NCBI GenBank assembly: GCA_945898195.1
Contig: CAMDHM010000010.1
Coordinates: 1 to 64,000 of the forward strand
Origin: Pseudobacteriovorax antillogorgiicola
GTDB taxonomy: Bacteria; Bdellovibrionota_B; Oligoflexia; Oligoflexales; RGVZ01
Direction of reading: 5' to 3'
DNA length: 64,000 nt
Below, one piece after another: positions 1 to 64,000 of this stretch. The position numbers and the translations under genes are program-made. The first letter of the stretch is position 1, and each line of letters starts with the position of its first letter. The notes under the pieces are model-generated. The model was not told the DNA's origin and searched no databases. It was given only the letters and a program-made list of their open reading frames with translations.

Positions 1-1
1 G

Positions 2-100
2 CCCAAAAAAAGTGCTGACCAAGGGAGCCGAGAAATATCACCTAAAGAATTCCAGCGTTTGGTCGAAACCTCAAATGGGACGATATTGCTGATTAGTTGA
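2..100 (+). CDS. C-terminal end of an unknown protein (cut by window edge)
   Basis: An open frame enters from the left edge and runs 32 codons to a TGA. The visible tail is mixed polar and hydrophobic and ends in the hydrophobic residues TILLIS. The other two forward frames near the edge are closed or shorter. The gene would converge on the PilT-like gene, with a hairpin between the two stops. No family can be recognised from so short a tail, and a chance open frame is possible. Confidence 0.35.
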   Translation, partial: PKKSADQGSREISPKEFQRLVETSNGTILLIS

Positions 101-103
101 GGG

Positions 104-137
104 GACGAAGTCGCTGATAAATGTCAGCGGTGTCGTC
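104..137. terminator. Hairpin between convergent genes
   Basis: Two 14-base arms (104-117 and 124-137) pair with three internal mismatches around the loop TAAATG. The hairpin fills the gap between the stop of the left-edge frame and the stop of the PilT-like gene. It could serve as a bidirectional transcription end, but neither strand has a T tract after it, so it is not a textbook intrinsic terminator. Confidence 0.35.
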
Positions 138-144
138 GCCACAA

Positions 145-1848
145 TCAAGCTGATTTGCGTAATTCAAAGGGGGCCGTGTCGATGCCCTTACGCTTCATCA
201 TTTCAGCCAGGGTGTTTTTGTCGACAGATTTTGCATAAGCATCCGCAGGCGCGACAACGTTCCCTGTGACAAGATTCATTAATGCTTCGTTTAAAAGTTG
301 GTTGCCATCTATTTTTTGAGTCTGCATATGATTGGGGATCATATGGTTTTTGCCTTCCCGGATCATCGCGCTGACGGCGTCGTTGACGACGAGAATTTCG
401 TGAGCTGCAACTCGGCCACCGCCGATTTTTTTTAACAGGGTTTGCGCGACAACACCGCGGAGTCCACCGGCAAGCATCATTCGGATTTGCTCCTGCCGTT
501 CTGCTGGGAATTGCTGAATGATTCGGTCAACGGTTGATACGGCGGTTGTTGTATGCAACGTTCCGAAAACCAAGTGACCCGTTTCCGCCGTCTCGATGGC
601 GATGGAAATCGTTTCAAGATCACGCATTTCACCGATCAAAACGATGTCGGGATCCTCACGCAAGGCGGCCTTCAAGGCTCTTGCGAACGAGGTCGTATGG
701 CGGTGAACTTCACGTTGGTTGACGAGGCATTTCTGTTGTGGATGGACAAATTCAATTGGGTCTTCGACGGTTAAAATGTGGTCGTGCCGATTTTTATTGA
801 TCAAATCTACCATCGCAGCAAGGGTTGTCGACTTGCCACTTCCAGTTGGTCCGGTGACAAGAACAAGTCCCTTGTTGAGTTTACAGAAGTTAGTGATCGA
901 GGGTGTCAGCTTGAGCTGTTCGGCAGTCAGGATTGTGGCTGGAATATGCCGCATCACGGATCCGACTCCATTCTTGTCGCGGAATATATTGACTCGGAAA
1001 CGACCGACTTCGAGCACTTCATAAGCAAAGTCGGTGTCATTGATTTTAAGAAATTCCTCGCGATTGCGCGGCGGAATGATTGGTTCCAGGAGTTGCCGCA
1101 TGTATTCCGGCGTGAGCATTGTGTCAGGAAGTCGGATGATTTCCCCGTCGGCACGGAAACAAACTGGTTCATTGCCAGTCAGGTGGATGTCGCTGGCTTT
1201 GCGTTTCACCATTTCCTTTAAGAAGCGATCGATTTCGTTTCCTCCGGAGCTGACAGTCTGCTCCCCTTTGGAGAAGGCCGTGTATTCAATTTCGAGCGGC
1301 GCAAACGATGCCACCACGACGGAAGGTGGATCAAAAGGCCGTGGGGCGACGACTGGTGGTGGGGATGGCTCCACAGCGGCTTCGGCAATCTGGGGCTTAC
1401 TGATCTTTTGCTTTGCGCCCGGTACGATGGAAAATGCTTCGGGGGGAAGAGCATTCTCCGGCGCTATTTTTGGTCCCTTTGGACCGGAAGTCGCCTTTTC
1501 CAGCATCTGCCATTTTTCTTCAAACTTTTTATCGCCATCGGGGGAAAAAAAGACAAACAACGCCGTCGGAACATCGTTGTTCGATGTTCCAATGAAATTA
1601 ACCTTGCCCGCGCTACCGAGGTTTAAGGTGCCGCGCATCTTTCCCTGGCTTAGCAGGGCCACGGTGTCAGCTGGGGCAATGCCAGTGATCATATCGAGAA
1701 TTTCTTTACTCGTAATAATGGGCATTGCGATTTCATTGAGGCCAAGGCTGGATTCTGCAGCAGGTATTTTATCGGCGCGGATGTGCAGCACCGAGGCTTT
1801 CGCCTGGATAGCGGCACGAAGTAGTTGTTTAAATAAATCGACTGACAT
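145..1848 (-). CDS. PilT/PilU-type twitching motility ATPase with extra N-terminal domain
   Basis: Hexameric secretion-ATPase of the PilT family, which in known systems retracts type IV pili from the cytoplasmic side. The C-terminal part (about residue 205 to the end of 567) is a complete PilT: PAS-like domain with KASDIHLTGNEP, Walker A GPTGSGKST (about 333-341), Walker B region DIVLIGEMRD, His box GHLVFGTLHT, and an AMIREGK segment like the AIRNLIREGK motif of PilT. PilT is usually about 350 residues; the extra 200 hold a PilT-N-like stretch (about 10-105) and a Pro-rich linker. The ATG at 1846-1848 is chosen because AGGAAG lies just upstream; a TTG at 1894-1896 would add 16 residues. No other pilus gene is nearby, so whether it retracts pili or drives another machine is open. 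Confidence 0.88.
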   Translation of the reverse strand: MSVDLFKQLLRAAIQAKASVLHIRADKIPAAESSLGLNEIAMPIITSKEILDMITGIAPADTVALLSQGKMRGTLNLGSAGKVNFIGTSNNDVPTALFVFFSPDGDKKFEEKWQMLEKATSGPKGPKIAPENALPPEAFSIVPGAKQKISKPQIAEAAVEPSPPPVVAPRPFDPPSVVVASFAPLEIEYTAFSKGEQTVSSGGNEIDRFLKEMVKRKASDIHLTGNEPVCFRADGEIIRLPDTMLTPEYMRQLLEPIIPPRNREEFLKINDTDFAYEVLEVGRFRVNIFRDKNGVGSVMRHIPATILTAEQLKLTPSITNFCKLNKGLVLVTGPTGSGKSTTLAAMVDLINKNRHDHILTVEDPIEFVHPQQKCLVNQREVHRHTTSFARALKAALREDPDIVLIGEMRDLETISIAIETAETGHLVFGTLHTTTAVSTVDRIIQQFPAERQEQIRMMLAGGLRGVVAQTLLKKIGGGRVAAHEILVVNDAVSAMIREGKNHMIPNHMQTQKIDGNQLLNEALMNLVTGNVVAPADAYAKSVDKNTLAEMMKRKGIDTAPFELRKSA

Positions 1849-1963
1849 GGAACTTCCTGCCATTGGTCCAGCCAAGGTATCGGCAGAGTTTTCCAAGGAG
1901 TTAAGATGTTCCGTCTGAGCGCCCTTTTGGAATTCCTGAAAAAACCAAGATTTCCCCCGTTAT

Positions 1964-3880
1964 TTAAGGGGCTACAATCGCAAGGGCTAGGTCGATTCTA
2001 CCGAAGGGTGCCGATAATTGTAGCCCTTGGATATTTTTGCCCAGTTTTTCAACCATCTCGCGCGCAATTTCCACGCCCGTTTTTTTTGCATCTTCGGGGT
2101 TCTGGGGTTTTTCCATGCGGCGGATAACGCTGTCAGGAATGACCACGCCAGGAACTTCGTTTTTCATGAAAACAGCGTTGCGCAGAGAAAGAAGTGGCCA
2201 CACTCCTGCAATAACTGGAATGTGCAGTTTGTGTTTGTCTAGGTAGTCGATAAACCTGAACAGTGCCTCGGGATCAAACACGGGTTGAGTGATGCACCAT
2301 TCTGCCCCTGCTTCGACCTTGTAGCGGAAACGTTTCATTTCATATTCAAAGTCGCGATGAACTGGATTGACGCCGACGCCAACACTTAAGGCTGTTGGTT
2401 CACCGATGGGGCGACCGCCCAAGTCAATGCCGCGATTTAATCGCGAAACCATATTAGTCAGTCCGATGGCATCAATATCAAAAACACCTGTGGCATTCGG
2501 ATAAGAACCCATCTTTGGTGGATCGCCGGTAACGAGGAGCATGTTTCGAAGTCCGATGGCCTGGGCTCCGAGCATGTCTGACTGCATTCCAAGAAGATTG
2601 CGGTCCCTGCAAGTATAGTGCAGGACGGTTTCGATGCCAGCGCGCTTCTCAATCATGACAGCGGTCAGGATTGCGCTCATTCTGGCGCTGGCTCGTGGCC
2701 CGTCGGGAATATTAATGGCATCGATCCCGGCAGCCTTGAGCTTTTTTGCCTGCTCGATGATTTTGCCCATTTTAACCCCTGCGGGTGGCAAGAGCTCAAC
2801 CGAGTGCACCCGCTCGCCAATGGCGATTTTTCGGGCCCACGCTGATTTTTCCTCAGCCTTAATGGGCGTGATCCCTGTCAAGGTTTCAGCATTTTCTGCC
2901 TGCGACACCGATCCCACACGACGCCATGTTGAGTTCTGCCCCGAACTGCTGGCTCGTTCGTTGGAAGACATTGCGGTGAAGTGGCGAAAGGCATTGGCCA
3001 TCGCCCGAATGTGCTCTGGCGTCGTACCGCAGCATCCGCCGATGATACTCACGCCCGATTGCAAAAACCCTTTGGTGAACTCAGCGAAGTATTCCGGCGT
3101 GCTCATGTAGAAGGTTCGACCTTCCACCAGTTTAGGCATTCCGGCGTTGGGCTGCATGCATAGGGGGCGACTGGTGGCGGCACGAATCTTTGGCAGAGCG
3201 GTCATCATCGGCTGTGGGCCGACGCTACAGTTCAGACCTACAATATCGACGTCCCACTCATCGAGTTTTTTCATGGCCCATTCAAGCGGAGTACCCATCA
3301 GTGAGTTCCCGTCGGGATTGATGGCGATCTGTGCGATGACTGGAATTCCTGGGGCAATCTCACGGGCAGCTAGCACGGCCTGCTGCAGTTCACTGATGTC
3401 GGAAAAAGTCTCAAGGGAGATGGCGTCGATTCCACCGGAAACAAGGGCCTGGACCTGTTCTGCAAATGCCTGTTTGGCTTCGTCAAAAGACGTCGGGCCC
3501 CATGGTTCGATCCGCACTCCGAGTGGTCCAATGCTGCCTACGACAAGGACGCCGTCGCGACCAGATGCCTTGACGGCATTGCGGGCGACCTCAGCCGCCT
3601 TGTGATTGATCTCCTGGACCTTATCGTGAAGGTTGTGTCCGGCAAGCTTGAAACGATTAGCGCCCCAGCTATTGGTTGAAATCATATCTGCGCCGGCGCG
3701 TAGGTAGGCCAAGTGGACTTCGACCACCAGGGCTGGGCTCGTCAGGTTCAACTCTTCAAAGCACTTGTTGATGAAGGTGCCCTTGGCGTAAAGCTCTGTT
3801 CCCATTGCACCGTCCATCAACAGCGCGCGGCCTGATGCGATGGCCTGCATTAGTGGATGTTTGGCGCGATTTTGATTCAA
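1964..3880 (-). CDS. Bifunctional homocysteine S-methyltransferase / methylenetetrahydrofolate reductase
   Basis: Fusion enzyme of one-carbon metabolism, 638 residues. The N-terminal half (about 1-300) is a homocysteine S-methyltransferase TIM barrel with the zinc-binding cysteines: C218 in GLNCS and C283/C284 in GGCCGTTPEH. The C-terminal half (about 355-638) is a MetF-type reductase, which makes 5-methyl-THF with an FAD cofactor; HSVELLPPAG and CITQPVFDPE fit that family. The architecture is that of YitJ-like proteins, thought to couple methyl-THF formation to methionine synthesis. The start is a TTG preceded by AAAGGGA; an ATG ten codons further in is the alternative. It appears to be a single-gene unit. 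No SAM riboswitch was recognised upstream. Confidence 0.93.
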   Translation of the reverse strand: MNQNRAKHPLMQAIASGRALLMDGAMGTELYAKGTFINKCFEELNLTSPALVVEVHLAYLRAGADMISTNSWGANRFKLAGHNLHDKVQEINHKAAEVARNAVKASGRDGVLVVGSIGPLGVRIEPWGPTSFDEAKQAFAEQVQALVSGGIDAISLETFSDISELQQAVLAAREIAPGIPVIAQIAINPDGNSLMGTPLEWAMKKLDEWDVDIVGLNCSVGPQPMMTALPKIRAATSRPLCMQPNAGMPKLVEGRTFYMSTPEYFAEFTKGFLQSGVSIIGGCCGTTPEHIRAMANAFRHFTAMSSNERASSSGQNSTWRRVGSVSQAENAETLTGITPIKAEEKSAWARKIAIGERVHSVELLPPAGVKMGKIIEQAKKLKAAGIDAINIPDGPRASARMSAILTAVMIEKRAGIETVLHYTCRDRNLLGMQSDMLGAQAIGLRNMLLVTGDPPKMGSYPNATGVFDIDAIGLTNMVSRLNRGIDLGGRPIGEPTALSVGVGVNPVHRDFEYEMKRFRYKVEAGAEWCITQPVFDPEALFRFIDYLDKHKLHIPVIAGVWPLLSLRNAVFMKNEVPGVVIPDSVIRRMEKPQNPEDAKKTGVEIAREMVEKLGKNIQGLQLSAPFGRIDLALAIVAP

Positions 3881-3947
3881 TGGTGGTATCCCTTTAGGCG
3901 CAAAAGTAAGCTCGGTGACTTATCTTGTGCCCGAAGGAATAGCAGAT

Positions 3948-4886
3948 TTATTCGCTGAATACAGCAGCTTTGACCCAAGTTTCGCCGTAGGTGCGGTTTA
4001 AGAAATCCCGCATGGCGGACGCTTCTGTCCCCTCGCGAAAGGTGCGGTAGTATTCATCTTGTTCCCGATCCGCAAAATCCACCATCTTGCGGCCTTCAAA
4101 AAACACCTTCATGCCGCGTTTCAGGTTGTAGGCTAGAAATTCCCGAAATTGCGTGTTGGCTTTAAAATACGCCGGATCGTGGCGCTCGATGGCCATGCCA
4201 AGGGCAACTGAGAAGACGGTGAAATCGATCGTGCCTTTTACGCCATCGCGCCAACCAGCGTGCCAGAGGCCATTTTTGACTAGGTCCACTCCTGCGGCCG
4301 AGCCGTTTATATAAGCCACCCATTCGTCCATGATATAGGTCGGCATGTCGTCCCAGCCAGATTGACCGGCAATATACAAGTCGTAGCGCGAATTTCTCAT
4401 GGATTTCGGGACGAACGGGGCAACCTGTGATTTGCGCATATTTGGCTCTTCGATCAGGGCTGCCCGGTTGTCCATGAGGTAATAGCCGTTGACGTTGTTT
4501 TTTCCCGTGTTGTTCATGTGATTGCGCACGTGAGAATTAATTCCGTGGGTCGTCTCGTGCCCGAGGGTTATTAAGTCGTCGTAGCTATTGCTGTCGTCCG
4601 GAGCTTCATGGTTCATGATGTCTTTTAGGGCTGGACCCCATCTCGATGACGAGCGCTTGTTGAAGGCTGGTAATTCAATCGTTACAAGAGCACTCCCTGG
4701 TTCTCCGGCCTGTGGGACTTGGGCCAGCATGTCCACGGCATCAGGAATACGAATCGGATCGTCCTCGCCGGTCAGATGTGACGTCGCGCGCGAGCAGGCG
4801 CTGAGGGCGAAAAGGCCGCAAATGGCGGCCATATTTAAACCGGCAACAACGTATAAGGACCTGATTTTGGGCGTGATCGTTGCCAA
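3948..4886 (-). CDS. Lipoprotein with HEXXH motif, putative zinc metallopeptidase
   Basis: 312-residue predicted lipoprotein. The signal sequence ends in the lipobox LSAC (Cys31). H110-E-T-T-H114 inside TLGHETTHGINSHVRN is an HEXXH zinc-binding and catalytic motif. The aromatic- and acid-rich segment after it (DMPTYIMDEWVAYINGS) could carry the third ligand (E or D), as in gluzincin-like peptidases, but this is inference. The start is a TTG with a strong GGAGG four bases upstream. It stands alone between the methyltransferase fusion and the envelope operon. No named family was recognised; a structural homologue without activity cannot be excluded. Confidence 0.62.
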   Translation of the reverse strand: MATITPKIRSLYVVAGLNMAAICGLFALSACSRATSHLTGEDDPIRIPDAVDMLAQVPQAGEPGSALVTIELPAFNKRSSSRWGPALKDIMNHEAPDDSNSYDDLITLGHETTHGINSHVRNHMNNTGKNNVNGYYLMDNRAALIEEPNMRKSQVAPFVPKSMRNSRYDLYIAGQSGWDDMPTYIMDEWVAYINGSAAGVDLVKNGLWHAGWRDGVKGTIDFTVFSVALGMAIERHDPAYFKANTQFREFLAYNLKRGMKVFFEGRKMVDFADREQDEYYRTFREGTEASAMRDFLNRTYGETWVKAAVFSE

Positions 4887-5085
4887 AGTGCCTCCGGATG
4901 ATTGGTTTATGGTATTGGATATAGAGCAATTTAAAGGCCAGAATGAGGCCCGACGGCGTTGTTTTTAATAGCCCGTATTTATTTGGTTTTTTAATGAAAC
5001 TCGGTCAAAAAACTCTGACCGTCTTGAGTTTAGCCGTTTCGGCAGATGCAATGTCATTTCCGTTGACATGAATGTCGCCGCCTTT

Positions 5086-5757
5086 TCAGCGGGGAGAACT
5101 CAGAGAAACTTCACCTTTTCCGCGCTGTTTGGCGGCATAGGTCTTTTGTACCGATTCGTAAACATCGCGCAGGTCGTTGCGTATTTCAATCAGGTCAAAC
5201 AGGAGGCGAAGGGCCTCGGGATACATCCGAGCTGCAATCGCACTGCCAGCCGCCACAGTTTTCAAAAGGGCGGCATCCTTACAATTTCCGCAGGCATGAA
5301 CCCCCTGCAAAATCAATTGGACCGAGGCCTCCTGCGCTGCAAGGGCAACATCTGGTAGCTGGGGTCGCGTGACTGCCACTTCCGAATGGCCAAAAACCTT
5401 ATCCAGGGCATCCCGATAATGACAAATAAAGGCGTGGAAGGAGTTCCCTTCCAGGGCAGCAGCACCAAGCTCCTGACGGACACGGGGGTCGGCATTGGAG
5501 AGAATTCCTACCAACGCGTTCGATCTTTCAGCGTTGGCAGGACATTGCTGCGTCTTGGGGAGGCGTTCAACAAAGGCTTTGCTGTCCGCCGCCAGGATGG
5601 CCTCATGGCGTAGTCGTTGGACAGCCCAATCAGTGACGGTAAATGTTGGGTTTTTTCGCGGGGCATGGGGCTCTGCGGCGGCCCGCAAAGGCAACGAAGA
5701 GACCACCCAGCAAAAGCCAGCCTGCATCCACCACGATTTTGTCCATTTTTCCAACAT
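5086..5757 (-). CDS. Secreted protein of unknown function
   Basis: About 223 residues, with a likely signal peptide starting MLEKWTKSWWMQAGFC and a cleavage region near LRAAAEPHA. The mature part is mostly helical and contains two CxxC-like pairs (a Cys in KTQQCPANAE, then ACGNCKD), which suggests a disulfide or metal site. It is the last gene of the minus-strand envelope operon, and its first 128 bases overlap the end of the trypsin-like gene in another frame. No Shine-Dalgarno motif precedes the ATG, so translation probably depends on coupling to the upstream gene. The open frame extends 38 codons further upstream, but those residues do not look like a signal peptide. Not recognised. Confidence 0.55.
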   Translation of the reverse strand: MLEKWTKSWWMQAGFCWVVSSLPLRAAAEPHAPRKNPTFTVTDWAVQRLRHEAILAADSKAFVERLPKTQQCPANAERSNALVGILSNADPRVRQELGAAALEGNSFHAFICHYRDALDKVFGHSEVAVTRPQLPDVALAAQEASVQLILQGVHACGNCKDAALLKTVAAGSAIAARMYPEALRLLFDLIEIRNDLRDVYESVQKTYAAKQRGKGEVSLSSPR

Positions 5758-6793
5758 CACTAGAAATTCTAGCACAGCCGGCAACTGATAGGTGCCTTGA
5801 TTTGCTAGAACGTTCAGTTGTGGCATCGGCCTCGCCATTTCCGACAAGATTCTCTGGTGGCTGTTTGGCAAGAGAAAGTAGCAGCTTATCTAGGTCTCCT
5901 TCAGCCATCCCAAGAAAAGACGTAACGAGTCCAGAGCGGGTGGCTATGTTGTAAGTTTCTGCATCGGAGGTATCGCCAAATTTGATTCCACCCCAGTTAA
6001 CTCCAAGTGACTCTCCCGTGCTTGCATCAACTAGGCTTGATCCACTAGAGCCGGCGATCATGTCGCACGTATGGCGAATCGCATAGGGGAGGCTTGGGTC
6101 CGCTGAAAAGGATTCGGGTTTGAAGTATCCCGCGGTGGTGCAGTCTTCAAACGTAACTGCCATCCGCGGAACCGTTGATGGTGCACCCGGAAATTTTATG
6201 AGGTCCAAGCGGATTCTTTCGGCGGCGATATCTGGGAAGTGAACGATAACACTATGCAACCGGTCCGCTGGAGCAGGATTGGTAGCCCGCAGCTCAAGTC
6301 CATTTTCAATTCCACCGTCTGTGAGTTTAAAAACAGCAAGGTCCAGTAAGGCGCTAACTCGCAGCGAATCTTTTTCGCAACTTGTTCGAATTGATGGTTG
6401 AGCCGTCGCCAGGTCGAAGTTCCGGTATACCTGGGTTTTCACGCATGCCCATGGATCAAACCCTACGGATGTCGCTTTGTGTTCTTTATCCGGCGCAAAG
6501 CAGTGGCGATTGGTCAGCACCACAGGGCCAGTCGCCGTTTTGTAGATGTTTCCAGAGCAAAAACGGGTTTCGCCAGTGCTGAGCTCCGTCACAATCAAAA
6601 CGCTGGTTGCCGCCACGCGCTTGATCATGTCTTCGGTTGGTACCTTGGCACTGGGATCTACCGGCGCATGATTTTCCACGGACCGAATGTTATTTGGCCC
6701 AATAATATAGGCGTTGGTACGCAAATTATGACTGAGCATCGGTTTGCAGCCGGTGAGCAAAAGCGCTATCGGAAAAATGATTACTTTTTTCAT
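5630..6793 (-). CDS. Trypsin-like serine protease lipoprotein
   Basis: 387-residue chymotrypsin-fold (S1-like) protease, predicted to be lipid-anchored: signal MKKVIIFPIALLLTGC with Cys16 as the modified residue. The triad is visible: His97 in LTNRHCFA, Asp151 in LLDLAVFKL and Ser250 in AGSSGSSLVD. Several cysteines (79, 98, 117, 139) could form disulfides. The C-terminus is odd: a Cys, a hydrophobic stretch (DAGWLLLGGLFVAFAG) and then RRR, which looks like a second membrane anchor or sorting tail. The ATG follows AAAGGA and overlaps the stop of the preceding TPR lipoprotein gene (ATGA), so the two are translationally coupled. Substrate unknown; probably processes envelope proteins. Confidence 0.8.
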   Translation of the reverse strand: MKKVIIFPIALLLTGCKPMLSHNLRTNAYIIGPNNIRSVENHAPVDPSAKVPTEDMIKRVAATSVLIVTELSTGETRFCSGNIYKTATGPVVLTNRHCFAPDKEHKATSVGFDPWACVKTQVYRNFDLATAQPSIRTSCEKDSLRVSALLDLAVFKLTDGGIENGLELRATNPAPADRLHSVIVHFPDIAAERIRLDLIKFPGAPSTVPRMAVTFEDCTTAGYFKPESFSADPSLPYAIRHTCDMIAGSSGSSLVDASTGESLGVNWGGIKFGDTSDAETYNIATRSGLVTSFLGMAEGDLDKLLLSLAKQPPENLVGNGEADATTERSSKSRHLSVAGCARISSDVGKMDKIVVDAGWLLLGGLFVAFAGRRRAPCPAKKPNIYRH

Positions 6794-7674
6794 GATTTAT
6801 CCTTTGGTGTATGTACCTTACGAAATAGCGATTCCGACATGGCGCGGACGCGGGTGTCAGTTCCTCCCGTTGCCAGGTCTTTTAGGCGGCGAGACGCCTC
6901 GTCAACGTTTTGAAATCCATAATACTCAGTCAATGCGAGTTGATAATGGGATTCCTCGTCCTTGTCGTTGCGTTTAACGAGTTGGGTGAAGCTGTCCCTT
7001 GCTCGATCAAACTGGCGGGCCCGAAGTGCCGCTATTCCTGCGCCGAAGATGGCGGGGCGGCACTCATGGCACCGATCTGATGCTTGGCTAAATGCGGCAA
7101 GGGAATCGCTGGGGCGTCCGCGCATCAATTCAAGTTCCCCGAGGTTAAGCGCAGCAGCCACTTGTGTGCTGGATACCGCGAGAGAATCGCGAAAAATGAC
7201 TGCAGCATCATCAAAGTCCTCGTTGCGATTGGTGCCCATGGCGAAAACCATTTTCGCAATCCCCTGAATGTTTTTCGAAGAGGCTTTCTCGACTGAAGTT
7301 GAGTCGGATTGAAGCGTAGCAAGGCGCGTGGCATAGTAGTTAGCCAACTCGATCTTTCTTGACATTAATAGGCTAGCTGAAAGGGCAAGCATAGCTTGAG
7401 GATCCGCCGGTGATTTTGCCAGTTGGCTCCGCGCAGTCCTTTCGGTTCCTTCATAATCTCCCTTTTCAAGCAGGGAGAACATTTTGGGAAGATTCGCCCC
7501 TTCATTCCAAACGGCGGCAGAGCCGCCGAGCGGTAAAACGAAACTTAGGCGGACGACGCCGGGGCTCGCCGTAATCGCTTCTTCTGGATTTTTTTCGCTT
7601 GATGCCGCGCATCCATGAAGACTACCAAATAACAAAACATTCAGAACAACGACTGGCCATTTTTCGAATTTCAT
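6790..7674 (-). CDS. TPR-type periplasmic lipoprotein
   Basis: 294 residues: signal peptide with lipobox LHGC, then helical repeats of tetratricopeptide character (alternating AxxxLG, YxxA and Axx-F patterns; for example a unit starting PADPQAMLALSASLL and later HYQLALTEYYGF). TPR lipoproteins usually scaffold envelope complexes. The best start is the ATG at 7672-7674, eight bases after a near-perfect AGGAGGTGA; GTG 7686 and ATG 7683 lie in the same frame but too close to it. The gene is six bases downstream of the large TPR protein gene and overlaps the protease gene, so it sits mid-operon. Specific role unknown. Confidence 0.7.
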   Translation of the reverse strand: MKFEKWPVVVLNVLLFGSLHGCAASSEKNPEEAITASPGVVRLSFVLPLGGSAAVWNEGANLPKMFSLLEKGDYEGTERTARSQLAKSPADPQAMLALSASLLMSRKIELANYYATRLATLQSDSTSVEKASSKNIQGIAKMVFAMGTNRNEDFDDAAVIFRDSLAVSSTQVAAALNLGELELMRGRPSDSLAAFSQASDRCHECRPAIFGAGIAALRARQFDRARDSFTQLVKRNDKDEESHYQLALTEYYGFQNVDEASRRLKDLATGGTDTRVRAMSESLFRKVHTPKDKS

Positions 7675-7692
7675 TTTGTTCATCACCTCCTG

Positions 7693-9942
7693 CTACCTCA
7701 CATCAAGTTGGGTAAAGCCGTGTAGGCCAGCAATGGTTCGGTCATCAAGGATCAAATCCGCGCCACCGCCCAGCTGGATTGCGAAGGCGTAGGCTGTTGG
7801 CGCCATACCTTGATTGGCGAGTTCGGTGGCTTGGCTATCAGCTGTGGTAGCATCTTTTTGCCAACGGCTGATGAGCTCCAGTTTTGTGTTTTTAAAGCGA
7901 TCGACAACTTCTACCTCAAGCGTTTCGGCAATGGTCAGGTCCGCTATCCCGGTTTGGAACCGTTCTGCCACTCGGGCCGTCCGAAATAAGGCGGCTGCGC
8001 AATAAAGGTTTCGTCCGATGGCGCAAACACCATCGTAGGCGGCCTTGATCTGGTCGTAATCTGATCCTGTACGGACAAGGTGCGCGGTGGGGTTCTGAAT
8101 TTCAAGGCTGAAGACCTCATCGATTTCCTTGTTCCCACGGGTCTCGGCATTGATAAATAAAATTTCCCCCCATGCGTCGCGGTTTTGCTGATCGCCGTCT
8201 CCCAGGCGCGCCCAAAGTTTCGCCCCCTCTGATTTCGCACGGAAGATCACCGTCTTGTTATTGGATGCTGAAGAAGCGCGAGCCTGCGCTCGAAAAACGC
8301 GCAACAGAATTTCTGGTGGTAAATTGCCGAGGTGGATCAAGCGTTCTGCAGTTTCAAGCACAGATTCCGGGGGGGCGACGAGAACCTGAATATCCAAAAT
8401 CCTAGCAACGGCCTCCGCACGCGCTGACCTTCCCTTTACCTTGCTGGCAAGCCGTTCTAGCGCAGCGATACCATCACGATAGAAACCGTTTCCGAGGGCC
8501 AATTGGGCGTAGCCCTCGGTGATCTGTCGACCGCGCTCGCTATTGCCGTGCGAGATCATATAGCGTTTGCCAAGATAGAGTCCCGACTCCTCGTCAGCCA
8601 TATCGGTGGCCAGTTCAAAGCCCGATCTGGTCGCGTCCTCGTCAAATCGCGACGCAGGAAATTTTCCAATGAATTCCTTGAATGTTGCCAGTGCCTCACT
8701 GAAATGGTGAGCGCCTTGCTCGGCTTTTGCCCGTAGGAAAAAGGCCTCTTCATAGCGAACGTCTTTCCTGAAGTTAGCGGTGAACTCCGCAAATTTGCTT
8801 TCGGCATTGGTCGCGTCGCCGGAAGTGAGCAAAGCCTTGCCACCATTAAAAAGCGCATCCCCAAGCATTCCTTGCGGGTCGATCTTGCGCCTCCCGAAAG
8901 CCGGTTGCCAGCGCAGGGATATCGCATGGCGGGCAGCAGCTTCAAGCTCCGGCCAGGCCTTTTTGGTCCGAAGATGAACCAATGTAAATCCGCCTGCCTG
9001 AGAGCGGTGTTCGGAGGTTTTTCCAGTCACTGCGGCCTGAGAGTTCAGTCGCGGCTTCCATAGATCTAAGCCCTCTTGAAAATGTCCCGTCGTCCAGTCG
9101 ATGAGCCCAATATGAGCGTCATACGTCCAGTTTGAAATGCTATCAACTCCACCTTGATCTTGGGAGACGCGGGCGAAGATCTCTTTGAGCTCCTTGCGAG
9201 CGTTTGACTCAGTTGCGGCCTTTGAGTTGGCTAACTTGCCCTCGGCAACGTCACGCCATGGCGGATTCAATGGCCAATGTGCCAATACAGCCTGGGAAAC
9301 AACGGCGCTGTTAAGGTAGCGAAGGCGAAGATTTGCCTCGGTGGTCCGAGTTGGATCGGCAAGTTCCATATAGGCCCGTACTGCGTCGGCGTGCTTTTCA
9401 GCAAGTTGGTACAATCGCGCTAGTCGCGGACGGTACCCTGCAAGTTCGGAATCGGCGTTCGCCTCATTGCTAATCCTCCCCATCACCGTCAGCATCAATT
9501 TTAAGGAGGCAAGGTGTGAGTTTTTATTGGCTTTCGGCTTTTCGCCAATGGAAAGGGCCTTTTTAAGCCACTGGGAATAATTCACGGCGATTTTATGTTC
9601 CCAGTTCGGACTTTTTGGGTTTGAGCGGCCACCCTTTTGAGATGTTTTGATCCATTTTCCGTCGAGCCTAGCTGCCTCCCGTATTTCGATTTGGAAGCGG
9701 TGGTCCAGTCTGACCGCATTTTGCGGATCAAATTTAGATTTTTGGAGTCCTGCAAAAAAATCATTTTTTTCTTTCTGCAGGTTTTTATCAATTTTTTGAA
9801 ATTCAGTCGTTATGTTGGCAAGCGATTTTTTTAGCGCTGCTTGATCCACCGCGGAATTTTTTTTTCTTGCCGCAACATTCATCGCACATATAAGCGTCAT
9901 GGCAAGAATGTGGATCCGCGAATTTGGAATGGTCTTCATCAT
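7693..9942 (-). CDS. Large secreted TPR-like repeat protein
   Basis: About 749 residues with an N-terminal signal peptide (MMKTIPNSRIHILAMTLI, cleaved near NVAA). The rest is almost entirely helical and shows TPR/Sel1-like patterns: runs such as AEKHADAVRAYMELADPT, LTSGDATNAESKFAEFT and HHFSEALATFKEFIGKFPAS, the last resembling YbgF/BamD-type tetratricopeptide units. Likely a periplasmic scaffold that binds partner proteins. The start is placed at the ATG at 9940-9942, which follows GGGGAA; an ATG four codons earlier has no such site. It lies between a lipoprotein gene and a TPR lipoprotein gene with very short spacers, so the products probably act together. No enzyme motif was seen. Confidence 0.7.
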   Translation of the reverse strand: MMKTIPNSRIHILAMTLICAMNVAARKKNSAVDQAALKKSLANITTEFQKIDKNLQKEKNDFFAGLQKSKFDPQNAVRLDHRFQIEIREAARLDGKWIKTSQKGGRSNPKSPNWEHKIAVNYSQWLKKALSIGEKPKANKNSHLASLKLMLTVMGRISNEANADSELAGYRPRLARLYQLAEKHADAVRAYMELADPTRTTEANLRLRYLNSAVVSQAVLAHWPLNPPWRDVAEGKLANSKAATESNARKELKEIFARVSQDQGGVDSISNWTYDAHIGLIDWTTGHFQEGLDLWKPRLNSQAAVTGKTSEHRSQAGGFTLVHLRTKKAWPELEAAARHAISLRWQPAFGRRKIDPQGMLGDALFNGGKALLTSGDATNAESKFAEFTANFRKDVRYEEAFFLRAKAEQGAHHFSEALATFKEFIGKFPASRFDEDATRSGFELATDMADEESGLYLGKRYMISHGNSERGRQITEGYAQLALGNGFYRDGIAALERLASKVKGRSARAEAVARILDIQVLVAPPESVLETAERLIHLGNLPPEILLRVFRAQARASSASNNKTVIFRAKSEGAKLWARLGDGDQQNRDAWGEILFINAETRGNKEIDEVFSLEIQNPTAHLVRTGSDYDQIKAAYDGVCAIGRNLYCAAALFRTARVAERFQTGIADLTIAETLEVEVVDRFKNTKLELISRWQKDATTADSQATELANQGMAPTAYAFAIQLGGGADLILDDRTIAGLHGFTQLDVR

Positions 9943-9979
9943 CAAGTTCCCCATTGTTGGCCGGCGTCAGCGCCGCGCC

Positions 9980-10717
9980 TCAGCTACCCAAAAAGTTTGC
10001 CAGATTGTCGCGATCAGTTCCACCCAGTGAATTAATACTCGCCAGCGTCGATGTTGCTATGTCTGCAAAGGCACCACCACCGGCAGCGGCATTGGCTAGC
10101 AAACCCATGATCGCTGCCGCATCCTCTGCCGTGAGGTTGGCGGCCTGGGTTAGGTCGGGAAGGCCAGTATTAAAGTCTGTCGTAAACAGTTTCATGTACA
10201 TTGATGCTTGTGCCGTCTGATAGATTCCGAGCTGCTGGACGGCGCTGGCTGCGAATTTGTCAGTGCCTGAAGTCGCGCGAAATGCCGCGGGCAGGGCTTC
10301 GATGATCGTAATGGCCTGCCCCATAAGATCAATCTTAGCACGGAATTCTTCTTGGGTGAGGCCTTCTGGACTTGGCAAGAAAGCGTCCATGGTATCCATT
10401 ATCGAGCCACCTGCACCCGGGGAGCTCGAGGCGCTGGCGATAGCTAGAAGGTCAAAACCGGATAGGCCGGCATAGACGGCCGCCAGCAATGGGTAGCGTT
10501 CATAATTATCTGGTTCGTCCGCAATGGCTGCGGCGAGCAGCGTTTGAGCTGTTGCAAGATCTTGTTGATCCAATGCCTGGCGGATCTTCTCATCGGCAGT
10601 CAATTCGGTGCATTTAACCAATGGACTTGACCCGGGACATTTGCCAAGGTTTGACCGTCCGCACGACCCTATCGCGACGAAAAATGCGACCATCAATGGA
10701 CATACTACGTAGCGCAT
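9980..10717 (-). CDS. Ala-rich helical lipoprotein of unknown function
   Basis: 245 residues. The signal sequence MRYVVCPLMVAFFVAIGSC has a lipobox (IGSC), so outer-membrane or periplasmic anchoring is likely. The mature protein is helical and alanine-rich, with one TPR-like helix pair (QALDQQDLATAQTLLAAAIA), followed by low-complexity helices rich in Ala, Gly and Leu. An AGGAGG sits 16 bases before the ATG, overlapping the stop of the upstream barrel gene; no alternative in-frame start lies closer, so the spacing is unusually long. It is the second gene of the envelope operon. Family not recognised. Confidence 0.6.
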   Translation of the reverse strand: MRYVVCPLMVAFFVAIGSCGRSNLGKCPGSSPLVKCTELTADEKIRQALDQQDLATAQTLLAAAIADEPDNYERYPLLAAVYAGLSGFDLLAIASASSSPGAGGSIMDTMDAFLPSPEGLTQEEFRAKIDLMGQAITIIEALPAAFRATSGTDKFAASAVQQLGIYQTAQASMYMKLFTTDFNTGLPDLTQAANLTAEDAAAIMGLLANAAAGGGAFADIATSTLASINSLGGTDRDNLANFLGS

Positions 10718-10737
10718 GATTGAATTTTTCGTACCTC

Positions 10738-11811
10738 CTAAAAACCGGTGGCTAAATTCATGACATAGACATTGCGTGCTGAGAGTCCCGGTGAATTGGT
10801 GCGCTCCCTTCGGTAACTAGCGGCGCCAATTTTTAGAAAAATCAGATCAAGTTCCGTTCCGTAGGACGGGTAGCCATCGTAGTAGCCGGCAGCGATGCCG
10901 ATATAACCTCGCAAAAGGACTTTGACTCCCGCCCGGGTTGATTTGAATGCGGGTGTGGCGTAGGCATTCTGGAGGTCCCGCCGATCAATAGCGATGTGGA
11001 TGGCGTCCTTACCGGTGTGAAACGTGACAGAGGCTCCGGTACTAAGAACCTGCTTGAAATCGTCAACGGCATCGCCGCCACTGATCGTGGTTCCGGCAAC
11101 GTCGTCAATTTTTAGCGCCCAACGCCAGTCCATGTGGGGGCCTTGGATGAATAACAGGGCGCCGAGGTCGTATCCAATACCGTGGGATTGATTTACCAGG
11201 GCCGACAGGGCAGATGGATCCTGATATTGTGCGATCGCGTTTGGATCAGCCAAATCGATCGAGATCGCGGGCTCCGACATCATCAGATATTTCGCGGTGA
11301 TGCCAAGCGACAGGGGCATGAAGGGAACTCTAGTCGCCGCCGACACAGTGGCCCCCGTATAGGACTTTCCATTGAGGAGGATGGTCGGAAGTCCAGTGGG
11401 GCCGTATTCCTGCGCCTCCAAATCCACTTCGAATTTAGAGAAAAATCCAATTCCGCCGAAGGCATTTAAGTAGGCAAGCGATGTCTGCGTTCCAGCAAGA
11501 AATGGCGATTGGAAAACGTGGTCAACGAAACTCGAGCCACTTGCATTGGCACTTGACGCACCTGGCAAAAGGGTTTTCGCCATGGCGACGGACTCGGTGT
11601 TGATATGAAGTGAGAACTCGCTGCCGAGCCAACGGTGGAAGCTACCGCTGAAGGGGAGTAGGGCTGGGTTCGCGATTGCCGCACCATATCTTGACGCGCG
11701 GGTTAGGGATGCGCCCCCCGCCGCAATATCAAATGTCTCTTCGTAGACGGGAGATAAATCTCGTGCAGCGGCAAATGTGTTTAGCGAAGCCGACAAAAAA
11801 AGCGTGAACAT
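10738..11811 (-). CDS. Predicted outer-membrane beta-barrel protein (TraF-like)
   Basis: About 357 residues: signal peptide MFTLFLSASLNTFAA, then a segment of the type seen in TraF_2/FadL-like proteins (YGAAIANPALLPFSGS), and later many alternating amphipathic strands (for example YIGIAAGYYDGYPSYGTELD). The C-terminal residues VYVMNLATGF end in Phe, as is common for BAM-inserted barrels. The start is the ATG preceded by AGGG six bases upstream; the open frame reaches back to 12411, but that part is antisense to the PilZ-like gene and does not look coding. It is the first gene of the minus-strand operon, so its product may be the outer-membrane part of an assembly with the TPR proteins downstream. 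Substrate or role unknown. Confidence 0.6.
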   Translation of the reverse strand: MFTLFLSASLNTFAAARDLSPVYEETFDIAAGGASLTRASRYGAAIANPALLPFSGSFHRWLGSEFSLHINTESVAMAKTLLPGASSANASGSSFVDHVFQSPFLAGTQTSLAYLNAFGGIGFFSKFEVDLEAQEYGPTGLPTILLNGKSYTGATVSAATRVPFMPLSLGITAKYLMMSEPAISIDLADPNAIAQYQDPSALSALVNQSHGIGYDLGALLFIQGPHMDWRWALKIDDVAGTTISGGDAVDDFKQVLSTGASVTFHTGKDAIHIAIDRRDLQNAYATPAFKSTRAGVKVLLRGYIGIAAGYYDGYPSYGTELDLIFLKIGAASYRRERTNSPGLSARNVYVMNLATGF

Positions 11812-11898
11812 GGTGGTCCCTAACACCGCCGAATCGATTGGAGATTTTGGGTCTGTTTTCACTCCAATGTTATCGGTTGGACTCAAGAAAGATGGAGG

Positions 11899-12828
11899 AT
11901 GAACGAAGAGAATCTCAATGCTTGGGTTTGCGGGTCGGGGTATTTCGGAGTACAAATGTTCAGGTTTTTTCTCACAAGAAAGCTTTTTTCCGGGGAAACC
12001 CGCGATGTTGGGGCGGATGAAGCCTTGGCCGACGCCAAAAATCGTCCAAACCGCCGGATGAAGGAGCGATTTTCCTTTGATCATCGTCGTATGACGATGA
12101 TGAGCGATCAGGACATCATGGTCGTTCGAGAGGTATCTGAAACCGGATTCAGCAGTGTCGTGAGCGAACGCACGTGGAACAGAATGGGTATTGGTGATGG
12201 CTATTCGTCTCGGGTACGAATCGGGCCTGAAGTCCTTGAGTTCTCCATCAAGGTTGCCTGGAAGGAATCTCAGGGATCCAGCATGCTGGCAGATGGAGAA
12301 ACCTCTGCTCCGAGGCACTTTTTGGGCTTTGAAATCATTCAAGGCACAGAAACCTCTGAATCTGGTTGGCGACGATTGATCCGACCCGCCGCTTTGGCCG
12401 GTTCGCTGCAAAAAATTGAAAATTCATTTATGCAGCAGTTCGGAGCAGAAAAAATCTGGTATCACGGTGAGGATGGATGCGACCTAATGATTTGGTCCAG
12501 TCCAGACGACCTGAAAATGATTGCCTGGAGATTAAGTTACGATAGTCATTACGTCGAATGGCGTGATGGCTCAGCCTTTGAAACGGGTAGATCGCCCGAC
12601 CTTACTCCGGGTGTTCTTAGCAGTCAGGATCATTTTAATTTCCCGCAACTGCCGGCACTTCGAAATTCTGGTTCGGGGGGGGATCAAGCCGCAATGAATC
12701 ATCGACGACTGCGGGAGGCGCTTGATATCCTGTCAGCATCAGACGTCACCGAGGCGCCGGCATTAATCGAATTATTGGAAGGAGAATTGGCAAATCATGG
12801 CCCGAATAGAAGATCAAACATCCGTTAA
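11899..12828 (+). CDS. PilZ-domain-like protein
   Basis: About 309 residues if the first ATG is used. Residues from about 54 onward read like a PilZ domain: HRRMTMMSDQDIMVVREVSE (basic start, then small beta strands), SETGFSSV in place of the DxSxxG motif, a strand with VAWKE, and HFLGFEIIQG followed by WRRLIRPA. Known PilZ domains bind cyclic di-GMP through RxxxR and DxSxxG. Here the second motif is degraded (SETG), so binding is uncertain. The first 53 residues may not be translated: GGAGG abuts the first ATG with no spacer, and an ATG at 12058 begins the recognisable part. It overlaps the next small gene by 32 bases. Confidence 0.6.
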   Translation: MNEENLNAWVCGSGYFGVQMFRFFLTRKLFSGETRDVGADEALADAKNRPNRRMKERFSFDHRRMTMMSDQDIMVVREVSETGFSSVVSERTWNRMGIGDGYSSRVRIGPEVLEFSIKVAWKESQGSSMLADGETSAPRHFLGFEIIQGTETSESGWRRLIRPAALAGSLQKIENSFMQQFGAEKIWYHGEDGCDLMIWSSPDDLKMIAWRLSYDSHYVEWRDGSAFETGRSPDLTPGVLSSQDHFNFPQLPALRNSGSGGDQAAMNHRRLREALDILSASDVTEAPALIELLEGELANHGPNRRSNIR

Positions 12829-13135
12829 CTTGAACTTGCTGCGCGACACCTTGTTGACTTTCGTAGCCCGAGCAGGCAAAGGCAAGGACGAAGTTCTGCA
12901 AATTCTTGCCCGTGAGACAGGGGCTGCCATCGCGGCTCTCATTAAACAGCCATTATCCGAATTCGGTGCTGATCTGATAAAAAATCATCGGATTCAAGTG
13001 ACACTGGAACTGGTCCCCAAAGCGAAAGGTTCGGTTGCTGGTCATGAAATCTCGGTTGTCAAAACCGCAAAAAAATCCCGCGGAAATCCCCAGCGCAAGC
13101 CAAGATCAAAGCGGACCTCTGGCCCAGCTAAATAA
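12797..13135 (+). CDS. Small basic-tailed protein of unknown function
   Basis: 112 residues. It has an amphipathic helical first half (LRDTLLTFVARAGKGKDEVL, then AAIAALIKQPLSEFG), a short beta-like stretch (HRIQVTLELVPK) and a strongly basic tail with many Lys and Arg. The helical half and charged tail are somewhat phasin- or nucleoid-protein-like, but no family is recognised. AAGGAG lies 12 bases before the ATG. It overlaps the PilZ-like gene by 32 bases and the RlmD gene by about 90, a long overlap that raises some doubt about one of the two starts. Probably co-transcribed with both. Confidence 0.55.
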   Translation: MARIEDQTSVNLNLLRDTLLTFVARAGKGKDEVLQILARETGAAIAALIKQPLSEFGADLIKNHRIQVTLELVPKAKGSVAGHEISVVKTAKKSRGNPQRKPRSKRTSGPAK

Positions 13136-14465
13136 TGTCGAAATCAGTGCCGTTGCATTTGGTGGCAAGGGCATCGGCCGTGTTGATGGGAAAGTTTTTT
13201 TCGTGGCGGACGCTGTCCCCGGCGATGTTGTTGATATCGAAGTAACGAATGATAGCGGACGATATGCCGACGCGAAGATAGTGCTGTTTCAACAGCTGTC
13301 TCCCCTGCGTGGAAAGTCACCGTGTGCTTTTAGTGAAAAGTGCGGTGGATGCCAATGGCATGGTATTCCATATGAACAGCAGCTGGGTTGGAAACGTCAA
13401 TTTGTCGAGACGGCTTTAGGTCGGATAGGCAAGGTAGAAGCCTCTGTTCCAGTGTCAATTTCGGGGGCATCCGGGACCCTCGAGTACCGTAACCGCATTT
13501 TCGTGCGGGGGGTATTTGCCGCCGACGGTAGTATGAGCTTTGGATATTTTCAGCGCGGCTCGCGCAATCTCGTTCCGATCAATCGCTGTGCGATTGCTGG
13601 AGTGACGATAAATCGTGTTTTAGGTCGCCTCGGCCATGCAAAAATTGAACGTCCGAAATCGTTGTTGGCCGTGACACCATATCGGATGGAACTTCAGGAA
13701 ATTCCACCGCAGCCAGGGGGGAGTGACGAATCTATTTCTGGATCCGTCGGCGAAGCAAAAGTCGTCATCACGGTTTATCCACCAAGCCCCGATTGTCGCG
13801 ATCTTGATGCTTTTGTTGAGGGTCTGAGGCAAACAGAGGGAGTTTTCTGGGCTGGTTTGATCAAGGATCTTAAGGCCGCCCCTCTGGTTGTTTTTGATGA
13901 GCAGGACGGATTGCGATATCATACGCGTCCCGGGCAGTTTCAACAGGTCAACGTCAGTCATAACCGGCTGGTTCGATCACTGGTTCATGAACTGGTGGAT
14001 GGCTATAAGCCGGCTCGCATCTTAGATTTATTCTGCGGTAGCGGAAATCTTTCCTTGGGGCTTTGTCGGGCCGATCGTTATGTCGAGGGAATTGAATTTA
14101 GTGAACCTGCCATTGCAACCGCCCGAGAAAATGTTCGCATCAATAAAATCACCAATGCGCTTTATCTCTCGGGTAGTTCGGAAAAGCATCTCTGGAAATG
14201 CGCTAAGAAGGGCGAGCAATTTGATGTGGTTATTGCAGATCCTCCGCGGGAGGGTATGTTTAAGGATCTGATTCCACTGCAGAAAATTGGTGCAAAAGCG
14301 ATTATCTATGTCAGTTGCGATCCTGCGACATTGGCTCGGGATTTGGGGGCATTGATTCGCGGTGGATATCAATTGAAATGGGTCAGATCTTTTGATTTTT
14401 TTCCCAACACATGGCACGTTGAGACGATTGCTGTTCTTGAAAAGTCACCAGAAGAAAAAGTTTAA
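13044..14465 (+). CDS. rlmD: 23S rRNA (uracil-C5)-methyltransferase, RlmD/TrmA family
   Basis: About 473 residues. SAM-dependent RNA m5U methyltransferase of COG2265. It starts with a TRAM domain (VEISAVAFGGKGIGR), then the iron-sulfur cysteines CAFSEKCGGCQW with a fourth Cys in INRCAIAG, as in E. coli RlmD. The methyltransferase domain shows QVNVSHNRLV, SAM loop LDLFCGSGNLS, ADPPREGM and the catalytic Cys in YVSCDPATLARD. The family includes RlmD (U1939), RlmC and TrmA; the TRAM domain plus cluster favours RlmD, but the exact target is not fixed by sequence alone. The start is uncertain: ATG 13044 is used, TTG 13035 is possible, and both overlap the preceding gene. Confidence 0.9.
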   Translation: MKSRLSKPQKNPAEIPSASQDQSGPLAQLNNVEISAVAFGGKGIGRVDGKVFFVADAVPGDVVDIEVTNDSGRYADAKIVLFQQLSPLRGKSPCAFSEKCGGCQWHGIPYEQQLGWKRQFVETALGRIGKVEASVPVSISGASGTLEYRNRIFVRGVFAADGSMSFGYFQRGSRNLVPINRCAIAGVTINRVLGRLGHAKIERPKSLLAVTPYRMELQEIPPQPGGSDESISGSVGEAKVVITVYPPSPDCRDLDAFVEGLRQTEGVFWAGLIKDLKAAPLVVFDEQDGLRYHTRPGQFQQVNVSHNRLVRSLVHELVDGYKPARILDLFCGSGNLSLGLCRADRYVEGIEFSEPAIATARENVRINKITNALYLSGSSEKHLWKCAKKGEQFDVVIADPPREGMFKDLIPLQKIGAKAIIYVSCDPATLARDLGALIRGGYQLKWVRSFDFFPNTWHVETIAVLEKSPEEKV

Positions 14466-14492
14466 TTTCGGAATTCACAAGGGGCGTGTGCA

Positions 14493-15704
14493 ATGCGGCT
14501 TGGGCTTTATGTTCATATTCCATTTTGCAGTTTCCTCTGCCACTACTGTGATTTTGCCAAGACGGCCAATTACGATGCAATCCTGGTTCAGGATTATTTC
14601 GCCGCTTTGCTGAAACAATTTCGTTCGATGACGGCCCATTTTGAACGGACATCTGGGCGCCCAGTTTCGTTTTCGTCAGTTTATTTTGGTGGTGGAACCC
14701 CTGGTCTTTTTACCTCTGAATACAGTGGCCTTTTAAATGCCGTTTATGAGCACCTTGATAATGATGCAGAGATTTCGATGGAGTGTAATCCAAAGAATCT
14801 AAATAAAAGCGCGCTCGATTTATGGAAAAGCATGGGCGTAAATCGCCTTTCAATTGGTGTTCAAACCCTGCAAAAAGTTGGTTTAGAAGTCCTTACGCGG
14901 GATCATGATGCATCGACGGCCTTGCGGGCCCTTGAGTTGGCGTTGCACGCGATTCCCAACGTTAATATGGATTTAATTTATGGTTGGCCTGGACAGAGCG
15001 AAGAAGGCTGGGCGTCGGATTTGAAGCAGCTGGTTAATTCAGGGGTACCTCACGCGAGTTTATATTCACTGACCTACGAGGACCGTACCCCATTTGGGCG
15101 GATGGCTCGGCGGGGCAAAGTCCGCCCTGAGACCGACGACGCCTTAAGTGATCGCTATGTGGCAGCGCGAGAGGTTCTTGGCGCCGCGGGGTTTGAGCAC
15201 GATGAGGTCTCAAACTGGGCACGTAGCGGGTTTACTTGTCGCCACAATTGGCTCTACTGGGACTTCAAACATTTCGTTGGGATTGGTGCGGGTGCTCATG
15301 GCTTTCTTTCGGCGATTGGCGATGATGACGGCGATGATGATGTCGATGTTGGCATGCGGTACTCCTTTCCACGAGACGTCCGTTCATTTTTGCGTCATTC
15401 GCCAGAGTCCACCAATGCGGCAACTTTGATGGCTATGGTCCGGGAGCTTGGCGGTGAACTTGACGAGGGGCGTGATCTTGATTCTGTTTTGATTGAATAC
15501 GTTGGTGGGGCATTGCGGACCCGACATGGCATAGATTTGTCGTTTTGTGAAAAAATTGCCGGCCAGCCTTTTTCACCACGTCCCGTTATAGCTGAGGCCT
15601 TAAAGCGTCAGATAGCCTGGCGCGAGGGGAACCGTTTGCGGTTCGCCCCGGCGGAATGGTTTCGCGAGAATAGTTGGGCCAGCGAAGTTCTGCTCTCATT
15701 CTAA
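14493..15704 (+). CDS. hemW: Radical SAM heme chaperone HemW
   Basis: 403 residues of the coproporphyrinogen-oxidase-like radical SAM family. The cluster motif lies near the N-terminus (HIPFCSFLCHYCDF: Cys-x3-Cys-x2-Cys). GGGTPGLF, MECNPKNL and IGVQTLQ follow in the usual order, and a HemN C-terminal-like domain is present at the end. HemW proteins lack the extra N-terminal part of true HemN and are known as heme chaperones for cytochromes; length and N-terminus fit HemW. An AAGGGG site precedes the ATG. It lies 27 bases after RlmD on the same strand, so it is probably in the same transcript. Heme handling is relevant here because the act operon nearby encodes c-type cytochromes. Confidence 0.9.
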   Translation: MRLGLYVHIPFCSFLCHYCDFAKTANYDAILVQDYFAALLKQFRSMTAHFERTSGRPVSFSSVYFGGGTPGLFTSEYSGLLNAVYEHLDNDAEISMECNPKNLNKSALDLWKSMGVNRLSIGVQTLQKVGLEVLTRDHDASTALRALELALHAIPNVNMDLIYGWPGQSEEGWASDLKQLVNSGVPHASLYSLTYEDRTPFGRMARRGKVRPETDDALSDRYVAAREVLGAAGFEHDEVSNWARSGFTCRHNWLYWDFKHFVGIGAGAHGFLSAIGDDDGDDDVDVGMRYSFPRDVRSFLRHSPESTNAATLMAMVRELGGELDEGRDLDSVLIEYVGGALRTRHGIDLSFCEKIAGQPFSPRPVIAEALKRQIAWREGNRLRFAPAEWFRENSWASEVLLSF

Positions 15705-15719
15705 TCTAAAGCGGTTTAT

Positions 15720-17615
15720 TTATTTTTCTTCTTGCCTGAGAGCGGCATGAAGGGCCACGGCGGATTCCTTGCGCAGGCCCTTTATTTTTTCAAGTTGCTC
15801 GAGGGTGGCCCGGCGCAGGCCATCGAGACCGCCAAATTCCACTAGCAGCTTTTGCCGCATTTTTGTTCCGATCCCTGGAATTGTTTCCAGGCTAGAGCCT
15901 TGCAGTACCTTGGCGCGTTTTTTCCTGTGGTGCGTGATGGCGAAACGATGTGCTTCATCGCGTAGGCGCGTCATTAGGCGATATTCCGGGCTGCCCGGCG
16001 TAAGCGGCACGGGCGCCTCTTCGGGTTGAAGGAAAACTCGTTCAAAACTTCGTTGTGGCGCGCCAGTCTCAATGACTTTGCCGATCCCCTTGGTTTTCTC
16101 AATACGACTTTTGGCCAGGCTAACGATGGTCAGCTGAACGTCGGGAAAATCCTTCGCAGAATCCAGTGCGGCCTGTAATTGTCCACGGCCGCCATCGATG
16201 ACCAGAAGGTCTGGCGTGTCGCCATCACGGCGAGCTCGTTCAAGTCGTCGTTTGACGACCTCGCGCATGCTGGCAAAATCGTCGGGGGCACCCTGCACGG
16301 TCTCTATTGTGTAGTGTCGATACTGATCCTTTGCAGCCTTGCCACCAATAAAACAGACGTTGGATGCAACAATCGCTGTTTCGTGGAAGTTTGAGATGTC
16401 AATGCATTCCATGCGGTTTGGTAAAATCGGTAGGTTGAGTTTTTCTTTAAGAATCTCGAGCTCCGTTTGCCGCTTTTCGGAGTCGTCTGCGACAACACCT
16501 AGGTTGAAAGATGCATTTTTTTCCGCGATATCTACCAGATTTCGGCGCACGCTCCGTTGCGGTGTCAAGATCCTGAGGGGTTTCCCAATGACGGAGTGCT
16601 GTTCATCGCCCATTTGTTGCAGTGCTGCCTGCAAATCGGAAATGGCCTCGGTGTCGTCCCACGTTTGAGGCAAAAGAATTTCTGGGGGAAGGGCTCGACC
16701 ATCGTAATACTGAAGTAGAAACTCGGTCAGTGCTTCGCCAGTTCCATTGGCTGCTGTGTGGCTGTTAAAACTATCAGATCCAATGACCTTTCCTTGGCGC
16801 ACAAGAACGACATGAAACGATGCGTTTTCTTCGTTGGCACAAAAACCAATTGCATCGGCATCAATATCTTCCCCGACGATCACGGACTGTTTTTCGGTGG
16901 CTTTCTCAAAGGCTCTCAATTGATCGCGGTAACTCGCTGCTAGTTCATAGCTTTCGCTTTCAGAGGCGGCCGTCATTTTATCTTTTAGTTCCCTAATAAG
17001 ATCACGGTTGCGACCCTGCAAAAAAGACACGGCATCACGAACCGTGGCGGTATACATTTCGCGGTCGACAGGCAGAGTGCAGGGGCCAAGGCACAGTTTC
17101 ATATGGTAGTAATTGCATGGACGTTTAACGGTCGCGAATTCGTGGCGGGTGCAACGGATCAACGGAAAAATCCGGTAGATTGTCGCCAACATGATTTTCA
17201 AATTTCCTGCACTGCCGAAAGGTCCAAGATAGGTTGCCCCATCGTCCTTACGCCGCCTCACCTTTTCGATGCGCGGCCAGGTTTCATGGAATCCCACTCG
17301 CAGGTATGGAAATTCCTTGTCGTCACGCAGCAGGATATTGAATCTTGGTTTATGATGTTTGATCAGGGTTCGTTCAAGAAGAAGTGCTTCCACTTCTGTT
17401 TGAGTCAAAATGACATCAAAATCAATCAGCTCCCGGACCAATGCAGCCGTCTTCATATTAAGCTGTTGTTTTTGAAAATAGCTGCTGACTCGATTTTTTA
17501 AGGCTTTAGCTTTACCAACATAAATAATTGTTCCACGCGTGTCCTTCATCAAGTACACGCCAGGAGTCAAAGGTAAGCCGGCTAATTTATCTCGAATAGT
17601 TCTGCTAAGGCTCAC
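15720..17615 (-). CDS. uvrC: Excinuclease ABC subunit C
   Basis: 631 residues, the normal UvrC length. In nucleotide excision repair UvrC makes both incisions beside the lesion held by UvrB. Domains in order: GIY-YIG nuclease (GVYLMKDTRGTIIYVGKA), Cys-rich region (CTRHEFATVKRPCNYY, then LCLGPC), UVR motif (ELAASYRDQLRAFE), RNase H-like nuclease domain (IDISNFHE, DLLVIDGGRGQ) and tandem HhH (IPGIGTKMRQKLLVEFGG). It starts with GTG overlapping the uvrB stop (GTGA), so translation is coupled to uvrB. A uvrB-uvrC operon allows balanced synthesis of the incision pair. Confidence 0.97.
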   Translation of the reverse strand: MSLSRTIRDKLAGLPLTPGVYLMKDTRGTIIYVGKAKALKNRVSSYFQKQQLNMKTAALVRELIDFDVILTQTEVEALLLERTLIKHHKPRFNILLRDDKEFPYLRVGFHETWPRIEKVRRRKDDGATYLGPFGSAGNLKIMLATIYRIFPLIRCTRHEFATVKRPCNYYHMKLCLGPCTLPVDREMYTATVRDAVSFLQGRNRDLIRELKDKMTAASESESYELAASYRDQLRAFEKATEKQSVIVGEDIDADAIGFCANEENASFHVVLVRQGKVIGSDSFNSHTAANGTGEALTEFLLQYYDGRALPPEILLPQTWDDTEAISDLQAALQQMGDEQHSVIGKPLRILTPQRSVRRNLVDIAEKNASFNLGVVADDSEKRQTELEILKEKLNLPILPNRMECIDISNFHETAIVASNVCFIGGKAAKDQYRHYTIETVQGAPDDFASMREVVKRRLERARRDGDTPDLLVIDGGRGQLQAALDSAKDFPDVQLTIVSLAKSRIEKTKGIGKVIETGAPQRSFERVFLQPEEAPVPLTPGSPEYRLMTRLRDEAHRFAITHHRKKRAKVLQGSSLETIPGIGTKMRQKLLVEFGGLDGLRRATLEQLEKIKGLRKESAVALHAALRQEEK

Positions 17616-19687
17616 GATTCGCCACCGTGCGCGCCGACCGCTGTGGCTTCCTCTCCGGCTTTCAATAATAGGCTTCGTAGGTGAGCTACCTCATCGCGTA
17701 TTCCTGCGGCCTTTTCAAAATCCAGGTCCGCAGCGGCCTTACGCATCTCTTTGGTTTTTTTTGTGATGTCCTTTTCAAGCTGTTGAACGTTTTTGTACTG
17801 GATCTCGTTCATGCGCTGTTTTGCAGCAGAACCAACCAGGGGTGGATCTTCTTTTTGCAAACCGTAAATAACGCGAAGATCTTCCGGAATGGCCTTAAGG
17901 ATAGTCTGCGGGCTAATGTTATGCTTTTTATTGTAGGCGATCTGAATTTCACGGCGCCGGTTCGTCTCGTCCAAGCATTCGTTGATGGACTTCGTTAGCC
18001 GGTCGGCAAAGAAAATAACCCGTCCGTCAACATTTCGTGCCGCTCGACCCACAATCTGGATCAACGAAGACTTTGATCTTAGAAAACCCTCTTTGTCGGC
18101 GTCCATGATGGCAACGAGTTGAACTTCTGGTAAATCAAGTCCCTCGCGTAGCAGGTTGATCCCAATGAGAACGTCGTAGTCGCCGCGCCGCAGGTCGCGT
18201 AATAATTCAATGCGCTGAAGGCTTTCGATATCAGCGTGCAAGTAGCGCACCTTGATCCCTGCCTCTGCGTAGAACTGGGCCAGGTCCTCGGCCATTTTTT
18301 TGGTTAACGTTGTAACTAGGACACGGCCTCCAGCGGCGACCGTTTTTTTGATTTCGCCAAACAACGTATCCACCTGATCTTTGGCGGGCCGGATTTCAAT
18401 TTGTGGGTCGATCAGTCCGGTGGGACGGATGATCTGCTCGCTATAGTGTCCGCCCGAGGCTTGCATTTCAAACGCCGCCGGAGTTGCACTGACGTAGACG
18501 GTTTGGTGAACGCGGGCCAGAAACTCTTCGAAATTTAAGGGTCGGTTGTCGAGGGCGGAAGGCAGACGGAATCCGTGGTCCACAAGAACTTGTTTGCGTG
18601 CGCGATCGCCCCGCGACATTCCGTTCAATTGGGGAACCGTGATGTGGCTTTCATCAATGATGGTTAAAAAGTCCTTTGGGAAATAGTCCAGCAGTGTGGG
18701 CGGCGGAGCGCCTGGCGGATTTCCGTTTAAGTATCTGGTGTAGTTTTCGATGCCTGGGCAGAATCCGAGGTGTTCAAACATTTCAATGTCGTGCATGGTC
18801 CTTTGCTCGAGGCGCTGGTATTCGACAAGTTGGCCGTGCGCGCGGTATTCACGCAGGCGCTCGCCAAGGTCTTTCAGAATTTCCTTGACGATCTGGCGCG
18901 AGTCTCTACGGTCGGTCACGTAGTGGCTGTTGGGATAAATGGACAAGTGGTCGACGTTACGGAGGGTTTTCCCCGTCAACGAATCGATCACCACCATGCG
19001 CTCAATTTCTGGACCAAAAAATTCAATGCGAATGGCCTCGTCCCGCTGGTTGGCGGGAAGGATATCCACAACATCGCCGCGGACGCGAAAATTACCGCGA
19101 CTAAAATTCGCGTCGTTTCGGGTGTATTGGATGTCAATGAGTGCGCGCAAAAGTTGGTCGCGGTCCATTTTTTGGCCTGTCGCCAGTTCGACGACCAGTT
19201 TCGCGTAACTTGTGGGGGACCCGAGGCCATAAATGCAACTGACACTGGCAACGATGATGACATCGGGTCGCTCAAAAAGGGCCATTGTCGCATTGTGGCG
19301 CATCTTGTCGATGTCTTCGTTGATCGCCGAATCCTTGGCAATATACGTGTCCGTGCTTGGGACGTAGGCCTCGGGCTGATAATAATCGTAGTAGCTAATG
19401 AAATATTCGACGGCATTGTGCGGAAAAAGTTCACGCATCTCACTGAAAAGTTGAGCGGCGAGGGTCTTATTGGGGGCCATGATCAGGGTGGGCCTGTTGT
19501 ACTTCGCGATCACGTTGGCCATGGTAAAGGTTTTTCCTGATCCCGTCACCCCCATCAAGACATGATGTTTATCGCCGGCCGAAAGTGCCCTGCAAATGCC
19601 ATCAATGGCTTGTGGCTGATCCCCTTGGGGCACATACCTTGAAGCCAGTTGAAAGATCGAATTTTTGGGCTCTTGTTGAGGGGGCAT
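17612..19687 (-). CDS. uvrB: Excinuclease ABC subunit B
   Basis: 691 residues of helicase-like UvrB, which receives damaged DNA from UvrA and recruits UvrC. Visible motifs: Walker A GVTGSGKTFTMAN, TLAAQL, the beta-hairpin region with YYDYYQPEAYVP, DESHITVPQ (motif II), VSATPA, GINLLREGLDLPEV and QIVGRAARN (motif VI). A C-terminal UVR motif (KEMRKAAADLDFEKAAGIRD) binds UvrC. The ATG has only a weak ribosome site. It is first in a two-gene unit with uvrC and divergent from actA; the 124-base gap between them has no strong promoter match on this strand and no clear LexA box. Confidence 0.97.
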   Translation of the reverse strand: MPPQQEPKNSIFQLASRYVPQGDQPQAIDGICRALSAGDKHHVLMGVTGSGKTFTMANVIAKYNRPTLIMAPNKTLAAQLFSEMRELFPHNAVEYFISYYDYYQPEAYVPSTDTYIAKDSAINEDIDKMRHNATMALFERPDVIIVASVSCIYGLGSPTSYAKLVVELATGQKMDRDQLLRALIDIQYTRNDANFSRGNFRVRGDVVDILPANQRDEAIRIEFFGPEIERMVVIDSLTGKTLRNVDHLSIYPNSHYVTDRRDSRQIVKEILKDLGERLREYRAHGQLVEYQRLEQRTMHDIEMFEHLGFCPGIENYTRYLNGNPPGAPPPTLLDYFPKDFLTIIDESHITVPQLNGMSRGDRARKQVLVDHGFRLPSALDNRPLNFEEFLARVHQTVYVSATPAAFEMQASGGHYSEQIIRPTGLIDPQIEIRPAKDQVDTLFGEIKKTVAAGGRVLVTTLTKKMAEDLAQFYAEAGIKVRYLHADIESLQRIELLRDLRRGDYDVLIGINLLREGLDLPEVQLVAIMDADKEGFLRSKSSLIQIVGRAARNVDGRVIFFADRLTKSINECLDETNRRREIQIAYNKKHNISPQTILKAIPEDLRVIYGLQKEDPPLVGSAAKQRMNEIQYKNVQQLEKDITKKTKEMRKAAADLDFEKAAGIRDEVAHLRSLLLKAGEEATAVGAHGGES

Positions 19688-19811
19688 TGGCTATGGGCTG
19701 CCTTTTTTTTGAACAATGATAAAACCATGCATATCTCTTAAATCACTGGACGTTCCACCCATTTATGCTTAACAATAATTCGACTCTTTTTCAAAATTGA
19801 GGAGGCTGGCG

Positions 19812-20348
19812 TTGATCCGGAAACTGGTTACTCTCTTTGTTCTCCTTGTTGCGGTTGGTTTAACTGCGGGTTCCAACGAGGCACGCGCGTGGTGGATGTG
19901 GACCCCCGGCGATACCGTGGACGATGTTGGTTACAAGCCTACGCAACCGATACCTTTCAGCCACTCTCTTCATGCAGGTAAGCGGGAAATACCGTGTGAA
20001 TATTGCCATTCAGCCGCGCGCCGTGCCGCATCGGCTGGCATACCGCCCATGAATACTTGTATGGGCTGCCACAAGGTGGTCGCTACAGACAAAGAACCAA
20101 TTAAATGGCTTACCGAAAAGTACAATAAAAATGAGCCGGTCGAATGGGTCAAAGTTCACGATTTGCCGGAATATGCCCGATTTTCCCATAAGCCCCACGT
20201 GAAAGCCGGGGTGGAGTGTCAGAGTTGCCACGGTAATGTTCAAAACATGGCTGTGGTTGAGCAAGTTGCGCCCCTGCAGATGGGTTGGTGCATTGGCTGC
20301 CATAAGGAAAAAGGCGCCAGCATCGATTGCATCACGTGTCACTACTGA
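19812..20348 (+). CDS. actA: Alternative complex III pentaheme cytochrome c subunit ActA
   Basis: 178 residues with five CxxCH heme sites: CEYCH, CMGCH, CQSCH, CIGCH and CITCH. Pentaheme cytochrome is the ActA subunit of alternative complex III, which oxidises quinol in the membrane and passes electrons to periplasmic acceptors. The signal or anchor segment IRKLVTLFVLLVAVGLTAG precedes the mature part. The start is taken as the TTG at 19812, because GAGGAGG lies six bases before it; the TTG at 19797 lies upstream of that site. It opens the six-gene act operon. Confidence 0.92.
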   Translation: MIRKLVTLFVLLVAVGLTAGSNEARAWWMWTPGDTVDDVGYKPTQPIPFSHSLHAGKREIPCEYCHSAARRAASAGIPPMNTCMGCHKVVATDKEPIKWLTEKYNKNEPVEWVKVHDLPEYARFSHKPHVKAGVECQSCHGNVQNMAVVEQVAPLQMGWCIGCHKEKGASIDCITCHY

Positions 20349-20362
20349 GACAGGAACCACCA

Positions 20363-23300
20363 ATGACGATCAATAACCCGGAATCCGGTAAGCAAGGCGC
20401 TGCATTCGAAATGGATGAGCGCGGTCCTGTTGTGTTTGGCCCTGTCCACGAACCGTTCGAACGTCCCGCTGAGAAGATGGTTGAAGGGCCACTTTACATG
20501 GAGACCGAAGAGGTTATTCCAGAGTTGGCACCTCTTGCTTCCGCGGAAGAACAAAAGGACGAGGCTCGTAAGGCGCTGTCGATGAACCTCGACCGCCGTG
20601 ATTTTCTCAAGTTGTTCAGTGCGACCGCTGTCGCCAGTTCCGCGGCATGTGTGCGACGCCCCGCCGAAAAAGCGATCCCCTACGTCAACCAGCCGGTCGA
20701 TTTTGTGCCAAGTGTGGCAAACAACTATGCAACGACCTGCGGTGAATGCGCCGCTGGTTGTGGCCTTGTGGTCAAGACCAAGGAAGGCCGCCCCGTTAAA
20801 GTCGAAGGCAATCCTGAGCATCCGATCAGTCAGGGCGGCACATGCACCCTCGGTCAGGCGGCCCTTCAAGGGCTTTACCATCCAGAGCGTCGAAAGTCCC
20901 CATTGCTCAAGCGCGGCAATAGGTCTGATTTGATTTCTTGGGATGACACCTACGAGATGCTGGCAAAAGATTTTGCTGGCAAAAAAGTTGGTATCCTGAC
21001 CAACGGTTCAACCGGGCATCGCCATCAATTTTATCGGGAATGGCTTAAAGCGATCGGAAGCTCTGATTCGCGGCTTTATACCTATGAGTCAAACGCTCTT
21101 TATGCGGCTATCGCGCAAGCTCACAGTCTGGCTTTTGGCTTTGAAGCCTTGCCGCGGGTTGATCTGCGCCAAGCGAAGACGATTGTTGGAATTGGATCGG
21201 ATTTCCTTGATGTCGGTGTTTCACCGGTATTCTTTGCAAAGAATTTCAGTGAAGCTCGCAACTTAAAGTCTGGCAGCATGGTACGGCTGGTTCAGTTTGA
21301 AACGGCGATGACCATTACCGGCGGTCGCGCTGATGAGCGTCATGTGATCGCGCCAAACGCCGAACTTGTAACCTTGCTTCTCTTGATGAAGGCTTTGACT
21401 GAGCGCGCTGACGTGAAGGGCTCTGCCAACACGAAGGCAATCGCAAAGAAAATCCTTGCGGCCAATGACGCTGTGACCCTCGGTGGTTATGAAGCGGTCG
21501 GGGTTGACAAGGCTGTTTTTGAAGCGCTTGCCACTGAGATGATAAAAAACCAATCGGTTGTGTTCGCCGGTGGAAGTCATAGCTTCGATGATCAAGCCAC
21601 GGCCCTCCAAATGGCTGCAATTGTGGTCAACGAACTTATTGGTGCCTACGGCAGCGCTCTGATGCTCGATCGGGGATGGATGATCTCTCCGGTGAAGCCG
21701 GGGGACTTGAAGCGTTTCGCCCAGGAGGCTAGCGGCTTGGATGCGCTCCTCATCATTGACTCCAACCCAGCATTCACTTTGCCTGCTTCGTTTGGTTTCT
21801 CTGAGGCCGTAGCGAAAATTCCAGTTGTTGTATCCATGCAAACCCAACCTGTTGAGACGGATGACCTGGCAAAGTATGTGCTTCCGGTAAACCACTCGCT
21901 TGAGTCTTGGGGTGACGAACAACCAGCGGCGGGCTTTTGGTCTGCTCGGCAGCCTGCGGTGCTTGCGACAACAGACAGCCGCCAAGCGGAAGATGTTTTG
22001 CTTTGGATTGCTGCCCACATGAAGCGGTCAATGCCATACAGTGATTATCGCGCCTACATCCGTGAGCGTTGGAAGGCAGTTGCCGCTTTGGTCGATGCCA
22101 AAGGTGAATTTGATAATTTTTTCAACGCCGTGTTGCGTCGGGGATTCGTGGGAAAATTGACCACACGTGGCAATGATTCAATGCGCGATGTCACAGGCTC
22201 CGTAAAGGCAGCCAAGCTACCGTCAGCAGGAACTCTGCGCCTCCTGGCACCGCTCGATGTTCGCTTGAACGATGGTCGTGGGGCGAACAAGCCGGTGCTT
22301 CAAGAGGTCGGCGATGCCATGACTACGATCACGTGGGATTCATGGGTCGCGATGAATCCACAGACCGCAAAAAAAATGGGTCTGCGGCGTAATGATATGC
22401 TCAAGGTGGAGAGTGCAACGGGCACGGTTCAGGCTGCCCTGTATCCTCTGCCTGGCGTTCATCCTGATGCGGTGATCATTCATCGCGGCAATGGCCACGC
22501 TAAACATGTCAGTAAAATCAGCGGCGAAAACGGCGTTAACCCCCTGGCTCTGTTTGCCAAGGCAACGGATTCAGCGACTGGAATGCCGGTGACAAGCGGC
22601 GCAACGGTGAAGGTGGCCTCAACGGGGAAAATCTTCCAGTTGGCTGCGATGCAAAAACATAACGATCTGGCGAACCGTCGTGACATTGTTAAAAAGTTGA
22701 GTGTTTCCGAAGCCGCGCAAAAAATGATGAAGCGTCAGAACCTCGATGAAGTTCCAGACCTTTATCCAGCGATGTACAACACCGTGGATTACCGCTGGGG
22801 CCTGTCGGTTGACTTGACCAAGTGCACCGGCTGCGGGGCCTGTCAGGTGGCTTGTGCTCAAGAGAACAACATACCGCAGGTAGGCCGCGAGCAAATCAAC
22901 CTTGGTCGGGAGATGCATTGGGTTCGTTTGGACCGCTACTTTGAAGGGGACACCAACAACCCACAGGTCTCGATTCAGCCAATGATGTGCCAGCAGTGCT
23001 CGCATGCGCCATGTGAAGCCGTTTGCCCGGTATTTGCGACGGTGCACGATCCGGAAGGCATCAACTCGATGACCTACAACCGCTGCATCGGGACTCGATA
23101 CTGTGCTAACGCCTGTCCGTATAAGGTCCGTCGCTTTAATTGGTGGACACACCGTTGGAATATGATTGGCGACCGGTTGCAAGATCGCAACCTTCGGGCG
23201 CTGAATCCGGATGTCACGGTGCGTACCCGTGGTGTCATGGAGAAGTGCAACTTCTGCTTTCAACGTATTCGCGACGCGAAACACGTGGCAAAGGTCCAAG

Positions 23301-23617
23301 ATCGAAAAGTCATGGATGGGGAAGTGCGGACGGCTTGCGAACAGGTTTGTCCTTCGGACGCGATCGTTTTTGGGAATCTTAAGGATCCGAATAGCCGGGT
23401 GGCGCAACTGCGTGCGGATGGCCGTTCCTATCTCGCTCTCGGTGGCGATCCAGAAATGAAAGAATATGGCCTTAAGACCCTGCCGAACGTGAGCTACGTT
23501 TCCCACGTAAGCCATCGTGAGGGTTTTAGTGATTCGCTGCACTCTGAACACGGGGCCCACGGCACCGATGCCCAGCAAGACAGCCATGGCAAGTCGGAAG
23601 AGCATAAGGGACATTAA
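20363..23617 (+). CDS. actB: Alternative complex III molybdopterin-like/iron-sulfur subunit ActB
   Basis: 1084 residues, the fused ActB form. The N-terminal two thirds resemble molybdopterin oxidoreductases (TTCGECAAGCGLVVK, GGTCTLGQA); in characterised complexes this part has no molybdenum. The C-terminal third is a ferredoxin-like domain with CTGCGACQVACAQENN, CQQCSHAPCEAVCP, CIGTRYCANACPYK, CNFCFQRI and CEQVCPSD, enough for one 3Fe-4S and three 4Fe-4S clusters as known in the family. A twin-arginine motif DRRDFLKLF lies at residues 77-85 rather than at the very start, which matches the extended Tat signal known for this family. The ATG follows AGGA. Export would need Tat, and tatA lies downstream of the operon. 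Confidence 0.93.
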   Translation: MTINNPESGKQGAAFEMDERGPVVFGPVHEPFERPAEKMVEGPLYMETEEVIPELAPLASAEEQKDEARKALSMNLDRRDFLKLFSATAVASSAACVRRPAEKAIPYVNQPVDFVPSVANNYATTCGECAAGCGLVVKTKEGRPVKVEGNPEHPISQGGTCTLGQAALQGLYHPERRKSPLLKRGNRSDLISWDDTYEMLAKDFAGKKVGILTNGSTGHRHQFYREWLKAIGSSDSRLYTYESNALYAAIAQAHSLAFGFEALPRVDLRQAKTIVGIGSDFLDVGVSPVFFAKNFSEARNLKSGSMVRLVQFETAMTITGGRADERHVIAPNAELVTLLLLMKALTERADVKGSANTKAIAKKILAANDAVTLGGYEAVGVDKAVFEALATEMIKNQSVVFAGGSHSFDDQATALQMAAIVVNELIGAYGSALMLDRGWMISPVKPGDLKRFAQEASGLDALLIIDSNPAFTLPASFGFSEAVAKIPVVVSMQTQPVETDDLAKYVLPVNHSLESWGDEQPAAGFWSARQPAVLATTDSRQAEDVLLWIAAHMKRSMPYSDYRAYIRERWKAVAALVDAKGEFDNFFNAVLRRGFVGKLTTRGNDSMRDVTGSVKAAKLPSAGTLRLLAPLDVRLNDGRGANKPVLQEVGDAMTTITWDSWVAMNPQTAKKMGLRRNDMLKVESATGTVQAALYPLPGVHPDAVIIHRGNGHAKHVSKISGENGVNPLALFAKATDSATGMPVTSGATVKVASTGKIFQLAAMQKHNDLANRRDIVKKLSVSEAAQKMMKRQNLDEVPDLYPAMYNTVDYRWGLSVDLTKCTGCGACQVACAQENNIPQVGREQINLGREMHWVRLDRYFEGDTNNPQVSIQPMMCQQCSHAPCEAVCPVFATVHDPEGINSMTYNRCIGTRYCANACPYKVRRFNWWTHRWNMIGDRLQDRNLRALNPDVTVRTRGVMEKCNFCFQRIRDAKHVAKVQDRKVMDGEVRTACEQVCPSDAIVFGNLKDPNSRVAQLRADGRSYLALGGDPEMKEYGLKTLPNVSYVSHVSHREGFSDSLHSEHGAHGTDAQQDSHGKSEEHKGH

Positions 23618-23618
23618 A

Positions 23619-24992
23619 ATGATTGATGCGTCGAAATACAGCAATACGGTGAAGTGGGAAAAAACGATTTCGGACGTCAACGACGAAATCTTGGTAAACC
23701 TGCGGAACCCTCATCCGTCATTTTACGTGGCCTTTGCCATAGCGGCGACCGCGTTGCTTGTTGCGATTGGTTTCGTGGCAGCACATACCATTTTAGGCTT
23801 GGGCGTTTGGAATTTTGCGCCACCTCTATTTTGGGCAGTCGACATCACCAACTTCGTATTTTGGGTTGGTATTGGTCATGCTGGCACTCTAATCTCGGCA
23901 ATTTTATTTCTGTTCCGTGCGAAATGGCGAAACACGGTGAATCGCAGTGCGGAGGCGATGACTATCTTTGCCGTTATGTGCGCTGCCGTTTTTCCGTTGA
24001 TTCACATGGGCCGAATGTGGGTCGGTGCATATTGGGCGCTGCCACTACCAAACACAAATAATATCTGGGTAAACTTCCGATCCCCGTTGGTCTGGGATGT
24101 TTTTGCCATCTCGACGTATTTCACTGTGTCTCTTCTTTTTTGGTACATCGGGCTCGTTCCTGACTTGGCCACCATTCGCGATCGTAGCACGGGCTTTAAG
24201 CGCCTCGTCTACGGTGTAATGTCATTCGGTTGGCGTGGAACGGCGAAGCAATGGTACCACTACGAAGCCGGTTACGGATTTCTGGCGGCGTTGGCCACAC
24301 CACTGGTGCTTTCTGTGCACTCCGTCGTATCTTGGGACTTCGCGATGTCCCTGCAGCCGGGATGGCATACAACGATCTTTCCACCATACTTTGTCGCCGG
24401 CGCCATCCTTTCAGGGTGCGCTATGGTGTACTCGCTTTTGATTCCGGTACGTAAAATGTTCCGCCTTGAAAAGTTTATCCTCCCGGAGCATCTTGAGGCG
24501 TGCATTAAGCTGACCCTTCTGACCTCCACGATTGTTTTCTACGCGTATGCCGTTGAATTTTTTGTTGCCTGGTATAGCGGTAATACCTATGAATGGGCGC
24601 TTTTCGAAAAGCGTGCCGTTGGGCCTTATTCCTTTTATTTCTGGACCATGGTGTTTTGTAACTGCATCTTCCCACTTGCCTGGTGGTCCAAGCGCGTTCG
24701 AAATAGCATTCCCATTTCGTTTGTGATCTGCATTTTGGTCAACGTTGGGATGTGGTTTGAGCGTTACAACATCATTGTTTCTGGTCTGGTCGAGGATTTT
24801 CTTCCTGGATCTTGGGGGCACTTCGAGCCGGGGCTTTGGGAAATTGTGATTACGACGGGCAGCTTTGGACTGTTTTTTGTTTTCTTCCTGCTGTTCTGCA
24901 AATTCTTCCCAATCATTTCGCTTTCGGAGATCAAATTGATCATGCCGAAGCCGCTCAGCCGGGGCCATGCCGGATCTGTGAAAGGGCACTGA
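23619..24992 (+). CDS. actC: Alternative complex III membrane subunit ActC (NrfD-like)
   Basis: 457 residues with about ten membrane helices, NrfD/PsrC type. ActC and ActF are the two large membrane subunits of the complex; ActC is thought to hold the quinol site. Segments such as FWVGIGHAGTLISAILFLFR, VFPLIHMGRMWVG and SVVSWDFAMSLQPGWHTTIF are typical of this subunit. The ATG lies just after the actB stop, preceded by AAGGG. A long forward open frame reaches upstream into actB but is not needed. Confidence 0.92.
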   Translation: MIDASKYSNTVKWEKTISDVNDEILVNLRNPHPSFYVAFAIAATALLVAIGFVAAHTILGLGVWNFAPPLFWAVDITNFVFWVGIGHAGTLISAILFLFRAKWRNTVNRSAEAMTIFAVMCAAVFPLIHMGRMWVGAYWALPLPNTNNIWVNFRSPLVWDVFAISTYFTVSLLFWYIGLVPDLATIRDRSTGFKRLVYGVMSFGWRGTAKQWYHYEAGYGFLAALATPLVLSVHSVVSWDFAMSLQPGWHTTIFPPYFVAGAILSGCAMVYSLLIPVRKMFRLEKFILPEHLEACIKLTLLTSTIVFYAYAVEFFVAWYSGNTYEWALFEKRAVGPYSFYFWTMVFCNCIFPLAWWSKRVRNSIPISFVICILVNVGMWFERYNIIVSGLVEDFLPGSWGHFEPGLWEIVITTGSFGLFFVFFLLFCKFFPIISLSEIKLIMPKPLSRGHAGSVKGH

Positions 24993-24999
24993 AACGATT

Positions 25000-25533
25000 A
25001 TGACTACACCAATGAGTACAAAAACCAGCGGCATTATGGGCGTGTTTAGTTACCTCGATAAATTTTGCGAGGCGATTGAGAACGTTCGGGATCGCTCAGA
25101 CTTCCACGGTCACGAGTCATTTTCCCCAACTTCGTACCATGAAATTGAACATGCCTATCAATTTGAACCGAGCCCGGTTCGAAAATTCACTCTGGTCGGG
25201 GCCCTAACCGGTTTAGTGACCGGTTTCAGCCTTGCATTAGGTCTGGACTATGCCTGGCCGATCGTTGTGGGTGGCAAGCCGGCTGGTCTGTTTTCATTAC
25301 CTGCCTATGTGGTTATCGGATTCGAAATGACGATTCTTTTTGGTGCCCTCGCGACAATCGCGGGTATTCTGATCATGGGGCGGCTCCCAAATCCAAAGCT
25401 AAGGATTCTGGATCCGCGGACGACGGATGACAAGTTCGCCATTTATGTACCGGGTGCCACTGTCGATGGCCCGCAGGCAAAGCTCCTTCGTGAGCTTGGC
25501 GCGGATGAAATCAATGCCACGCAGGCACCATGA
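25000..25533 (+). CDS. actD: Alternative complex III membrane subunit ActD (DUF3341)
   Basis: 177 residues: a soluble N-terminal part (IMGVFSYLDKFCEAIENVRD) and two membrane helices (LTGLVTGFSLALGLDYAWP and VVIGFEMTILFGALATIAGI), followed by a cytoplasmic tail with DDKFAIYV. This is the DUF3341 ActD layout. ActD lies beside ActC in the complex and may help in energy coupling; that role is not settled. It starts seven bases after actC and ends with ATGA against the next open frame. Confidence 0.9.
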   Translation: MTTPMSTKTSGIMGVFSYLDKFCEAIENVRDRSDFHGHESFSPTSYHEIEHAYQFEPSPVRKFTLVGALTGLVTGFSLALGLDYAWPIVVGGKPAGLFSLPAYVVIGFEMTILFGALATIAGILIMGRLPNPKLRILDPRTTDDKFAIYVPGATVDGPQAKLLRELGADEINATQAP

Positions 25534-25562
25534 AAAGTCATCGCGATGAAGGAGTTGGCAGC

Positions 25563-26087
25563 ATGGCATCTAGAATTTGTTTCAAATTGGCGGGCTTCGG
25601 CATTGCAAGCAGCATTATTGCAGGGATTGCCTGCACCAAGAACCCCGACCAAACTAAAATGCAATACGTGCCCGATATGGCTGATTCTGCGGCATTAAAG
25701 TCCCAGCGGGATTTTCTGCAGCCGCCAGAAGGGTCGGTGACCAGAGCAGCGATTCTCTATCCGGCGACCATCGAGGAGGCAGAGAAAAATCTGCAAAACC
25801 CGATTCCGGCATCTGCCGAAGTGGCGGAGCAAGGTAAAAAACTATGGAATAAGTTTTGTATTCCCTGCCACGGCGTCGCTGGCGACAGCAACGGCAGCAT
25901 TACAGACGTATATCCGAAACCACCAAATCTTGTTGCCAAGGATTACCCGGCTCATAAAGACGGGTTCTATTTTCATAAGATGACTTTCGGTGGTGCGATC
26001 ATGCCGTCCTATGGACACGCGATCTCGCCGCAGGAACGTTGGCAGATAGCCCACTATATTCATGAACTGCAAAGGGTGGCGAAATGA
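25563..26087 (+). CDS. actE: Alternative complex III monoheme cytochrome c lipoprotein ActE
   Basis: 174 residues with one heme site, CIPCHG, and the later Met region IMPSYGH that probably supplies the axial ligand, as in class I cytochromes. The signal sequence ends in AGIAC, a lipobox, so the protein is probably lipid-anchored on the periplasmic side and passes electrons out of the complex. The start is the ATG with AAGGAG eight bases upstream; an ATG at 25530, overlapping the actD stop, would add 11 residues before the signal. ActE is the normal neighbour of ActD and ActF. Confidence 0.9.
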   Translation: MASRICFKLAGFGIASSIIAGIACTKNPDQTKMQYVPDMADSAALKSQRDFLQPPEGSVTRAAILYPATIEEAEKNLQNPIPASAEVAEQGKKLWNKFCIPCHGVAGDSNGSITDVYPKPPNLVAKDYPAHKDGFYFHKMTFGGAIMPSYGHAISPQERWQIAHYIHELQRVAK

Positions 26088-27334
26088 ACGCACGTCAGCT
26101 CTTCGATCTTCGTAATGATCTGAATTTGAAGCCCTCAACGAACGTCCGCGGCGCAATGGTATTTTGCCTGGTGACGGGTTTGCTGACAGTCGCCTATGGC
26201 ATGTTGGCGGGGATGCAGGAGCGTGTTTGGGGAAGCCTTCTCCTGAATGCGTTTTTCTTCTTTGCCATAGCCCTTGGCGGCAGTGTTTTCGCGGCCATGC
26301 AGGACGTGATCGGCGCAACGTGGGGACGTGCGGTCATGCGAATTCACGAAGCATTTACGAGTTTTTTGCCAGTGGCCGCGGCGATCTTCGTTTTGTTCTT
26401 CATTGCGATTAAGTTAGACTTTGCTCACGCTCGTAATGTTTACACGTGGATTAAAGAGCCGGATTCGATCCACCATTTTTGGGGAAAACGGACCTGGTTG
26501 GTTGAAAATTTCATGCTGCTCCGTGACACCTTTGCGATTGTGGTGATCGTGGGCCTTGCCCAGTGGCAGATCGGGATGAAGGTTCGTCGGGACAAGATTT
26601 TTGTTGCGGGACGTAAGGAAGATGCAGAGAGAGTTGGTCGGGAAGTGCAGGTGAAGCTTCGCTACTGGAGCGCGCCGATTTTAATCGCTTATGCCATTCT
26701 GTTTTCGATGCTCTGTTTTGATATGCTGATGTCTCTCGCCCCATCCTGGTTCTCTACCTTGTGGGGTGGATGGAACTTCGCGATTATGATGCAGACCGTG
26801 ATGGCGACGACCCTAATCACGATGTTCGCGATAGGAAATACGACGGTTGGTTCAATCATCCAACGTCATCATTTTCATGATGTTGGAAAACTCATGCACG
26901 GGTTCACCGTGTTCTTTGCCTATCTGACCTACGCTCATATTTTGACGTACTGGTTCGGCAATATTCCAGAAGAGACTGAGTATTTCATCCACCGCTCGCA
27001 TGCGCCGTGGGTATACGTGGTGATTGCGGCTCCGATCATGAGTTTTGTGATTCCGTTGTTTGGTTTGCTGCCAAAAATCAGCAAGTGGACACGGGGCATC
27101 ACAGTTCCCCTGGCGTCGGTGATTCTATTTGCCCAGTGGTTGGCTTACATTTTGGTGGTTCAGCCTCAGATTGTGGACGCCTCGGCGTGGAATGGTCCTT
27201 GGATTGAATTGGGTGTCGGTTTGGGAGTGCTGGGGACCTTCTTGTTGGCTTTTTTTCGGTTTGCTGGGCGTAATCCGATGGTTGCAGCCGCGGATCCTTT
27301 GTTCGCCGAGAGCCTCGGCGAGGGTGCCCACTAG
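26084..27334 (+). CDS. actF: Alternative complex III membrane subunit ActF (NrfD-like)
   Basis: 416 residues, about ten membrane helices, the second NrfD-like subunit. Motifs such as VMRIHEAFTSFLPVAAAIFV, ILFSMLCFDMLMSLAPSWFS and HDVGKLMHGFTVFFAYLTYA fit ActF. The ATG overlaps the actE stop and has AAAGGGTGG upstream, so actE and actF are coupled. It closes the operon: an intrinsic-terminator-like hairpin covers its stop codon. No cytochrome oxidase gene follows, although oxidase genes often sit next to act operons, so the electron acceptor cannot be read from this window. Confidence 0.91.
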   Translation: MNARQLFDLRNDLNLKPSTNVRGAMVFCLVTGLLTVAYGMLAGMQERVWGSLLLNAFFFFAIALGGSVFAAMQDVIGATWGRAVMRIHEAFTSFLPVAAAIFVLFFIAIKLDFAHARNVYTWIKEPDSIHHFWGKRTWLVENFMLLRDTFAIVVIVGLAQWQIGMKVRRDKIFVAGRKEDAERVGREVQVKLRYWSAPILIAYAILFSMLCFDMLMSLAPSWFSTLWGGWNFAIMMQTVMATTLITMFAIGNTTVGSIIQRHHFHDVGKLMHGFTVFFAYLTYAHILTYWFGNIPEETEYFIHRSHAPWVYVVIAAPIMSFVIPLFGLLPKISKWTRGITVPLASVILFAQWLAYILVVQPQIVDASAWNGPWIELGVGLGVLGTFLLAFFRFAGRNPMVAAADPLFAESLGEGAH

Positions 27335-27345
27335 GCAGCTTTTTT
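27321..27345 (+). terminator. Intrinsic terminator at the end of the act operon
   Basis: An eight-pair stem with one mismatch is centred on TGCC...GGCA (27325-27328 with 27334-27337), loop CACTA. It runs directly into six Ts (27340-27345). The actF stop codon TAG lies across the loop and stem. The stem is modest in strength but has the right form for Rho-independent termination on the plus strand. Confidence 0.5.
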
Positions 27346-27349
27346 CGAG

Positions 27350-27436
27350 TTATCCAATCAGCGGTCCATGGATGTAGAGATACGCCAGGATCGCTGTCGT
27401 CGCTTTTAGGGCGAGGGACGAAATTTGCTGCAACAT
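27350..27436 (-). CDS. Possible 28-residue hydrophobic small protein
   Basis: A short minus-strand frame begins ATG with GAGGT four bases upstream and encodes MLQQISSLALKATTAILA and ten more residues, ending in a hydrophobic turn (HGPLIG). It could be a single-pass membrane or toxin-like peptide. It lies in the 256-base gap between the act terminator and tatA. Only the good ribosome site and composition support it; chance is quite possible. Confidence 0.28.
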   Translation of the reverse strand: MLQQISSLALKATTAILAYLYIHGPLIG

Positions 27437-27590
27437 AATGACCTCACGTGTTAATGTCCGCCCCGTTGGGGATTGGGCAACATCAGAGTCCTCGGCACAG
27501 GTCTGCCAGACTTGAGCCAAGATTTTTCGACCCTGACCTTTCCAACCCCTTAACATAGTGTAATAATTCCAATATATTTGGGGGAGAACC

Positions 27591-27791
27591 ATGTCTATGC
27601 CAGGTTTTTGGGAACTTATTTTAATCCTTGCCGTGGTGACCCTACTTTTCGGCGGCAAGAAGCTACCACAACTTGGCGGCGCCATTGGTGAGTCCATCCG
27701 GAATTTCAAGCGGGGCATTAAGGACGAGGGAGCACGTCAAATTGAAGGCTCCAACGCTGAAGCCAGCATCGAATCTAATAAGCAAATATGA
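27591..27791 (+). CDS. tatA: Sec-independent protein translocase TatA
   Basis: 66 residues: short N-terminus, one membrane helix (FWELILILAVVTLLFGGKKL), the FGxxxLP hinge (FGGKKLPQLG) and an amphipathic helix (AIGESIRNFKRGIKDE), followed by a short polar tail. TatA forms the pore-like part of the twin-arginine pathway. The ATG follows GGGGAGA. It overlaps the next ATPase gene (ATGA). No tatB or tatC is present here. Its place downstream of actB, a Tat substrate, may be meaningful, but a terminator separates them. Confidence 0.93.
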   Translation: MSMPGFWELILILAVVTLLFGGKKLPQLGGAIGESIRNFKRGIKDEGARQIEGSNAEASIESNKQI

Positions 27792-28723
27792 TTCAAGGGA
27801 CAGCCCTTGCACGATTGCTGACCTCCCGGAAGTTACTTTTTGTGACTGGAAAGGGCGGGATTGGCAAAACTTTGGTTTCAGTGGCATTGGCTCAGGCAGC
27901 CGCGGCAGCTGGCCTTAAGGTTCTTTTAGTTGAGAATTCCTCCCGAGATCAAATTCCTTCTCTCTTCGGTATGGATCCAGTCGGTCATAATGAGACGATT
28001 GCTGCGCCAGGCATAAGCTGCATCAATCTAAATTCAGCGGGTAATTTCCGCGAATACGTGACGAAGTATCTTGGTCAGCAGAAAATGTTCGATACGGTGC
28101 TCAGCCATCGTGTCGTGCAGAGTTTTTTCAATACAATTCCTGGCCTCGCCGAGGCGATGATGCTCGGTCGCCTTTTCTACACGTGTGATATTCGTGAAGT
28201 TGATCAGCGTCCGGACCTTGTGATTTGCGACAGTCCTGCTTCTGGACACTTCCTGTCATTGATGACGACCCCGGATGCCATTGTTGGATCTGGCCTCGCT
28301 GGGCCAATGCTGCGCGACACACAAAAGGTTCTTGATTTTCTTCGGCGGGAGGATGATGTCGGCGTGATTTATGTGTGTACGCCTGAACCTTTGGTGGTCA
28401 GCGAGGCCGTGGATTTTTTACCCGTCATCCACCAAAAATCTCCAGCGAAACTGTGTGGCGTGATTGTCAATCGTATCCCTCCCGCAGTTACCGCTACGAC
28501 ATCGGCTCAGCGCGCTCCGGTGGGCGGAGAAGATTCAGCGCTCACTAATTTCCTGATTGAGCGCTCTGCCAAGTCTAAAACCGCCCTTGATATGCTCCGG
28601 GTTTCGGTTCAGCAATTTCCAGGTATCCTTTTTCTTGGGTTGCGTGATCTCGGTTTTGTTGATGATCCGCTGGCGTTGGATTTTTATCGGACACTCCTGA
28701 CAGAAGAAACATTGCACACGTGA
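27788..28723 (+). CDS. ArsA/Get3-family ATPase (first of a pair)
   Basis: 311 residues of the deviant Walker A ATPase class that includes ArsA, Get3 and MinD. VTGKGGIGKTLVSVAL carries both the signature and catalytic lysines; DLVICDSPASGHFLSLM is the switch II-like region with DSPA in place of the usual DTAPTGH. Soluble, probably dimeric. Bacterial members outside arsenic operons have little described function. There are no arsenic genes nearby, so arsenite transport is unlikely. Coupled at both ends, to tatA (ATGA) and to the second ATPase (GTGA), which suggests a heterodimer. Confidence 0.82.
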   Translation: MIQGTALARLLTSRKLLFVTGKGGIGKTLVSVALAQAAAAAGLKVLLVENSSRDQIPSLFGMDPVGHNETIAAPGISCINLNSAGNFREYVTKYLGQQKMFDTVLSHRVVQSFFNTIPGLAEAMMLGRLFYTCDIREVDQRPDLVICDSPASGHFLSLMTTPDAIVGSGLAGPMLRDTQKVLDFLRREDDVGVIYVCTPEPLVVSEAVDFLPVIHQKSPAKLCGVIVNRIPPAVTATTSAQRAPVGGEDSALTNFLIERSAKSKTALDMLRVSVQQFPGILFLGLRDLGFVDDPLALDFYRTLLTEETLHT

Positions 28724-29814
28724 CGATATCTCCAGACATTGATGCTCTACTTCAAGACAAAAAAATTATTGTTATGGTTGGTGCCGGTGGCGTTGGTAAA
28801 ACAACGGCTTCGGCCCTTTTAGCAATTCGAGCAGCCATGGCGGGACGTCGTGTCGCCTTGCTGAGCATTGACCCTGCAAAGCGGTTGGCCAGTGCGTTGG
28901 GCTTGGGACTTGGCCACGAGATGCATGCTGTGGACTTAAAGCACGATGAACGCAGCGCATTGCCTCATGGGTCCCTGCATGCTTCGATGCTGGATCAGAA
29001 GGCGGTCTTTGACCGTATGGTCCGTCTACATGCTCCCAGTCAGAAGATTGCTGATCGAATCATGCGGGACCCTCTCTACCGGGCTGCATCCACCAATCTC
29101 AGTGGTCCGCTGGAATATATGGCCCTTGCAAGATTGCAGGAGCTCACACAGGACAAGAATTTTGACCTCGTTATTCTAGATACCCCCCCAGACACTCACG
29201 CTCTCGATTTTTTGAAACGGCCCAATATTCTGGCTGGATTTATGGAAAACCGGGTCATGAACTGGCTGATCAAACCAGTTCTGGCCATGGGAAAGCTTGG
29301 CCTTGGAAGGCTCATTGGATTGGGCGAGAAATTGGCTGGTGGCGTCGCCAGCCTTACTGGATTCAGCGCGCTGCGCTCCTTTGGTGAATTCCTGCTGTTA
29401 ATGCAGGAGGTCATTGAAGGATTTCACAAGACTGGTGAGCAAGTTGTTGCGATTTTGCGAGATCACAAGACAGCCTTCATCCTCGTGGCTGTTCCGACCC
29501 GCGCTGCGGAGCGTTCGGCAGTTTTTCTCTCGGATCAACTTGCTGAAATGGACTACCGTGTGGATGGACTGGTGATCAATCGTTGTCTACCCACTGCTAC
29601 CGAGGCTGAATTGTCCAAAATGGTCGAAACGCTGCCTGCTGCAGCCATCGATTTTGTCAATGCCCGGCGCGCAGGCGAAGAAAAAGTGATTGGTAATTTG
29701 CATAAAAACCTCTCAATCTCGAGAAAAAAGAACCGCATCATCGTTCGGATCGAAGATCAAGGTGCAGACTTTCATGACATGGATGGGCTGACCCTACTGG
29801 CGCTGTCCTTTTGA
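28720..29814 (+). CDS. ArsA/Get3-family ATPase (second of a pair)
   Basis: 364 residues, same superfamily as the preceding protein. Its Walker A reads VGAGGVGKTTASALL: the catalytic Lys is kept, but the signature Lys at the second position of GKGGxGKT is Ala. LSIDPAKRLASALGL is the switch I-type Asp motif, and DLVILDTPPDTHALDFL is switch II, close to the Get3/ArsA DTAPTGHTLRLL pattern. The GTG start overlaps the preceding stop. A pair of unlike ATPases, one without the intersubunit signature lysine, may hydrolyse ATP asymmetrically. Function unknown. Confidence 0.82.
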   Translation: MTISPDIDALLQDKKIIVMVGAGGVGKTTASALLAIRAAMAGRRVALLSIDPAKRLASALGLGLGHEMHAVDLKHDERSALPHGSLHASMLDQKAVFDRMVRLHAPSQKIADRIMRDPLYRAASTNLSGPLEYMALARLQELTQDKNFDLVILDTPPDTHALDFLKRPNILAGFMENRVMNWLIKPVLAMGKLGLGRLIGLGEKLAGGVASLTGFSALRSFGEFLLLMQEVIEGFHKTGEQVVAILRDHKTAFILVAVPTRAAERSAVFLSDQLAEMDYRVDGLVINRCLPTATEAELSKMVETLPAAAIDFVNARRAGEEKVIGNLHKNLSISRKKNRIIVRIEDQGADFHDMDGLTLLALSF

Positions 29815-29866
29815 ATGATTGATAATTGTATGTGGGCCACTATGGGGCCTCCACATGCGGTGATTC

Positions 29867-30658
29867 ATGCCAGTTCGAACAGCTGAAATTGCGGTGAATT
29901 GGTTAGGGGTCGAAGCAACGGCGTTGCTTATCGATCTTGGTAAATTTTTTGTTTATGTCGGTGACGTTTTGAAACAGAGTGTCCGCAAGCCAATGCGGAC
30001 AGCCCTTGTTTTTCAGCAACTCGAATTTATCGGTAATCAATCACTCAATATCATCTTACTCACGGGATTTTTTACCGGTGCGGTTTTCGGACTGCAAATC
30101 GGCGGTATTTTCCAGATTTTTAAGGCCGAGGGACTGATGGGCGCTGCCACAGCCAAGGCTTTAACTCGCGAGCTCGCCCCGCTCATGACGGGGTTTCTTA
30201 TCTCAGGACGCGTTGGCTCTGCCATGACTGCCGAACTTGCGACGATGCGGGTAAGTGAGCAGATTGATGCGATGGAAGCCATGGGAGTTGATCCCGTGAA
30301 TTATCTTGTCGTTCCGCGATTTATTGCTTCGGTTGCGATCATTCCACTGCTTTGTGTGGTTTTTATTTTTATCGGGATCATCGGAGCCTACATGACCGGT
30401 GTGGGCATTTTTCGCGTCGATGTCGGAATATTTATCGAGAAGATGATTCAAATTGTGAACATGAACGATATTTGGAATGGCCTGCAAAAATCAGCTGTTT
30501 TTGCGGTGCTCATGAGTTTGATTGCATGCCGCTACGGCCTGCGTGCGTCTGGAGGCGCCAAAGGGGTCGGAGTTGCAACCACCAATTCCGTGGTTGTGAG
30601 CCTTTTGGCGATTTTGTGCTGTGATGTTTTTCTGACATACATGCAGGTGAAGTTTTGA
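29867..30658 (+). CDS. mlaE: MlaE/YrbE-family lipid transport permease
   Basis: 263 residues with about five membrane helices. The MlaE core is clear: LILLTGFFTG-like helix start, ELAPLMTGFLISGRVGSAMT, AELATMRVSEQIDAMEAMG and NYLVVPRFIA. In Mla systems MlaE forms the inner-membrane channel of an ABC transporter that moves phospholipids between the membranes. The stop overlaps the ATPase start (TTGA). It begins 52 bases after the ATPase pair. Confidence 0.92.
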   Translation: MPVRTAEIAVNWLGVEATALLIDLGKFFVYVGDVLKQSVRKPMRTALVFQQLEFIGNQSLNIILLTGFFTGAVFGLQIGGIFQIFKAEGLMGAATAKALTRELAPLMTGFLISGRVGSAMTAELATMRVSEQIDAMEAMGVDPVNYLVVPRFIASVAIIPLLCVVFIFIGIIGAYMTGVGIFRVDVGIFIEKMIQIVNMNDIWNGLQKSAVFAVLMSLIACRYGLRASGGAKGVGVATTNSVVVSLLAILCCDVFLTYMQVKF

Positions 30659-31404
30659 TTGAGTTCAAGCAGGTTCGGAAAGTATTTGGCAGTAGGGTTG
30701 TCTTGGACGATCTGGATATCGTTGTGCCGCCGGGTAAGATCACCTTTATCATCGGAAAATCAGGTGAAGGCAAATCCGTAACAATCAAAAATCTCATGGG
30801 GCTCATGCACCCTGATCGCGGACAAATTATCGTCGACGGCGAGGACATAACGAAGTTGGATGAGGAACAATTACGATTCTACCGACGCAAGTTTGGGATG
30901 TTGTTCCAGAATGCTGCGCTTTTTGACAGTATGACTGTCGGTGAAAACGTCATTTTTCCTTTGCGCGAGCACACTCGATTGCCCCTTCCCGCGATGCTGG
31001 AAAGGGTCGAAGAAGTTTTGGCTCTGATTGGTTTACCTGGGATTCAACATAAATTTCCAACTGAGCTTTCAACGGGTGAGAAGAAGCGCGTGGGCCTAGC
31101 CCGTGCACTTGTCACAAAGCCAAAATACATCCTTTATGACGAACCTACCACGGGGATGGATCCCCTCGTTTCTGAGATGATTGATGGTTTAATCGTTCAG
31201 ATAAACCGCGATGTGCCGGATGTTTCGTCGATAGTTATTTCCCATGACCTAAAGGCCGCATTGGCAACAGCCGAAAACATTGTGATGCTATATCAGGGGA
31301 AAGTTGCCCTTGCCGGTCCACCAGATGCATTCAGAAAGACCAAAGATCCTGTGGTGCGGCAGTTTTTTTCGGGTAGCGTCGAAGGGCCAATGGAGTTTTT
31401 GTAG
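30655..31404 (+). CDS. mlaF: MlaF-family lipid transport ATPase
   Basis: 249-residue ABC ATPase partner of MlaE. Walker A IIGKSGEGKSVTIKN, Q-loop FGMLFQNAALFDSMTV, signature LSTGEKKRVGLARAL, Walker B YILYDEPTTGMDP and H-loop VISHDLKAAL are all intact. The TTG start overlaps the mlaE stop, so the two are coupled. GALFDSMTV-like wording in the Q-loop region is characteristic of MlaF proteins. Confidence 0.92.
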   Translation: MIEFKQVRKVFGSRVVLDDLDIVVPPGKITFIIGKSGEGKSVTIKNLMGLMHPDRGQIIVDGEDITKLDEEQLRFYRRKFGMLFQNAALFDSMTVGENVIFPLREHTRLPLPAMLERVEEVLALIGLPGIQHKFPTELSTGEKKRVGLARALVTKPKYILYDEPTTGMDPLVSEMIDGLIVQINRDVPDVSSIVISHDLKAALATAENIVMLYQGKVALAGPPDAFRKTKDPVVRQFFSGSVEGPMEFL

Positions 31405-31440
31405 TAACTGAGTCTAATTGTATAGGCGGTGATAAACAAA

Positions 31441-32907
31441 ATGAAAACGCTTGGCACAGAGTTCAAGGTCGGACTCTTTACGCTCGTGGCGCTTTCTACG
31501 CTCGTCTACATGTTCTTTGTTCTGAGCCCGGATAGCTTTGAGTCGGGCCGGCGCAATAATTATTACACCATCCTCAGTGATGCTGCGGGCATTATTGCCA
31601 AAACTCACGTTAAGACCAACGGAGTCATCATTGGCAAGGTGAAAGATGTTCGCCTTGACGTCAATATGACGCGTGTCGATATGGAAATTGACATCAACGT
31701 CAAGATTTCTGAGGGGTCGCATATTGAGGTGCGAACCCGCGGGCTTTTGGGCGACGTTTTTTTAGAAATTATCCGAGCTGAAGATAACGGACACTATATT
31801 CCCAAGGGCGGCATGATTCCCAAGTCGGAAGGATCTACAGATATGCAGGCCGTTTTGGGGTTGGCCGGAAGCATTGGACGTGACGTTAAAAAGATCACGC
31901 AGGTTTTGGCCGAGGTGATGGGATCGGACGATGGCAAAAGAAATCTTGGCGAGATTCTTGGCAATATTCACGATAGTTCCAGTGACCTTCGTAAGACCAT
32001 GGGTGCCCTGCGGGGTGCTGTGGGTGATAGGCCCGAGGACGTAAAGGCCATCGTTGCAAATATTAAGGTGTTTACCGAGGGCCTGCGCGAGGTCTTGGGA
32101 AAAGACAATCGGGCAAAGCTGCAGAACATCATTGCGTCGTTTGACGAGTCGATGGGCGACGTCAAAGGAGCCAGCAAAAATATTCGCATGATTGCTGAAA
32201 AAGTTGAGCGCGGTGAGGGAACCATCGGCAAGCTTTTGGCTGACGAGTCCACGATTGCCGAAATTGAGGGTGCGATAAAAGACCTACGCGAAGTTTTATC
32301 GCCAGTGAAGAAGCTTGAAGTCGGGGTGGAGTATCGCGGCGAGTTTCGCAACGATCAGACTGGGCAAAATTATTTTAATATGGTGTTTCGGACCCGTCCT
32401 GATCGCTACTACCTCATTGGTGCTACCGATGTGCTGGGTGAACAAGTTGACCGGACCACAAAGACAATTACAGAAGAGCCGACGGTTGATGACGACCCAA
32501 ATACGACGCAGACGAGAGAGGTTATTCAGGATCGGAAGGCGCTGCGTTACAACATGCAGTTTGCCAAGCGGTTTGGCATCATCGGTGTTCGATTTGGATT
32601 ATTTGAGTCTACCGGTGGCTGGGCCACAGACCTTTATTTATTTCGCGATCGTTTGAGGATCAGTGCTGAGGCATTTGACTGGAAAACAAAGGATAACGAA
32701 TTCCGTCGGGTAGCCCATTTGAAGGCCTATGCGAGCGCACTCTTTTTCAATCATGTCTCGGCGATTGTTGGAGTGGACGATATAACGCGCCTGGATCCCG
32801 TGACTCATGTTGAAACTGACAAACCAAAGTATTATTTCGGGGCTGGCTTGAGTTTCAATGACAGCGATCTGAGAACGTTGTTTGGCGCAGCTGCTATGGC
32901 CCGCTGA
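31441..32907 (+). CDS. mlaD: MCE-domain protein (MlaD-like) with long C-terminal extension
   Basis: 488 residues, much longer than E. coli MlaD (about 180). N-terminal membrane helix (FKVGLFTLVALSTLVYMFFV), then one MCE domain (about 35-115: YYTILSDAAGIIAKTHVKTN, GVIIGKV, RGLLGDVFLEI). A long helical, probably coiled-coil region follows (about 140-290). The last 200 residues (from about VGVEYRGEFRN) show alternating amphipathic strands like an outer-membrane barrel. Such a protein could reach from inner to outer membrane. ATG 31441 is chosen because AGGCGGTGA lies eight bases upstream; GTG 31429 is in frame but overlaps that site. No MlaA, MlaB or MlaC gene is adjacent. Confidence 0.85.
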   Translation: MKTLGTEFKVGLFTLVALSTLVYMFFVLSPDSFESGRRNNYYTILSDAAGIIAKTHVKTNGVIIGKVKDVRLDVNMTRVDMEIDINVKISEGSHIEVRTRGLLGDVFLEIIRAEDNGHYIPKGGMIPKSEGSTDMQAVLGLAGSIGRDVKKITQVLAEVMGSDDGKRNLGEILGNIHDSSSDLRKTMGALRGAVGDRPEDVKAIVANIKVFTEGLREVLGKDNRAKLQNIIASFDESMGDVKGASKNIRMIAEKVERGEGTIGKLLADESTIAEIEGAIKDLREVLSPVKKLEVGVEYRGEFRNDQTGQNYFNMVFRTRPDRYYLIGATDVLGEQVDRTTKTITEEPTVDDDPNTTQTREVIQDRKALRYNMQFAKRFGIIGVRFGLFESTGGWATDLYLFRDRLRISAEAFDWKTKDNEFRRVAHLKAYASALFFNHVSAIVGVDDITRLDPVTHVETDKPKYYFGAGLSFNDSDLRTLFGAAAMAR

Positions 32908-32926
32908 CAGGGTTCTCTGTTACAGC
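32903..32926. terminator. Hairpin spanning two convergent stop codons
   Basis: GCTGACAG pairs with CTGT-TA-CAGC around the loop GGTTCT, with a two-base bulge. The mlaD stop (TGA) and the FAH gene stop (TAA on the minus strand) both lie in the stem. It could end transcription in both directions; neither side has a T tract. Confidence 0.33.
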
Positions 32927-33579
32927 GTGCCTTCCTCATCAAGTGCGCATTTTCCATCCAGCACAAATTGCATCCTGAAGGAATCACCCAGGCGCAGTGG
33001 TCCGACCCCTTCGGGGGTTCCGGTATAAATGATATCCCCAGGAAATAGGCCGTGGGAGTCATTGATTGTTGCAAGGAGCGATTCGAGGTTGAAGGTCATT
33101 TCCCGCGGTGAGCCGTGCTGGCGCTTTTCACCGTTGACCCACAGGGTGAAATGGGCGGCTTCAAGGCGTGACAGGGTATCCGATGCAGGGCCCACATGAA
33201 GCAGCTGCACGAAGGATGAGAGGATGGCGGCACCCTTGAAACTCTTGGCTTCGGTCCAAGGCAGGCCTGCTTTTTTCAGACGGTTTTGAAGCTCGCGACG
33301 GGTCAGATCCAGACCTAAGGCAACTTGGTCAACGTGGCGGAGCAGGTGAGCGTCTCCTGTTCCTGGAGATGAACCGATGTGCAGGACAAGTTCCAATTCA
33401 TGATGAAATGTTTCCTCTGGGTAGGCGATCTGCCCGGGCTCGTCGAGTCCGCGGACTGCAGAGGGCGATTTGAGGAACACCACAGGGCTGCTTGGAACGG
33501 CATTGCCGAGCTCCCTGGCGTGGGCACCAAAGTTGCGGCCAATGCAGTAGATGGCACGGATGGGCGGTGTGGAGGGCAT
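32920..33579 (-). CDS. Fumarylacetoacetate hydrolase family protein
   Basis: 219 residues, the size of single-domain FAH-family enzymes such as YcgM/FAHD1 (acylpyruvate hydrolase or oxaloacetate decarboxylase). Metal ligands are visible in FHHELELVLHIG (Glu pair) and in ALGLDLTRRELQ (Asp). SFKGAAILSSF and IIYTGTPEGVGPL are family motifs. The ATG follows GGAG. It stands alone, convergent with mlaD. Substrate cannot be assigned from sequence. Confidence 0.88.
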   Translation of the reverse strand: MPSTPPIRAIYCIGRNFGAHARELGNAVPSSPVVFLKSPSAVRGLDEPGQIAYPEETFHHELELVLHIGSSPGTGDAHLLRHVDQVALGLDLTRRELQNRLKKAGLPWTEAKSFKGAAILSSFVQLLHVGPASDTLSRLEAAHFTLWVNGEKRQHGSPREMTFNLESLLATINDSHGLFPGDIIYTGTPEGVGPLRLGDSFRMQFVLDGKCALDEEGTL

Positions 33580-33697
33580 TTTGGCTCCATTGTGATGCGG
33601 GGTTCAGGTTTCGCTGGATTGTCCTAAGTTTAGGAGGATTTGTCATCCTGGGCGTAGGCAGGGGCACCTAGGGCATCTTTTTAAATGTATTTTATAG

Positions 33698-33742
33698 TTT
33701 TAATAGAATTATGTTGATTTTAATAGAATCACTTGTTATAAG
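33698..33742 (+). promoter_or_regulatory. Sigma70-type promoter with 20-bp-spaced direct repeat
   Basis: A -35 box TTGATT (33714-33719), a 17-base spacer and a -10 box TATAAG (33737-33742) lie about 65 bases before the next gene. The 12-base word TTTTAATAGAAT occurs exactly at 33698-33709 and again at 33718-33729, 20 bases apart (two helical turns), the second copy overlapping the -35 and spacer. This layout fits a regulator bound as side-by-side protomers on one DNA face. Confidence 0.5.
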
Positions 33743-33806
33743 AAGGGGGTCGATTGTTGTTGTTGCGGATGTTTTTAAGCTGAAGTTGTGACGGAGAATA
33801 GAACAC

Positions 33807-34802
33807 ATGAATCATAGTAGACCTCAGACCGTACTGATCAGTGCGACTAAATTGCCACTCATTCTGGCGACCCAAACCGGTGTGACCCTTGCTAGCAGCC
33901 GTCTAAAGCGCAAGAAACGTTGGGAAAAGGCCGATCTCTTGAAGATTCTGCTCCCGGCAATGCTTGTCGCTAGCCTTTTTGCTCTGAAATCCCGGGTCGC
34001 CTTTGGTGCTGAAATTGCCGGGGTTAACATCACTCCACCCCAGGGCTGGGAGGTGACGGAAGGCATGGGTGGTGCTGGTTTTGTGATGCAAGAGCCTTTG
34101 GCGGATAAAGCGGCTATCGAGAAAAATGCTGCAAAAACCGGTAAGGATCAGACGACGTTTCGCCGGAATATCACGGCTGCCGCCATCCAAACCGGGGCTC
34201 CTATTGACGAGCAACGCGCCACGGAACTCCAGGCGGATCTTGAGAAACGTTTTGGTCAAACCAGTATTGTGCGTGACTACCGTGTGACTGAGCATAAGTT
34301 TTTTAACTATCATGGTAAAAATGATGGTTTGGTGATGTATGCCTCGATGACCTTGAGTGACGTGTCCGTGATGCAGATGCACATTCTTGTTTCGGGTTCA
34401 GAGAAACAATATTTGCTGACCTATACGGACCTTGCCGAATCAATTTCCAATCCTAAGAATCAAATTTTTGAAGCCGCATGGAATTCAATGGTTTCGATCG
34501 ACGTGACGGGCGAGGCTCCTAAACGATTTGATCAACAAAAAGCGGTTGAAGCTGGGGTTGTCGGTGGGGGCTTGATTCTTGCGCTGTACATCGTGCTTCG
34601 CATGCGTCGGCGTGGTCCGGTTCAAGAAGCAGATATGATGCTGGCTGAAGAGGCTCGCGCCGCGGGTAACATCGAGAGCCCTTCCGATTTTATGTTGGGT
34701 AGCTCGCTGGCAACCCTGCCGGTTGCCTGGGACCTATCTGGAAGAGAAGTGGATGACCGTTTTTTCGATATGCCTTCAGTGAGTTCTATATCGAATTTCT
34801 AA
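33807..34802 (+). CDS. Bitopic membrane protein of unknown function
   Basis: 331 residues. A basic N-terminus (SSRLKRKKRWEKADLLK) leads into a membrane or signal segment (LLPAMLVASLFAL, then FGAEIAG). The middle is a periplasmic beta-type domain (ITPPQGWEVTEGMGGAGFVM). A second helix (GVVGGGLILALYIVLRMRRR) follows and a cytoplasmic tail ends the protein. No family recognised; the middle part resembles other small lipid-binding-like folds only in general form. It ends one base before the convergent lipoprotein gene. The upstream promoter has a direct repeat, so it may be regulated. Confidence 0.6.
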   Translation: MNHSRPQTVLISATKLPLILATQTGVTLASSRLKRKKRWEKADLLKILLPAMLVASLFALKSRVAFGAEIAGVNITPPQGWEVTEGMGGAGFVMQEPLADKAAIEKNAAKTGKDQTTFRRNITAAAIQTGAPIDEQRATELQADLEKRFGQTSIVRDYRVTEHKFFNYHGKNDGLVMYASMTLSDVSVMQMHILVSGSEKQYLLTYTDLAESISNPKNQIFEAAWNSMVSIDVTGEAPKRFDQQKAVEAGVVGGGLILALYIVLRMRRRGPVQEADMMLAEEARAAGNIESPSDFMLGSSLATLPVAWDLSGREVDDRFFDMPSVSSISNF

Positions 34803-34803
34803 T

Positions 34804-35676
34804 TTAAATTTTCTCGCACATTCGGGTCACAGTATTGAAGACCTCGCCAGTGGCACAAGAGCCTGGCGAGGTCGTTACGTTAATATCGCCTCCGCCGCCT
34901 GAATCAGATCTTGGAACCGCAATCAATTCGATGGGAGTAAGTTTGACGGTGGCATCCGAAAATCCTTCAAAAGTTACCTCGGTGACGCGCCCCTGATATT
35001 TTTGTCCAATGCCGCCGGCACTGACCCAGAGGGATTTGCAAGAATATTTAGTATCGGCACGAGTTTCCGCAACAAACGTGAAGCTTTTGTTGGGTGCCCC
35101 ACTCGTATCTGAATACTCAGCAACATTTGCAATGCGTGGGTTACAGTCAAGCGAAGCCGAAATAGGTGCGTCGTTTGCCGCCGGACTGAAAATCACTGGG
35201 ACCTGAATGGTGAAGGTTTTTCCTGGTTGGCGTGGGATCAAGCGCTCAAACATGGGCTGTAGGTTTGCAGTTGCCACTAACTGTCCGGTTTTGTCCTCGC
35301 TAATTTTAACCGATTTTGCCCAGTAGAGGGCCCCCGGTTCGCCGATAAATCGGGTTTCTGCCGATGAGTAGAGTGCGCGAACTTTTAAGTCGCAGGGTTG
35401 ATCCCGTAGAAATTTTTCCGACATGAATAGGACTTTGCCATCCGGTTGCGGGCTACCATTGGTCGTTTCTGAACAGCCGGAAAGTTCATAAGCAACGGGC
35501 GATTGGGCGTTGGATTCGGCGGACGGGATTTCCATTCCAATGAGGGTCACGGACAATTTAGCCGTTTCGGGACGGATACGACTGGCCTGACTTGGTGTCC
35601 TGCATGCGTTGAATGCGCTGCCAATGAGGGCAAGGCTAATCGCCGCGCGAGCCGTGTTTTTGATGTTGAAGGTCAT
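34804..35676 (-). CDS. Lipoprotein of unknown function
   Basis: 290 residues. Signal peptide MTFNIKNTARAAISLALIGS with lipobox FNAC. The mature part is beta-rich with several Cys (GCSETTNG, QPCDLKV, SLDCNPR, YSCKSLW, GSCATGE, RMCEKI), probably disulfide-bonded; the last segment SDSGGGGDINVTTSPGSCAT is a Gly-rich linker and Cys-containing tail. The ATG follows GAGGGG seven bases upstream; a TTG five codons earlier overlaps that site. Divergent from fur, with its promoter under a palindrome, so iron or metal control is worth testing. Confidence 0.6.
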   Translation of the reverse strand: MTFNIKNTARAAISLALIGSAFNACRTPSQASRIRPETAKLSVTLIGMEIPSAESNAQSPVAYELSGCSETTNGSPQPDGKVLFMSEKFLRDQPCDLKVRALYSSAETRFIGEPGALYWAKSVKISEDKTGQLVATANLQPMFERLIPRQPGKTFTIQVPVIFSPAANDAPISASLDCNPRIANVAEYSDTSGAPNKSFTFVAETRADTKYSCKSLWVSAGGIGQKYQGRVTEVTFEGFSDATVKLTPIELIAVPRSDSGGGGDINVTTSPGSCATGEVFNTVTRMCEKI

Positions 35677-35699
35677 GCTGGGGCCCCTCAAATGTTGCG

Positions 35700-35733
35700 A
35701 AATTGATTAAAGTGGCTTTATTAATTTGGTCAA
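35700..35733 (-). promoter_or_regulatory. Promoter with overlapping palindrome upstream of fur
   Basis: On the minus strand TTGACC (35728-35733) is followed after 16 bases by TTTAAT (35706-35711), one mismatch from TATAAT. It would drive the lipoprotein gene. An imperfect 28-base palindrome (35700-35727: AAATTGATTAAAG mirrored by CTTTATTAATTT) covers the -10 and the whole spacer, a standard place for a repressor. It lies in the intergenic region that also precedes fur. Confidence 0.45.
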
Positions 35734-35776
35734 TTCTATCATGTTACGCATGGGTTCCGTCAAAAGGTGGTGAAAA

Positions 35777-36277
35777 ATGACTGAGAAATTGAAGCCTGCG
35801 GGTGTCGCGTTGGCCGACAAATGGTTTTGGGATGTTCTCAATTCATATCTGGAAAAGCAGACCCTAAAGCAAACGCGCCAGCGTAAGGTCGTGGTCGAGG
35901 AGTTTTTGAGTCTGGATCGTCACGTTGACGCGGAAGACTTGCATGGAATTGTGCGCAAAAGGGACCCAAAGGTTGGTCTGGCAACGGTTTACCGGACATT
36001 GAATCTTTTGAAGGAGGCTGGTCTGGCCGATCAAAAGTCATTCCGCGACGGAAGGTCCGTGTTTGAAATTCACCGCCCGGACCACCATCACGATCATCTG
36101 GTGTGCCTGGATTGTGGAAAGATCATGGAATTTGAGAATGACGAAATTGAAAACCTGCAAGAAAAGGTTGCAGAAGGCCTGGGGTTCAAACTCACCGGGC
36201 ACAGGCTTGATCTCTATGGCCACTGCTTGCGGCGGGACTGCAAAATCACCGACCGCGATGATCGCGGAAGGCCCTAA
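35777..36277 (+). CDS. fur: Fur-family metal-responsive transcription regulator
   Basis: 166 residues. N-terminal winged helix (LKQTRQRKVVVEEFLSLDRH, then VGLATVYRTLNLLKEAGLAD, the DNA-recognition part). C-terminal dimer/metal domain with FEIHRPDHHHDHLVCLDCGK, IMEFENDEIE and a second Cys pair CLRRDC. HHDH plus CxxC fit Fur or Zur; the class cannot be fixed by eye. Fur represses genes when loaded with Fe(II). The upstream gap contains a palindrome, which may be its own site. Its 3' end overlaps the convergent gene by 32 bases. Confidence 0.9.
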   Translation: MTEKLKPAGVALADKWFWDVLNSYLEKQTLKQTRQRKVVVEEFLSLDRHVDAEDLHGIVRKRDPKVGLATVYRTLNLLKEAGLADQKSFRDGRSVFEIHRPDHHHDHLVCLDCGKIMEFENDEIENLQEKVAEGLGFKLTGHRLDLYGHCLRRDCKITDRDDRGRP

Positions 36278-38033
36278 AAGAATCGCTCCAAATTTGACCG
36301 GTGGACTCTCCGATCGGAAGATAAAGGGTCACAATTAGGTACATGCTGACGATTATCCCTACCACCACGGCCACGGCTGTGATGGTTTGTCTGAAGTGGC
36401 GATCCTTTCGCCACTTGACCTCCAAATTTTGGACGACTTGGGTGAGTAGTCCCGCCGTAGGACTGTAAGCCACCGGTGATTTTGCTGATGGCGATTTTTT
36501 TTTCGCAGCACTCTGTGTTTGTATGGCATCGGGCGCTGGTTCAATTGTAGTCAGGGGCGCTGGAGCGTTTGGTGCCGCGACATCAGGCTCTGGTATAAAA
36601 TCGGTGAAGGCTTTCATTTGCTCGGCCAGAAAGACTGGCAGCGCGGTAGCCAATCGAGCGCGTTGTTCGTGGTCAAGGTCAGAAAATGCGAATTCTGCAA
36701 CATGGGGATGCAGGGCATGCTCCGGTCTTGGATCTTTATAAGTGCTGGTCAATTTCGCAAAAATAGGACTGCCAAACATTTTACTCAAAAGGGGCGATTC
36801 GACCTTGGCCAGGGCGTATCTGCCGACCCGAAGCCCGGTCAGTATCGTCCCCTGCAAAGGATGAAGCTTCGTCAAGCGGGCGGGAATGCTAATCTCAGCA
36901 AACGACAAGGTATGTTCGGATGGTAAATAAACGATATCCGGTTGATCAAACTCAGGAGCCTTGACGGAGTTTGCAGCAAACCGGCTTGCTATGGCCTCGC
37001 GGATGAGATGAGATTTTTGGGGCAGCTGATATATTGGACGATGATGAAACGCATTTCGCACGGCCGTGAAATCTATTTTGTCGCCGAGAATGAGTACTGG
37101 GACGTGGGGCTCGATATTGTTCATCAGTGCGGCAAATTGGGCTCCGCCGCTGTCGGCAGCCAAGGTGTCCTCGACCAGCACTATGTCGGGTGAGAAATAC
37201 CGGGGCTCCACTGGGATGCTATGACGTTGCAGCGCCGCCGATAACTTGAATCTTGGAGGCGGAAGGGCATCGATAATCTCGTTACGGAGCCCCGGAGATT
37301 CGATTGCCATGAAAATTCTGCAGCTCGGTCCGACTCCGGTATTTCGCAGATCGCGCAAGACAAATTGAACCGGCTGCCGAAATTTTTCCGGAACCGACCA
37401 TTTGCAAATGGTCGCCTGTGAGAACCGATAAAACAGAAAGCTATTGCGGACGGCGATCACTTCCAGTTTTAGTGACGGTAATCCGATCGCATCTGCCAGG
37501 CTGCCGTGAAGGCCGAATAAGGTACCAACCGCTGCCTCAAGGCGCGACTCAATCCAGATCTGGTCTCGGGAAATCCAAACCACACGTGCGGGAAGGTGCA
37601 ACGAGGCCAACTGATTCATACCAATCATGGACGACGCCAGGGGGAGGGCGTCCGGACTAGTAGAGCTGGCGAAGATAAAACGTTCCGCCCAGAGCGACGA
37701 CGGCAGATCCAGCGGGAGTATGTCACGGAAGTTATAGGCGGCGGCAAGGCTCATCGCCCCAGGGTTTATTTTTAGGGGGCTCAACACGAATCGCACCCCT
37801 TGCAGCTCAGGCCGTTGGGCGAGATAACGAAGGGCTGCTGTTTCTTTTTCTGCGGACCCGAGGTTGCCCAGGACAACGATGGTGGTCCGCCGGGCAGCCA
37901 CAGCAGACATAAGGGCGTCAAGGCTACTAAAAAAATCACAGTGGAACCCGCTATGCTTTAGCTGGTTCTCGTGGGACCTGACTTGCTCGGTAATCGCATT
38001 GGTCAGCCAATAAATTCTTTTCTTCTTTTGCAT
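36246..38033 (-). CDS. Multi-domain signalling-like membrane protein (degenerate receiver and PilZ-like parts)
   Basis: About 595 residues. I see, in order: a receiver-like fold without its Asp pocket (KRIYWLTNAITEQVRSHENQ; VVLGNLGSAE), a beta-rich part (PARVVWISRDQIWIESRLEA), a second receiver-like part (PDIVLVEDTLAADSGG; VPVLILGDKIDF), a second beta-rich part (IPARLTKLHPLQGTILTGLR) that looks PilZ-like, a Pro/Ala linker and a C-terminal helix (TAVAVVVGIIVSMYLIVTLY). These assignments are by fold pattern, not by firm motif. It overlaps the end of fur by 32 bases and is divergent from prc. The start is the ATG at 38033; a GTG at 38075 is possible. Confidence 0.55.
   Translation of the reverse strand: MQKKKRIYWLTNAITEQVRSHENQLKHSGFHCDFFSSLDALMSAVAARRTTIVVLGNLGSAEKETAALRYLAQRPELQGVRFVLSPLKINPGAMSLAAAYNFRDILPLDLPSSLWAERFIFASSTSPDALPLASSMIGMNQLASLHLPARVVWISRDQIWIESRLEAAVGTLFGLHGSLADAIGLPSLKLEVIAVRNSFLFYRFSQATICKWSVPEKFRQPVQFVLRDLRNTGVGPSCRIFMAIESPGLRNEIIDALPPPRFKLSAALQRHSIPVEPRYFSPDIVLVEDTLAADSGGAQFAALMNNIEPHVPVLILGDKIDFTAVRNAFHHRPIYQLPQKSHLIREAIASRFAANSVKAPEFDQPDIVYLPSEHTLSFAEISIPARLTKLHPLQGTILTGLRVGRYALAKVESPLLSKMFGSPIFAKLTSTYKDPRPEHALHPHVAEFAFSDLDHEQRARLATALPVFLAEQMKAFTDFIPEPDVAAPNAPAPLTTIEPAPDAIQTQSAAKKKSPSAKSPVAYSPTAGLLTQVVQNLEVKWRKDRHFRQTITAVAVVVGIIVSMYLIVTLYLPIGESTGQIWSDSFRAFRDHRGR
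36253..36267. terminator. Short perfect hairpin within the fur overlap
   Basis: CCGCGA, loop TGA, TCGCGG: six perfect pairs inside the 32 bases shared by fur and the convergent gene. It is part of both coding sequences. It could act as a termination or RNA-end structure, though no T tract follows on either strand. Confidence 0.28.
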
Positions 38034-38105
38034 CTCTGGGGGATCGGTACAATTTGGGCTATTATGAAGAGTCACTTCATTCCCGAGCTAACGGAGTTTT
38101 TTGGA

Positions 38106-40325
38106 ATGTTATCTAAACTGTTGAAATCGAGAGAAAAATTAGCGGGTTTAGCCATCTGTGCAATGGGGCTTTTAGGTGCTGTCCGCCCAGGAACGGCGTT
38201 GGCATTGGATTGTTCTCAGGTCAACCAGTTAACCAAGTCGTATTTCAACATTCATTTCTCATTTTCAACCTGGACTGATGAACTGGCGACACGAACGCTC
38301 GATAATTTCATCAAGGCTTGGGACTCTGGGAAGATTTATTTTCTGCAGGCGGACATTGACCGTTTTACGAAGAACTACGGAATGCACCTTGATGACATGA
38401 TTAAAGTCAATGACTGCAAGGCCATCACGGACATCAGCAATACGTTTTCCCAACGCTTTGTGGAGCGGCAGCATGAAGTCGACAAGGATATTCTTGCAAA
38501 GCAGGATTTCACAGTTGATGAATTCCTAGAGTTTGATCGCAAAAAACAGTCGTGGGCAACCACATCTGAAGAAATTAATGAACGCTGGCGCAAACGGGTC
38601 AAATTTCAGCTCCTTCAATTGAAGGAATCCCTCGGTGACATCACTAAGGCTCAGGAAAAACTCACAAAGCGTTATAAACTTGGCAATAGACGGCAGCAAG
38701 AAATGTCCATGGATGACGTCTATTCGTTGTTTTTGGCGTCGTTTGCCACCGCCCTTGACCCCCATTCTGGTTACCTTTCCGCCGAGGAACTTGAAGATTT
38801 CCGGATTCAAACGCGACTCAGCCTTGAGGGTATCGGGGCGGTGCTGCGGAGCGAAGACGGCTTCACGACAATTCAAACCCTTGTCCCCGGTGGAGCCGCG
38901 GCTCAAACTGGAAAAGTTAAGGTCGATGATAAAATCATCGCCGTAGCGCAAGGCAAGGAAGCGCCCGTCGACGTCATCGATATGGATTTGCGTGAGGTCG
39001 TGAAATTAATCCGCGGTACCCGAGGGACCGAAGTAAGGCTGACGGTCCTGCGCGAGACCAAAGGCAAAAGCGTACAACATGTTGTGCCCGTCGTGCGCGA
39101 GAAAATTCAGCTTACCGACCGTGCCGCGAAATCAAAAATTCATAAAGTTGAACTTAATGAGGGCTCTGGCCCCCCGCGGAAAATTAATGTTGGCGTGATC
39201 ACTTTACCTTCTTTCTACATGGACTTTGAGGGGCGTCAAAATCGTCAATCCAATTTCACCAGCAGTTCGGCTGATATGCTGCGTGAACTCAAGAAGATGC
39301 GGGAACAAAAAGTCGATGCCGTGGTTGTTGATTTGCGGAGCAATGGCGGCGGTAGCCTTGATGAGGCGATCAATGTCGCAGGCCTGTTCACGGGAAAGGG
39401 ACCGCAAGTTCAGATTCGTGGTTCAGAAGGAAAGACGTTTGTTCAACAATATAAAGACGGCCCTGCTGCGTGGGATGGTCCGCTTGCAGTCGTAATTAAT
39501 CGGCAATCTGCCAGTGCAAGTGAGATTTTTGCAGGCGCGATTCAAGATTACGGCCGCGGCCTTATCATTGGTGGCCACCATACTTTTGGCAAGGGTACCG
39601 TGCAGAATTTAGAGAATCTTGACGAGCGGCTCGGAGCGATCAAGGTCACGATTAGCAAGTTTTATCGGCCTGCTGGATCAAGCACACAGTTGCGCGGCGT
39701 TGAGTCCGATATTGTACTTCCCGATATTATGGATGATCTCGAAATTGGTGAAAAGCATTACGACTATGCCCTGCCGTGGGAGAAGATCGAGCCCTCGGAG
39801 TTTAAATCGTACAGCATGACCAATGGATTCATTCCGCCGCTTCGGACAGCAAGTCACGCAAGAATTGACAAGGACCCTGCTTTCAAAAAAATTCTGGGAG
39901 ACATCAAAGAATACCGGGATGGAGAAGCGCTTCGTAACCGTGTCAGTTTGAAGGAAAAAATTGCTGACAAGGATGCCGCCAAGAACCACAGTAAGGCCGT
40001 TGGCAAAAAGGGCGGAAAATCATCTGGAACAACTGGGCCAGATGGTGAGGAACTCAATGAACCGGGCGAATTGAACGAGGACGAGACCAGCATCAATGAC
40101 GATTTTGTGATGCAGGAATCGCTGCGTATTACGGCAAACTATGCTCAGCTTCTTGGTAAGCGCCCAATTACCGAAGCACACTTGCCGGGCATCAAGCCGT
40201 CAAAGCTTTTTGCGGGTGACCCTAAAACAGAAAAGAATAAGTCTGTGACTGGCGGCCCAAGGCGTTCACCTCAGCGCCCACCAGCGTCGGGTTCCATTAC
40301 GACGAAGAAGTCTGCAGGGGAATAA
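38106..40325 (+). CDS. prc: Tail-specific C-terminal processing protease (S41, Prc type)
   Basis: 739 residues. Signal peptide MLSKLLKSREKLAGLAICAM ending near ALA. The N-terminal helical domain of Prc proteins follows (CSQVNQLTKSYFNIHFSF), then a PDZ domain (LEGIGAVLRSEDGFTTIQTL) and the S41 catalytic core: Ser470 in RQSASASEIF and Lys496 in FGKGTVQNLE form the Ser/Lys dyad, as in E. coli Prc. It degrades periplasmic proteins by their C-termini and trims lipoprotein-linked substrates. The start is the ATG with GGAG upstream that begins the signal peptide; ATG 38064 is an alternative. The C-terminus, Lys/Gly-rich and disordered, overlaps the kinase gene by 29 bases. Confidence 0.93.
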   Translation: MLSKLLKSREKLAGLAICAMGLLGAVRPGTALALDCSQVNQLTKSYFNIHFSFSTWTDELATRTLDNFIKAWDSGKIYFLQADIDRFTKNYGMHLDDMIKVNDCKAITDISNTFSQRFVERQHEVDKDILAKQDFTVDEFLEFDRKKQSWATTSEEINERWRKRVKFQLLQLKESLGDITKAQEKLTKRYKLGNRRQQEMSMDDVYSLFLASFATALDPHSGYLSAEELEDFRIQTRLSLEGIGAVLRSEDGFTTIQTLVPGGAAAQTGKVKVDDKIIAVAQGKEAPVDVIDMDLREVVKLIRGTRGTEVRLTVLRETKGKSVQHVVPVVREKIQLTDRAAKSKIHKVELNEGSGPPRKINVGVITLPSFYMDFEGRQNRQSNFTSSSADMLRELKKMREQKVDAVVVDLRSNGGGSLDEAINVAGLFTGKGPQVQIRGSEGKTFVQQYKDGPAAWDGPLAVVINRQSASASEIFAGAIQDYGRGLIIGGHHTFGKGTVQNLENLDERLGAIKVTISKFYRPAGSSTQLRGVESDIVLPDIMDDLEIGEKHYDYALPWEKIEPSEFKSYSMTNGFIPPLRTASHARIDKDPAFKKILGDIKEYRDGEALRNRVSLKEKIADKDAAKNHSKAVGKKGGKSSGTTGPDGEELNEPGELNEDETSINDDFVMQESLRITANYAQLLGKRPITEAHLPGIKPSKLFAGDPKTEKNKSVTGGPRRSPQRPPASGSITTKKSAGE

Positions 40326-41424
40326 GTGGAAGGGTGACCGTAAAGGTCGTTCCTTCCCCGATTTTACTGGCAGCCGTTAGTTTTCCGCCCATTTCAGTGA
40401 CCAGCCCATAACAGATCGAAAGTCCAAGCCCGGTGCCTTCACCGGGCTCTTTCGTTGTAAAAAACGGGTCGAATATTTTTTTGATGTGTTCTGGTTTTAT
40501 ACCAACTCCAGTATCCGACACCACAATCAGCAAATTTTCCATCGCTTTATCGTTTTTTACCTCCAGCGATAAATCGCCGCCGCCGCGCATTGCTTGCATC
40601 GAATTTTGAAGGAGGTTTAGTACCACCTGGATGATCTGGTTTTTGTCGCCAAGAACCTTGCTCGATTTTGCATGGAAATGTTCGCGAATTTGAATGTTTT
40701 GGTTCAAGTTGATTCGTGCAAAGCGCAACGCTGATTCGGTGGCCTCCATTGCATCCATCGGAGTGAATAGTTTTTTTCTGCCTTCGACTGGTTGCACCCT
40801 GGCGAAATCGAGCAGGCTTTGAACGATCTCTTTGCATCTTTGTGAAGCGGCTTCGATTTCCCGCACATCGTCATAATAGGGACTATCTTTGGGCATTTCC
40901 CGAAGCAGCATTTGCGAAAAAATCATGATCCCGCCAAGCGGATTATTGATTTCATGGGCGATGCCTCCGGCCAGAAGTCCAATAGAGGCGAGTTTTTCGC
41001 TCTGAATCAACCGTGATTGCATGACGGCAGCTTCGGTGCGGTCTCGGTAAATATGCACCGCGAAGCGTTGCCCCTTGCTTTCAGGAAAGGGTTGGGAGGT
41101 AACTTCAAAAGAACGCTCTGGCACGACATCAACCAGGGGGAACTGGTTAGGAGAATTGCCCTCGATCGTGTCTTGAAGTTTGCAGGCAGGGCAAGGCTTC
41201 AGTCGCCCTGCGATGGCTTTATGGCACTTCATTCCGACCACTTTGCGGACGTCAATGCCGGCCATTTTCGCGGCGGCCAGATTGGCCCTTTGGATCAAAT
41301 AATCCGGGGCAATGATTAGCACAGGGTCGATTAGAGCATCGAAAGTCGCAACCCATTGTCGTTTTAGTTCCTCGACGAAGTGTAGGGTTTCTTCCGTTCG
41401 GTTTTTTTCGGATTTGTTCACCAT
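40297..41424 (-). CDS. Sensor histidine kinase with Cys/His-rich PAS domain
   Basis: 375 residues, cytoplasmic (no membrane helix). PAS domain (about 20-130) with KCHKAIAGRLKPCPACK: Cys67, His68, Cys78 and Cys81 could bind a metal or sense redox state. Similar CH...CxxC PAS modules occur in deltaproteobacterial kinases. HisKA follows with phosphoacceptor His157 in GGIAHEINNPLGG. The ATPase domain has an N-box (QVVLNLLQNSMQAM), G1 (DTGVGI), F-box (FDPFFTTK) and G2 (GTGLGLSI). No response regulator is adjacent, so this is an orphan. It is convergent with prc. Confidence 0.92.
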   Translation of the reverse strand: MVNKSEKNRTEETLHFVEELKRQWVATFDALIDPVLIIAPDYLIQRANLAAAKMAGIDVRKVVGMKCHKAIAGRLKPCPACKLQDTIEGNSPNQFPLVDVVPERSFEVTSQPFPESKGQRFAVHIYRDRTEAAVMQSRLIQSEKLASIGLLAGGIAHEINNPLGGIMIFSQMLLREMPKDSPYYDDVREIEAASQRCKEIVQSLLDFARVQPVEGRKKLFTPMDAMEATESALRFARINLNQNIQIREHFHAKSSKVLGDKNQIIQVVLNLLQNSMQAMRGGGDLSLEVKNDKAMENLLIVVSDTGVGIKPEHIKKIFDPFFTTKEPGEGTGLGLSICYGLVTEMGGKLTAASKIGEGTTFTVTLPLIPLQTSSS

Positions 41425-41585
41425 TTATATCGACTCCAAAAAGACTAATGAATTCATTCTACTACCTCTTGTGGTCGCGGTGAATATTTAGCGAGAAAAG
41501 GGCGATTTGGGAAACGGTTTAACTTTCGCTCAATTTATTGTGCCTGCGAGCCGATGAGGAAATCTGATGTTTGGTGGAGGGAAGC

Positions 41586-42497
41586 GTGAAATTGGGTCGA
41601 CCCCAGTCTTTTATCTTTGTTGCGGATGTCGCCTTAACCGGCTTCGTTGCCGTGGCTGCCTCTGGATGTAGCGGGCCCAATTTATATCAACCGCATTCTA
41701 CAGGAATAAACCGTGAGTTGGGTGCCAGCCAGTTGCCAGACGGTGACGCCACGAATGAGGGCGGCAATGCTGATCTGCAGGGTACAGCCCAGTACCACGG
41801 GACCGGCAATCTTGCGGTGGCTGATAGCGGGGGAAGTAGCCTCAATAATTACGGGGTCGCGAAGTCACAGTTGACGGCGGAAGTTCGGTCCTCTGTTTTT
41901 ACGCTGACGTCCTTCGGGGCAGAGTTAACGAGCAAGCCAAAAAGTGACAAGGTTACGTTGGATAGCATGAACCGCCAAACGGTTTATAATATCGCACCGT
42001 CCGCGACTTGGCCTGCTGGAGATACGAATTATTCGCAGAATAAATACCTTGTTTTTGCAAAGTCATTTACTGGGGCTGGGTCGACTTTTACTGCCGATAA
42101 ACCATTTCCAGTGTTTCCAGTAAAGCAATCGGCCGCGCGCGATTTTGGTGCCCTTGCCGCCCTCGGAAAAGCCTCGTTTACGGTGACATTTAACGGAAAT
42201 ATCGTCGCCGATTATACGGTTACCCGTGTTTACAACTCCGATCTTCCTGGTTGTCGTAATGATGTTTTTGCAGGGCCAACGGCTCTTCTCGGGGATACGG
42301 TCAATACAATTGGGATCAAGATAGCGGTAGCCCTGCGGGGTGGTGATAGTGCCTACGGAAAGTTCCCTGCGACGAGCATGGTCTTTGTGAACGACTTCCG
42401 TAATGGTGGCGCGATATCGATGATCGGTTCCTGTTCGCCATCTTACAATAAAGATAAAAACAATCTCGCTTACTTGTCGATGACCTATTTGAAGTAA
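41586..42497 (+). CDS. Lipoprotein of unknown function, exporter operon
   Basis: 303 residues: signal MKLGRPQSFIFVADVALTGF with lipobox ASGC. The mature part is beta-rich with two Cys near the end (PGCRNDV, GSCSPSY) and many Asn, Gly, Ser and Thr; probable all-beta fold. The GTG start at 41586 has GGAGGG five bases before it; the upstream TTG at 41571 is less likely. It is the first gene of a three-gene plus-strand set leading into an ABC ATPase. No family recognised. Its position suggests a periplasmic or outer-membrane part of the exporter. Confidence 0.62.
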   Translation: MKLGRPQSFIFVADVALTGFVAVAASGCSGPNLYQPHSTGINRELGASQLPDGDATNEGGNADLQGTAQYHGTGNLAVADSGGSSLNNYGVAKSQLTAEVRSSVFTLTSFGAELTSKPKSDKVTLDSMNRQTVYNIAPSATWPAGDTNYSQNKYLVFAKSFTGAGSTFTADKPFPVFPVKQSAARDFGALAALGKASFTVTFNGNIVADYTVTRVYNSDLPGCRNDVFAGPTALLGDTVNTIGIKIAVALRGGDSAYGKFPATSMVFVNDFRNGGAISMIGSCSPSYNKDKNNLAYLSMTYLK

Positions 42498-42522
42498 GGG
42501 TGGCTTTTAGAAGGGGATTATT

Positions 42523-43413
42523 ATGATGAAAGATTTTCTTGCGGAAGGTAGATTTAGAATGAATACGGCAGTAACGATCGGGCTTATTTTTTCTGGAGTA
42601 CTAACTGGGTGCGCGGGAAAACCGCCCGTTAGTGCCCCATCGATGACTGATAACGCTTCCGTTTCCAGTATTTGTGCGGACGCCGCGCAGAAAACTATCG
42701 CAGGATCGGCCGGGGCGGAGGCGGTTCGGCTGTTGTGTGGCTATAAAGACTCCGTTTCGAATTCGGCAAATGCTTATTTTTACGATGGCGGCGCGGAAAC
42801 TTATGCACCGTATTTTTATGAGGACAGCGGAGTCAGCAGCGCAGAGGATAAACTAGTTCAAGGAACCGATGGCGGCGGGAAGTTATTCACGTTTTCGATG
42901 TATACCGGTGTGTTGGCGGCGGGGCAGAAGCCTGGTGACGTCGCCGACGTGATTAGGTTGCAGGCGTTTTTTCCGACGGAATTTAAACAGGCATCTTTTG
43001 GCACCGACCCGGTTGTTACCTATACGCCAAAAAATGTTGTGGCAAAGGACTTCAACAAGATTGATTACGGTTACTATAAGGAGTCGGTAGGCAATGAACG
43101 TCCTAAGGTGGACTACTCGGGTTCGCTGACTTTTATTCCATTTGGTCAGGCCGGAACGGCCGTTGTTGACAAGATCGTGACGGAAAATGGTGGTGCGATG
43201 AAGTCACTGACTGGAGTTCTGCTGATATATCCGAGGGGCAACGATACCATTGTGATCGGCAGGTCACGGCAGGCCGTTCGGGGTGAACAGCAGGACTGGG
43301 CTGCGGTCAAAAAAAATGTGACAGCCGACATGAATGTGCAGGTCAAGCGTGACTTTGCTAATTACGCTCAGTCTGCCAAGGCGGCAACGATTATGGCGGG
43401 CAAGCGCAAGTGA
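42523..43413 (+). CDS. Lipoprotein of unknown function, exporter operon
   Basis: 296 residues with lipobox LTGC after a hydrophobic stretch (MNTAVTIGLIFSGV). The mature part is rich in Tyr, Gly and Asp with beta character (AYFYDGGAETYAPYFYED). The ATG follows AAGGGG; ATG 42559 would give a shorter signal peptide. Its end overlaps the ABC ATPase start (GTGA), so it is coupled to the ATPase. General composition resembles the preceding lipoprotein, which could mean a related pair. No known family. Confidence 0.62.
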   Translation: MMKDFLAEGRFRMNTAVTIGLIFSGVLTGCAGKPPVSAPSMTDNASVSSICADAAQKTIAGSAGAEAVRLLCGYKDSVSNSANAYFYDGGAETYAPYFYEDSGVSSAEDKLVQGTDGGGKLFTFSMYTGVLAAGQKPGDVADVIRLQAFFPTEFKQASFGTDPVVTYTPKNVVAKDFNKIDYGYYKESVGNERPKVDYSGSLTFIPFGQAGTAVVDKIVTENGGAMKSLTGVLLIYPRGNDTIVIGRSRQAVRGEQQDWAAVKKNVTADMNVQVKRDFANYAQSAKAATIMAGKRK

Positions 43414-44123
43414 ATCTGCGCGAGCAAAAAGCCATTGTTTTGATGGAGAATGTCTCCAAGAGTTTTGAACTTGGGCGGTCTACTATTGCAGCGCTTCGCA
43501 GTGTGTCAATCGTTGCGATGGCTGCTGAAATGACGGCATTGGTTGGGCCATCTGGTAGTGGCAAGTCAACGATTTTAAATCTAGTCGGGGCGCTCGATCA
43601 TCCCACAGTAGGAAGCATCGTGGTTGCAGGTCAGGATCTCAATGCCCTTGATCAGGATTCGCTGGCAGATTTTCGGAATCGGACCGTTGGTTTTGTTTTC
43701 CAGAATTTTAACTTGATCCCTGTTTTGACGACCCTTGAAAACGTACTGCTCCCCAGTCAGATTGGGAGGTCTGACGAATCAGAGTTGGTGGTGGTGGAGC
43801 GGGCTTGTCATCTACTTGATCGCGTTGGACTAGCAGCCCAAATGAATCAGCCAGTCAACCGGTTGTCTGGGGGGCAAATGCAGCGTGTTTCGTTGGCCCG
43901 CGCCCTAATGAACCAACCAAAAGTAATCTTAGCCGACGAGCCGACAGCGAATCTGGATCATGCTACTTCAGAAAAAGTCTTAGAACTTTTGAAGGCATTG
44001 TGTGTCGAGGAGGAGGCCGCCGTTCTCGTGGCCACCCATGATCCGGCTGTGTTGCCTTATTGCAGCAGGATCATCCGGATGAGAGATGGCCTCATAGTTG
44101 AGTCTGAAGATATTCGCGGGTGA
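43410..44123 (+). CDS. ABC transporter ATP-binding protein, LolD/MacB type
   Basis: 237 residues. Walker A GPSGSGKST, Q-loop VFQNFNLIPVLTTLENV (the Q-loop wording of the LolD/MacB/FtsE class), signature LSGGQMQRVSLARAL, Walker B ILADEPTANLDH and H-loop VATHDP are intact. ATPases of this class work with FtsX-fold permeases and push substrates from the periplasmic side. The partner permease is encoded on the opposite strand, separated by the LolA-like gene. The GTG start overlaps the preceding lipoprotein. Confidence 0.9.
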   Translation: MNLREQKAIVLMENVSKSFELGRSTIAALRSVSIVAMAAEMTALVGPSGSGKSTILNLVGALDHPTVGSIVVAGQDLNALDQDSLADFRNRTVGFVFQNFNLIPVLTTLENVLLPSQIGRSDESELVVVERACHLLDRVGLAAQMNQPVNRLSGGQMQRVSLARALMNQPKVILADEPTANLDHATSEKVLELLKALCVEEEAAVLVATHDPAVLPYCSRIIRMRDGLIVESEDIRG

Positions 44124-44844
44124 AAACCCGGTCTGGAATGATTTTTTTTGTCATTGAAAGTGTGTTCCAGATACTGAATTTTCCTGCCGTAACATTATCA
44201 TCCATACGTAATTTGTCAGGGCGAACGGCGCCGGCCATTTCCCGTTTCGACGTCATCGTTAACGTTTTGAGAAGTTTTCCGGAGATGCCATAGAATTGCG
44301 CCATCACTGGGAATGAATCGGCCGGGCGAACGTAGTAATGAATTTTTGCGTACGGAGCTTCATCATTGATCGCTGTCAGTTCAAGTTTTATGGCGGGCTC
44401 TTTTTCAATAGTTTCTCTGGAAATGATTTTTGGTTCGTATTCTTTTTCTGTGTCTATCTGGAAAAGATCAGCGACGGCAAAGGCGCTATTGCCGATCAGT
44501 TCGCGACGTGAAATCGGAACCACCCGTTTGGAGTCGGGAAGGGTCGAAAAGTAGTTACGCCCAAGGGCCAGCATCCTGCGTCCACGTTCTTCTGCAGGCG
44601 CGATGAATTCCGAGTAAGAACGGCGCCCCGTCGAGGCCAAGACCTTCATGGTGTAAGTGGACGATTTCCCGGTGTTCATTGTGTCCAGCTTCACTCTCAT
44701 TTCACTGCTTTGTGGGGCTCTGATTTCCTCGGCCCGTCGCATGATTTCGCGGGGGTTTTCGGCGGCAAAAAGTGTCCCGGCATGGACGACAAAATAAATT
44801 GTGGCGCCAATGAGCCTCAAATGAAATCGTGTTCGGTGCATCAT
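44092..44844 (-). CDS. LolA-like outer membrane lipoprotein-sorting protein
   Basis: 250 residues. Signal peptide (HLRLIGATIYFVVHAGTLFA) and a LolA-type half-barrel (REIMRRAEEIRAPQSSEMRV, RMLALGRNYFSTLPDSKR, NSAFAVADLFQ, KIHYYVRPADSFPVMAQFYG). It fits the DUF4292-related 'outer membrane lipoprotein-sorting protein' group (PF17131-like), which is often linked to MMPL or FtsX-type exporters and to lipid or aryl-polyene clusters. It would carry a hydrophobic product across the periplasm. The start overlaps the permease stop (TAATG). Its end overlaps the ABC ATPase end by 32 bases. Confidence 0.85.
   Translation of the reverse strand: MMHRTRFHLRLIGATIYFVVHAGTLFAAENPREIMRRAEEIRAPQSSEMRVKLDTMNTGKSSTYTMKVLASTGRRSYSEFIAPAEERGRRMLALGRNYFSTLPDSKRVVPISRRELIGNSAFAVADLFQIDTEKEYEPKIISRETIEKEPAIKLELTAINDEAPYAKIHYYVRPADSFPVMAQFYGISGKLLKTLTMTSKREMAGAVRPDKLRMDDNVTAGKFSIWNTLSMTKKIIPDRVFTREYLQTQL
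44117..44149 (+). terminator. Possible terminator for the exporter ATPase gene
   Basis: CGGGT, a GAAA tetraloop, ACCCG (44117-44130) and then, after a short gap, eight Ts. The stem overlaps the stop of the ATPase and lies inside the convergent LolA-like coding region. The T tract is about eleven bases from the stem, so efficiency is doubtful. Confidence 0.3.
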
Positions 44845-46148
44845 TAGATTTGTCCTCTGAATGCTTTTACAGGTTCAACGCTTGCTGCTTTTTGAGCCGG
44901 TGCCAATGAGGCCAGAACACAGACAATCACAGAACTGGTCAGGATTGCCAGGGATAGTCCCGTGCTTACGCTAGGGTGAAGAACGTAGACGCCACTGCTG
45001 AAGGGGGATTGCAGTGGAATGCCGATGGCCCCCATGGTCGCGACGATTAGGTTGGCTACGATGACACCAGATAATCCACCAATTAGGCCAATCATCGCTC
45101 CTTCGATGCAAAATAAAATTCGGATATCACGTGCGCGGGCTCCGATGGCCATCATGGTCCCGATCTCGACGGTCCGCTCTGCGACGAGAAGAAAAATGAT
45201 ATTGAGAACAGATAGTGCAGATGACATGAACATTAGAAATGAAATGAGTCCAACAACGGAATTCCAAATGGCTTCGATCCGGCGGATAATAACGTCGATT
45301 TGCCACCAGCCTTTTAAGTCGAGCTTCTCGGAATTGGCGCGGGGGCTATTGGTGGCAACCCACGATTCAGCTGCGGCGGGATCATGAAGGCGGACCGAGG
45401 CTTCCGTGATTCGTCCGGGCAGTCGTAAAAGCTGTTGCGCATAGTCAAGGCGTAGGTAAACCGCTCGCTTGGAAAAGCTGGGTAGTGGAACATCGATGAT
45501 TCCACGGACGATACCGTCGACACCATTGAGTCCGCCGGTCACCGTTGTTGTGAGCAACGTCACTTCATCCCCAAGGTCGAGCTTCAGCATTTCCGCAAGG
45601 CCACGGCCAATTACGATAGCCGCTTTTTCCCGTGGATTGATGAATTCGCCGCGGTCAAGAGTTCCCGGACGCATGGGATTAAACAGCGCCGGTGAGACTC
45701 GTAGCTCCAACTCCGGGTGGACGGCTGTTCCAATGAAATAGCGGGTTTGGTCCCGGGCTGAAATAACGCCTTCAAAGTTAAGGCGCGGTGCCACAACGGA
45801 AATTGCGGGATCGGTGGATAAACTCGTCATGAATGGGCTGGATTCGGGAAAGGTCAGGGATTCACTTAGCGATTCACTGTCCTTGAGAAATCCCTCGACA
45901 TGGATCTGAGCGTGACCCAGACCCGTGTCGCTGGCGGCTTGAGCCCAGAGGCTGATCGCCGCGGTGGAGTATCGGCTGGTGACGATGGTTACGCCGGCTG
46001 ACAGCATTACCGTTGCAATTGTTAGCATCGTTCGGCGTCGGTTGCGGGACAGGGAGCGGAAGCCATATTTGATGGAAAACGCCAGGAAGCGGCGGTCCAC
46101 AAGGTTGCCAGAAAATGGCGATGACGATTTTACGGGCACGTTTGTCAT
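44844..46148 (-). CDS. ABC transporter permease, FtsX/LolC-E fold
   Basis: 434 residues. N-terminal helix (TMLTIATVMLSAGVTIV), a large periplasmic domain of the MacB core type (about 60-280), then three helices (VVGLISFLMFMSSALSVLNI, AMIGLIGGLSGVIVANLIVA and LSLAILTSSVIVCVLASLAP). The FtsX signature includes AERTVEIGTMMAIGARARDI. Permeases of this fold do not form a channel; they extract lipids or lipoproteins from the inner membrane for a periplasmic carrier. With the ATPase and LolA-like protein this forms a Lol-like path. It is divergent from the biosynthetic operon. Confidence 0.87.
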   Translation of the reverse strand: MTNVPVKSSSPFSGNLVDRRFLAFSIKYGFRSLSRNRRRTMLTIATVMLSAGVTIVTSRYSTAAISLWAQAASDTGLGHAQIHVEGFLKDSESLSESLTFPESSPFMTSLSTDPAISVVAPRLNFEGVISARDQTRYFIGTAVHPELELRVSPALFNPMRPGTLDRGEFINPREKAAIVIGRGLAEMLKLDLGDEVTLLTTTVTGGLNGVDGIVRGIIDVPLPSFSKRAVYLRLDYAQQLLRLPGRITEASVRLHDPAAAESWVATNSPRANSEKLDLKGWWQIDVIIRRIEAIWNSVVGLISFLMFMSSALSVLNIIFLLVAERTVEIGTMMAIGARARDIRILFCIEGAMIGLIGGLSGVIVANLIVATMGAIGIPLQSPFSSGVYVLHPSVSTGLSLAILTSSVIVCVLASLAPAQKAASVEPVKAFRGQI

Positions 46149-46180
46149 GGTCGTCCAATTAGTATAGCGTTTTTTAGGAC

Positions 46181-46221
46181 TTGCAGTGCATCGGGGAGTT
46201 GGTTACTATTTTAATAATAGT
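46181..46221 (+). promoter_or_regulatory. Promoter and palindromic operator of the biosynthetic operon
   Basis: TTGCAG (46181-46186), a 17-base spacer and TACTAT (46204-46209) form a sigma70-like promoter about 70 bases before the acyl carrier gene. A perfect palindrome, ACTATT-TTAAT-AATAGT (46205-46221), overlaps the -10 box and the likely start site, where a repressor would block transcription. The region is shared with the divergent permease. Confidence 0.5.
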
Positions 46222-46284
46222 CAAAAAAATAGATATTTCCCGCAAGTGCCAGTGTGCTCAAGCCCCCACCTGGAGGAACCTGAC

Positions 46285-46761
46285 GTGCCCAACGCTGTAA
46301 CAGCTTCTGCGATCAAGGCGTCGCCCGCCGACATTGAAGAAAAGGTGATCCAGGTTATCGCTGATTCACTGTGTGTGGACTCGAGCTCAATTTCGTTGAA
46401 ATCAAATTTAATGCGCGATCTTGGCGCCGAGTCGATAGATTTTTTGGACATCATGTTTCGGTTGGAGCGAGAATTTAATATCAAGATTCCCCAGCGCGAG
46501 ATCGAACGCTTGGCCCGTGGTGGACTCGCTCCTGAAGAGTTTGAAGTGAATTCAATCCTTCAAGCAAAAGGCGCCGAGCGCATGCGCATCATCCTTCCCG
46601 AATTGAATGCAGAGGAACTGCGCGCGGGACTTCCTTTGCGCGAATTGCCATCCCTTTTCACCGTTGAAGTTTTCGCCAATATCGTAAAGCGTAAGGTTGC
46701 CAGTGGCGATCTGGATACCTTCGTTCCTATCCACGGCGATGCTCCTAGCACCATGGTTTGA
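46285..46761 (+). CDS. Acyl carrier protein with large insertion
   Basis: 158 residues, about twice the usual size. The phosphopantetheine site is Ser50 in [17 protein letters not shown], matching the DSL-type motif of carrier proteins. The fourth helix, [14 protein letters not shown], is typical. Between helix II and this helix lies a 50-residue insertion (about 78-122). The GTG start has GGAGG eight bases upstream. It is the first gene of the operon and ends one base before the dehydratase fragment. The phosphopantetheinyl transferase needed to charge it is encoded at the end of the same operon. Confidence 0.87.
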
Positions 46762-46762
46762 G

Positions 46763-46885
46763 ATGGGGTTTTTCTACGTCGACCGGATCCACGAGTATGA
46801 ACCAGGCAGGTTCATACGAGGGGTCAAAAACGTAACCCGCAACGAGCCTTTTTTTACTGGCTCCCGGACGGTCGCCGAATTTTGA
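46763..46885 (+). CDS. N-terminal part of a FabZ-like dehydratase didomain (frameshifted)
   Basis: 40-residue open frame that is plainly the start of a hotdog dehydratase: [20 protein letters not shown] followed by NVTRNEPFF, the same order as in FabZ (VDRV...NEPFFQGHFP). After NEPFF the frame runs off into TGSRTVAEF and a stop. The remaining part of the fold is in the next gene in the -1 frame. A T7 run at the break point explains the shift. Either the base count there is wrong, or ribosomes slip, or the gene is a recent frameshift. The ATG begins two bases after the carrier gene stop. Confidence 0.75.
46849..46855 (+). other. T7 slippery run at the dehydratase frameshift
   Basis: Seven consecutive Ts read in the first frame as CC-T TTT TTT-ACT, which is a U UUU UUU heptamer of the X XXY YYZ type. 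A -1 slip here gives [13 protein letters not shown] and continues without a stop into the large downstream frame. One extra T in the genome would have the same effect. No stable hairpin close downstream was noted, so error or simple indel is at least as likely as programmed slippage. Confidence 0.6.
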
Positions 46886-47745
46886 GTCCCACCGTGATAT
46901 CTGAAGCGACCGCCCAGCTTGCATCGTGGCTCAAAATGGTCGGTGCAGATTTTCAAAAACGCCCAGTTTTACTGGCCGATGAACTGACAGTTTATACGGG
47001 CATGGCGGAGCCAGGCGATCAGATTGATATGTTGGTTGAGATTATCGACCACGACGAGGATGTTGTGGTCACCAGAAGTCGTGCCAGCGTTCGAGGAAAA
47101 CCTATTCAGATCAGCACCTGCGGACGCGGTTATTTACTGCCTATGCAGGATTTCGATGACCCCGAAAATATGAGGCGGATGTTCAAACGCCTTTATCGTC
47201 CCGACCTCAAGGATGCAAAGCCTTCCGTGGATCTGAATGCGGCTCAGGGGCTTAAGGCCATTGCTGGTGCAGCGACCTTTGAGTCGCTGCGACTGGTGGA
47301 TGGGATTGTGCTGCATCAGCCAGGCAAGCAAGTTATCTCATTTAAAAACTGCGCATCGTCGGAGCCCTATTTTCGGGATCATTTCCCCCGGAAGCCTGTG
47401 GTTCCCGGTGTTTTGATGCTGAGCATTGTGGGTGAGACTTGCCAGTATCTTGTTAAAGACAAAATTGATTCACCGGTGCGTGGTCGGGCCTTGATTCCGA
47501 CTTGGGTGCGTAATGTTCGTTTGAGAAAGTTTGTCGAGCCAGGCGATCAGTTTATCGTGACGGTTGAAGTTAAAAGTGGTGATACGACGAAACATAACTC
47601 TGATATTGTGGTGAAAGCTGTTGCGACCGCCAATGGTCAGCGCGTGATGCAAGCCGAGTTTGGGTATCGAACGATGTTTGCCACCGACATTGCCCACGGT
47701 GACATTTGGCTGGCTCCACCCCCACCAATTGAGGTCAAGGTCTAA
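46882..47745 (+). CDS. FabZ-like dehydratase didomain, main part
   Basis: 287 residues as an open frame from a TTG that overlaps the preceding stop; the true protein is probably 327 residues from 46763. It contains the rest of hotdog domain 1 ([37 protein letters not shown]) and a full hotdog domain 2 ([36 protein letters not shown]). Domain 1 keeps the catalytic Glu (SPTVISEA) but has Leu for His once the frame is corrected. Domain 2 keeps His (DHFP) but has Ser for Glu. FabZ sites combine His and Glu from opposite hotdogs, so one active site could form in the pseudo-dimer. It would dehydrate 3-hydroxyacyl-ACP. Confidence 0.82.
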
Positions 47746-49088
47746 TGCGGCGTGTTGTCATCACAGGACTTGGCGCGATCTCGCCTCAAGGTAATGACCG
47801 TGAGTCGACCTGGGCCGGGGTGTGTGCGGGCAAGAGTGGCGCGGGACCAATTACGCAGTTTGAGGCATCGACCTGGCCGGTTAAGTTCGCCTGCGAAGTT
47901 CGCGACTTCAAACTTTCCGATGATGCCCTTCTGCCACAGCATCACAAATATTTAAATCGGCCATCAGAATTTGGCTTGGCCGCAGCGCACGAGGCCATGA
48001 TGGATAGCGGGCTTTGTGTGAAGGCTTCTGGCGCGAATGGACCTATAGAAAAATCAATTGCGTGCGATCCAGAATTGTTTGGAATCAGTATCGGAGCCGG
48101 CATTGGTGCTGTGAGCCCAAAAGAATTAGCGTCGATGCTGCGCAGTTTGGCGGCTGATGGAAACTACGCGGAATTAGGCCGTGTGGTGCAGGAACAGACT
48201 GAATCACGGATTTTTTTGCGAAATCATCCTGGAACCTTAGCCTATCTCTTATCCGCGCGGTGGAATGCCCAAGGGCCGGTGACCACCGTTCATACGGCTT
48301 GTGCCTCGAGTGGCCAGTCCATTGGTCAGGCGATGCTGCAAATCCAGCGTGGCGAGGCCGACGTGATTCTGGCCGGTGGAGCAGACTCACTGGCCGGTGA
48401 ATTGCTGCTCGCTGGTTTTTGTTTACTCGGTGCCCTGAGTCGGCGAAACGACGATCCAAAGAAAGCATCGCGTCCCTTTGACCGGGATCGCGATGGTTTT
48501 GTGGCCAGCGAAGGTGCCGCCATGCTGGTGCTGGAAAGTCGTGATCGGGCCGTTGCGCGCGGCGCAAAAATTTATGCAGAAATTTGCGGTTTTGGAGAGA
48601 CCGAAAGTGCCTTTAGGATCACAGATTTGCCGCCTGATGGGCGGGGCACCGTGGAGGCCATGCAGCAAGCCATTGCCATGGCAGGATTAACGCCTGCCGA
48701 GGTTGGCTACGTCAATGCACATGGAACTTCCACGGAGGTTAATGACCGCGTTGAGTGTCATGCGGTTCAGCGGGTCTTTGGCGAGGAACGCACCGACCTG
48801 TGTGTTTCATCAACCAAGTCGACGACGGGGCACTTGATCTCGGCGGCAGGCGCCTTGGAACTGATGTTTTGTGTCTTGGCGTTGCGCGATCAAAAAGTTC
48901 CCCCGACAATAAATTTAGAAAATCCGATTTCAGGTTGTCTGTTTGATTTTGTTCCGCATCATGAAAAGGCTTTCAGTCGAGAAAAACCTTTACGCGCGGC
49001 ACTTTCGAACTCCATCGGTTTTGGTGGTTCCAATTCCGCGGTGCTCGTTAAAAGTCACGAGGATTCGCAGGCAGAGGTGGGGCCATGA
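47745..49088 (+). CDS. 3-oxoacyl-ACP synthase, type II (active KS)
   Basis: 447 residues of the FabF class. Active site: Cys186 in HTACASSGQS, His326 in NAHGTSTEVND, Lys358 in STKSTTGH and His363. GGADSLAGE and FGFGGSN-like end (SIGFGGSNSAVL) complete the fold. It condenses malonyl-ACP with the growing chain. The ATG overlaps the dehydratase stop (TAATG), and the stop overlaps the next KS-like start. It is paired with a degenerate KS, as in type II polyketide and aryl polyene systems. Confidence 0.92.
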   Translation: MRRVVITGLGAISPQGNDRESTWAGVCAGKSGAGPITQFEASTWPVKFACEVRDFKLSDDALLPQHHKYLNRPSEFGLAAAHEAMMDSGLCVKASGANGPIEKSIACDPELFGISIGAGIGAVSPKELASMLRSLAADGNYAELGRVVQEQTESRIFLRNHPGTLAYLLSARWNAQGPVTTVHTACASSGQSIGQAMLQIQRGEADVILAGGADSLAGELLLAGFCLLGALSRRNDDPKKASRPFDRDRDGFVASEGAAMLVLESRDRAVARGAKIYAEICGFGETESAFRITDLPPDGRGTVEAMQQAIAMAGLTPAEVGYVNAHGTSTEVNDRVECHAVQRVFGEERTDLCVSSTKSTTGHLISAAGALELMFCVLALRDQKVPPTINLENPISGCLFDFVPHHEKAFSREKPLRAALSNSIGFGGSNSAVLVKSHEDSQAEVGP

Positions 49089-50395
49089 AAATGCGTCGCG
49101 TGGCGATCACGGGAATCGGCATTTCCACAGCCGTTGGTGATGATCTTCTCACCAACATTTCCAGTTGGCGGGAAGGACGGACTCATTTTGGGGCTGTCGC
49201 TGCGGCTTCAGGGTTGCTCGGTACGGCAGTAAAATATGCAGGGGAATGTCCGGAGCCCCCAGCATCGCGCCTTCCAGACCGGAAGGTAAAAAAGATTCTA
49301 ACGCGCAAGGACGTGATTGGTTTGGTGACGGCCCTTGAGGCGGCCTCAGATGCCGGCATCAGACCTGGAACTCAAAATTTTGATCCCGAGCGATTTGGCA
49401 TGTACGTCGGCGCAGGAAGCACGCAAATAAAAGACCTCACGCCTTACTTCCCCCTTGTTCGGCAGTGTGTTCAGGGCGGGGTTTTCGATAGTTTGAAATT
49501 TGGATCTGAAATGATGGATCTGGTGAACCCGATGGTGGTTCTTCAGACGCTGATGAACAACACACTTTGCTTTGCGGCGATCGCCTTGGACATTCGTGGC
49601 GTGAACTCGAACTTTATGGATTTCAATGTTAGCGGTTTGCGTGCGGTGGGTGAGGCGTTTCGCAGCGTCCAAACAGGCCGTGCGGATTTATGCCTTGCTG
49701 GCGGTGTTGCGTCACCCGTTGAACCGTTTCATGTCGGAACGGGAGTGAACAGTGGCTACCTGGCCCGCAGTGCTGAATTGTCGTGGAGCGCCGCCGAAAT
49801 TCTGCGGCCTTATGACCGCGAACGGTGCGGAACGGTGCTGAGCGAAGGGGCGGCGTTCCTAATGCTTGAAGATGAAGGCCACGCCGTGTCTCGCGGTGCT
49901 AGGATTTTAGGCTATATCGATGGGTACGGGGCGGGTAGTGACGGTCCTGTAGAATTCATGCATGAAGAGTCGGCTCCCGGTTTATCCGGATCCGTTAAGC
50001 GGGCTTGCCGTGAGGCGGGAGTAGACGTGGAGGGCAAGCTTTTTGCGCCGGACCTGATTATTGGTCACGGAAATGGGGTCATGCGCTCGGACTCGGTTGA
50101 ACTCAATGCTTACTTATCGACGATCGCGCCGGGCACACCTTTGGCATCAATTAAAGCCGTTACCGGAGAGTTGGGTGAGGCGGCAGGTGTTGCGTCGTGC
50201 ATCGCTGCGGTTGATGCCTTGTTACAAAATTCCGTGCCGCCAACCATTAACTTCTCTGGCAATTTTGCCGCTGACGATCCACACGCATTTTCCATTTCAC
50301 CTTTAGCGCAAGCATGTCCCAGCACGCGTCAGGCCCTGATCACTCAGCGCAGCATTTTGGGAATTTCATGCAGCCTTGTGATTTCCAAATCATGA
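49085..50395 (+). CDS. Ketosynthase-like chain-length factor (inactive KS)
   Basis: 436 residues, FabF fold throughout (RRVAITGIGISTAVGDD at the start; LAGGVASPVEP in the core). The active-site Cys is replaced: MDFNVSGLRA has Asn181 where TACASGL has Cys. The second catalytic His is also lost (AVTGELGEAAG: Glu362 instead of His), while His328 in GHGNGVMRSD stays. This is the pattern of a KS-beta/chain-length factor that binds the active KS and sets product length. Coupled to the KS by ATGA. No malonyl transferase is present in the cluster. Confidence 0.87.
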   Translation: MKMRRVAITGIGISTAVGDDLLTNISSWREGRTHFGAVAAASGLLGTAVKYAGECPEPPASRLPDRKVKKILTRKDVIGLVTALEAASDAGIRPGTQNFDPERFGMYVGAGSTQIKDLTPYFPLVRQCVQGGVFDSLKFGSEMMDLVNPMVVLQTLMNNTLCFAAIALDIRGVNSNFMDFNVSGLRAVGEAFRSVQTGRADLCLAGGVASPVEPFHVGTGVNSGYLARSAELSWSAAEILRPYDRERCGTVLSEGAAFLMLEDEGHAVSRGARILGYIDGYGAGSDGPVEFMHEESAPGLSGSVKRACREAGVDVEGKLFAPDLIIGHGNGVMRSDSVELNAYLSTIAPGTPLASIKAVTGELGEAAGVASCIAAVDALLQNSVPPTINFSGNFAADDPHAFSISPLAQACPSTRQALITQRSILGISCSLVISKS

Positions 50396-51534
50396 CGGCC
50401 AAAAACTGCATCGTCATCACCGGGGCTAATGGATTTATTGGTTCCGAAATTCTGCGTGCCCTTCGTGAACGGGGCGTGCCGGGGTCTCGCGTGATTGCCG
50501 TGATTCGAGCCAAGCACGGACTTTCGCCAAGGCAAAGGTTGGACCAGGTTTTTTCTCGTTGGGTGCGCGCAGGGGCTGAACGCCATGTCGCAGGTTTGGC
50601 GCAATTCGGGGATGCAATCCAATGTGTGGAATGGAATGATTTAGAAGAGGCACTGAAGGCTCAATCTGACGCGAGCCTGATTCACTGTGCGGCGGACACG
50701 GCCTTTGATTTGCCAATTGATGAGGCGCGCCGCATCAATGTTGAACTTACCCGTGGGTTGATCAAGTCAGTCCAATCTTCTGGAATTGCTTCAATTAGCC
50801 GATTTATTTATGTGTCAACGGCTTATGTTTCAGGGAAAAAGCGCGGACGTATCTTGGAAGAGGAGGTCGCCGCGGAGGTCAGATTAGCCTCAGATTTTCA
50901 TAATACCTACGAGCAGTCCAAGTGGGAAGCCGAGCAGGTTGTTCGCAAATCTGGATTGCCTTGGACCATTGTTCGGCCAGCGATTGTCGTAGGGGACAGT
51001 CGTAGTGGTTTCACTCTGCATTTTCGCGTTATTTATTCGGTGATCCGTTTGTGGCTTCGTGATGTCGTGCCACGGGCTCCGGTTGCTCGTGATGCGCTCA
51101 TTGATATTGTTCCAAGTAATTATGTCGCCGGTTCAATTTTGCGTCTGTGTGATCTTCCGATCGATCGAATTGTGGGGCGCACCCTGCATCTTTGTTCTGG
51201 GGAATTAGCCCCTGGTCCGGTTGATGTGATGGCTGCTGCTGGGCGCGCCTTTGGGCGCAAGCCATTGCCACTCAGCCCACCATGGGTGCTTCGTGTGCTT
51301 TTGTCGCGCCCTGTTTTGGCGTTCTGCAATCATTCGATGCGCGAGATACTGACGACCTTAGCCTGGCACGTGCCTTATCTTGGTTCTCGCCAACGGGTTT
51401 TCGATACATCCGTTGCCAAGGCCGTTCTGGGCGGTGATTTTGGTACCAGTCCCGGTTTTGATGAGTACGGCGATCGCCTATTTGACTATTGCGCAAAGTC
51501 GTCCTGGGGGCACCGATGTTCAACCTTGACTTGA
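50392..51534 (+). CDS. Extended SDR, acyl/thioester-reductase-like
   Basis: 380 residues. NAD(P)-binding GANGFIG (11-17), HCAADTAFD, FIYVSTAYVSG and the catalytic NTYEQSK (Tyr173, Lys177). The word order HCAA...YVSTAYV is typical of the NAD_binding_4 group: fatty-acyl reductases and thioester reductase domains. It may release the chain as an aldehyde or alcohol; an epimerase-like role is possible. The ATG overlaps the chain-length factor stop (ATGA). It overlaps the fabG-like start by 19 bases. Confidence 0.78.
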   Translation: MTAKNCIVITGANGFIGSEILRALRERGVPGSRVIAVIRAKHGLSPRQRLDQVFSRWVRAGAERHVAGLAQFGDAIQCVEWNDLEEALKAQSDASLIHCAADTAFDLPIDEARRINVELTRGLIKSVQSSGIASISRFIYVSTAYVSGKKRGRILEEEVAAEVRLASDFHNTYEQSKWEAEQVVRKSGLPWTIVRPAIVVGDSRSGFTLHFRVIYSVIRLWLRDVVPRAPVARDALIDIVPSNYVAGSILRLCDLPIDRIVGRTLHLCSGELAPGPVDVMAAAGRAFGRKPLPLSPPWVLRVLLSRPVLAFCNHSMREILTTLAWHVPYLGSRQRVFDTSVAKAVLGGDFGTSPGFDEYGDRLFDYCAKSSWGHRCSTLT

Positions 51535-52271
51535 GTGGAAAAAAAGTCTGGATTACTGGTGGCAGTCGCGGCCTTGGCAAGGCTATGGCCATCGCTTTCG
51601 CGAAGGCTGGCGCCGACGTCGCCATCAGCTGGCGTTCTGGCGAGGAGGCAGGGCGTGCCGTTGCGCAAGAGGTCGAGGCCTTGGGTCGAATGGCACTGAG
51701 CCTGCAATGCGATGTCACCGATGTTGGCGCCGTCGAGCAAACTCGTGATCGGATTGAAGCTGCCTTTGGTGGCATTGATGTTCTCGTGAATAATGCCGGT
51801 GTTGTCAGGGACAATTTATTCATGATGCTCGAAGATAAAGACTGGGACGAGGTTTTTGCGACGAACGTAATGGGAACGGTCCATTGTTCGCGGGCAGTGA
51901 TTCGCGGCATGATGATGAAACGTTGGGGGCGAATCATCAACATCTCGTCCATAGCGGCATCTCGCGGCGGGCGTGGGCAGAGTAATTATGCAGCATCAAA
52001 AGGGGCTATTGAGAGCCTGACTCAAAGTCTGGCCGTGGAATTGGCATCTCGAAATATCCTCGTTAATTGCATCGCCCCCGGAGTGATTGAGACCGACATG
52101 AGTCGCGAAGTCATCGGACTTGCAAAGGAATTAATCCTAAATCATCAATTGCTAAAACGCTTTGGTCGTCCCGAGGATATTGCAGCATGGGCTGTCATGT
52201 TAGCCTCAGATCATTCCGCCTTCATGACCGGACAAATTGTGACGGTCGATGGTGGTTATAAACTCGGATAA
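51516..52271 (+). CDS. 3-oxoacyl-ACP reductase, FabG type
   Basis: 251 residues, classical SDR. TGGSRGLG cofactor loop (14-21), NNAGVVRD, Ser in NISSIAASRG, Tyr158 and Lys162 in NYAASKGA. LVNCIAPGVIETDM and TVDGGYKLG close the fold as in FabG. Reduces the beta-keto group left by the KS. The ATG follows GGGGG five bases upstream; a TTG at 51489 would add nine residues. It is in the operon's core; a 174-base gap follows. Confidence 0.9.
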   Translation: MFNLDLSGKKVWITGGSRGLGKAMAIAFAKAGADVAISWRSGEEAGRAVAQEVEALGRMALSLQCDVTDVGAVEQTRDRIEAAFGGIDVLVNNAGVVRDNLFMMLEDKDWDEVFATNVMGTVHCSRAVIRGMMMKRWGRIINISSIAASRGGRGQSNYAASKGAIESLTQSLAVELASRNILVNCIAPGVIETDMSREVIGLAKELILNHQLLKRFGRPEDIAAWAVMLASDHSAFMTGQIVTVDGGYKLG

Positions 52272-52445
52272 ACCGTCCTTAAACCTTTGCCGTTTACGAA
52301 TCGTTTTTTCTTCCCCCCTCTTCCCCCCGACTGGATATCCAATGACTTCTGGTCTATTCTGTCATTAACCGTAAAGCACCAAATTTACTGTCAATCCGAC
52401 CACTTGCGCCGTAACAGCAAGGGTATTGTTTCGAGGAGTTCTGCG

Positions 52446-54176
52446 ATGGAATTTTCTGCGCATCCAGATCAGGCATTGAAGTGCCTTCTTGTTTCGCCAA
52501 AGTTTCCCCCCCATAGCTATTGGAACTATGTCGCTGCGGCCGAGTTGATCAATGCGAAATCGCCGAGCCCGCCATTAGGATTGATTACGGTTGCGGCCCT
52601 GTTGCCTCAGCACTGGGAATTCAAACTGATGGACTTGAATGTCCAGGATCTTAGCGAAGAGATGTGGAGTTGGGCGGACCTCATCTGTGTTGGTGGGATG
52701 CTTCCCCAGCAGCAAGGTTTATTGGAGATCGTTAAGCGCGCCAAGTCCACCGGAAAATTTGTCGTGATCGGCGGGCCTGATCCATCGAGTCAGCCTGACT
52801 TGTATGCTGAAGCCGACGTAACGGTCGTGGGTGAGGCAGAGAATTTAATCGGAGTGTGGCTCGATTCTTGGCGTGCCGGTAATCCACGTGGTGTATTTAA
52901 AACGGACAAGAAGCCTGACGTCTCAACCACTCCTATTCCACGCTTTGATTTGCTTGATTTCAGCAACTATGTCGAAGTTGGTTTGCAGTATTCTCGGGGC
53001 TGTCCATTTAACTGTGAATTCTGCGACATCATCGAACTTTACGGGCGTGTGCCCCGGACGAAGTCTCCGGAGCAGGTTCTTGCTGAACTTCAGACGATTT
53101 ACGACTGTGGCTACCGCGGGTCCATTTATTTTGTGGACGATAATTTCATCGGTAACAAACGCAATGTAAAAAAACTTTTGCCCCACGTTACCGATTGGCA
53201 AAAGAGCCATAAATATCCGTTCTTTTTTGCAACTGAAGCATCGATGAACCTGGGCGATGATGTGAAGCTTTTAGAATTGATGCAGGCGGCTGATTTTCGC
53301 TTCGTCTTTTTGGGTATTGAGACGCCGGATCAAGACGTCTTGATGCAAACGCAGAAGAGCCAAAATACGATGCATCCGATTGCCGAGCGAGTAAACATGC
53401 TTTACAAGCACGGCATTGTCGCTCTCGGCGGATTTATCATGGGGTTTGATTCGGAACGCTCCGGAATGGATGTCCGAATGACCAAGTGTATTGAAGAGAC
53501 TGCGATTTGCATGGCGACCGTGGGCCTTCTTGTTGCGCTTCCCAATACGCAGTTAACGAAGCGGTTGCAGAAAGAGGGCCGGCTTCTTGATTCTCGGGGG
53601 ATTATTGTGCCGCGGGAACAGAAGGAATACCGCTTGGTGATCCACTCGGCTGTGGCGGGCGACCACACCGTTTCCGGTTTGAACTTTATTACGACGCGTC
53701 CCACACATGAAATTTTGCGCGAATATCGCAACGTTATTGCAAACATTTATTCGCCAGAATCTTATTTCGCACGTGCGATTGAGACCACCAAGCGACTACG
53801 GACAAAGAGCCTTCATGTCCCGTCTTGGTTTGAGTGGAAACGGAGCCTGTTGGGCTTCTGGAATCTTACGAAGTTCATGACGCGTGATCCCGACCTGCGT
53901 TGGCACTATTGGGGAAGCATGGGAAAAATGCTGCGTTATGGGCCCGCACGGTTTGATGCTGGTATGCGCCTGATTGGGATTTTTACGCATTTTTACCCGC
54001 ATTCAAAATATGTCTTAGAGCAAATTGACAAGCGTCTCGCGAATCCAGACCACTACGAGCATTCGTATAACAAGGATGTGGATGCCGGTGTGATTCATGA
54101 AGCAGCAGCCATGGCGAACCGCTCCTCCCCAAACGTGACCCGTGTAACCCCGTCCCATGGAGTGGCAGCATCATGA
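52446..54176 (+). CDS. B12-binding radical SAM enzyme (DUF4070 type)
   Basis: 576 residues. N-terminal cobalamin-binding fold (CLLVSPKFPP; LMDLNVQDLSEE; VVIGGPDPSSQP), radical SAM domain with the cluster motif in SRGCPFNCEFCDIIE (Cys186, Cys190, Cys193), then a C-terminal region of the kind found with the hopanoid methylase-like HpnP/HpnR group. In known members the B12/SAM pair methylates unactivated carbons. The ATG has GAGGAG seven bases upstream. The gap before it has a pyrimidine-rich run (about 52305-52328) but no clear terminator. Substrate likely the operon's lipid product; unproven. Confidence 0.85.
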   Translation: MEFSAHPDQALKCLLVSPKFPPHSYWNYVAAAELINAKSPSPPLGLITVAALLPQHWEFKLMDLNVQDLSEEMWSWADLICVGGMLPQQQGLLEIVKRAKSTGKFVVIGGPDPSSQPDLYAEADVTVVGEAENLIGVWLDSWRAGNPRGVFKTDKKPDVSTTPIPRFDLLDFSNYVEVGLQYSRGCPFNCEFCDIIELYGRVPRTKSPEQVLAELQTIYDCGYRGSIYFVDDNFIGNKRNVKKLLPHVTDWQKSHKYPFFFATEASMNLGDDVKLLELMQAADFRFVFLGIETPDQDVLMQTQKSQNTMHPIAERVNMLYKHGIVALGGFIMGFDSERSGMDVRMTKCIEETAICMATVGLLVALPNTQLTKRLQKEGRLLDSRGIIVPREQKEYRLVIHSAVAGDHTVSGLNFITTRPTHEILREYRNVIANIYSPESYFARAIETTKRLRTKSLHVPSWFEWKRSLLGFWNLTKFMTRDPDLRWHYWGSMGKMLRYGPARFDAGMRLIGIFTHFYPHSKYVLEQIDKRLANPDHYEHSYNKDVDAGVIHEAAAMANRSSPNVTRVTPSHGVAAS

Positions 54177-55387
54177 AGATTGGATCCATTATGGCCGCAG
54201 TGGCCTTAGGAATGACGGCTGGGTTTTCGGCCGATTTGTTTGCCGTTACATCGGAGCCCGTCACAGAGCCTAGCGCAGAGCCAACGTCCCGCGTCCGCCC
54301 GGAGGTCATCTACCGGATGTCGTCACTCGGTCGGCGCACGAGCGCTGCCTTTCACCGTGCATCTGAAGATAAAGACTATATCGATCAGCTGTATGCCACC
54401 TTGCGTTTCGAATCGACGTGGGAATACCAAGATTCGGCGGTTTTTGAGGCCGGCATCCGGACGCCGCGATCTGCACCAAACGGCCCCTTAGAAGTAATCA
54501 TCCAACAGGCCTTCATTGAATCCCAGATAGCCGGCGCCGGTCTGACTGTGACCGCGGGAAAAAAGGTTGAATTTGATGGGCCTGGTATCTTGATGAATCC
54601 TTCCGATCTGCTGAATGAAGACAAGGATCTAATTGATCCGCTTTACCAGCGCGAAGGCCGGGTCTTTACGCGAATCTCTGCATCTGGCAGCAGTTGGAAG
54701 TTGGGCGTCGGATATATCCCGTTGCGCGCAGCGATGGCGGGAAGGGGCAAGGCTTGGCTGCAAATCCACGCGCAGTTTTGGGGCGCTGATTTGCGCCTTC
54801 AGATGACGTCTCAGAAGGAGGACGGCATCACCACCGGATTTTCTGCATCCCGATTCATTATGGCGGACCGCCTTGAAGTCCATTTAGATGGCCGGTATCA
54901 AGCCAACCAGCGCAATGTTGCATCCCAGCGCGAGCGAGCCTATTCGACGTTGAAGCCGGCTGATCCGAGTTTATTTGCCCTCGCAGGGGGCCGATTTATT
55001 GTGGAAGGCAAGAGGTCCGTGACCATTGAGTATATGCAGAACCAAAGTGGCTTGACCTCGGCAGAATTTCGGGACTTCTTCGCCTATATTCGGTCCCTTG
55101 ACGATTCCAACGGGGATAAGAAGCCTGACTCAAGGTTTCTGGGCCGTCGTTATGCATTTGTTGCATTTCACGACGAAGATTCGATTCCAAAGACCCGCCT
55201 TGGTGCATCCGTGTTGCAAAATCTTGATGATCAGAGCATTTTTGCCAATATTGAGTTGCGCCGCGCTGTATCGCCGTTAATTGCCGTGGCCCTCACGCCG
55301 ACCTTCTTTACAGGGAAGTCGGGGAGCGAGTTTGGCGAAATGCCGTTTTCATCGATTATTTATCTGCAGCTGACGGGCAGGATTTAA
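54173..55387 (+). CDS. Predicted outer-membrane beta-barrel protein of the biosynthetic operon
   Basis: 404 residues. Signal peptide (KIGSIMAAVALGMTAGF), a Ser/Glu/Pro linker, then barrel-type alternating strands (QLYATLRFESTWEYQDSAVF; LTVTAGKKVEFDGPGILMNP; SSIIYLQLTGRI at the end). AGKKVEFDGPGILMNPSDLL recalls outer-membrane proteins seen with LolA-like/FtsX or MMPL exporters (DUF1302-like). The ATG overlaps the radical SAM stop (ATGA), so barrel and enzyme are made together. It may receive the product from the LolA-like carrier. Confidence 0.68.
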   Translation: MKIGSIMAAVALGMTAGFSADLFAVTSEPVTEPSAEPTSRVRPEVIYRMSSLGRRTSAAFHRASEDKDYIDQLYATLRFESTWEYQDSAVFEAGIRTPRSAPNGPLEVIIQQAFIESQIAGAGLTVTAGKKVEFDGPGILMNPSDLLNEDKDLIDPLYQREGRVFTRISASGSSWKLGVGYIPLRAAMAGRGKAWLQIHAQFWGADLRLQMTSQKEDGITTGFSASRFIMADRLEVHLDGRYQANQRNVASQRERAYSTLKPADPSLFALAGGRFIVEGKRSVTIEYMQNQSGLTSAEFRDFFAYIRSLDDSNGDKKPDSRFLGRRYAFVAFHDEDSIPKTRLGASVLQNLDDQSIFANIELRRAVSPLIAVALTPTFFTGKSGSEFGEMPFSSIIYLQLTGRI

Positions 55388-55395
55388 GTTTTATA

Positions 55396-56118
55396 ATGTT
55401 CCAACCTGAAGTCCACCGTGAGATTCATGAATTTTTTTCCGGTGGTGTCCGTTGCCTACTGCTGCCGGATTCAGCGGGCTTCGAGGGGCTGGATCCTCAC
55501 GCTTTAGAAGCGGCATTATCGCCACAGAACCGTCAGATTCTGAAGTCCATTACGAACCCAGCGCGGCGTAGCGAATTTCTTCGGACACGATTTCTTGTTC
55601 GCTTGGGCGCGGGCCTAACTTCAGACCCTCAGCGTGATTCGGAGGGTCTAATTCAATGGCCCGTTGAATTGTGCGGATCAGTGAGCCACAGCCTGGGGAA
55701 TGTGCTCGTCGCGACGAGTCAACGAACATCGTATGTTTCTATTGGTGTTGATATGGAACGACCATCGCGAATTTCTGACAAACTCGCTGAAAAAATATGC
55801 ACCGATTTTGAACGAAATCTTATTGCCACTGGGGCCGTATCTTTGGCCGAGGTTTTTTCGGCAAAGGAAGCGCTGTTCAAGTGTCATTATTCTTTGGGGC
55901 GCCGCCGATTTTGGTTTCTCGATGCTGAAATTTCAGCCGTCAAGGTTCACTTGGGGACGAAAAAATTGGACCTTCGCGTCCTGATCGATACCAGTGCCAT
56001 AACCCCGGCCAATACCCTCACCAGGGTTGACATCCTGGCCATGCCGATTGGCGAATTCATTTTGGCCCTGGCCCAGATTCCAACGACATCCAAGTCCATG
56101 GACCATGTTGACGGTTAG
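55396..56118 (+). CDS. 4'-phosphopantetheinyl transferase, Sfp/EntD type
   Basis: 240 residues. GSVSHSLGNVLVA, Asp119 and Glu121 in SIGVDMERP, and FSAKEALFKC (Lys157, Glu158, Lys162) are the metal and CoA binding motifs of the family. It transfers phosphopantetheine from CoA to the carrier protein serine. A dedicated transferase at the end of the operon is a strong sign that the cluster acts as a stand-alone assembly line. The gene lies eight bases after the barrel gene. Its stop codon is inside a 7-bp hairpin. Confidence 0.88.
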   Translation: MFQPEVHREIHEFFSGGVRCLLLPDSAGFEGLDPHALEAALSPQNRQILKSITNPARRSEFLRTRFLVRLGAGLTSDPQRDSEGLIQWPVELCGSVSHSLGNVLVATSQRTSYVSIGVDMERPSRISDKLAEKICTDFERNLIATGAVSLAEVFSAKEALFKCHYSLGRRRFWFLDAEISAVKVHLGTKKLDLRVLIDTSAITPANTLTRVDILAMPIGEFILALAQIPTTSKSMDHVDG

Positions 56119-56132
56119 AATGCAGCTAACCG
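56112..56132. terminator. Hairpin at the end of the biosynthetic operon
   Basis: CGGTTAG and CTAACCG form seven perfect pairs around AATGCAG, with the transferase stop TAG in the left arm. It sits between the operon and a convergent gene. No T tract follows, so it may act as a Rho-type or RNA-end structure. Confidence 0.4.
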
Positions 56133-56164
56133 GGGCAGTCCATAAGCATTAAGGGAATCTTAAA

Positions 56165-57064
56165 TCACCGCGACGTTGCGTCGATGATTAAGCCCCGGGC
56201 TTGCCCCATCGTGGCTGGGATTGCTGGCGTGGACGTCTCACCTGTGAATGAAGATCCATTCGCCCACGATTGATCGATAAAATAAATCATGGCTTCGGGG
56301 TCCAAGATCCGGATCGAAAAATGAGGCTCGTTGGATGAGGCCCACCGATGGCGCCAGAATGGGCGAAGTGGTAAAAGCAAAATTCGCGCAGGAACAAAGT
56401 TTCCAGTTAGGGGCCCACCGATTAATCTTTCCGGAACCAAGTAGACCCTCTCCCAGGCAGAACGGATCTGGGGCGTGTAAATCCCTGCGACTTCCAGGAA
56501 ACTTTCCGCAAAAGTTGTACAGACTCCTCCCTCTCCCATTAAGGGGCGATTTGCGAGGCCGTAAAGCCGATCGTAGCCCTGATCCCGAAAATTATTTAGA
56601 TGATCTGCCATTTTTCTGCACGCCTGACCGTCCGTTTTAAATTGTAGAAATCTTACATTTCCATTTTGAATTCGCGCCCGGACCTCCCGCAATGCTTCAG
56701 CTTGTGGCTCTAACCGTCCGGGCATTGTTGCGAATAGGATGCCGAGCCCGTACCCCTGATTGAATAGGAGCCTTTTGCTGGGATCGTCAGCGGTGCCTAA
56801 TGAACCGGTAACATCCTCGAAATCAATAGGGTCTCCCCACGAGACACTGCATTTCAGGTGAAGATTGACATGTCCAAAGGGAAGGCGAGCGTGGGTTAGG
56901 TAATTTCTGACTGCGGACCGGACCAGGGTTTTTGGTGAGTCCCAATTCAAACCCAGCGGCGACGGAATGATATAAAGCGTCACCATTCCAGCATGCGCAG
57001 TCGGCACAAAGGCCGTAAATGCAAAAGCAAAAGCAAAATTCCTGAACGTTCCGGAAAAAATCAT
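56165..57064 (-). CDS. Secreted protein of unknown function
   Basis: 299 residues with a signal peptide rich in Phe and Ala (MIFSGTFRNFAFAFAFTAFV, cleaved near AHA). The mature protein opens GMVTLYIIPSPLGLNWDSPK and contains GGVCTTFAESFLEVAG, where a Cys at the start of a helix could be a nucleophile, as in papain-like hydrolases; His and Asp partners are not evident by motif. AAGGGGAG precedes the ATG. Convergent with the transferase gene. It does not look like a biosynthetic enzyme and is probably not part of the lipid operon. Confidence 0.6.
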   Translation of the reverse strand: MIFSGTFRNFAFAFAFTAFVPTAHAGMVTLYIIPSPLGLNWDSPKTLVRSAVRNYLTHARLPFGHVNLHLKCSVSWGDPIDFEDVTGSLGTADDPSKRLLFNQGYGLGILFATMPGRLEPQAEALREVRARIQNGNVRFLQFKTDGQACRKMADHLNNFRDQGYDRLYGLANRPLMGEGGVCTTFAESFLEVAGIYTPQIRSAWERVYLVPERLIGGPLTGNFVPARILLLPLRPFWRHRWASSNEPHFSIRILDPEAMIYFIDQSWANGSSFTGETSTPAIPATMGQARGLIIDATSR

Positions 57065-57300
57065 CGGCCGCTCCCCTTAGCCCTTAGATTCCCATCTCAC
57101 ACGAACGCTCGAGTAGATCTGCAATGGGTGTGCCTAACCCGGTGATTTACCCAAGCAGGGCAACGCGTGTATGGCGCTACTCGGGGAAAGAAAACATAAA
57201 GTTCAATTAAACAAGCTAGTTATATAGTTTCCTTAACTTATTCGAAAATCCTCCGATGGCAAACGAGTGGTTTGGGAGAGGGATGGGGGGGCCGCCTATA

Positions 57301-60300
57301 ATGCTGACGACGGAAAGAAAAGAATCATGGGTCATGGTGGTCGTAAATGCTCCATTATTGGCGGCTCTTGTGGTTTCGTGTTCGTCTAACAATATGGTTT
57401 CATCTCGGAATGGAAATCAATGGGACAAGGGCGTGGTGCCCATCGTCGGTACGGACACTAAAATAGAATCTGGTGGGTCAATTTCACTTGCGTGGACGTC
57501 ACCGGAGGCAGAGGCCGTCGTTAGCGGAGATGTCAACTTTCAAGTTAGTGCTCAGAATCTTCCTGCGGGCGGCAGTGTCGAGTATTTCGCGGATGGCAAT
57601 CCAATCAGTGGAGCACTGAGTATTGGCAAGGTGGATCCGACGAATACATTCCAACTCCACTCAGTCTATGACGCTCCTGATGGCCGGATGGTGTTGAAGG
57701 CTGTGGCACGGGACGCGTTCGGAAAAATTATCGGTCAGTCCCCGGATCGTGTGATTTATGTACTAAATAAGGCTTCCGAAAAAACGGAAATTCTAACCCC
57801 ATCTGGCGCTGTCCTGACCGGGATGGGCAAGATTCAGTACCGCGGTCCACGCTATGAATCCGCGATTCGGTCGCCAGCAACTATATTAAGGGGTGCACAA
57901 ACAGACGTCTATTTGGATGGGCAGTTAGTCGGAGTAAACGACCCGTATTATCATCCCGAGGTCATTCTAAAAAATCCGATGGAATTCACGTTTGATACGA
58001 CTGGTTACCGTGACGGATTGCATCGCATTACGTTGAACATTCATGGTTTCGATTACTGCACCTGCGGCAAAGCCGAAAAACTTGGTGTTGCGCACGTTGA
58101 GGTTGAAATTAAGAACCCTAAATCCTACGTCGACTTGGAACCACAATGGTCCGAGTTTTGGATGCGACCCGGTGAAAAAAAATCATTTGGATCCGTTGAT
58201 GCAATCTATGGCGACGGTACGCGGATCAATGTTCCCGCATCGGGAAAGGTTCTAGCAGACGAGGACTTTCTTACTCCTAAAAAGTATTCATGGCATTTTC
58301 GTGATTCCACTAAGGCGAGCATAGAGACAGGTTCCCTAACGTTGGAAGGCACGGGTAGTGCAGGCCCAAATGTGGCTTGGCTGGATCAGCTTGACTCCGA
58401 GGGTAGGTTTCTTCCTCTCGTCAATCAGGTTGAGGCGACGACTTTCGTCGATGGTTCGTCTTCCATGTGGAGCAACATCATGGGCCAATCAGGAGGAATA
58501 GTGTTTGCGGCGCAGCCTGATTTTCAGCAGGGCGCCCACTTCATGGCTTATTCAAAAGTAGACGCTGCAAATAAAGGGGTTCGGCTGATTGAAATGAAGC
58601 CGAAGGCCTACGCTGGGGGACCCGTGTATACCAGCAGTTATCTTGCTGGAAGCAGTATTGAAACCGGAACCTGGTTCCATCAGAAGGTTGATTTCAGCCG
58701 AGGTGTCGTGCAAAGGGATTTTGCAACGCCGGTCTTCGGGAAATTTTGGGTGGTGGGAGACGCCGAGCCTACGGTTTGGAGCCGATTTACTACAAATCCA
58801 TCAGCGAACGGCGATAAGGGTCCGCAATTTGACTCCTATCAACCGCCAAATTTAACCAGCGAGTGGGTGTCCGGCGTATTTGCTTCCGGCAGGTCAAAGT
58901 TTTCTAATGTCCGATTTGTGGCGAAGCCAAATTTCTTTAGTAACGATTCAGCGGTCGCCACGGTTGATTCAAATGGTGTGATAACCGCTGTTGGCAAAGG
59001 CGTCAGTGAATTAACCGTCGAACTCGGTATTCGCCGACGCGTCGTTCGTGTCGTCGTTGATAATACGGTGGGTCTTTCACACTATTCAAAACAAGGTGGC
59101 GTTCTTACGGCCTATGACAGTGCAAAATCTCTAATTCCACGGACGCTATTCGGACTTGATAGCAATGTTGCCACCGAATTTCTCGACTCAGGAAAGCTTG
59201 GGTTATTTAAGGCCGCTGGTATCAACTCGACTCATGATGGCATACCCATTGATCCGAACAACTCCGCGTATCCCAATACGACCGAGGGGGGCAATGCGTT
59301 CTGCCGAGACGTCGCTGCAAACATTGCGCTTGGTAATGCAAAGCTTGCGGCGCTGGGTATGAACTCCTGGCCAGCAGGAGATGGTCTGTTCTGGGGGGGC
59401 ACATTGACATCCCGTAGTTGGGCAACCCAAGGCCTACAATGTGTAATGTCGGCATTGAAGGCCTCCGGGCGCGCCGTAAATTTCACCCTAATGGATGAGG
59501 TTAGGAATTCATTCGTAAGTAACCCGGGGTTTCAATCCATTGTCGATGCTATTGCGGCGACTCCTGGAGGTCATATTCCTTGGGATTGGCACACTTTTTT
59601 TACAACGACTCCAGAGGTTGGTGCGACATGGTCCGCGCCAGGAGTGGCGGAAGGTTTTGCGCCGGAGTGGTATTACGGGTCCGATTTAATTTACGGAAAT
59701 ATGGTTGATGTTGCCCTAGGTATGGATGCCCTGGCTCGCAAACATAGCCCCGCGATGAAACTCCAGTCAGGAAATACATTTCCACGGAACACGCTAGTGG
59801 GAGTTATCGGGGACTGGTGGATTCCGATCGTCAAAGGGGAGAATAACCACAGGCAAGAAGGCATACTCGAGGCACATATTCGCTCAATTCCTGCAATGAT
59901 GTGGAACGCGATTGGGCAGGGAAATGTCGCACTTCGAATGTATGCAATGGGTCCAAAAGGGTACAGTGGATACGAAAAATATGAGATCACGGCCAATGAT
60001 GTCCAGGCACCGATTCATCCGATCACATGGCGCACTCATGCGTGGCAGGCGATGGGCTCCGCATCATCCCTCATTGGGCTCCTCGAAGAGGACCTTCTTC
60101 AGCAGCCCATCAGTGCCGTGGCAGCAGGAGGGAGTAGTCAGAGGGCCGGGGAGCGGAGGCAGTTCATTCCCCGGGAAGACATCACCGAGAATCCCCCGCA
60201 AGTGCAACCGATAACGACCTTTAATTTCGGAAACGTGAAGACCTATGCTCGGCAAGGTCCGCACACCAGACTTTTGATCGGAGTTAATTTAAATGACTAT

Positions 60301-61230
60301 ACAGAGAAGGTAAGATTCAACCTTGAGCCTTATCTTTATTCTGGTGGATCATTGCTTCGCTATCGCCAGTTTGGCGCTTCAGTTCATTCAGATTTGATCA
60401 AGGCCTCAAACTTTGACGAGATAATGCTAAAGGCTGGGGAAACCGTCATCTATAAATTTGCGGATTCACCGGCGCGCATACCGCCAGCTGTGAAGATTCT
60501 TTCGCCTGTTGCCGATGCGGTGCTTACAGGTCGCGTCAATATTGCGCTCGACGTACATGCCCTCTCGGGGGTTTCGAAAATTGAATACCTGGTTGAGAAT
60601 GATAAATTTTCGGAAGAGGGCGGTGAGGCACTTCAAGCCACCCTCGATACGTCTACCGTTCAACCAGACCAGTGGCGTGCCCTTATTGTTCGGGTGACCG
60701 ACAACGCAGGTCACGTGAATCAGGCTCGTATCGGATTTAAACGGATTCAACCAAAAATTTCTGCCCAGTGGATTGTCGATAATCAGGATTCTGGGTATTC
60801 GGAACACGGTCAGGGCAGTGCCTTTGGGCCTGGGCTTACCACGTGGGACGTCTTTCATGCTTATCTCAGTAACTTTCGGTTCATCAGCTATGGAAACGGT
60901 GCCAGCAAAAACAATTATGCGCAGTGGGAATTACCAAATTTGTCTCAGGATACCTATAAAGTATATGCCACGTTTGGAGAGACTTGGGGAAGCCGCAAGG
61001 CAACTTATGAAGTCTTCGATGGCGATACATCCCTTGCGATCGTTGAAGTCAATCAGGTCATGAATGGATGGTTAAAAACCTGGGATCCGGTCAACAAAGC
61101 TCAAGGCTGGGAGCCGCTGGGTAACTTTCCAGTCAAGTCTGGAACGCTTCGGGTGCGGCTCTATCAGCCACTCGTCTTTCCTGACAAGTTAAATGCAGAT
61201 GCGGTTCTCGTACGACTTGAAAAACCATGA
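57301..61230 (+). CDS. Very large lipoprotein with Ig-like, barrel-like and golvesin-type domains
   Basis: About 1309 residues. Signal segment with lipobox VVSC (MVVVNAPLLAALVVSCSS). Then beta domains, a BIG2-type Ig-like repeat (about 547-590: NDSAVATVDSNGVITAVGKG), a central region (about 600-1050) that reads like a glycoside-hydrolase TIM barrel (LFKAAGINSTHDGIP; FTLMDEVRNS; DWWIPIVKGENNHRQEGI), another Ig-like domain (PAVKILSPVADAVLTG) and a C-terminal golvesin/Xly-type binding domain (WIVDNQDSGYSEHG; YAQWELPNL; NADAVLVRLEKP). It may bind or cleave polysaccharide outside the cell. ATG 57301 is chosen because GGGGGG precedes it; ATG 57256 is in frame. Confidence 0.72.
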   Translation: MLTTERKESWVMVVVNAPLLAALVVSCSSNNMVSSRNGNQWDKGVVPIVGTDTKIESGGSISLAWTSPEAEAVVSGDVNFQVSAQNLPAGGSVEYFADGNPISGALSIGKVDPTNTFQLHSVYDAPDGRMVLKAVARDAFGKIIGQSPDRVIYVLNKASEKTEILTPSGAVLTGMGKIQYRGPRYESAIRSPATILRGAQTDVYLDGQLVGVNDPYYHPEVILKNPMEFTFDTTGYRDGLHRITLNIHGFDYCTCGKAEKLGVAHVEVEIKNPKSYVDLEPQWSEFWMRPGEKKSFGSVDAIYGDGTRINVPASGKVLADEDFLTPKKYSWHFRDSTKASIETGSLTLEGTGSAGPNVAWLDQLDSEGRFLPLVNQVEATTFVDGSSSMWSNIMGQSGGIVFAAQPDFQQGAHFMAYSKVDAANKGVRLIEMKPKAYAGGPVYTSSYLAGSSIETGTWFHQKVDFSRGVVQRDFATPVFGKFWVVGDAEPTVWSRFTTNPSANGDKGPQFDSYQPPNLTSEWVSGVFASGRSKFSNVRFVAKPNFFSNDSAVATVDSNGVITAVGKGVSELTVELGIRRRVVRVVVDNTVGLSHYSKQGGVLTAYDSAKSLIPRTLFGLDSNVATEFLDSGKLGLFKAAGINSTHDGIPIDPNNSAYPNTTEGGNAFCRDVAANIALGNAKLAALGMNSWPAGDGLFWGGTLTSRSWATQGLQCVMSALKASGRAVNFTLMDEVRNSFVSNPGFQSIVDAIAATPGGHIPWDWHTFFTTTPEVGATWSAPGVAEGFAPEWYYGSDLIYGNMVDVALGMDALARKHSPAMKLQSGNTFPRNTLVGVIGDWWIPIVKGENNHRQEGILEAHIRSIPAMMWNAIGQGNVALRMYAMGPKGYSGYEKYEITANDVQAPIHPITWRTHAWQAMGSASSLIGLLEEDLLQQPISAVAAGGSSQRAGERRQFIPREDITENPPQVQPITTFNFGNVKTYARQGPHTRLLIGVNLNDYTEKVRFNLEPYLYSGGSLLRYRQFGASVHSDLIKASNFDEIMLKAGETVIYKFADSPARIPPAVKILSPVADAVLTGRVNIALDVHALSGVSKIEYLVENDKFSEEGGEALQATLDTSTVQPDQWRALIVRVTDNAGHVNQARIGFKRIQPKISAQWIVDNQDSGYSEHGQGSAFGPGLTTWDVFHAYLSNFRFISYGNGASKNNYAQWELPNLSQDTYKVYATFGETWGSRKATYEVFDGDTSLAIVEVNQVMNGWLKTWDPVNKAQGWEPLGNFPVKSGTLRVRLYQPLVFPDKLNADAVLVRLEKP

Positions 61231-61281
61231 CACGAAGGCTGATTAGGTAAATCTATTATTTCGTTAAGGGGACTTGAGCTC

Positions 61282-62097
61282 ATGTATAGTTTTAGGTTTT
61301 TTTTATCGTCTATTTTTGCCGTTATGCTGGTCGCGGGATGCGAGGATGCTAAGAAATGCTCCGATTGCGAAAAAGGAGTTACTGGTGACGGTCCGCAGCT
61401 AAAAACTGTGCCGCCAAATGATTTAGGGATTAGCGAAGAGTTGATGGCATCTCTTGATGTTCCAGTCAAAACTGAAATTGCAGAGTCATCTATCTCCCAA
61501 CTTTCCGAGGAAGCCCCTCAGTCTGGGACCGGCGTTCCTGTTCCCCAAACCGCGTTGGATCTGACATCAACTCAGGTAAAATATCCGACCAAGTGGTCAG
61601 TGGCTCTGCGCGATACCTGTAAGTATGTCGATGTTCCGGAAGGTGCAGAAAATGTCGTTTATTATGAGCCAAAAGTCAGCGGGTTCAAGTCGTCACTTGA
61701 GATCATCACCGCGTATCTAGAAAGTTGGCGGACGTCCAGTCCTGCAATGAAAGTTAATACGGGAAGTATTTATGCGACTGAACGGAAGAATTCAGTCAGC
61801 CGTAAGCGCGTCTTTGCAAAGACGCCATCCACTCGGGGATTCTACTGGCGGCTGCAATCGCAAAATGACGGCGTCCAGACACAGGTGAATAGTTTTATCA
61901 CAAATGTTTGCGAGGTTTTTGTGAGAAGTTTGGCCGTGCCCGTGAATACTACCGCTGATTTTGCATGGTCTTACATGCCGCTTGGGGTTTGCCGCTATGA
62001 TTTTTCCGGTCAGCGCGTATTCTCTGGTGTGGGGGATCTGTCATGTAACTTCGGTGAATTTTCGAGCAATGATGCGCCGAATGCTCCGCATCCTTAA
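61282..62097 (+). CDS. Lipoprotein of unknown function
   Basis: 271 residues. Signal MYSFRFFLSSIFAVMLVAGC with lipobox VAGC, then a Cys pair (KKCSDCEKG). The first 90 mature residues are Pro/Ser/Glu-rich linker. The rest is a mixed domain with Cys in RDTCKYVD, TNVCEVFV, LGVCRYDF and LSCNFGE, likely disulfides. AAGGGG precedes the ATG. It lies 51 bases after the large lipoprotein on the same strand and may be co-transcribed. No family recognised. Confidence 0.6.
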   Translation: MYSFRFFLSSIFAVMLVAGCEDAKKCSDCEKGVTGDGPQLKTVPPNDLGISEELMASLDVPVKTEIAESSISQLSEEAPQSGTGVPVPQTALDLTSTQVKYPTKWSVALRDTCKYVDVPEGAENVVYYEPKVSGFKSSLEIITAYLESWRTSSPAMKVNTGSIYATERKNSVSRKRVFAKTPSTRGFYWRLQSQNDGVQTQVNSFITNVCEVFVRSLAVPVNTTADFAWSYMPLGVCRYDFSGQRVFSGVGDLSCNFGEFSSNDAPNAPHP

Positions 62098-62098
62098 G

Positions 62099-63376
62099 TC
62101 ATTTGGAAATAGTCCGAATGCCTGAGCCGATTAGTGTGCGCCCTGGTTGGGAACCGATAGCGTCGACATAGTAGGCATAGGGGTTGATAAGAGAATCTGC
62201 GACGTTCCAGGTCGAACGGAGCGGATCTGAGAAAGCATTTAGAGAGGAGTTCAGATACGATCCAGTTGCAGACATGAGGCCTCCACTGAAATCTGGGCGC
62301 GTTCGGGCTTCGTAAACTTCGCTGTCGACCGGCCCTAATTCAAACCAGCCTCTGCCCCCCAGGAACTGCGGGCGCAACCCAACGAACCCGGCCATTTCAA
62401 TCGTGGCGTTTAACGGCGCCGCCAAGAGGAGGCCGCCCTTTCCGTTCTTTGCAAAATTCCTTAATGTAAGGGCCTGGCCCGACCAGGCGGTCATGGCTAG
62501 TGTGCTTGTGGCCTGAGAGCCCATGAAGCCAGAGAGGCTTTGCCAGTTCACGTCACCACCAGACAACTGGCCTCCTAGGTAGCGCCCTGCGACATCTCCG
62601 ATCAGACCAGAACCGTAGCCAACCCCGAATTGCTTTGACGTTTTAATAGTCTGAAGGGCCCCTTCGCCGAACCTACGGTCGAAGCGCCTTTCCACGTTTT
62701 GGGCATATACGGTGCCTCCCGCGAGGTAGCGCTCTTTCTTGGTGAGCGCCATTCGCTGCCCTAGGGTCGACAACTCGCTGCGCTGTTTTTGCAGCATGGG
62801 CAGATACATATGAACGTACCTTTCCGCAAAGGTTTTAGCCCTGCTATTTTTAAGGTTCAGCCCTACGACGGAAATCTGGTCGCCTGGATCAGCGTATACA
62901 ACCACGCCAATGATGTGCTCCTTGTCAATTCCCCGATCGGAAATTATGCCGGGGCGGCCGTCGAAGACGACCACATAAGGGCCATGCGACGCTTCTACCC
63001 ATCCGGTACGGGTCCAAGGATATCCCCGGTAACCCTCCCTTAAGATGCCTTCCACGTTCCAAAGGGTTTCTGTGGCATGGAAATCGAATAGACCAAAATT
63101 AAATGGTTGTCGGCCTAGCGAAGGAGCACTGATGCGCGTTCCATCTGGCAATTTCGGGCCATTTGCTTTATGTCGCCGGGCCTGCTCTTTGCTCATATAA
63201 TACTCGAGATACTCTGCTTGTCTTTCTGCCTCCCTAACGATCCCGCGCGGGTCAATACCCTCCCCAGGATTCACTGCACGCGCATCGTCGGAGACTACAC
63301 TCGTGGCCACCAAACCGACAACAGACCAGAGGAGTGCGAGCAAATGACTGCGGATGAAAATATTTGTGAGGCTCAT
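62099..63376 (-). CDS. Secreted protein of unknown function
   Basis: 425 residues with a signal peptide (FIRSHLLALLWSVVGLVATS, cleavage near ARA). The first half has a compact domain (FGLFDFHATETLWNVEGILR; YVVVFDGRPGIISDRGIDKE) and the second half is Gly/Ala-rich and hydrophobic (GLIGDVAGRYLGGQLSGGDV), somewhat like pore or membrane-inserting parts of toxins. That likeness is weak. The ATG follows AAGGAACAGGCGGT. Convergent with the lipoprotein gene with a one-base gap. A promoter fits upstream. Confidence 0.58.
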   Translation of the reverse strand: MSLTNIFIRSHLLALLWSVVGLVATSVVSDDARAVNPGEGIDPRGIVREAERQAEYLEYYMSKEQARRHKANGPKLPDGTRISAPSLGRQPFNFGLFDFHATETLWNVEGILREGYRGYPWTRTGWVEASHGPYVVVFDGRPGIISDRGIDKEHIIGVVVYADPGDQISVVGLNLKNSRAKTFAERYVHMYLPMLQKQRSELSTLGQRMALTKKERYLAGGTVYAQNVERRFDRRFGEGALQTIKTSKQFGVGYGSGLIGDVAGRYLGGQLSGGDVNWQSLSGFMGSQATSTLAMTAWSGQALTLRNFAKNGKGGLLLAAPLNATIEMAGFVGLRPQFLGGRGWFELGPVDSEVYEARTRPDFSGGLMSATGSYLNSSLNAFSDPLRSTWNVADSLINPYAYYVDAIGSQPGRTLIGSGIRTISK

Positions 63377-63440
63377 ACCGCCTGTTCCTTACGGTTGAAT
63401 TGTGGCGTCTCTGCATCCCGTGGCGGCTGACTCAAGAGCG

Positions 63441-63469
63441 ATGATGTCAGGATGACACCACCAAGTCAA
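63441..63469 (-). promoter_or_regulatory. Sigma70-type promoter, minus strand
   Basis: TTGACT (63464-63469), 17 bases, CATCAT (63441-63446) on the minus strand, about 65 bases before the secreted protein gene. The -35 is five of six and the -10 four of six to consensus. Confidence 0.4.
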
Positions 63470-63518
63470 TCGATGGAGGTGACGGTCTATGTAGCGCATC
63501 ATGAGACTGGATGCCGTA

Positions 63519-63546
63519 TTGACGTCTGGCCAGGGTGTCGCATAAC
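63519..63546 (+). promoter_or_regulatory. Sigma70-type promoter, plus strand
   Basis: TTGACG (63519-63524), 16 bases, CATAAC (63541-63546), about 55 bases before the partial lipoprotein gene. Five of six and four of six matches to consensus; no palindrome seen. Confidence 0.4.
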
Positions 63547-63600
63547 GTATTCCACGTAAATCATGAAAATATTTTCGATCGAATGCCTGGAGTCGCCATT

Positions 63601-64000
63601 ATGTACCAACACAGAATCTTTCTTGTTGCCTTTCTTGTGCTGATTGCAGGCTGTCGCCAACGCCGGGGTACTCGCAGTTGGTCTGGTGAAGGCATCGAAA
63701 GCTCGCTGTCCGAAGTAAAGGGGCAAGCATCCTTTGCGTTGAGTCCTGATGGACTCTCTTCTCCAGGAACATGCAGTAAATCGGGGGCTGCTAGGCTTCG
63801 CCCCTCTGACACCTTTGGCAACTGGTCGCCGTCAAATGGGGATTACACGCTGTCCGTCGAGGTGCATCCTCTCATCACCTATTATTATCACGTTACCAAT
63901 CCGGCATACGGCAGTGGATATTTGGGAGATCAGCTGATGTTGCCGTATGTTTGGCAGTCTAATTATGACGTGGAAATTGCGAAAAATAGCGACGGTACCT
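63601..64000 (+). CDS. Lipoprotein, N-terminal part (cut by window edge)
   Basis: 133 residues are visible and the frame is open to the right edge. Signal MYQHRIFLVAFLVLIAGC with lipobox IAGC, then a basic stretch (RQRRGTRSW). The domain begins with Ser/Gly-rich sequence and a Tyr-rich segment (LITYYYHVTNPAYGSGYLGD). GGAG lies eight bases before the ATG and a promoter fits about 55 bases upstream. Divergent from the secreted protein gene. Family not recognised. Confidence 0.68.
   Translation, partial: MYQHRIFLVAFLVLIAGCRQRRGTRSWSGEGIESSLSEVKGQASFALSPDGLSSPGTCSKSGAARLRPSDTFGNWSPSNGDYTLSVEVHPLITYYYHVTNPAYGSGYLGDQLMLPYVWQSNYDVEIAKNSDGT

Follow-up and report, generated by a model that had tools for sequence, protein, structure and literature searches.

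The analysed window is a 64,000-nucleotide stretch (positions 1 to 64,000, forward strand) of contig CAMDHM010000010.1 from the Pseudobacteriovorax antillogorgiicola assembly GCA_945898195.1. It carries a fatty-acid-type operon with a radical SAM gene in its downstream part, with transport-type genes on its upstream side:

43410-44123, + strand: ABC ATPase, likely the permease partner (ABC_tran, 111 bits)
44092-44844, - strand: LolA-like outer-membrane lipid/lipoprotein carrier, divergent neighbour (LolA_like, 117 bits)
44844-46148, - strand: FtsX/MacB-type permease, divergent neighbour, possible exporter
46186-46761, + strand: acyl carrier protein, ACP (PP-binding, 38.5 bits)
46882-47745, + strand: FabA/FabZ-like dehydratase, DH (FabA, 67.9 bits)
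47745-49088, + strand: ketosynthase, KS, with the catalytic Cys
49085-50395, + strand: chain length factor, CLF, KS-like with Asn at the Cys position
50401-51534 (alternative start 50314), + strand: thioester-reductase-type SDR, TER (NAD_binding_4, 130 bits)
51489-52271, + strand: FabG-type ketoreductase
52446-54176, + strand: B12-binding/radical SAM/DUF4070 protein, HpnP-like but not HpnP, the gene under study (rSAM)
54173-55387, + strand: secreted-looking protein with no family match, ATGA-coupled to rSAM
55396-56118, + strand: 4'-phosphopantetheinyl transferase, PPTase (ACPS, 46.5 bits)

The genes preceding rSAM follow the order ACP-dehydratase-KS-CLF-TER-FabG, and the PPTase gene lies beyond the 54173-55387 gene. 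A KS with its Cys, a KS-like CLF without it and an ACP together make this a KS/CLF type II synthase. The nearest PDB match of TER is the MxaA reductase. The true start of the dehydratase probably lies upstream of 46882, as the corresponding open reading frame in the same-genus genome G001 encodes 327 aa. By eye, a 14-residue stretch in the annotated dehydratase is followed by Ser at the position of the FabZ catalytic Glu, which may point to an unusual active site. The FtsX permease is not exclusive to the cluster, as genome G003 carries FtsX-LolA genes at a site where the cluster is absent. After the cluster, positions 57256-61230 encode a secreted-looking protein of 1324 aa that contains a bacterial Ig domain (Big_7); no further domain was found in it. 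No Rfam match was obtained within the window.

The rSAM gene is preceded by GAGGAG 5' of its ATG at 52446, a motif that is kept in G001 despite a differing spacer. Its stop codon (54174-54176) overlaps the ATG of the downstream gene at 54173 in an ATGA arrangement, as the earlier note had described. That note had also called the coupled gene a barrel, and this identity could not be confirmed: the N-terminus of the product resembles a signal peptide, the protein has no match in Pfam, NCBIfam, the PDB or plasmids, and its single-sequence AlphaFold model has a pLDDT of only 30. On the upstream side, FabG and rSAM are separated by 174 bp (437 bp in G001), so the tie to the preceding genes rests on position and strand only. 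No terminator-like or promoter-like match was found in this spacer. A dispersed repeat (GTCATCCTGAGCG...GAAGGATCC) occurs in the G001 FabG-rSAM spacer and near the cluster of G002, another genome of the genus (L019 400-800, L234 7561-7848); its absence from the window spacer indicates that this spacer is labile.

The encoded protein of 576 aa has three Pfam domains, namely B12-binding (41.5 bits, cut-off 32.1), Radical_SAM (55.5 bits, cut-off 29.5) and DUF4070 (77.2 bits, cut-off 22), and its CxxxCxxC motif reads CPFNCEFC. It therefore combines the N-terminal B12-binding domain and CxxxCxxC radical SAM domain of cobalamin-type radical SAM enzymes, and has the complete three-domain architecture of HpnP-like proteins. 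The AlphaFold model, computed with 31 relatives, has a pLDDT of 89, and the best solved structures retrieved with Foldseek are MgmA, OxsB, AprD4, TsrM, CysS and TokK. MgmA, TsrM, CysS and TokK are methylases, whereas OxsB performs a ring contraction and AprD4 a dehydration on the shared fold, with no methylation. Sixty-one near-invariant positions are common to the HpnP sequences, the clade of the window protein (described below) and nearly all other aligned sequences; they include the three cluster cysteines and M85, Q88, G109 and G110 of the B12 domain. From the domain score, the fold and the positions in common with the B12-dependent HpnP, the protein is predicted to bind cobalamin. In line with this prediction, the host genome encodes MetH and methylmalonyl-CoA mutase and hence uses B12; no cobalamin riboswitch was found in it. 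Over the 124 codons that can be compared with G001, the dN/dS ratio of rSAM is 0.012, lower than for any other gene of the operon; by this measure the gene is under strong purifying selection and kept in two species.

The family assignment separates this protein from the named radical SAM families that it was compared with. Scored with the NCBIfam models of HpnR, HpnJ, BchE, the ladderane proteins and others, it reaches 19 to 73 bits, with cut-offs of at least 251. Identity with HpnR (TIGR04367, 50.9 bits against a curated cut-off of 650), HpnJ (TIGR03471, 50.6 against 577.6) and the ladderane B12/radical SAM protein (TIGR04072, 62.9 against 360) was accordingly rejected. HpnP itself was anchored on a Bradyrhizobium copy (L174) whose adjoining genes read from sequence as HpnN and HpnE; the window protein is 34% identical to it. 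A phylogeny of 60 proteins separates HpnP at 100/100 and places the window protein with its homologue from G017, an order-level relative, and planctomycete proteins in a clade that is also supported at 100/100. Within this clade, a sister relation between the window and G017 proteins is neither favoured nor rejected (topology test, p = 0.32). Grouping with HpnP is rejected by the AU test (p = 0.004), and squalene-hopene cyclase (SHC, PF13243) has no match in the window's genome, which is 89.5% complete. The phylogeny against HpnP that the earlier note had proposed as a check therefore speaks against an identity with hopanoid methylases, which the note had given as an example of this enzyme class. 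The protein belongs instead to the HpnP-like proteins in the three-domain sense, a widespread and uncharacterised group (PMC10697835). Judged by domain architecture, the characterised protein closest to that of the window is HpnP, a methylase (PMC10697835).

In the window's own phylum, the enzyme occurs in three of 58 genomes, those of the window, G001 and G017. The KS and CLF of these genomes form one subclade of the KS/CLF tree, and within the phylum only the three genomes of this subclade have rSAM. A FabG-ACP-DH-KS-CLF-TER cluster without a radical SAM gene recurs in the order to which the window belongs, in about ten genomes (L209-L219), and several of these clusters adjoin a gene that reads as FabI. 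The G001 contig ends inside rSAM and the G017 copy lies on a different contig from its KS/CLF, so that, within the phylum, adjacency is seen in two genomes that are close relatives. An absence of the cluster from G002 was withdrawn, as that contig ends just after ACP-DH; the missing rSAM there may be a matter of assembly. In G017 (L031 7245-10852), the gene after the KS/CLF pair belongs to the GH3 family (154 bits) and is not a thioester reductase.

A second setting for the clade is found in another phylum. The best matches of rSAM in a scan of genome contigs are planctomycete proteins (51-53%), and in one Aporhodopirellula genome the gene lies divergent from that of a 3035-aa protein with NAD_binding_4, KS, AT, ACP, KR and DH domains. 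Among 199 genomes drawn from the family of this Aporhodopirellula genome, here termed Pirellulaceae, the rSAM clade is present in 22. A TER-KS-mid-AT-ACPs-KR-DH gene is divergent from rSAM in 14 of the 15 wide neighbourhoods, and TER is next door in 17 of the 22 loci when short flanks are counted. The region labelled "mid" is again KS-like, with Glu at the KS Cys position, so that this protein holds both a KS and a CLF-like domain. The giant polyketide synthase (PKS) thus reads TER-KS-CLF-AT-ACPs-KR-DH, with TER first, and fuses nearly the activities of the window operon. Close orthologues of the PKS occur in 20 of the 199 genomes, rSAM in 22 and both in 17 (Fisher p = 1.7e-17, kinship ignored); three genomes have the PKS without rSAM and five have rSAM without a close PKS. 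In one locus (G167), the genes are co-directional in the order PKS-Rieske-FabG-PPTase-rSAM, with rSAM last, and in two genomes (G177 and G253) rSAM has no TER-PKS neighbours and a more distant TER-KS synthase lies elsewhere. The recurrence of the KS/CLF tie in Pirellulaceae, along with the three Pfam domains, bears out the earlier proposal of a B12-radical SAM enzyme tied to a fatty-acid-type operon.

Two further observations concern the planctomycete loci. A Rieske ring-hydroxylase-type oxygenase and FabG follow the TER-PKS (L220 4311-5600, L205 1096-2256), so the planctomycete product is probably also oxidised. In a sequence titled Candidatus Kuenenia stuttgartiensis (L034), a clade member adjoins a PDDEXK_2 transposase-family gene; the other genes on it resemble those of other planctomycetes rather than anammox genes, and the title may be misassigned.

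The window rSAM thus belongs to an HpnP-like clade whose members mostly adjoin an acyl-chain synthase with KS, CLF, ACP, KR, DH and TER. One such clade is common to two assembly lines of unlike build and like content in two phyla, which is most simply explained by an enzyme that tailors a chain built by such a line and released from it reductively. We consider it very likely that rSAM is linked to the TER-released KS/CLF lipid synthase as a tailoring enzyme. Given this link, C-methylation is the probable reaction, since HpnP and most of the characterised fold neighbours are methylases; it is held less firmly, because OxsB and AprD4 show other radical chemistry on the same fold. For both together, a tailoring enzyme of the TER-released KS/CLF lipid that C-methylates its chain, we estimate a probability of about 0.6. 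Points that weigh against this reading are the 174 bp between FabG and rSAM, the adjacency seen in only two close genomes of the window's phylum, the Pirellulaceae genomes with just one of PKS and rSAM, the KS/CLF/TER clusters that lack the enzyme, and the missing cobalamin riboswitch.

In the proposed pathway, the PPTase would arm the ACP, and ACP, KS/CLF, FabG and the dehydratase would assemble a chain that is partly reduced or a polyene, as suggested by an operon without an enoyl reductase. The 4Fe-4S cluster of rSAM and SAM would generate a 5'-deoxyadenosyl radical, which would take a hydrogen from an unactivated chain carbon. Quenching of the carbon radical by methylcobalamin would then leave a C-methyl branch. 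TER would release the chain as an aldehyde or alcohol, and rSAM may act before or after this release. The neighbouring genes may export the product.

The strongest competitor keeps the pathway link and changes the chemistry, with rSAM using a radical mechanism to cyclise, contract, couple or dehydrogenate the chain and adding no methyl group, as in OxsB, HpnJ, BchE or AprD4. Two of these, OxsB and AprD4, rank with the best matches by fold, although MgmA, TsrM, CysS and TokK from the same set are methylases. A double-bonded chain would be a good radical acceptor, and cyclisation has been proposed for the B12 radical SAM protein of Kuenenia (PMC2649909), whereas the nearest characterised relative by domains, HpnP, is a methylase (PMC10697835). 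On balance, we regard such chemistry as unlikely, though worth keeping in view.

It is less probable still that a mobile HpnP-like gene landed by chance 3' of the operon and functions in a different pathway. Relatives at 43-45% occur as solo genes, often plasmid-borne, with examples on Methylocystis, Bradyrhizobium and Komagataeibacter plasmids; the 174 bp gap, the variable and repeat-bearing spacer in G001 and the related KS/CLF/TER clusters without rSAM would also fit such an arrival. These plasmid and solo relatives, however, fall in other supported clades and have no KS/TER neighbours. The earlier note had said that its reading would fall if the gene proved a close orthologue of an unrelated, chromosomally mobile radical SAM gene, and the comparison with plasmid and genome relatives does not favour this. 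Among 82 loci of similar proteins outside the clade, two show any KS-like match in the flanking sequence retrieved and TER is seen at none, whereas the rSAM clade adjoins TER-KS synthases in another phylum. Strong purifying selection on rSAM in two species also argues against a chance arrival. As a separate observation, an Elusimicrobia genome contains a tandem pair of HpnP-like radical SAM genes (L093 9908-13801). A role as hopanoid methylase, whether HpnP or HpnR, is highly implausible for rSAM despite the three domains and 34% identity in common with HpnP, given the AU result, the HpnR score and a genome, 89.5% complete, in which SHC had no match.

Returning to rSAM as a C-methylating tailoring enzyme, a broader proposal can be put forward tentatively, at slightly below even odds: the clade would be a dedicated partner of TER-released KS/CLF synthases in two phyla, on a type II line in one and a type I line in the other, making an undescribed lipid, either a mid-chain C-methylated or a radical-cyclised aldehyde or alcohol. 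HpnP underlies the 2-methylhopane biomarker, which is why HpnP-like proteins matter, and for one HpnP-like clade the substrate can now be narrowed to a concrete hypothesis through its recurrent biosynthetic partner. Moreover, the clade is present in planctomycetes, and cultures exist for some of these, making deletion and lipid mass spectrometry possible; the culturable Aporhodopirellula aestuarii, for example, carries the rSAM/PKS pair (L035).

The earlier note had considered late C-methylation novel for a KS/CLF cluster, and this holds in part. In Kuenenia, a B12 radical SAM gene is already known among the genes of a type II FAS cluster (PMC2649909), although it comes from another family. 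Pfa-like secondary lipid synthases are likewise on record for planctomycetes, in a paper that does not mention radical SAM (PMC3098273). Both precedents temper the novelty. We found no earlier report of the rSAM clade with TER-KS-CLF synthases, or of the planctomycete PKS/radical SAM pair, in the open literature, most subscription papers being outside this scope.

Compared with known systems, the window enzyme resembles HpnP and the HpnP-like proteins (PMC10697835) in its three domains and the 61 common positions; it differs from HpnP in its separate clade, in the 34% identity, in a context without hopanoid genes or a detected SHC, and in having a KS/CLF/TER synthase as partner. The Kuenenia ladderane cluster (PMC2649909) likewise combines a B12 radical SAM gene with genes of a type II fatty-acid-type system, but the protein is of the other family (TIGR04072), and the window gene has TER and CLF in its company. 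The Pirellulaceae partner resembles PfaA of the pfa-like synthases (PMC3098273) in KS, AT, ACPs, KR and DH; it begins with TER, unlike PfaA, carries its KS and its CLF-like region on a single polypeptide, and scores 540.8 bits on a partial sequence against the PfaA model (TIGR02813, cut-off 1010). Aryl polyene clusters have in common with the window the separate KS/CLF, ACP, DH and KR proteins and a LolA-like protein nearby, whereas the window genes were annotated without an aryl-starter ligase or MMPL exporter and include TER and the radical SAM enzyme.
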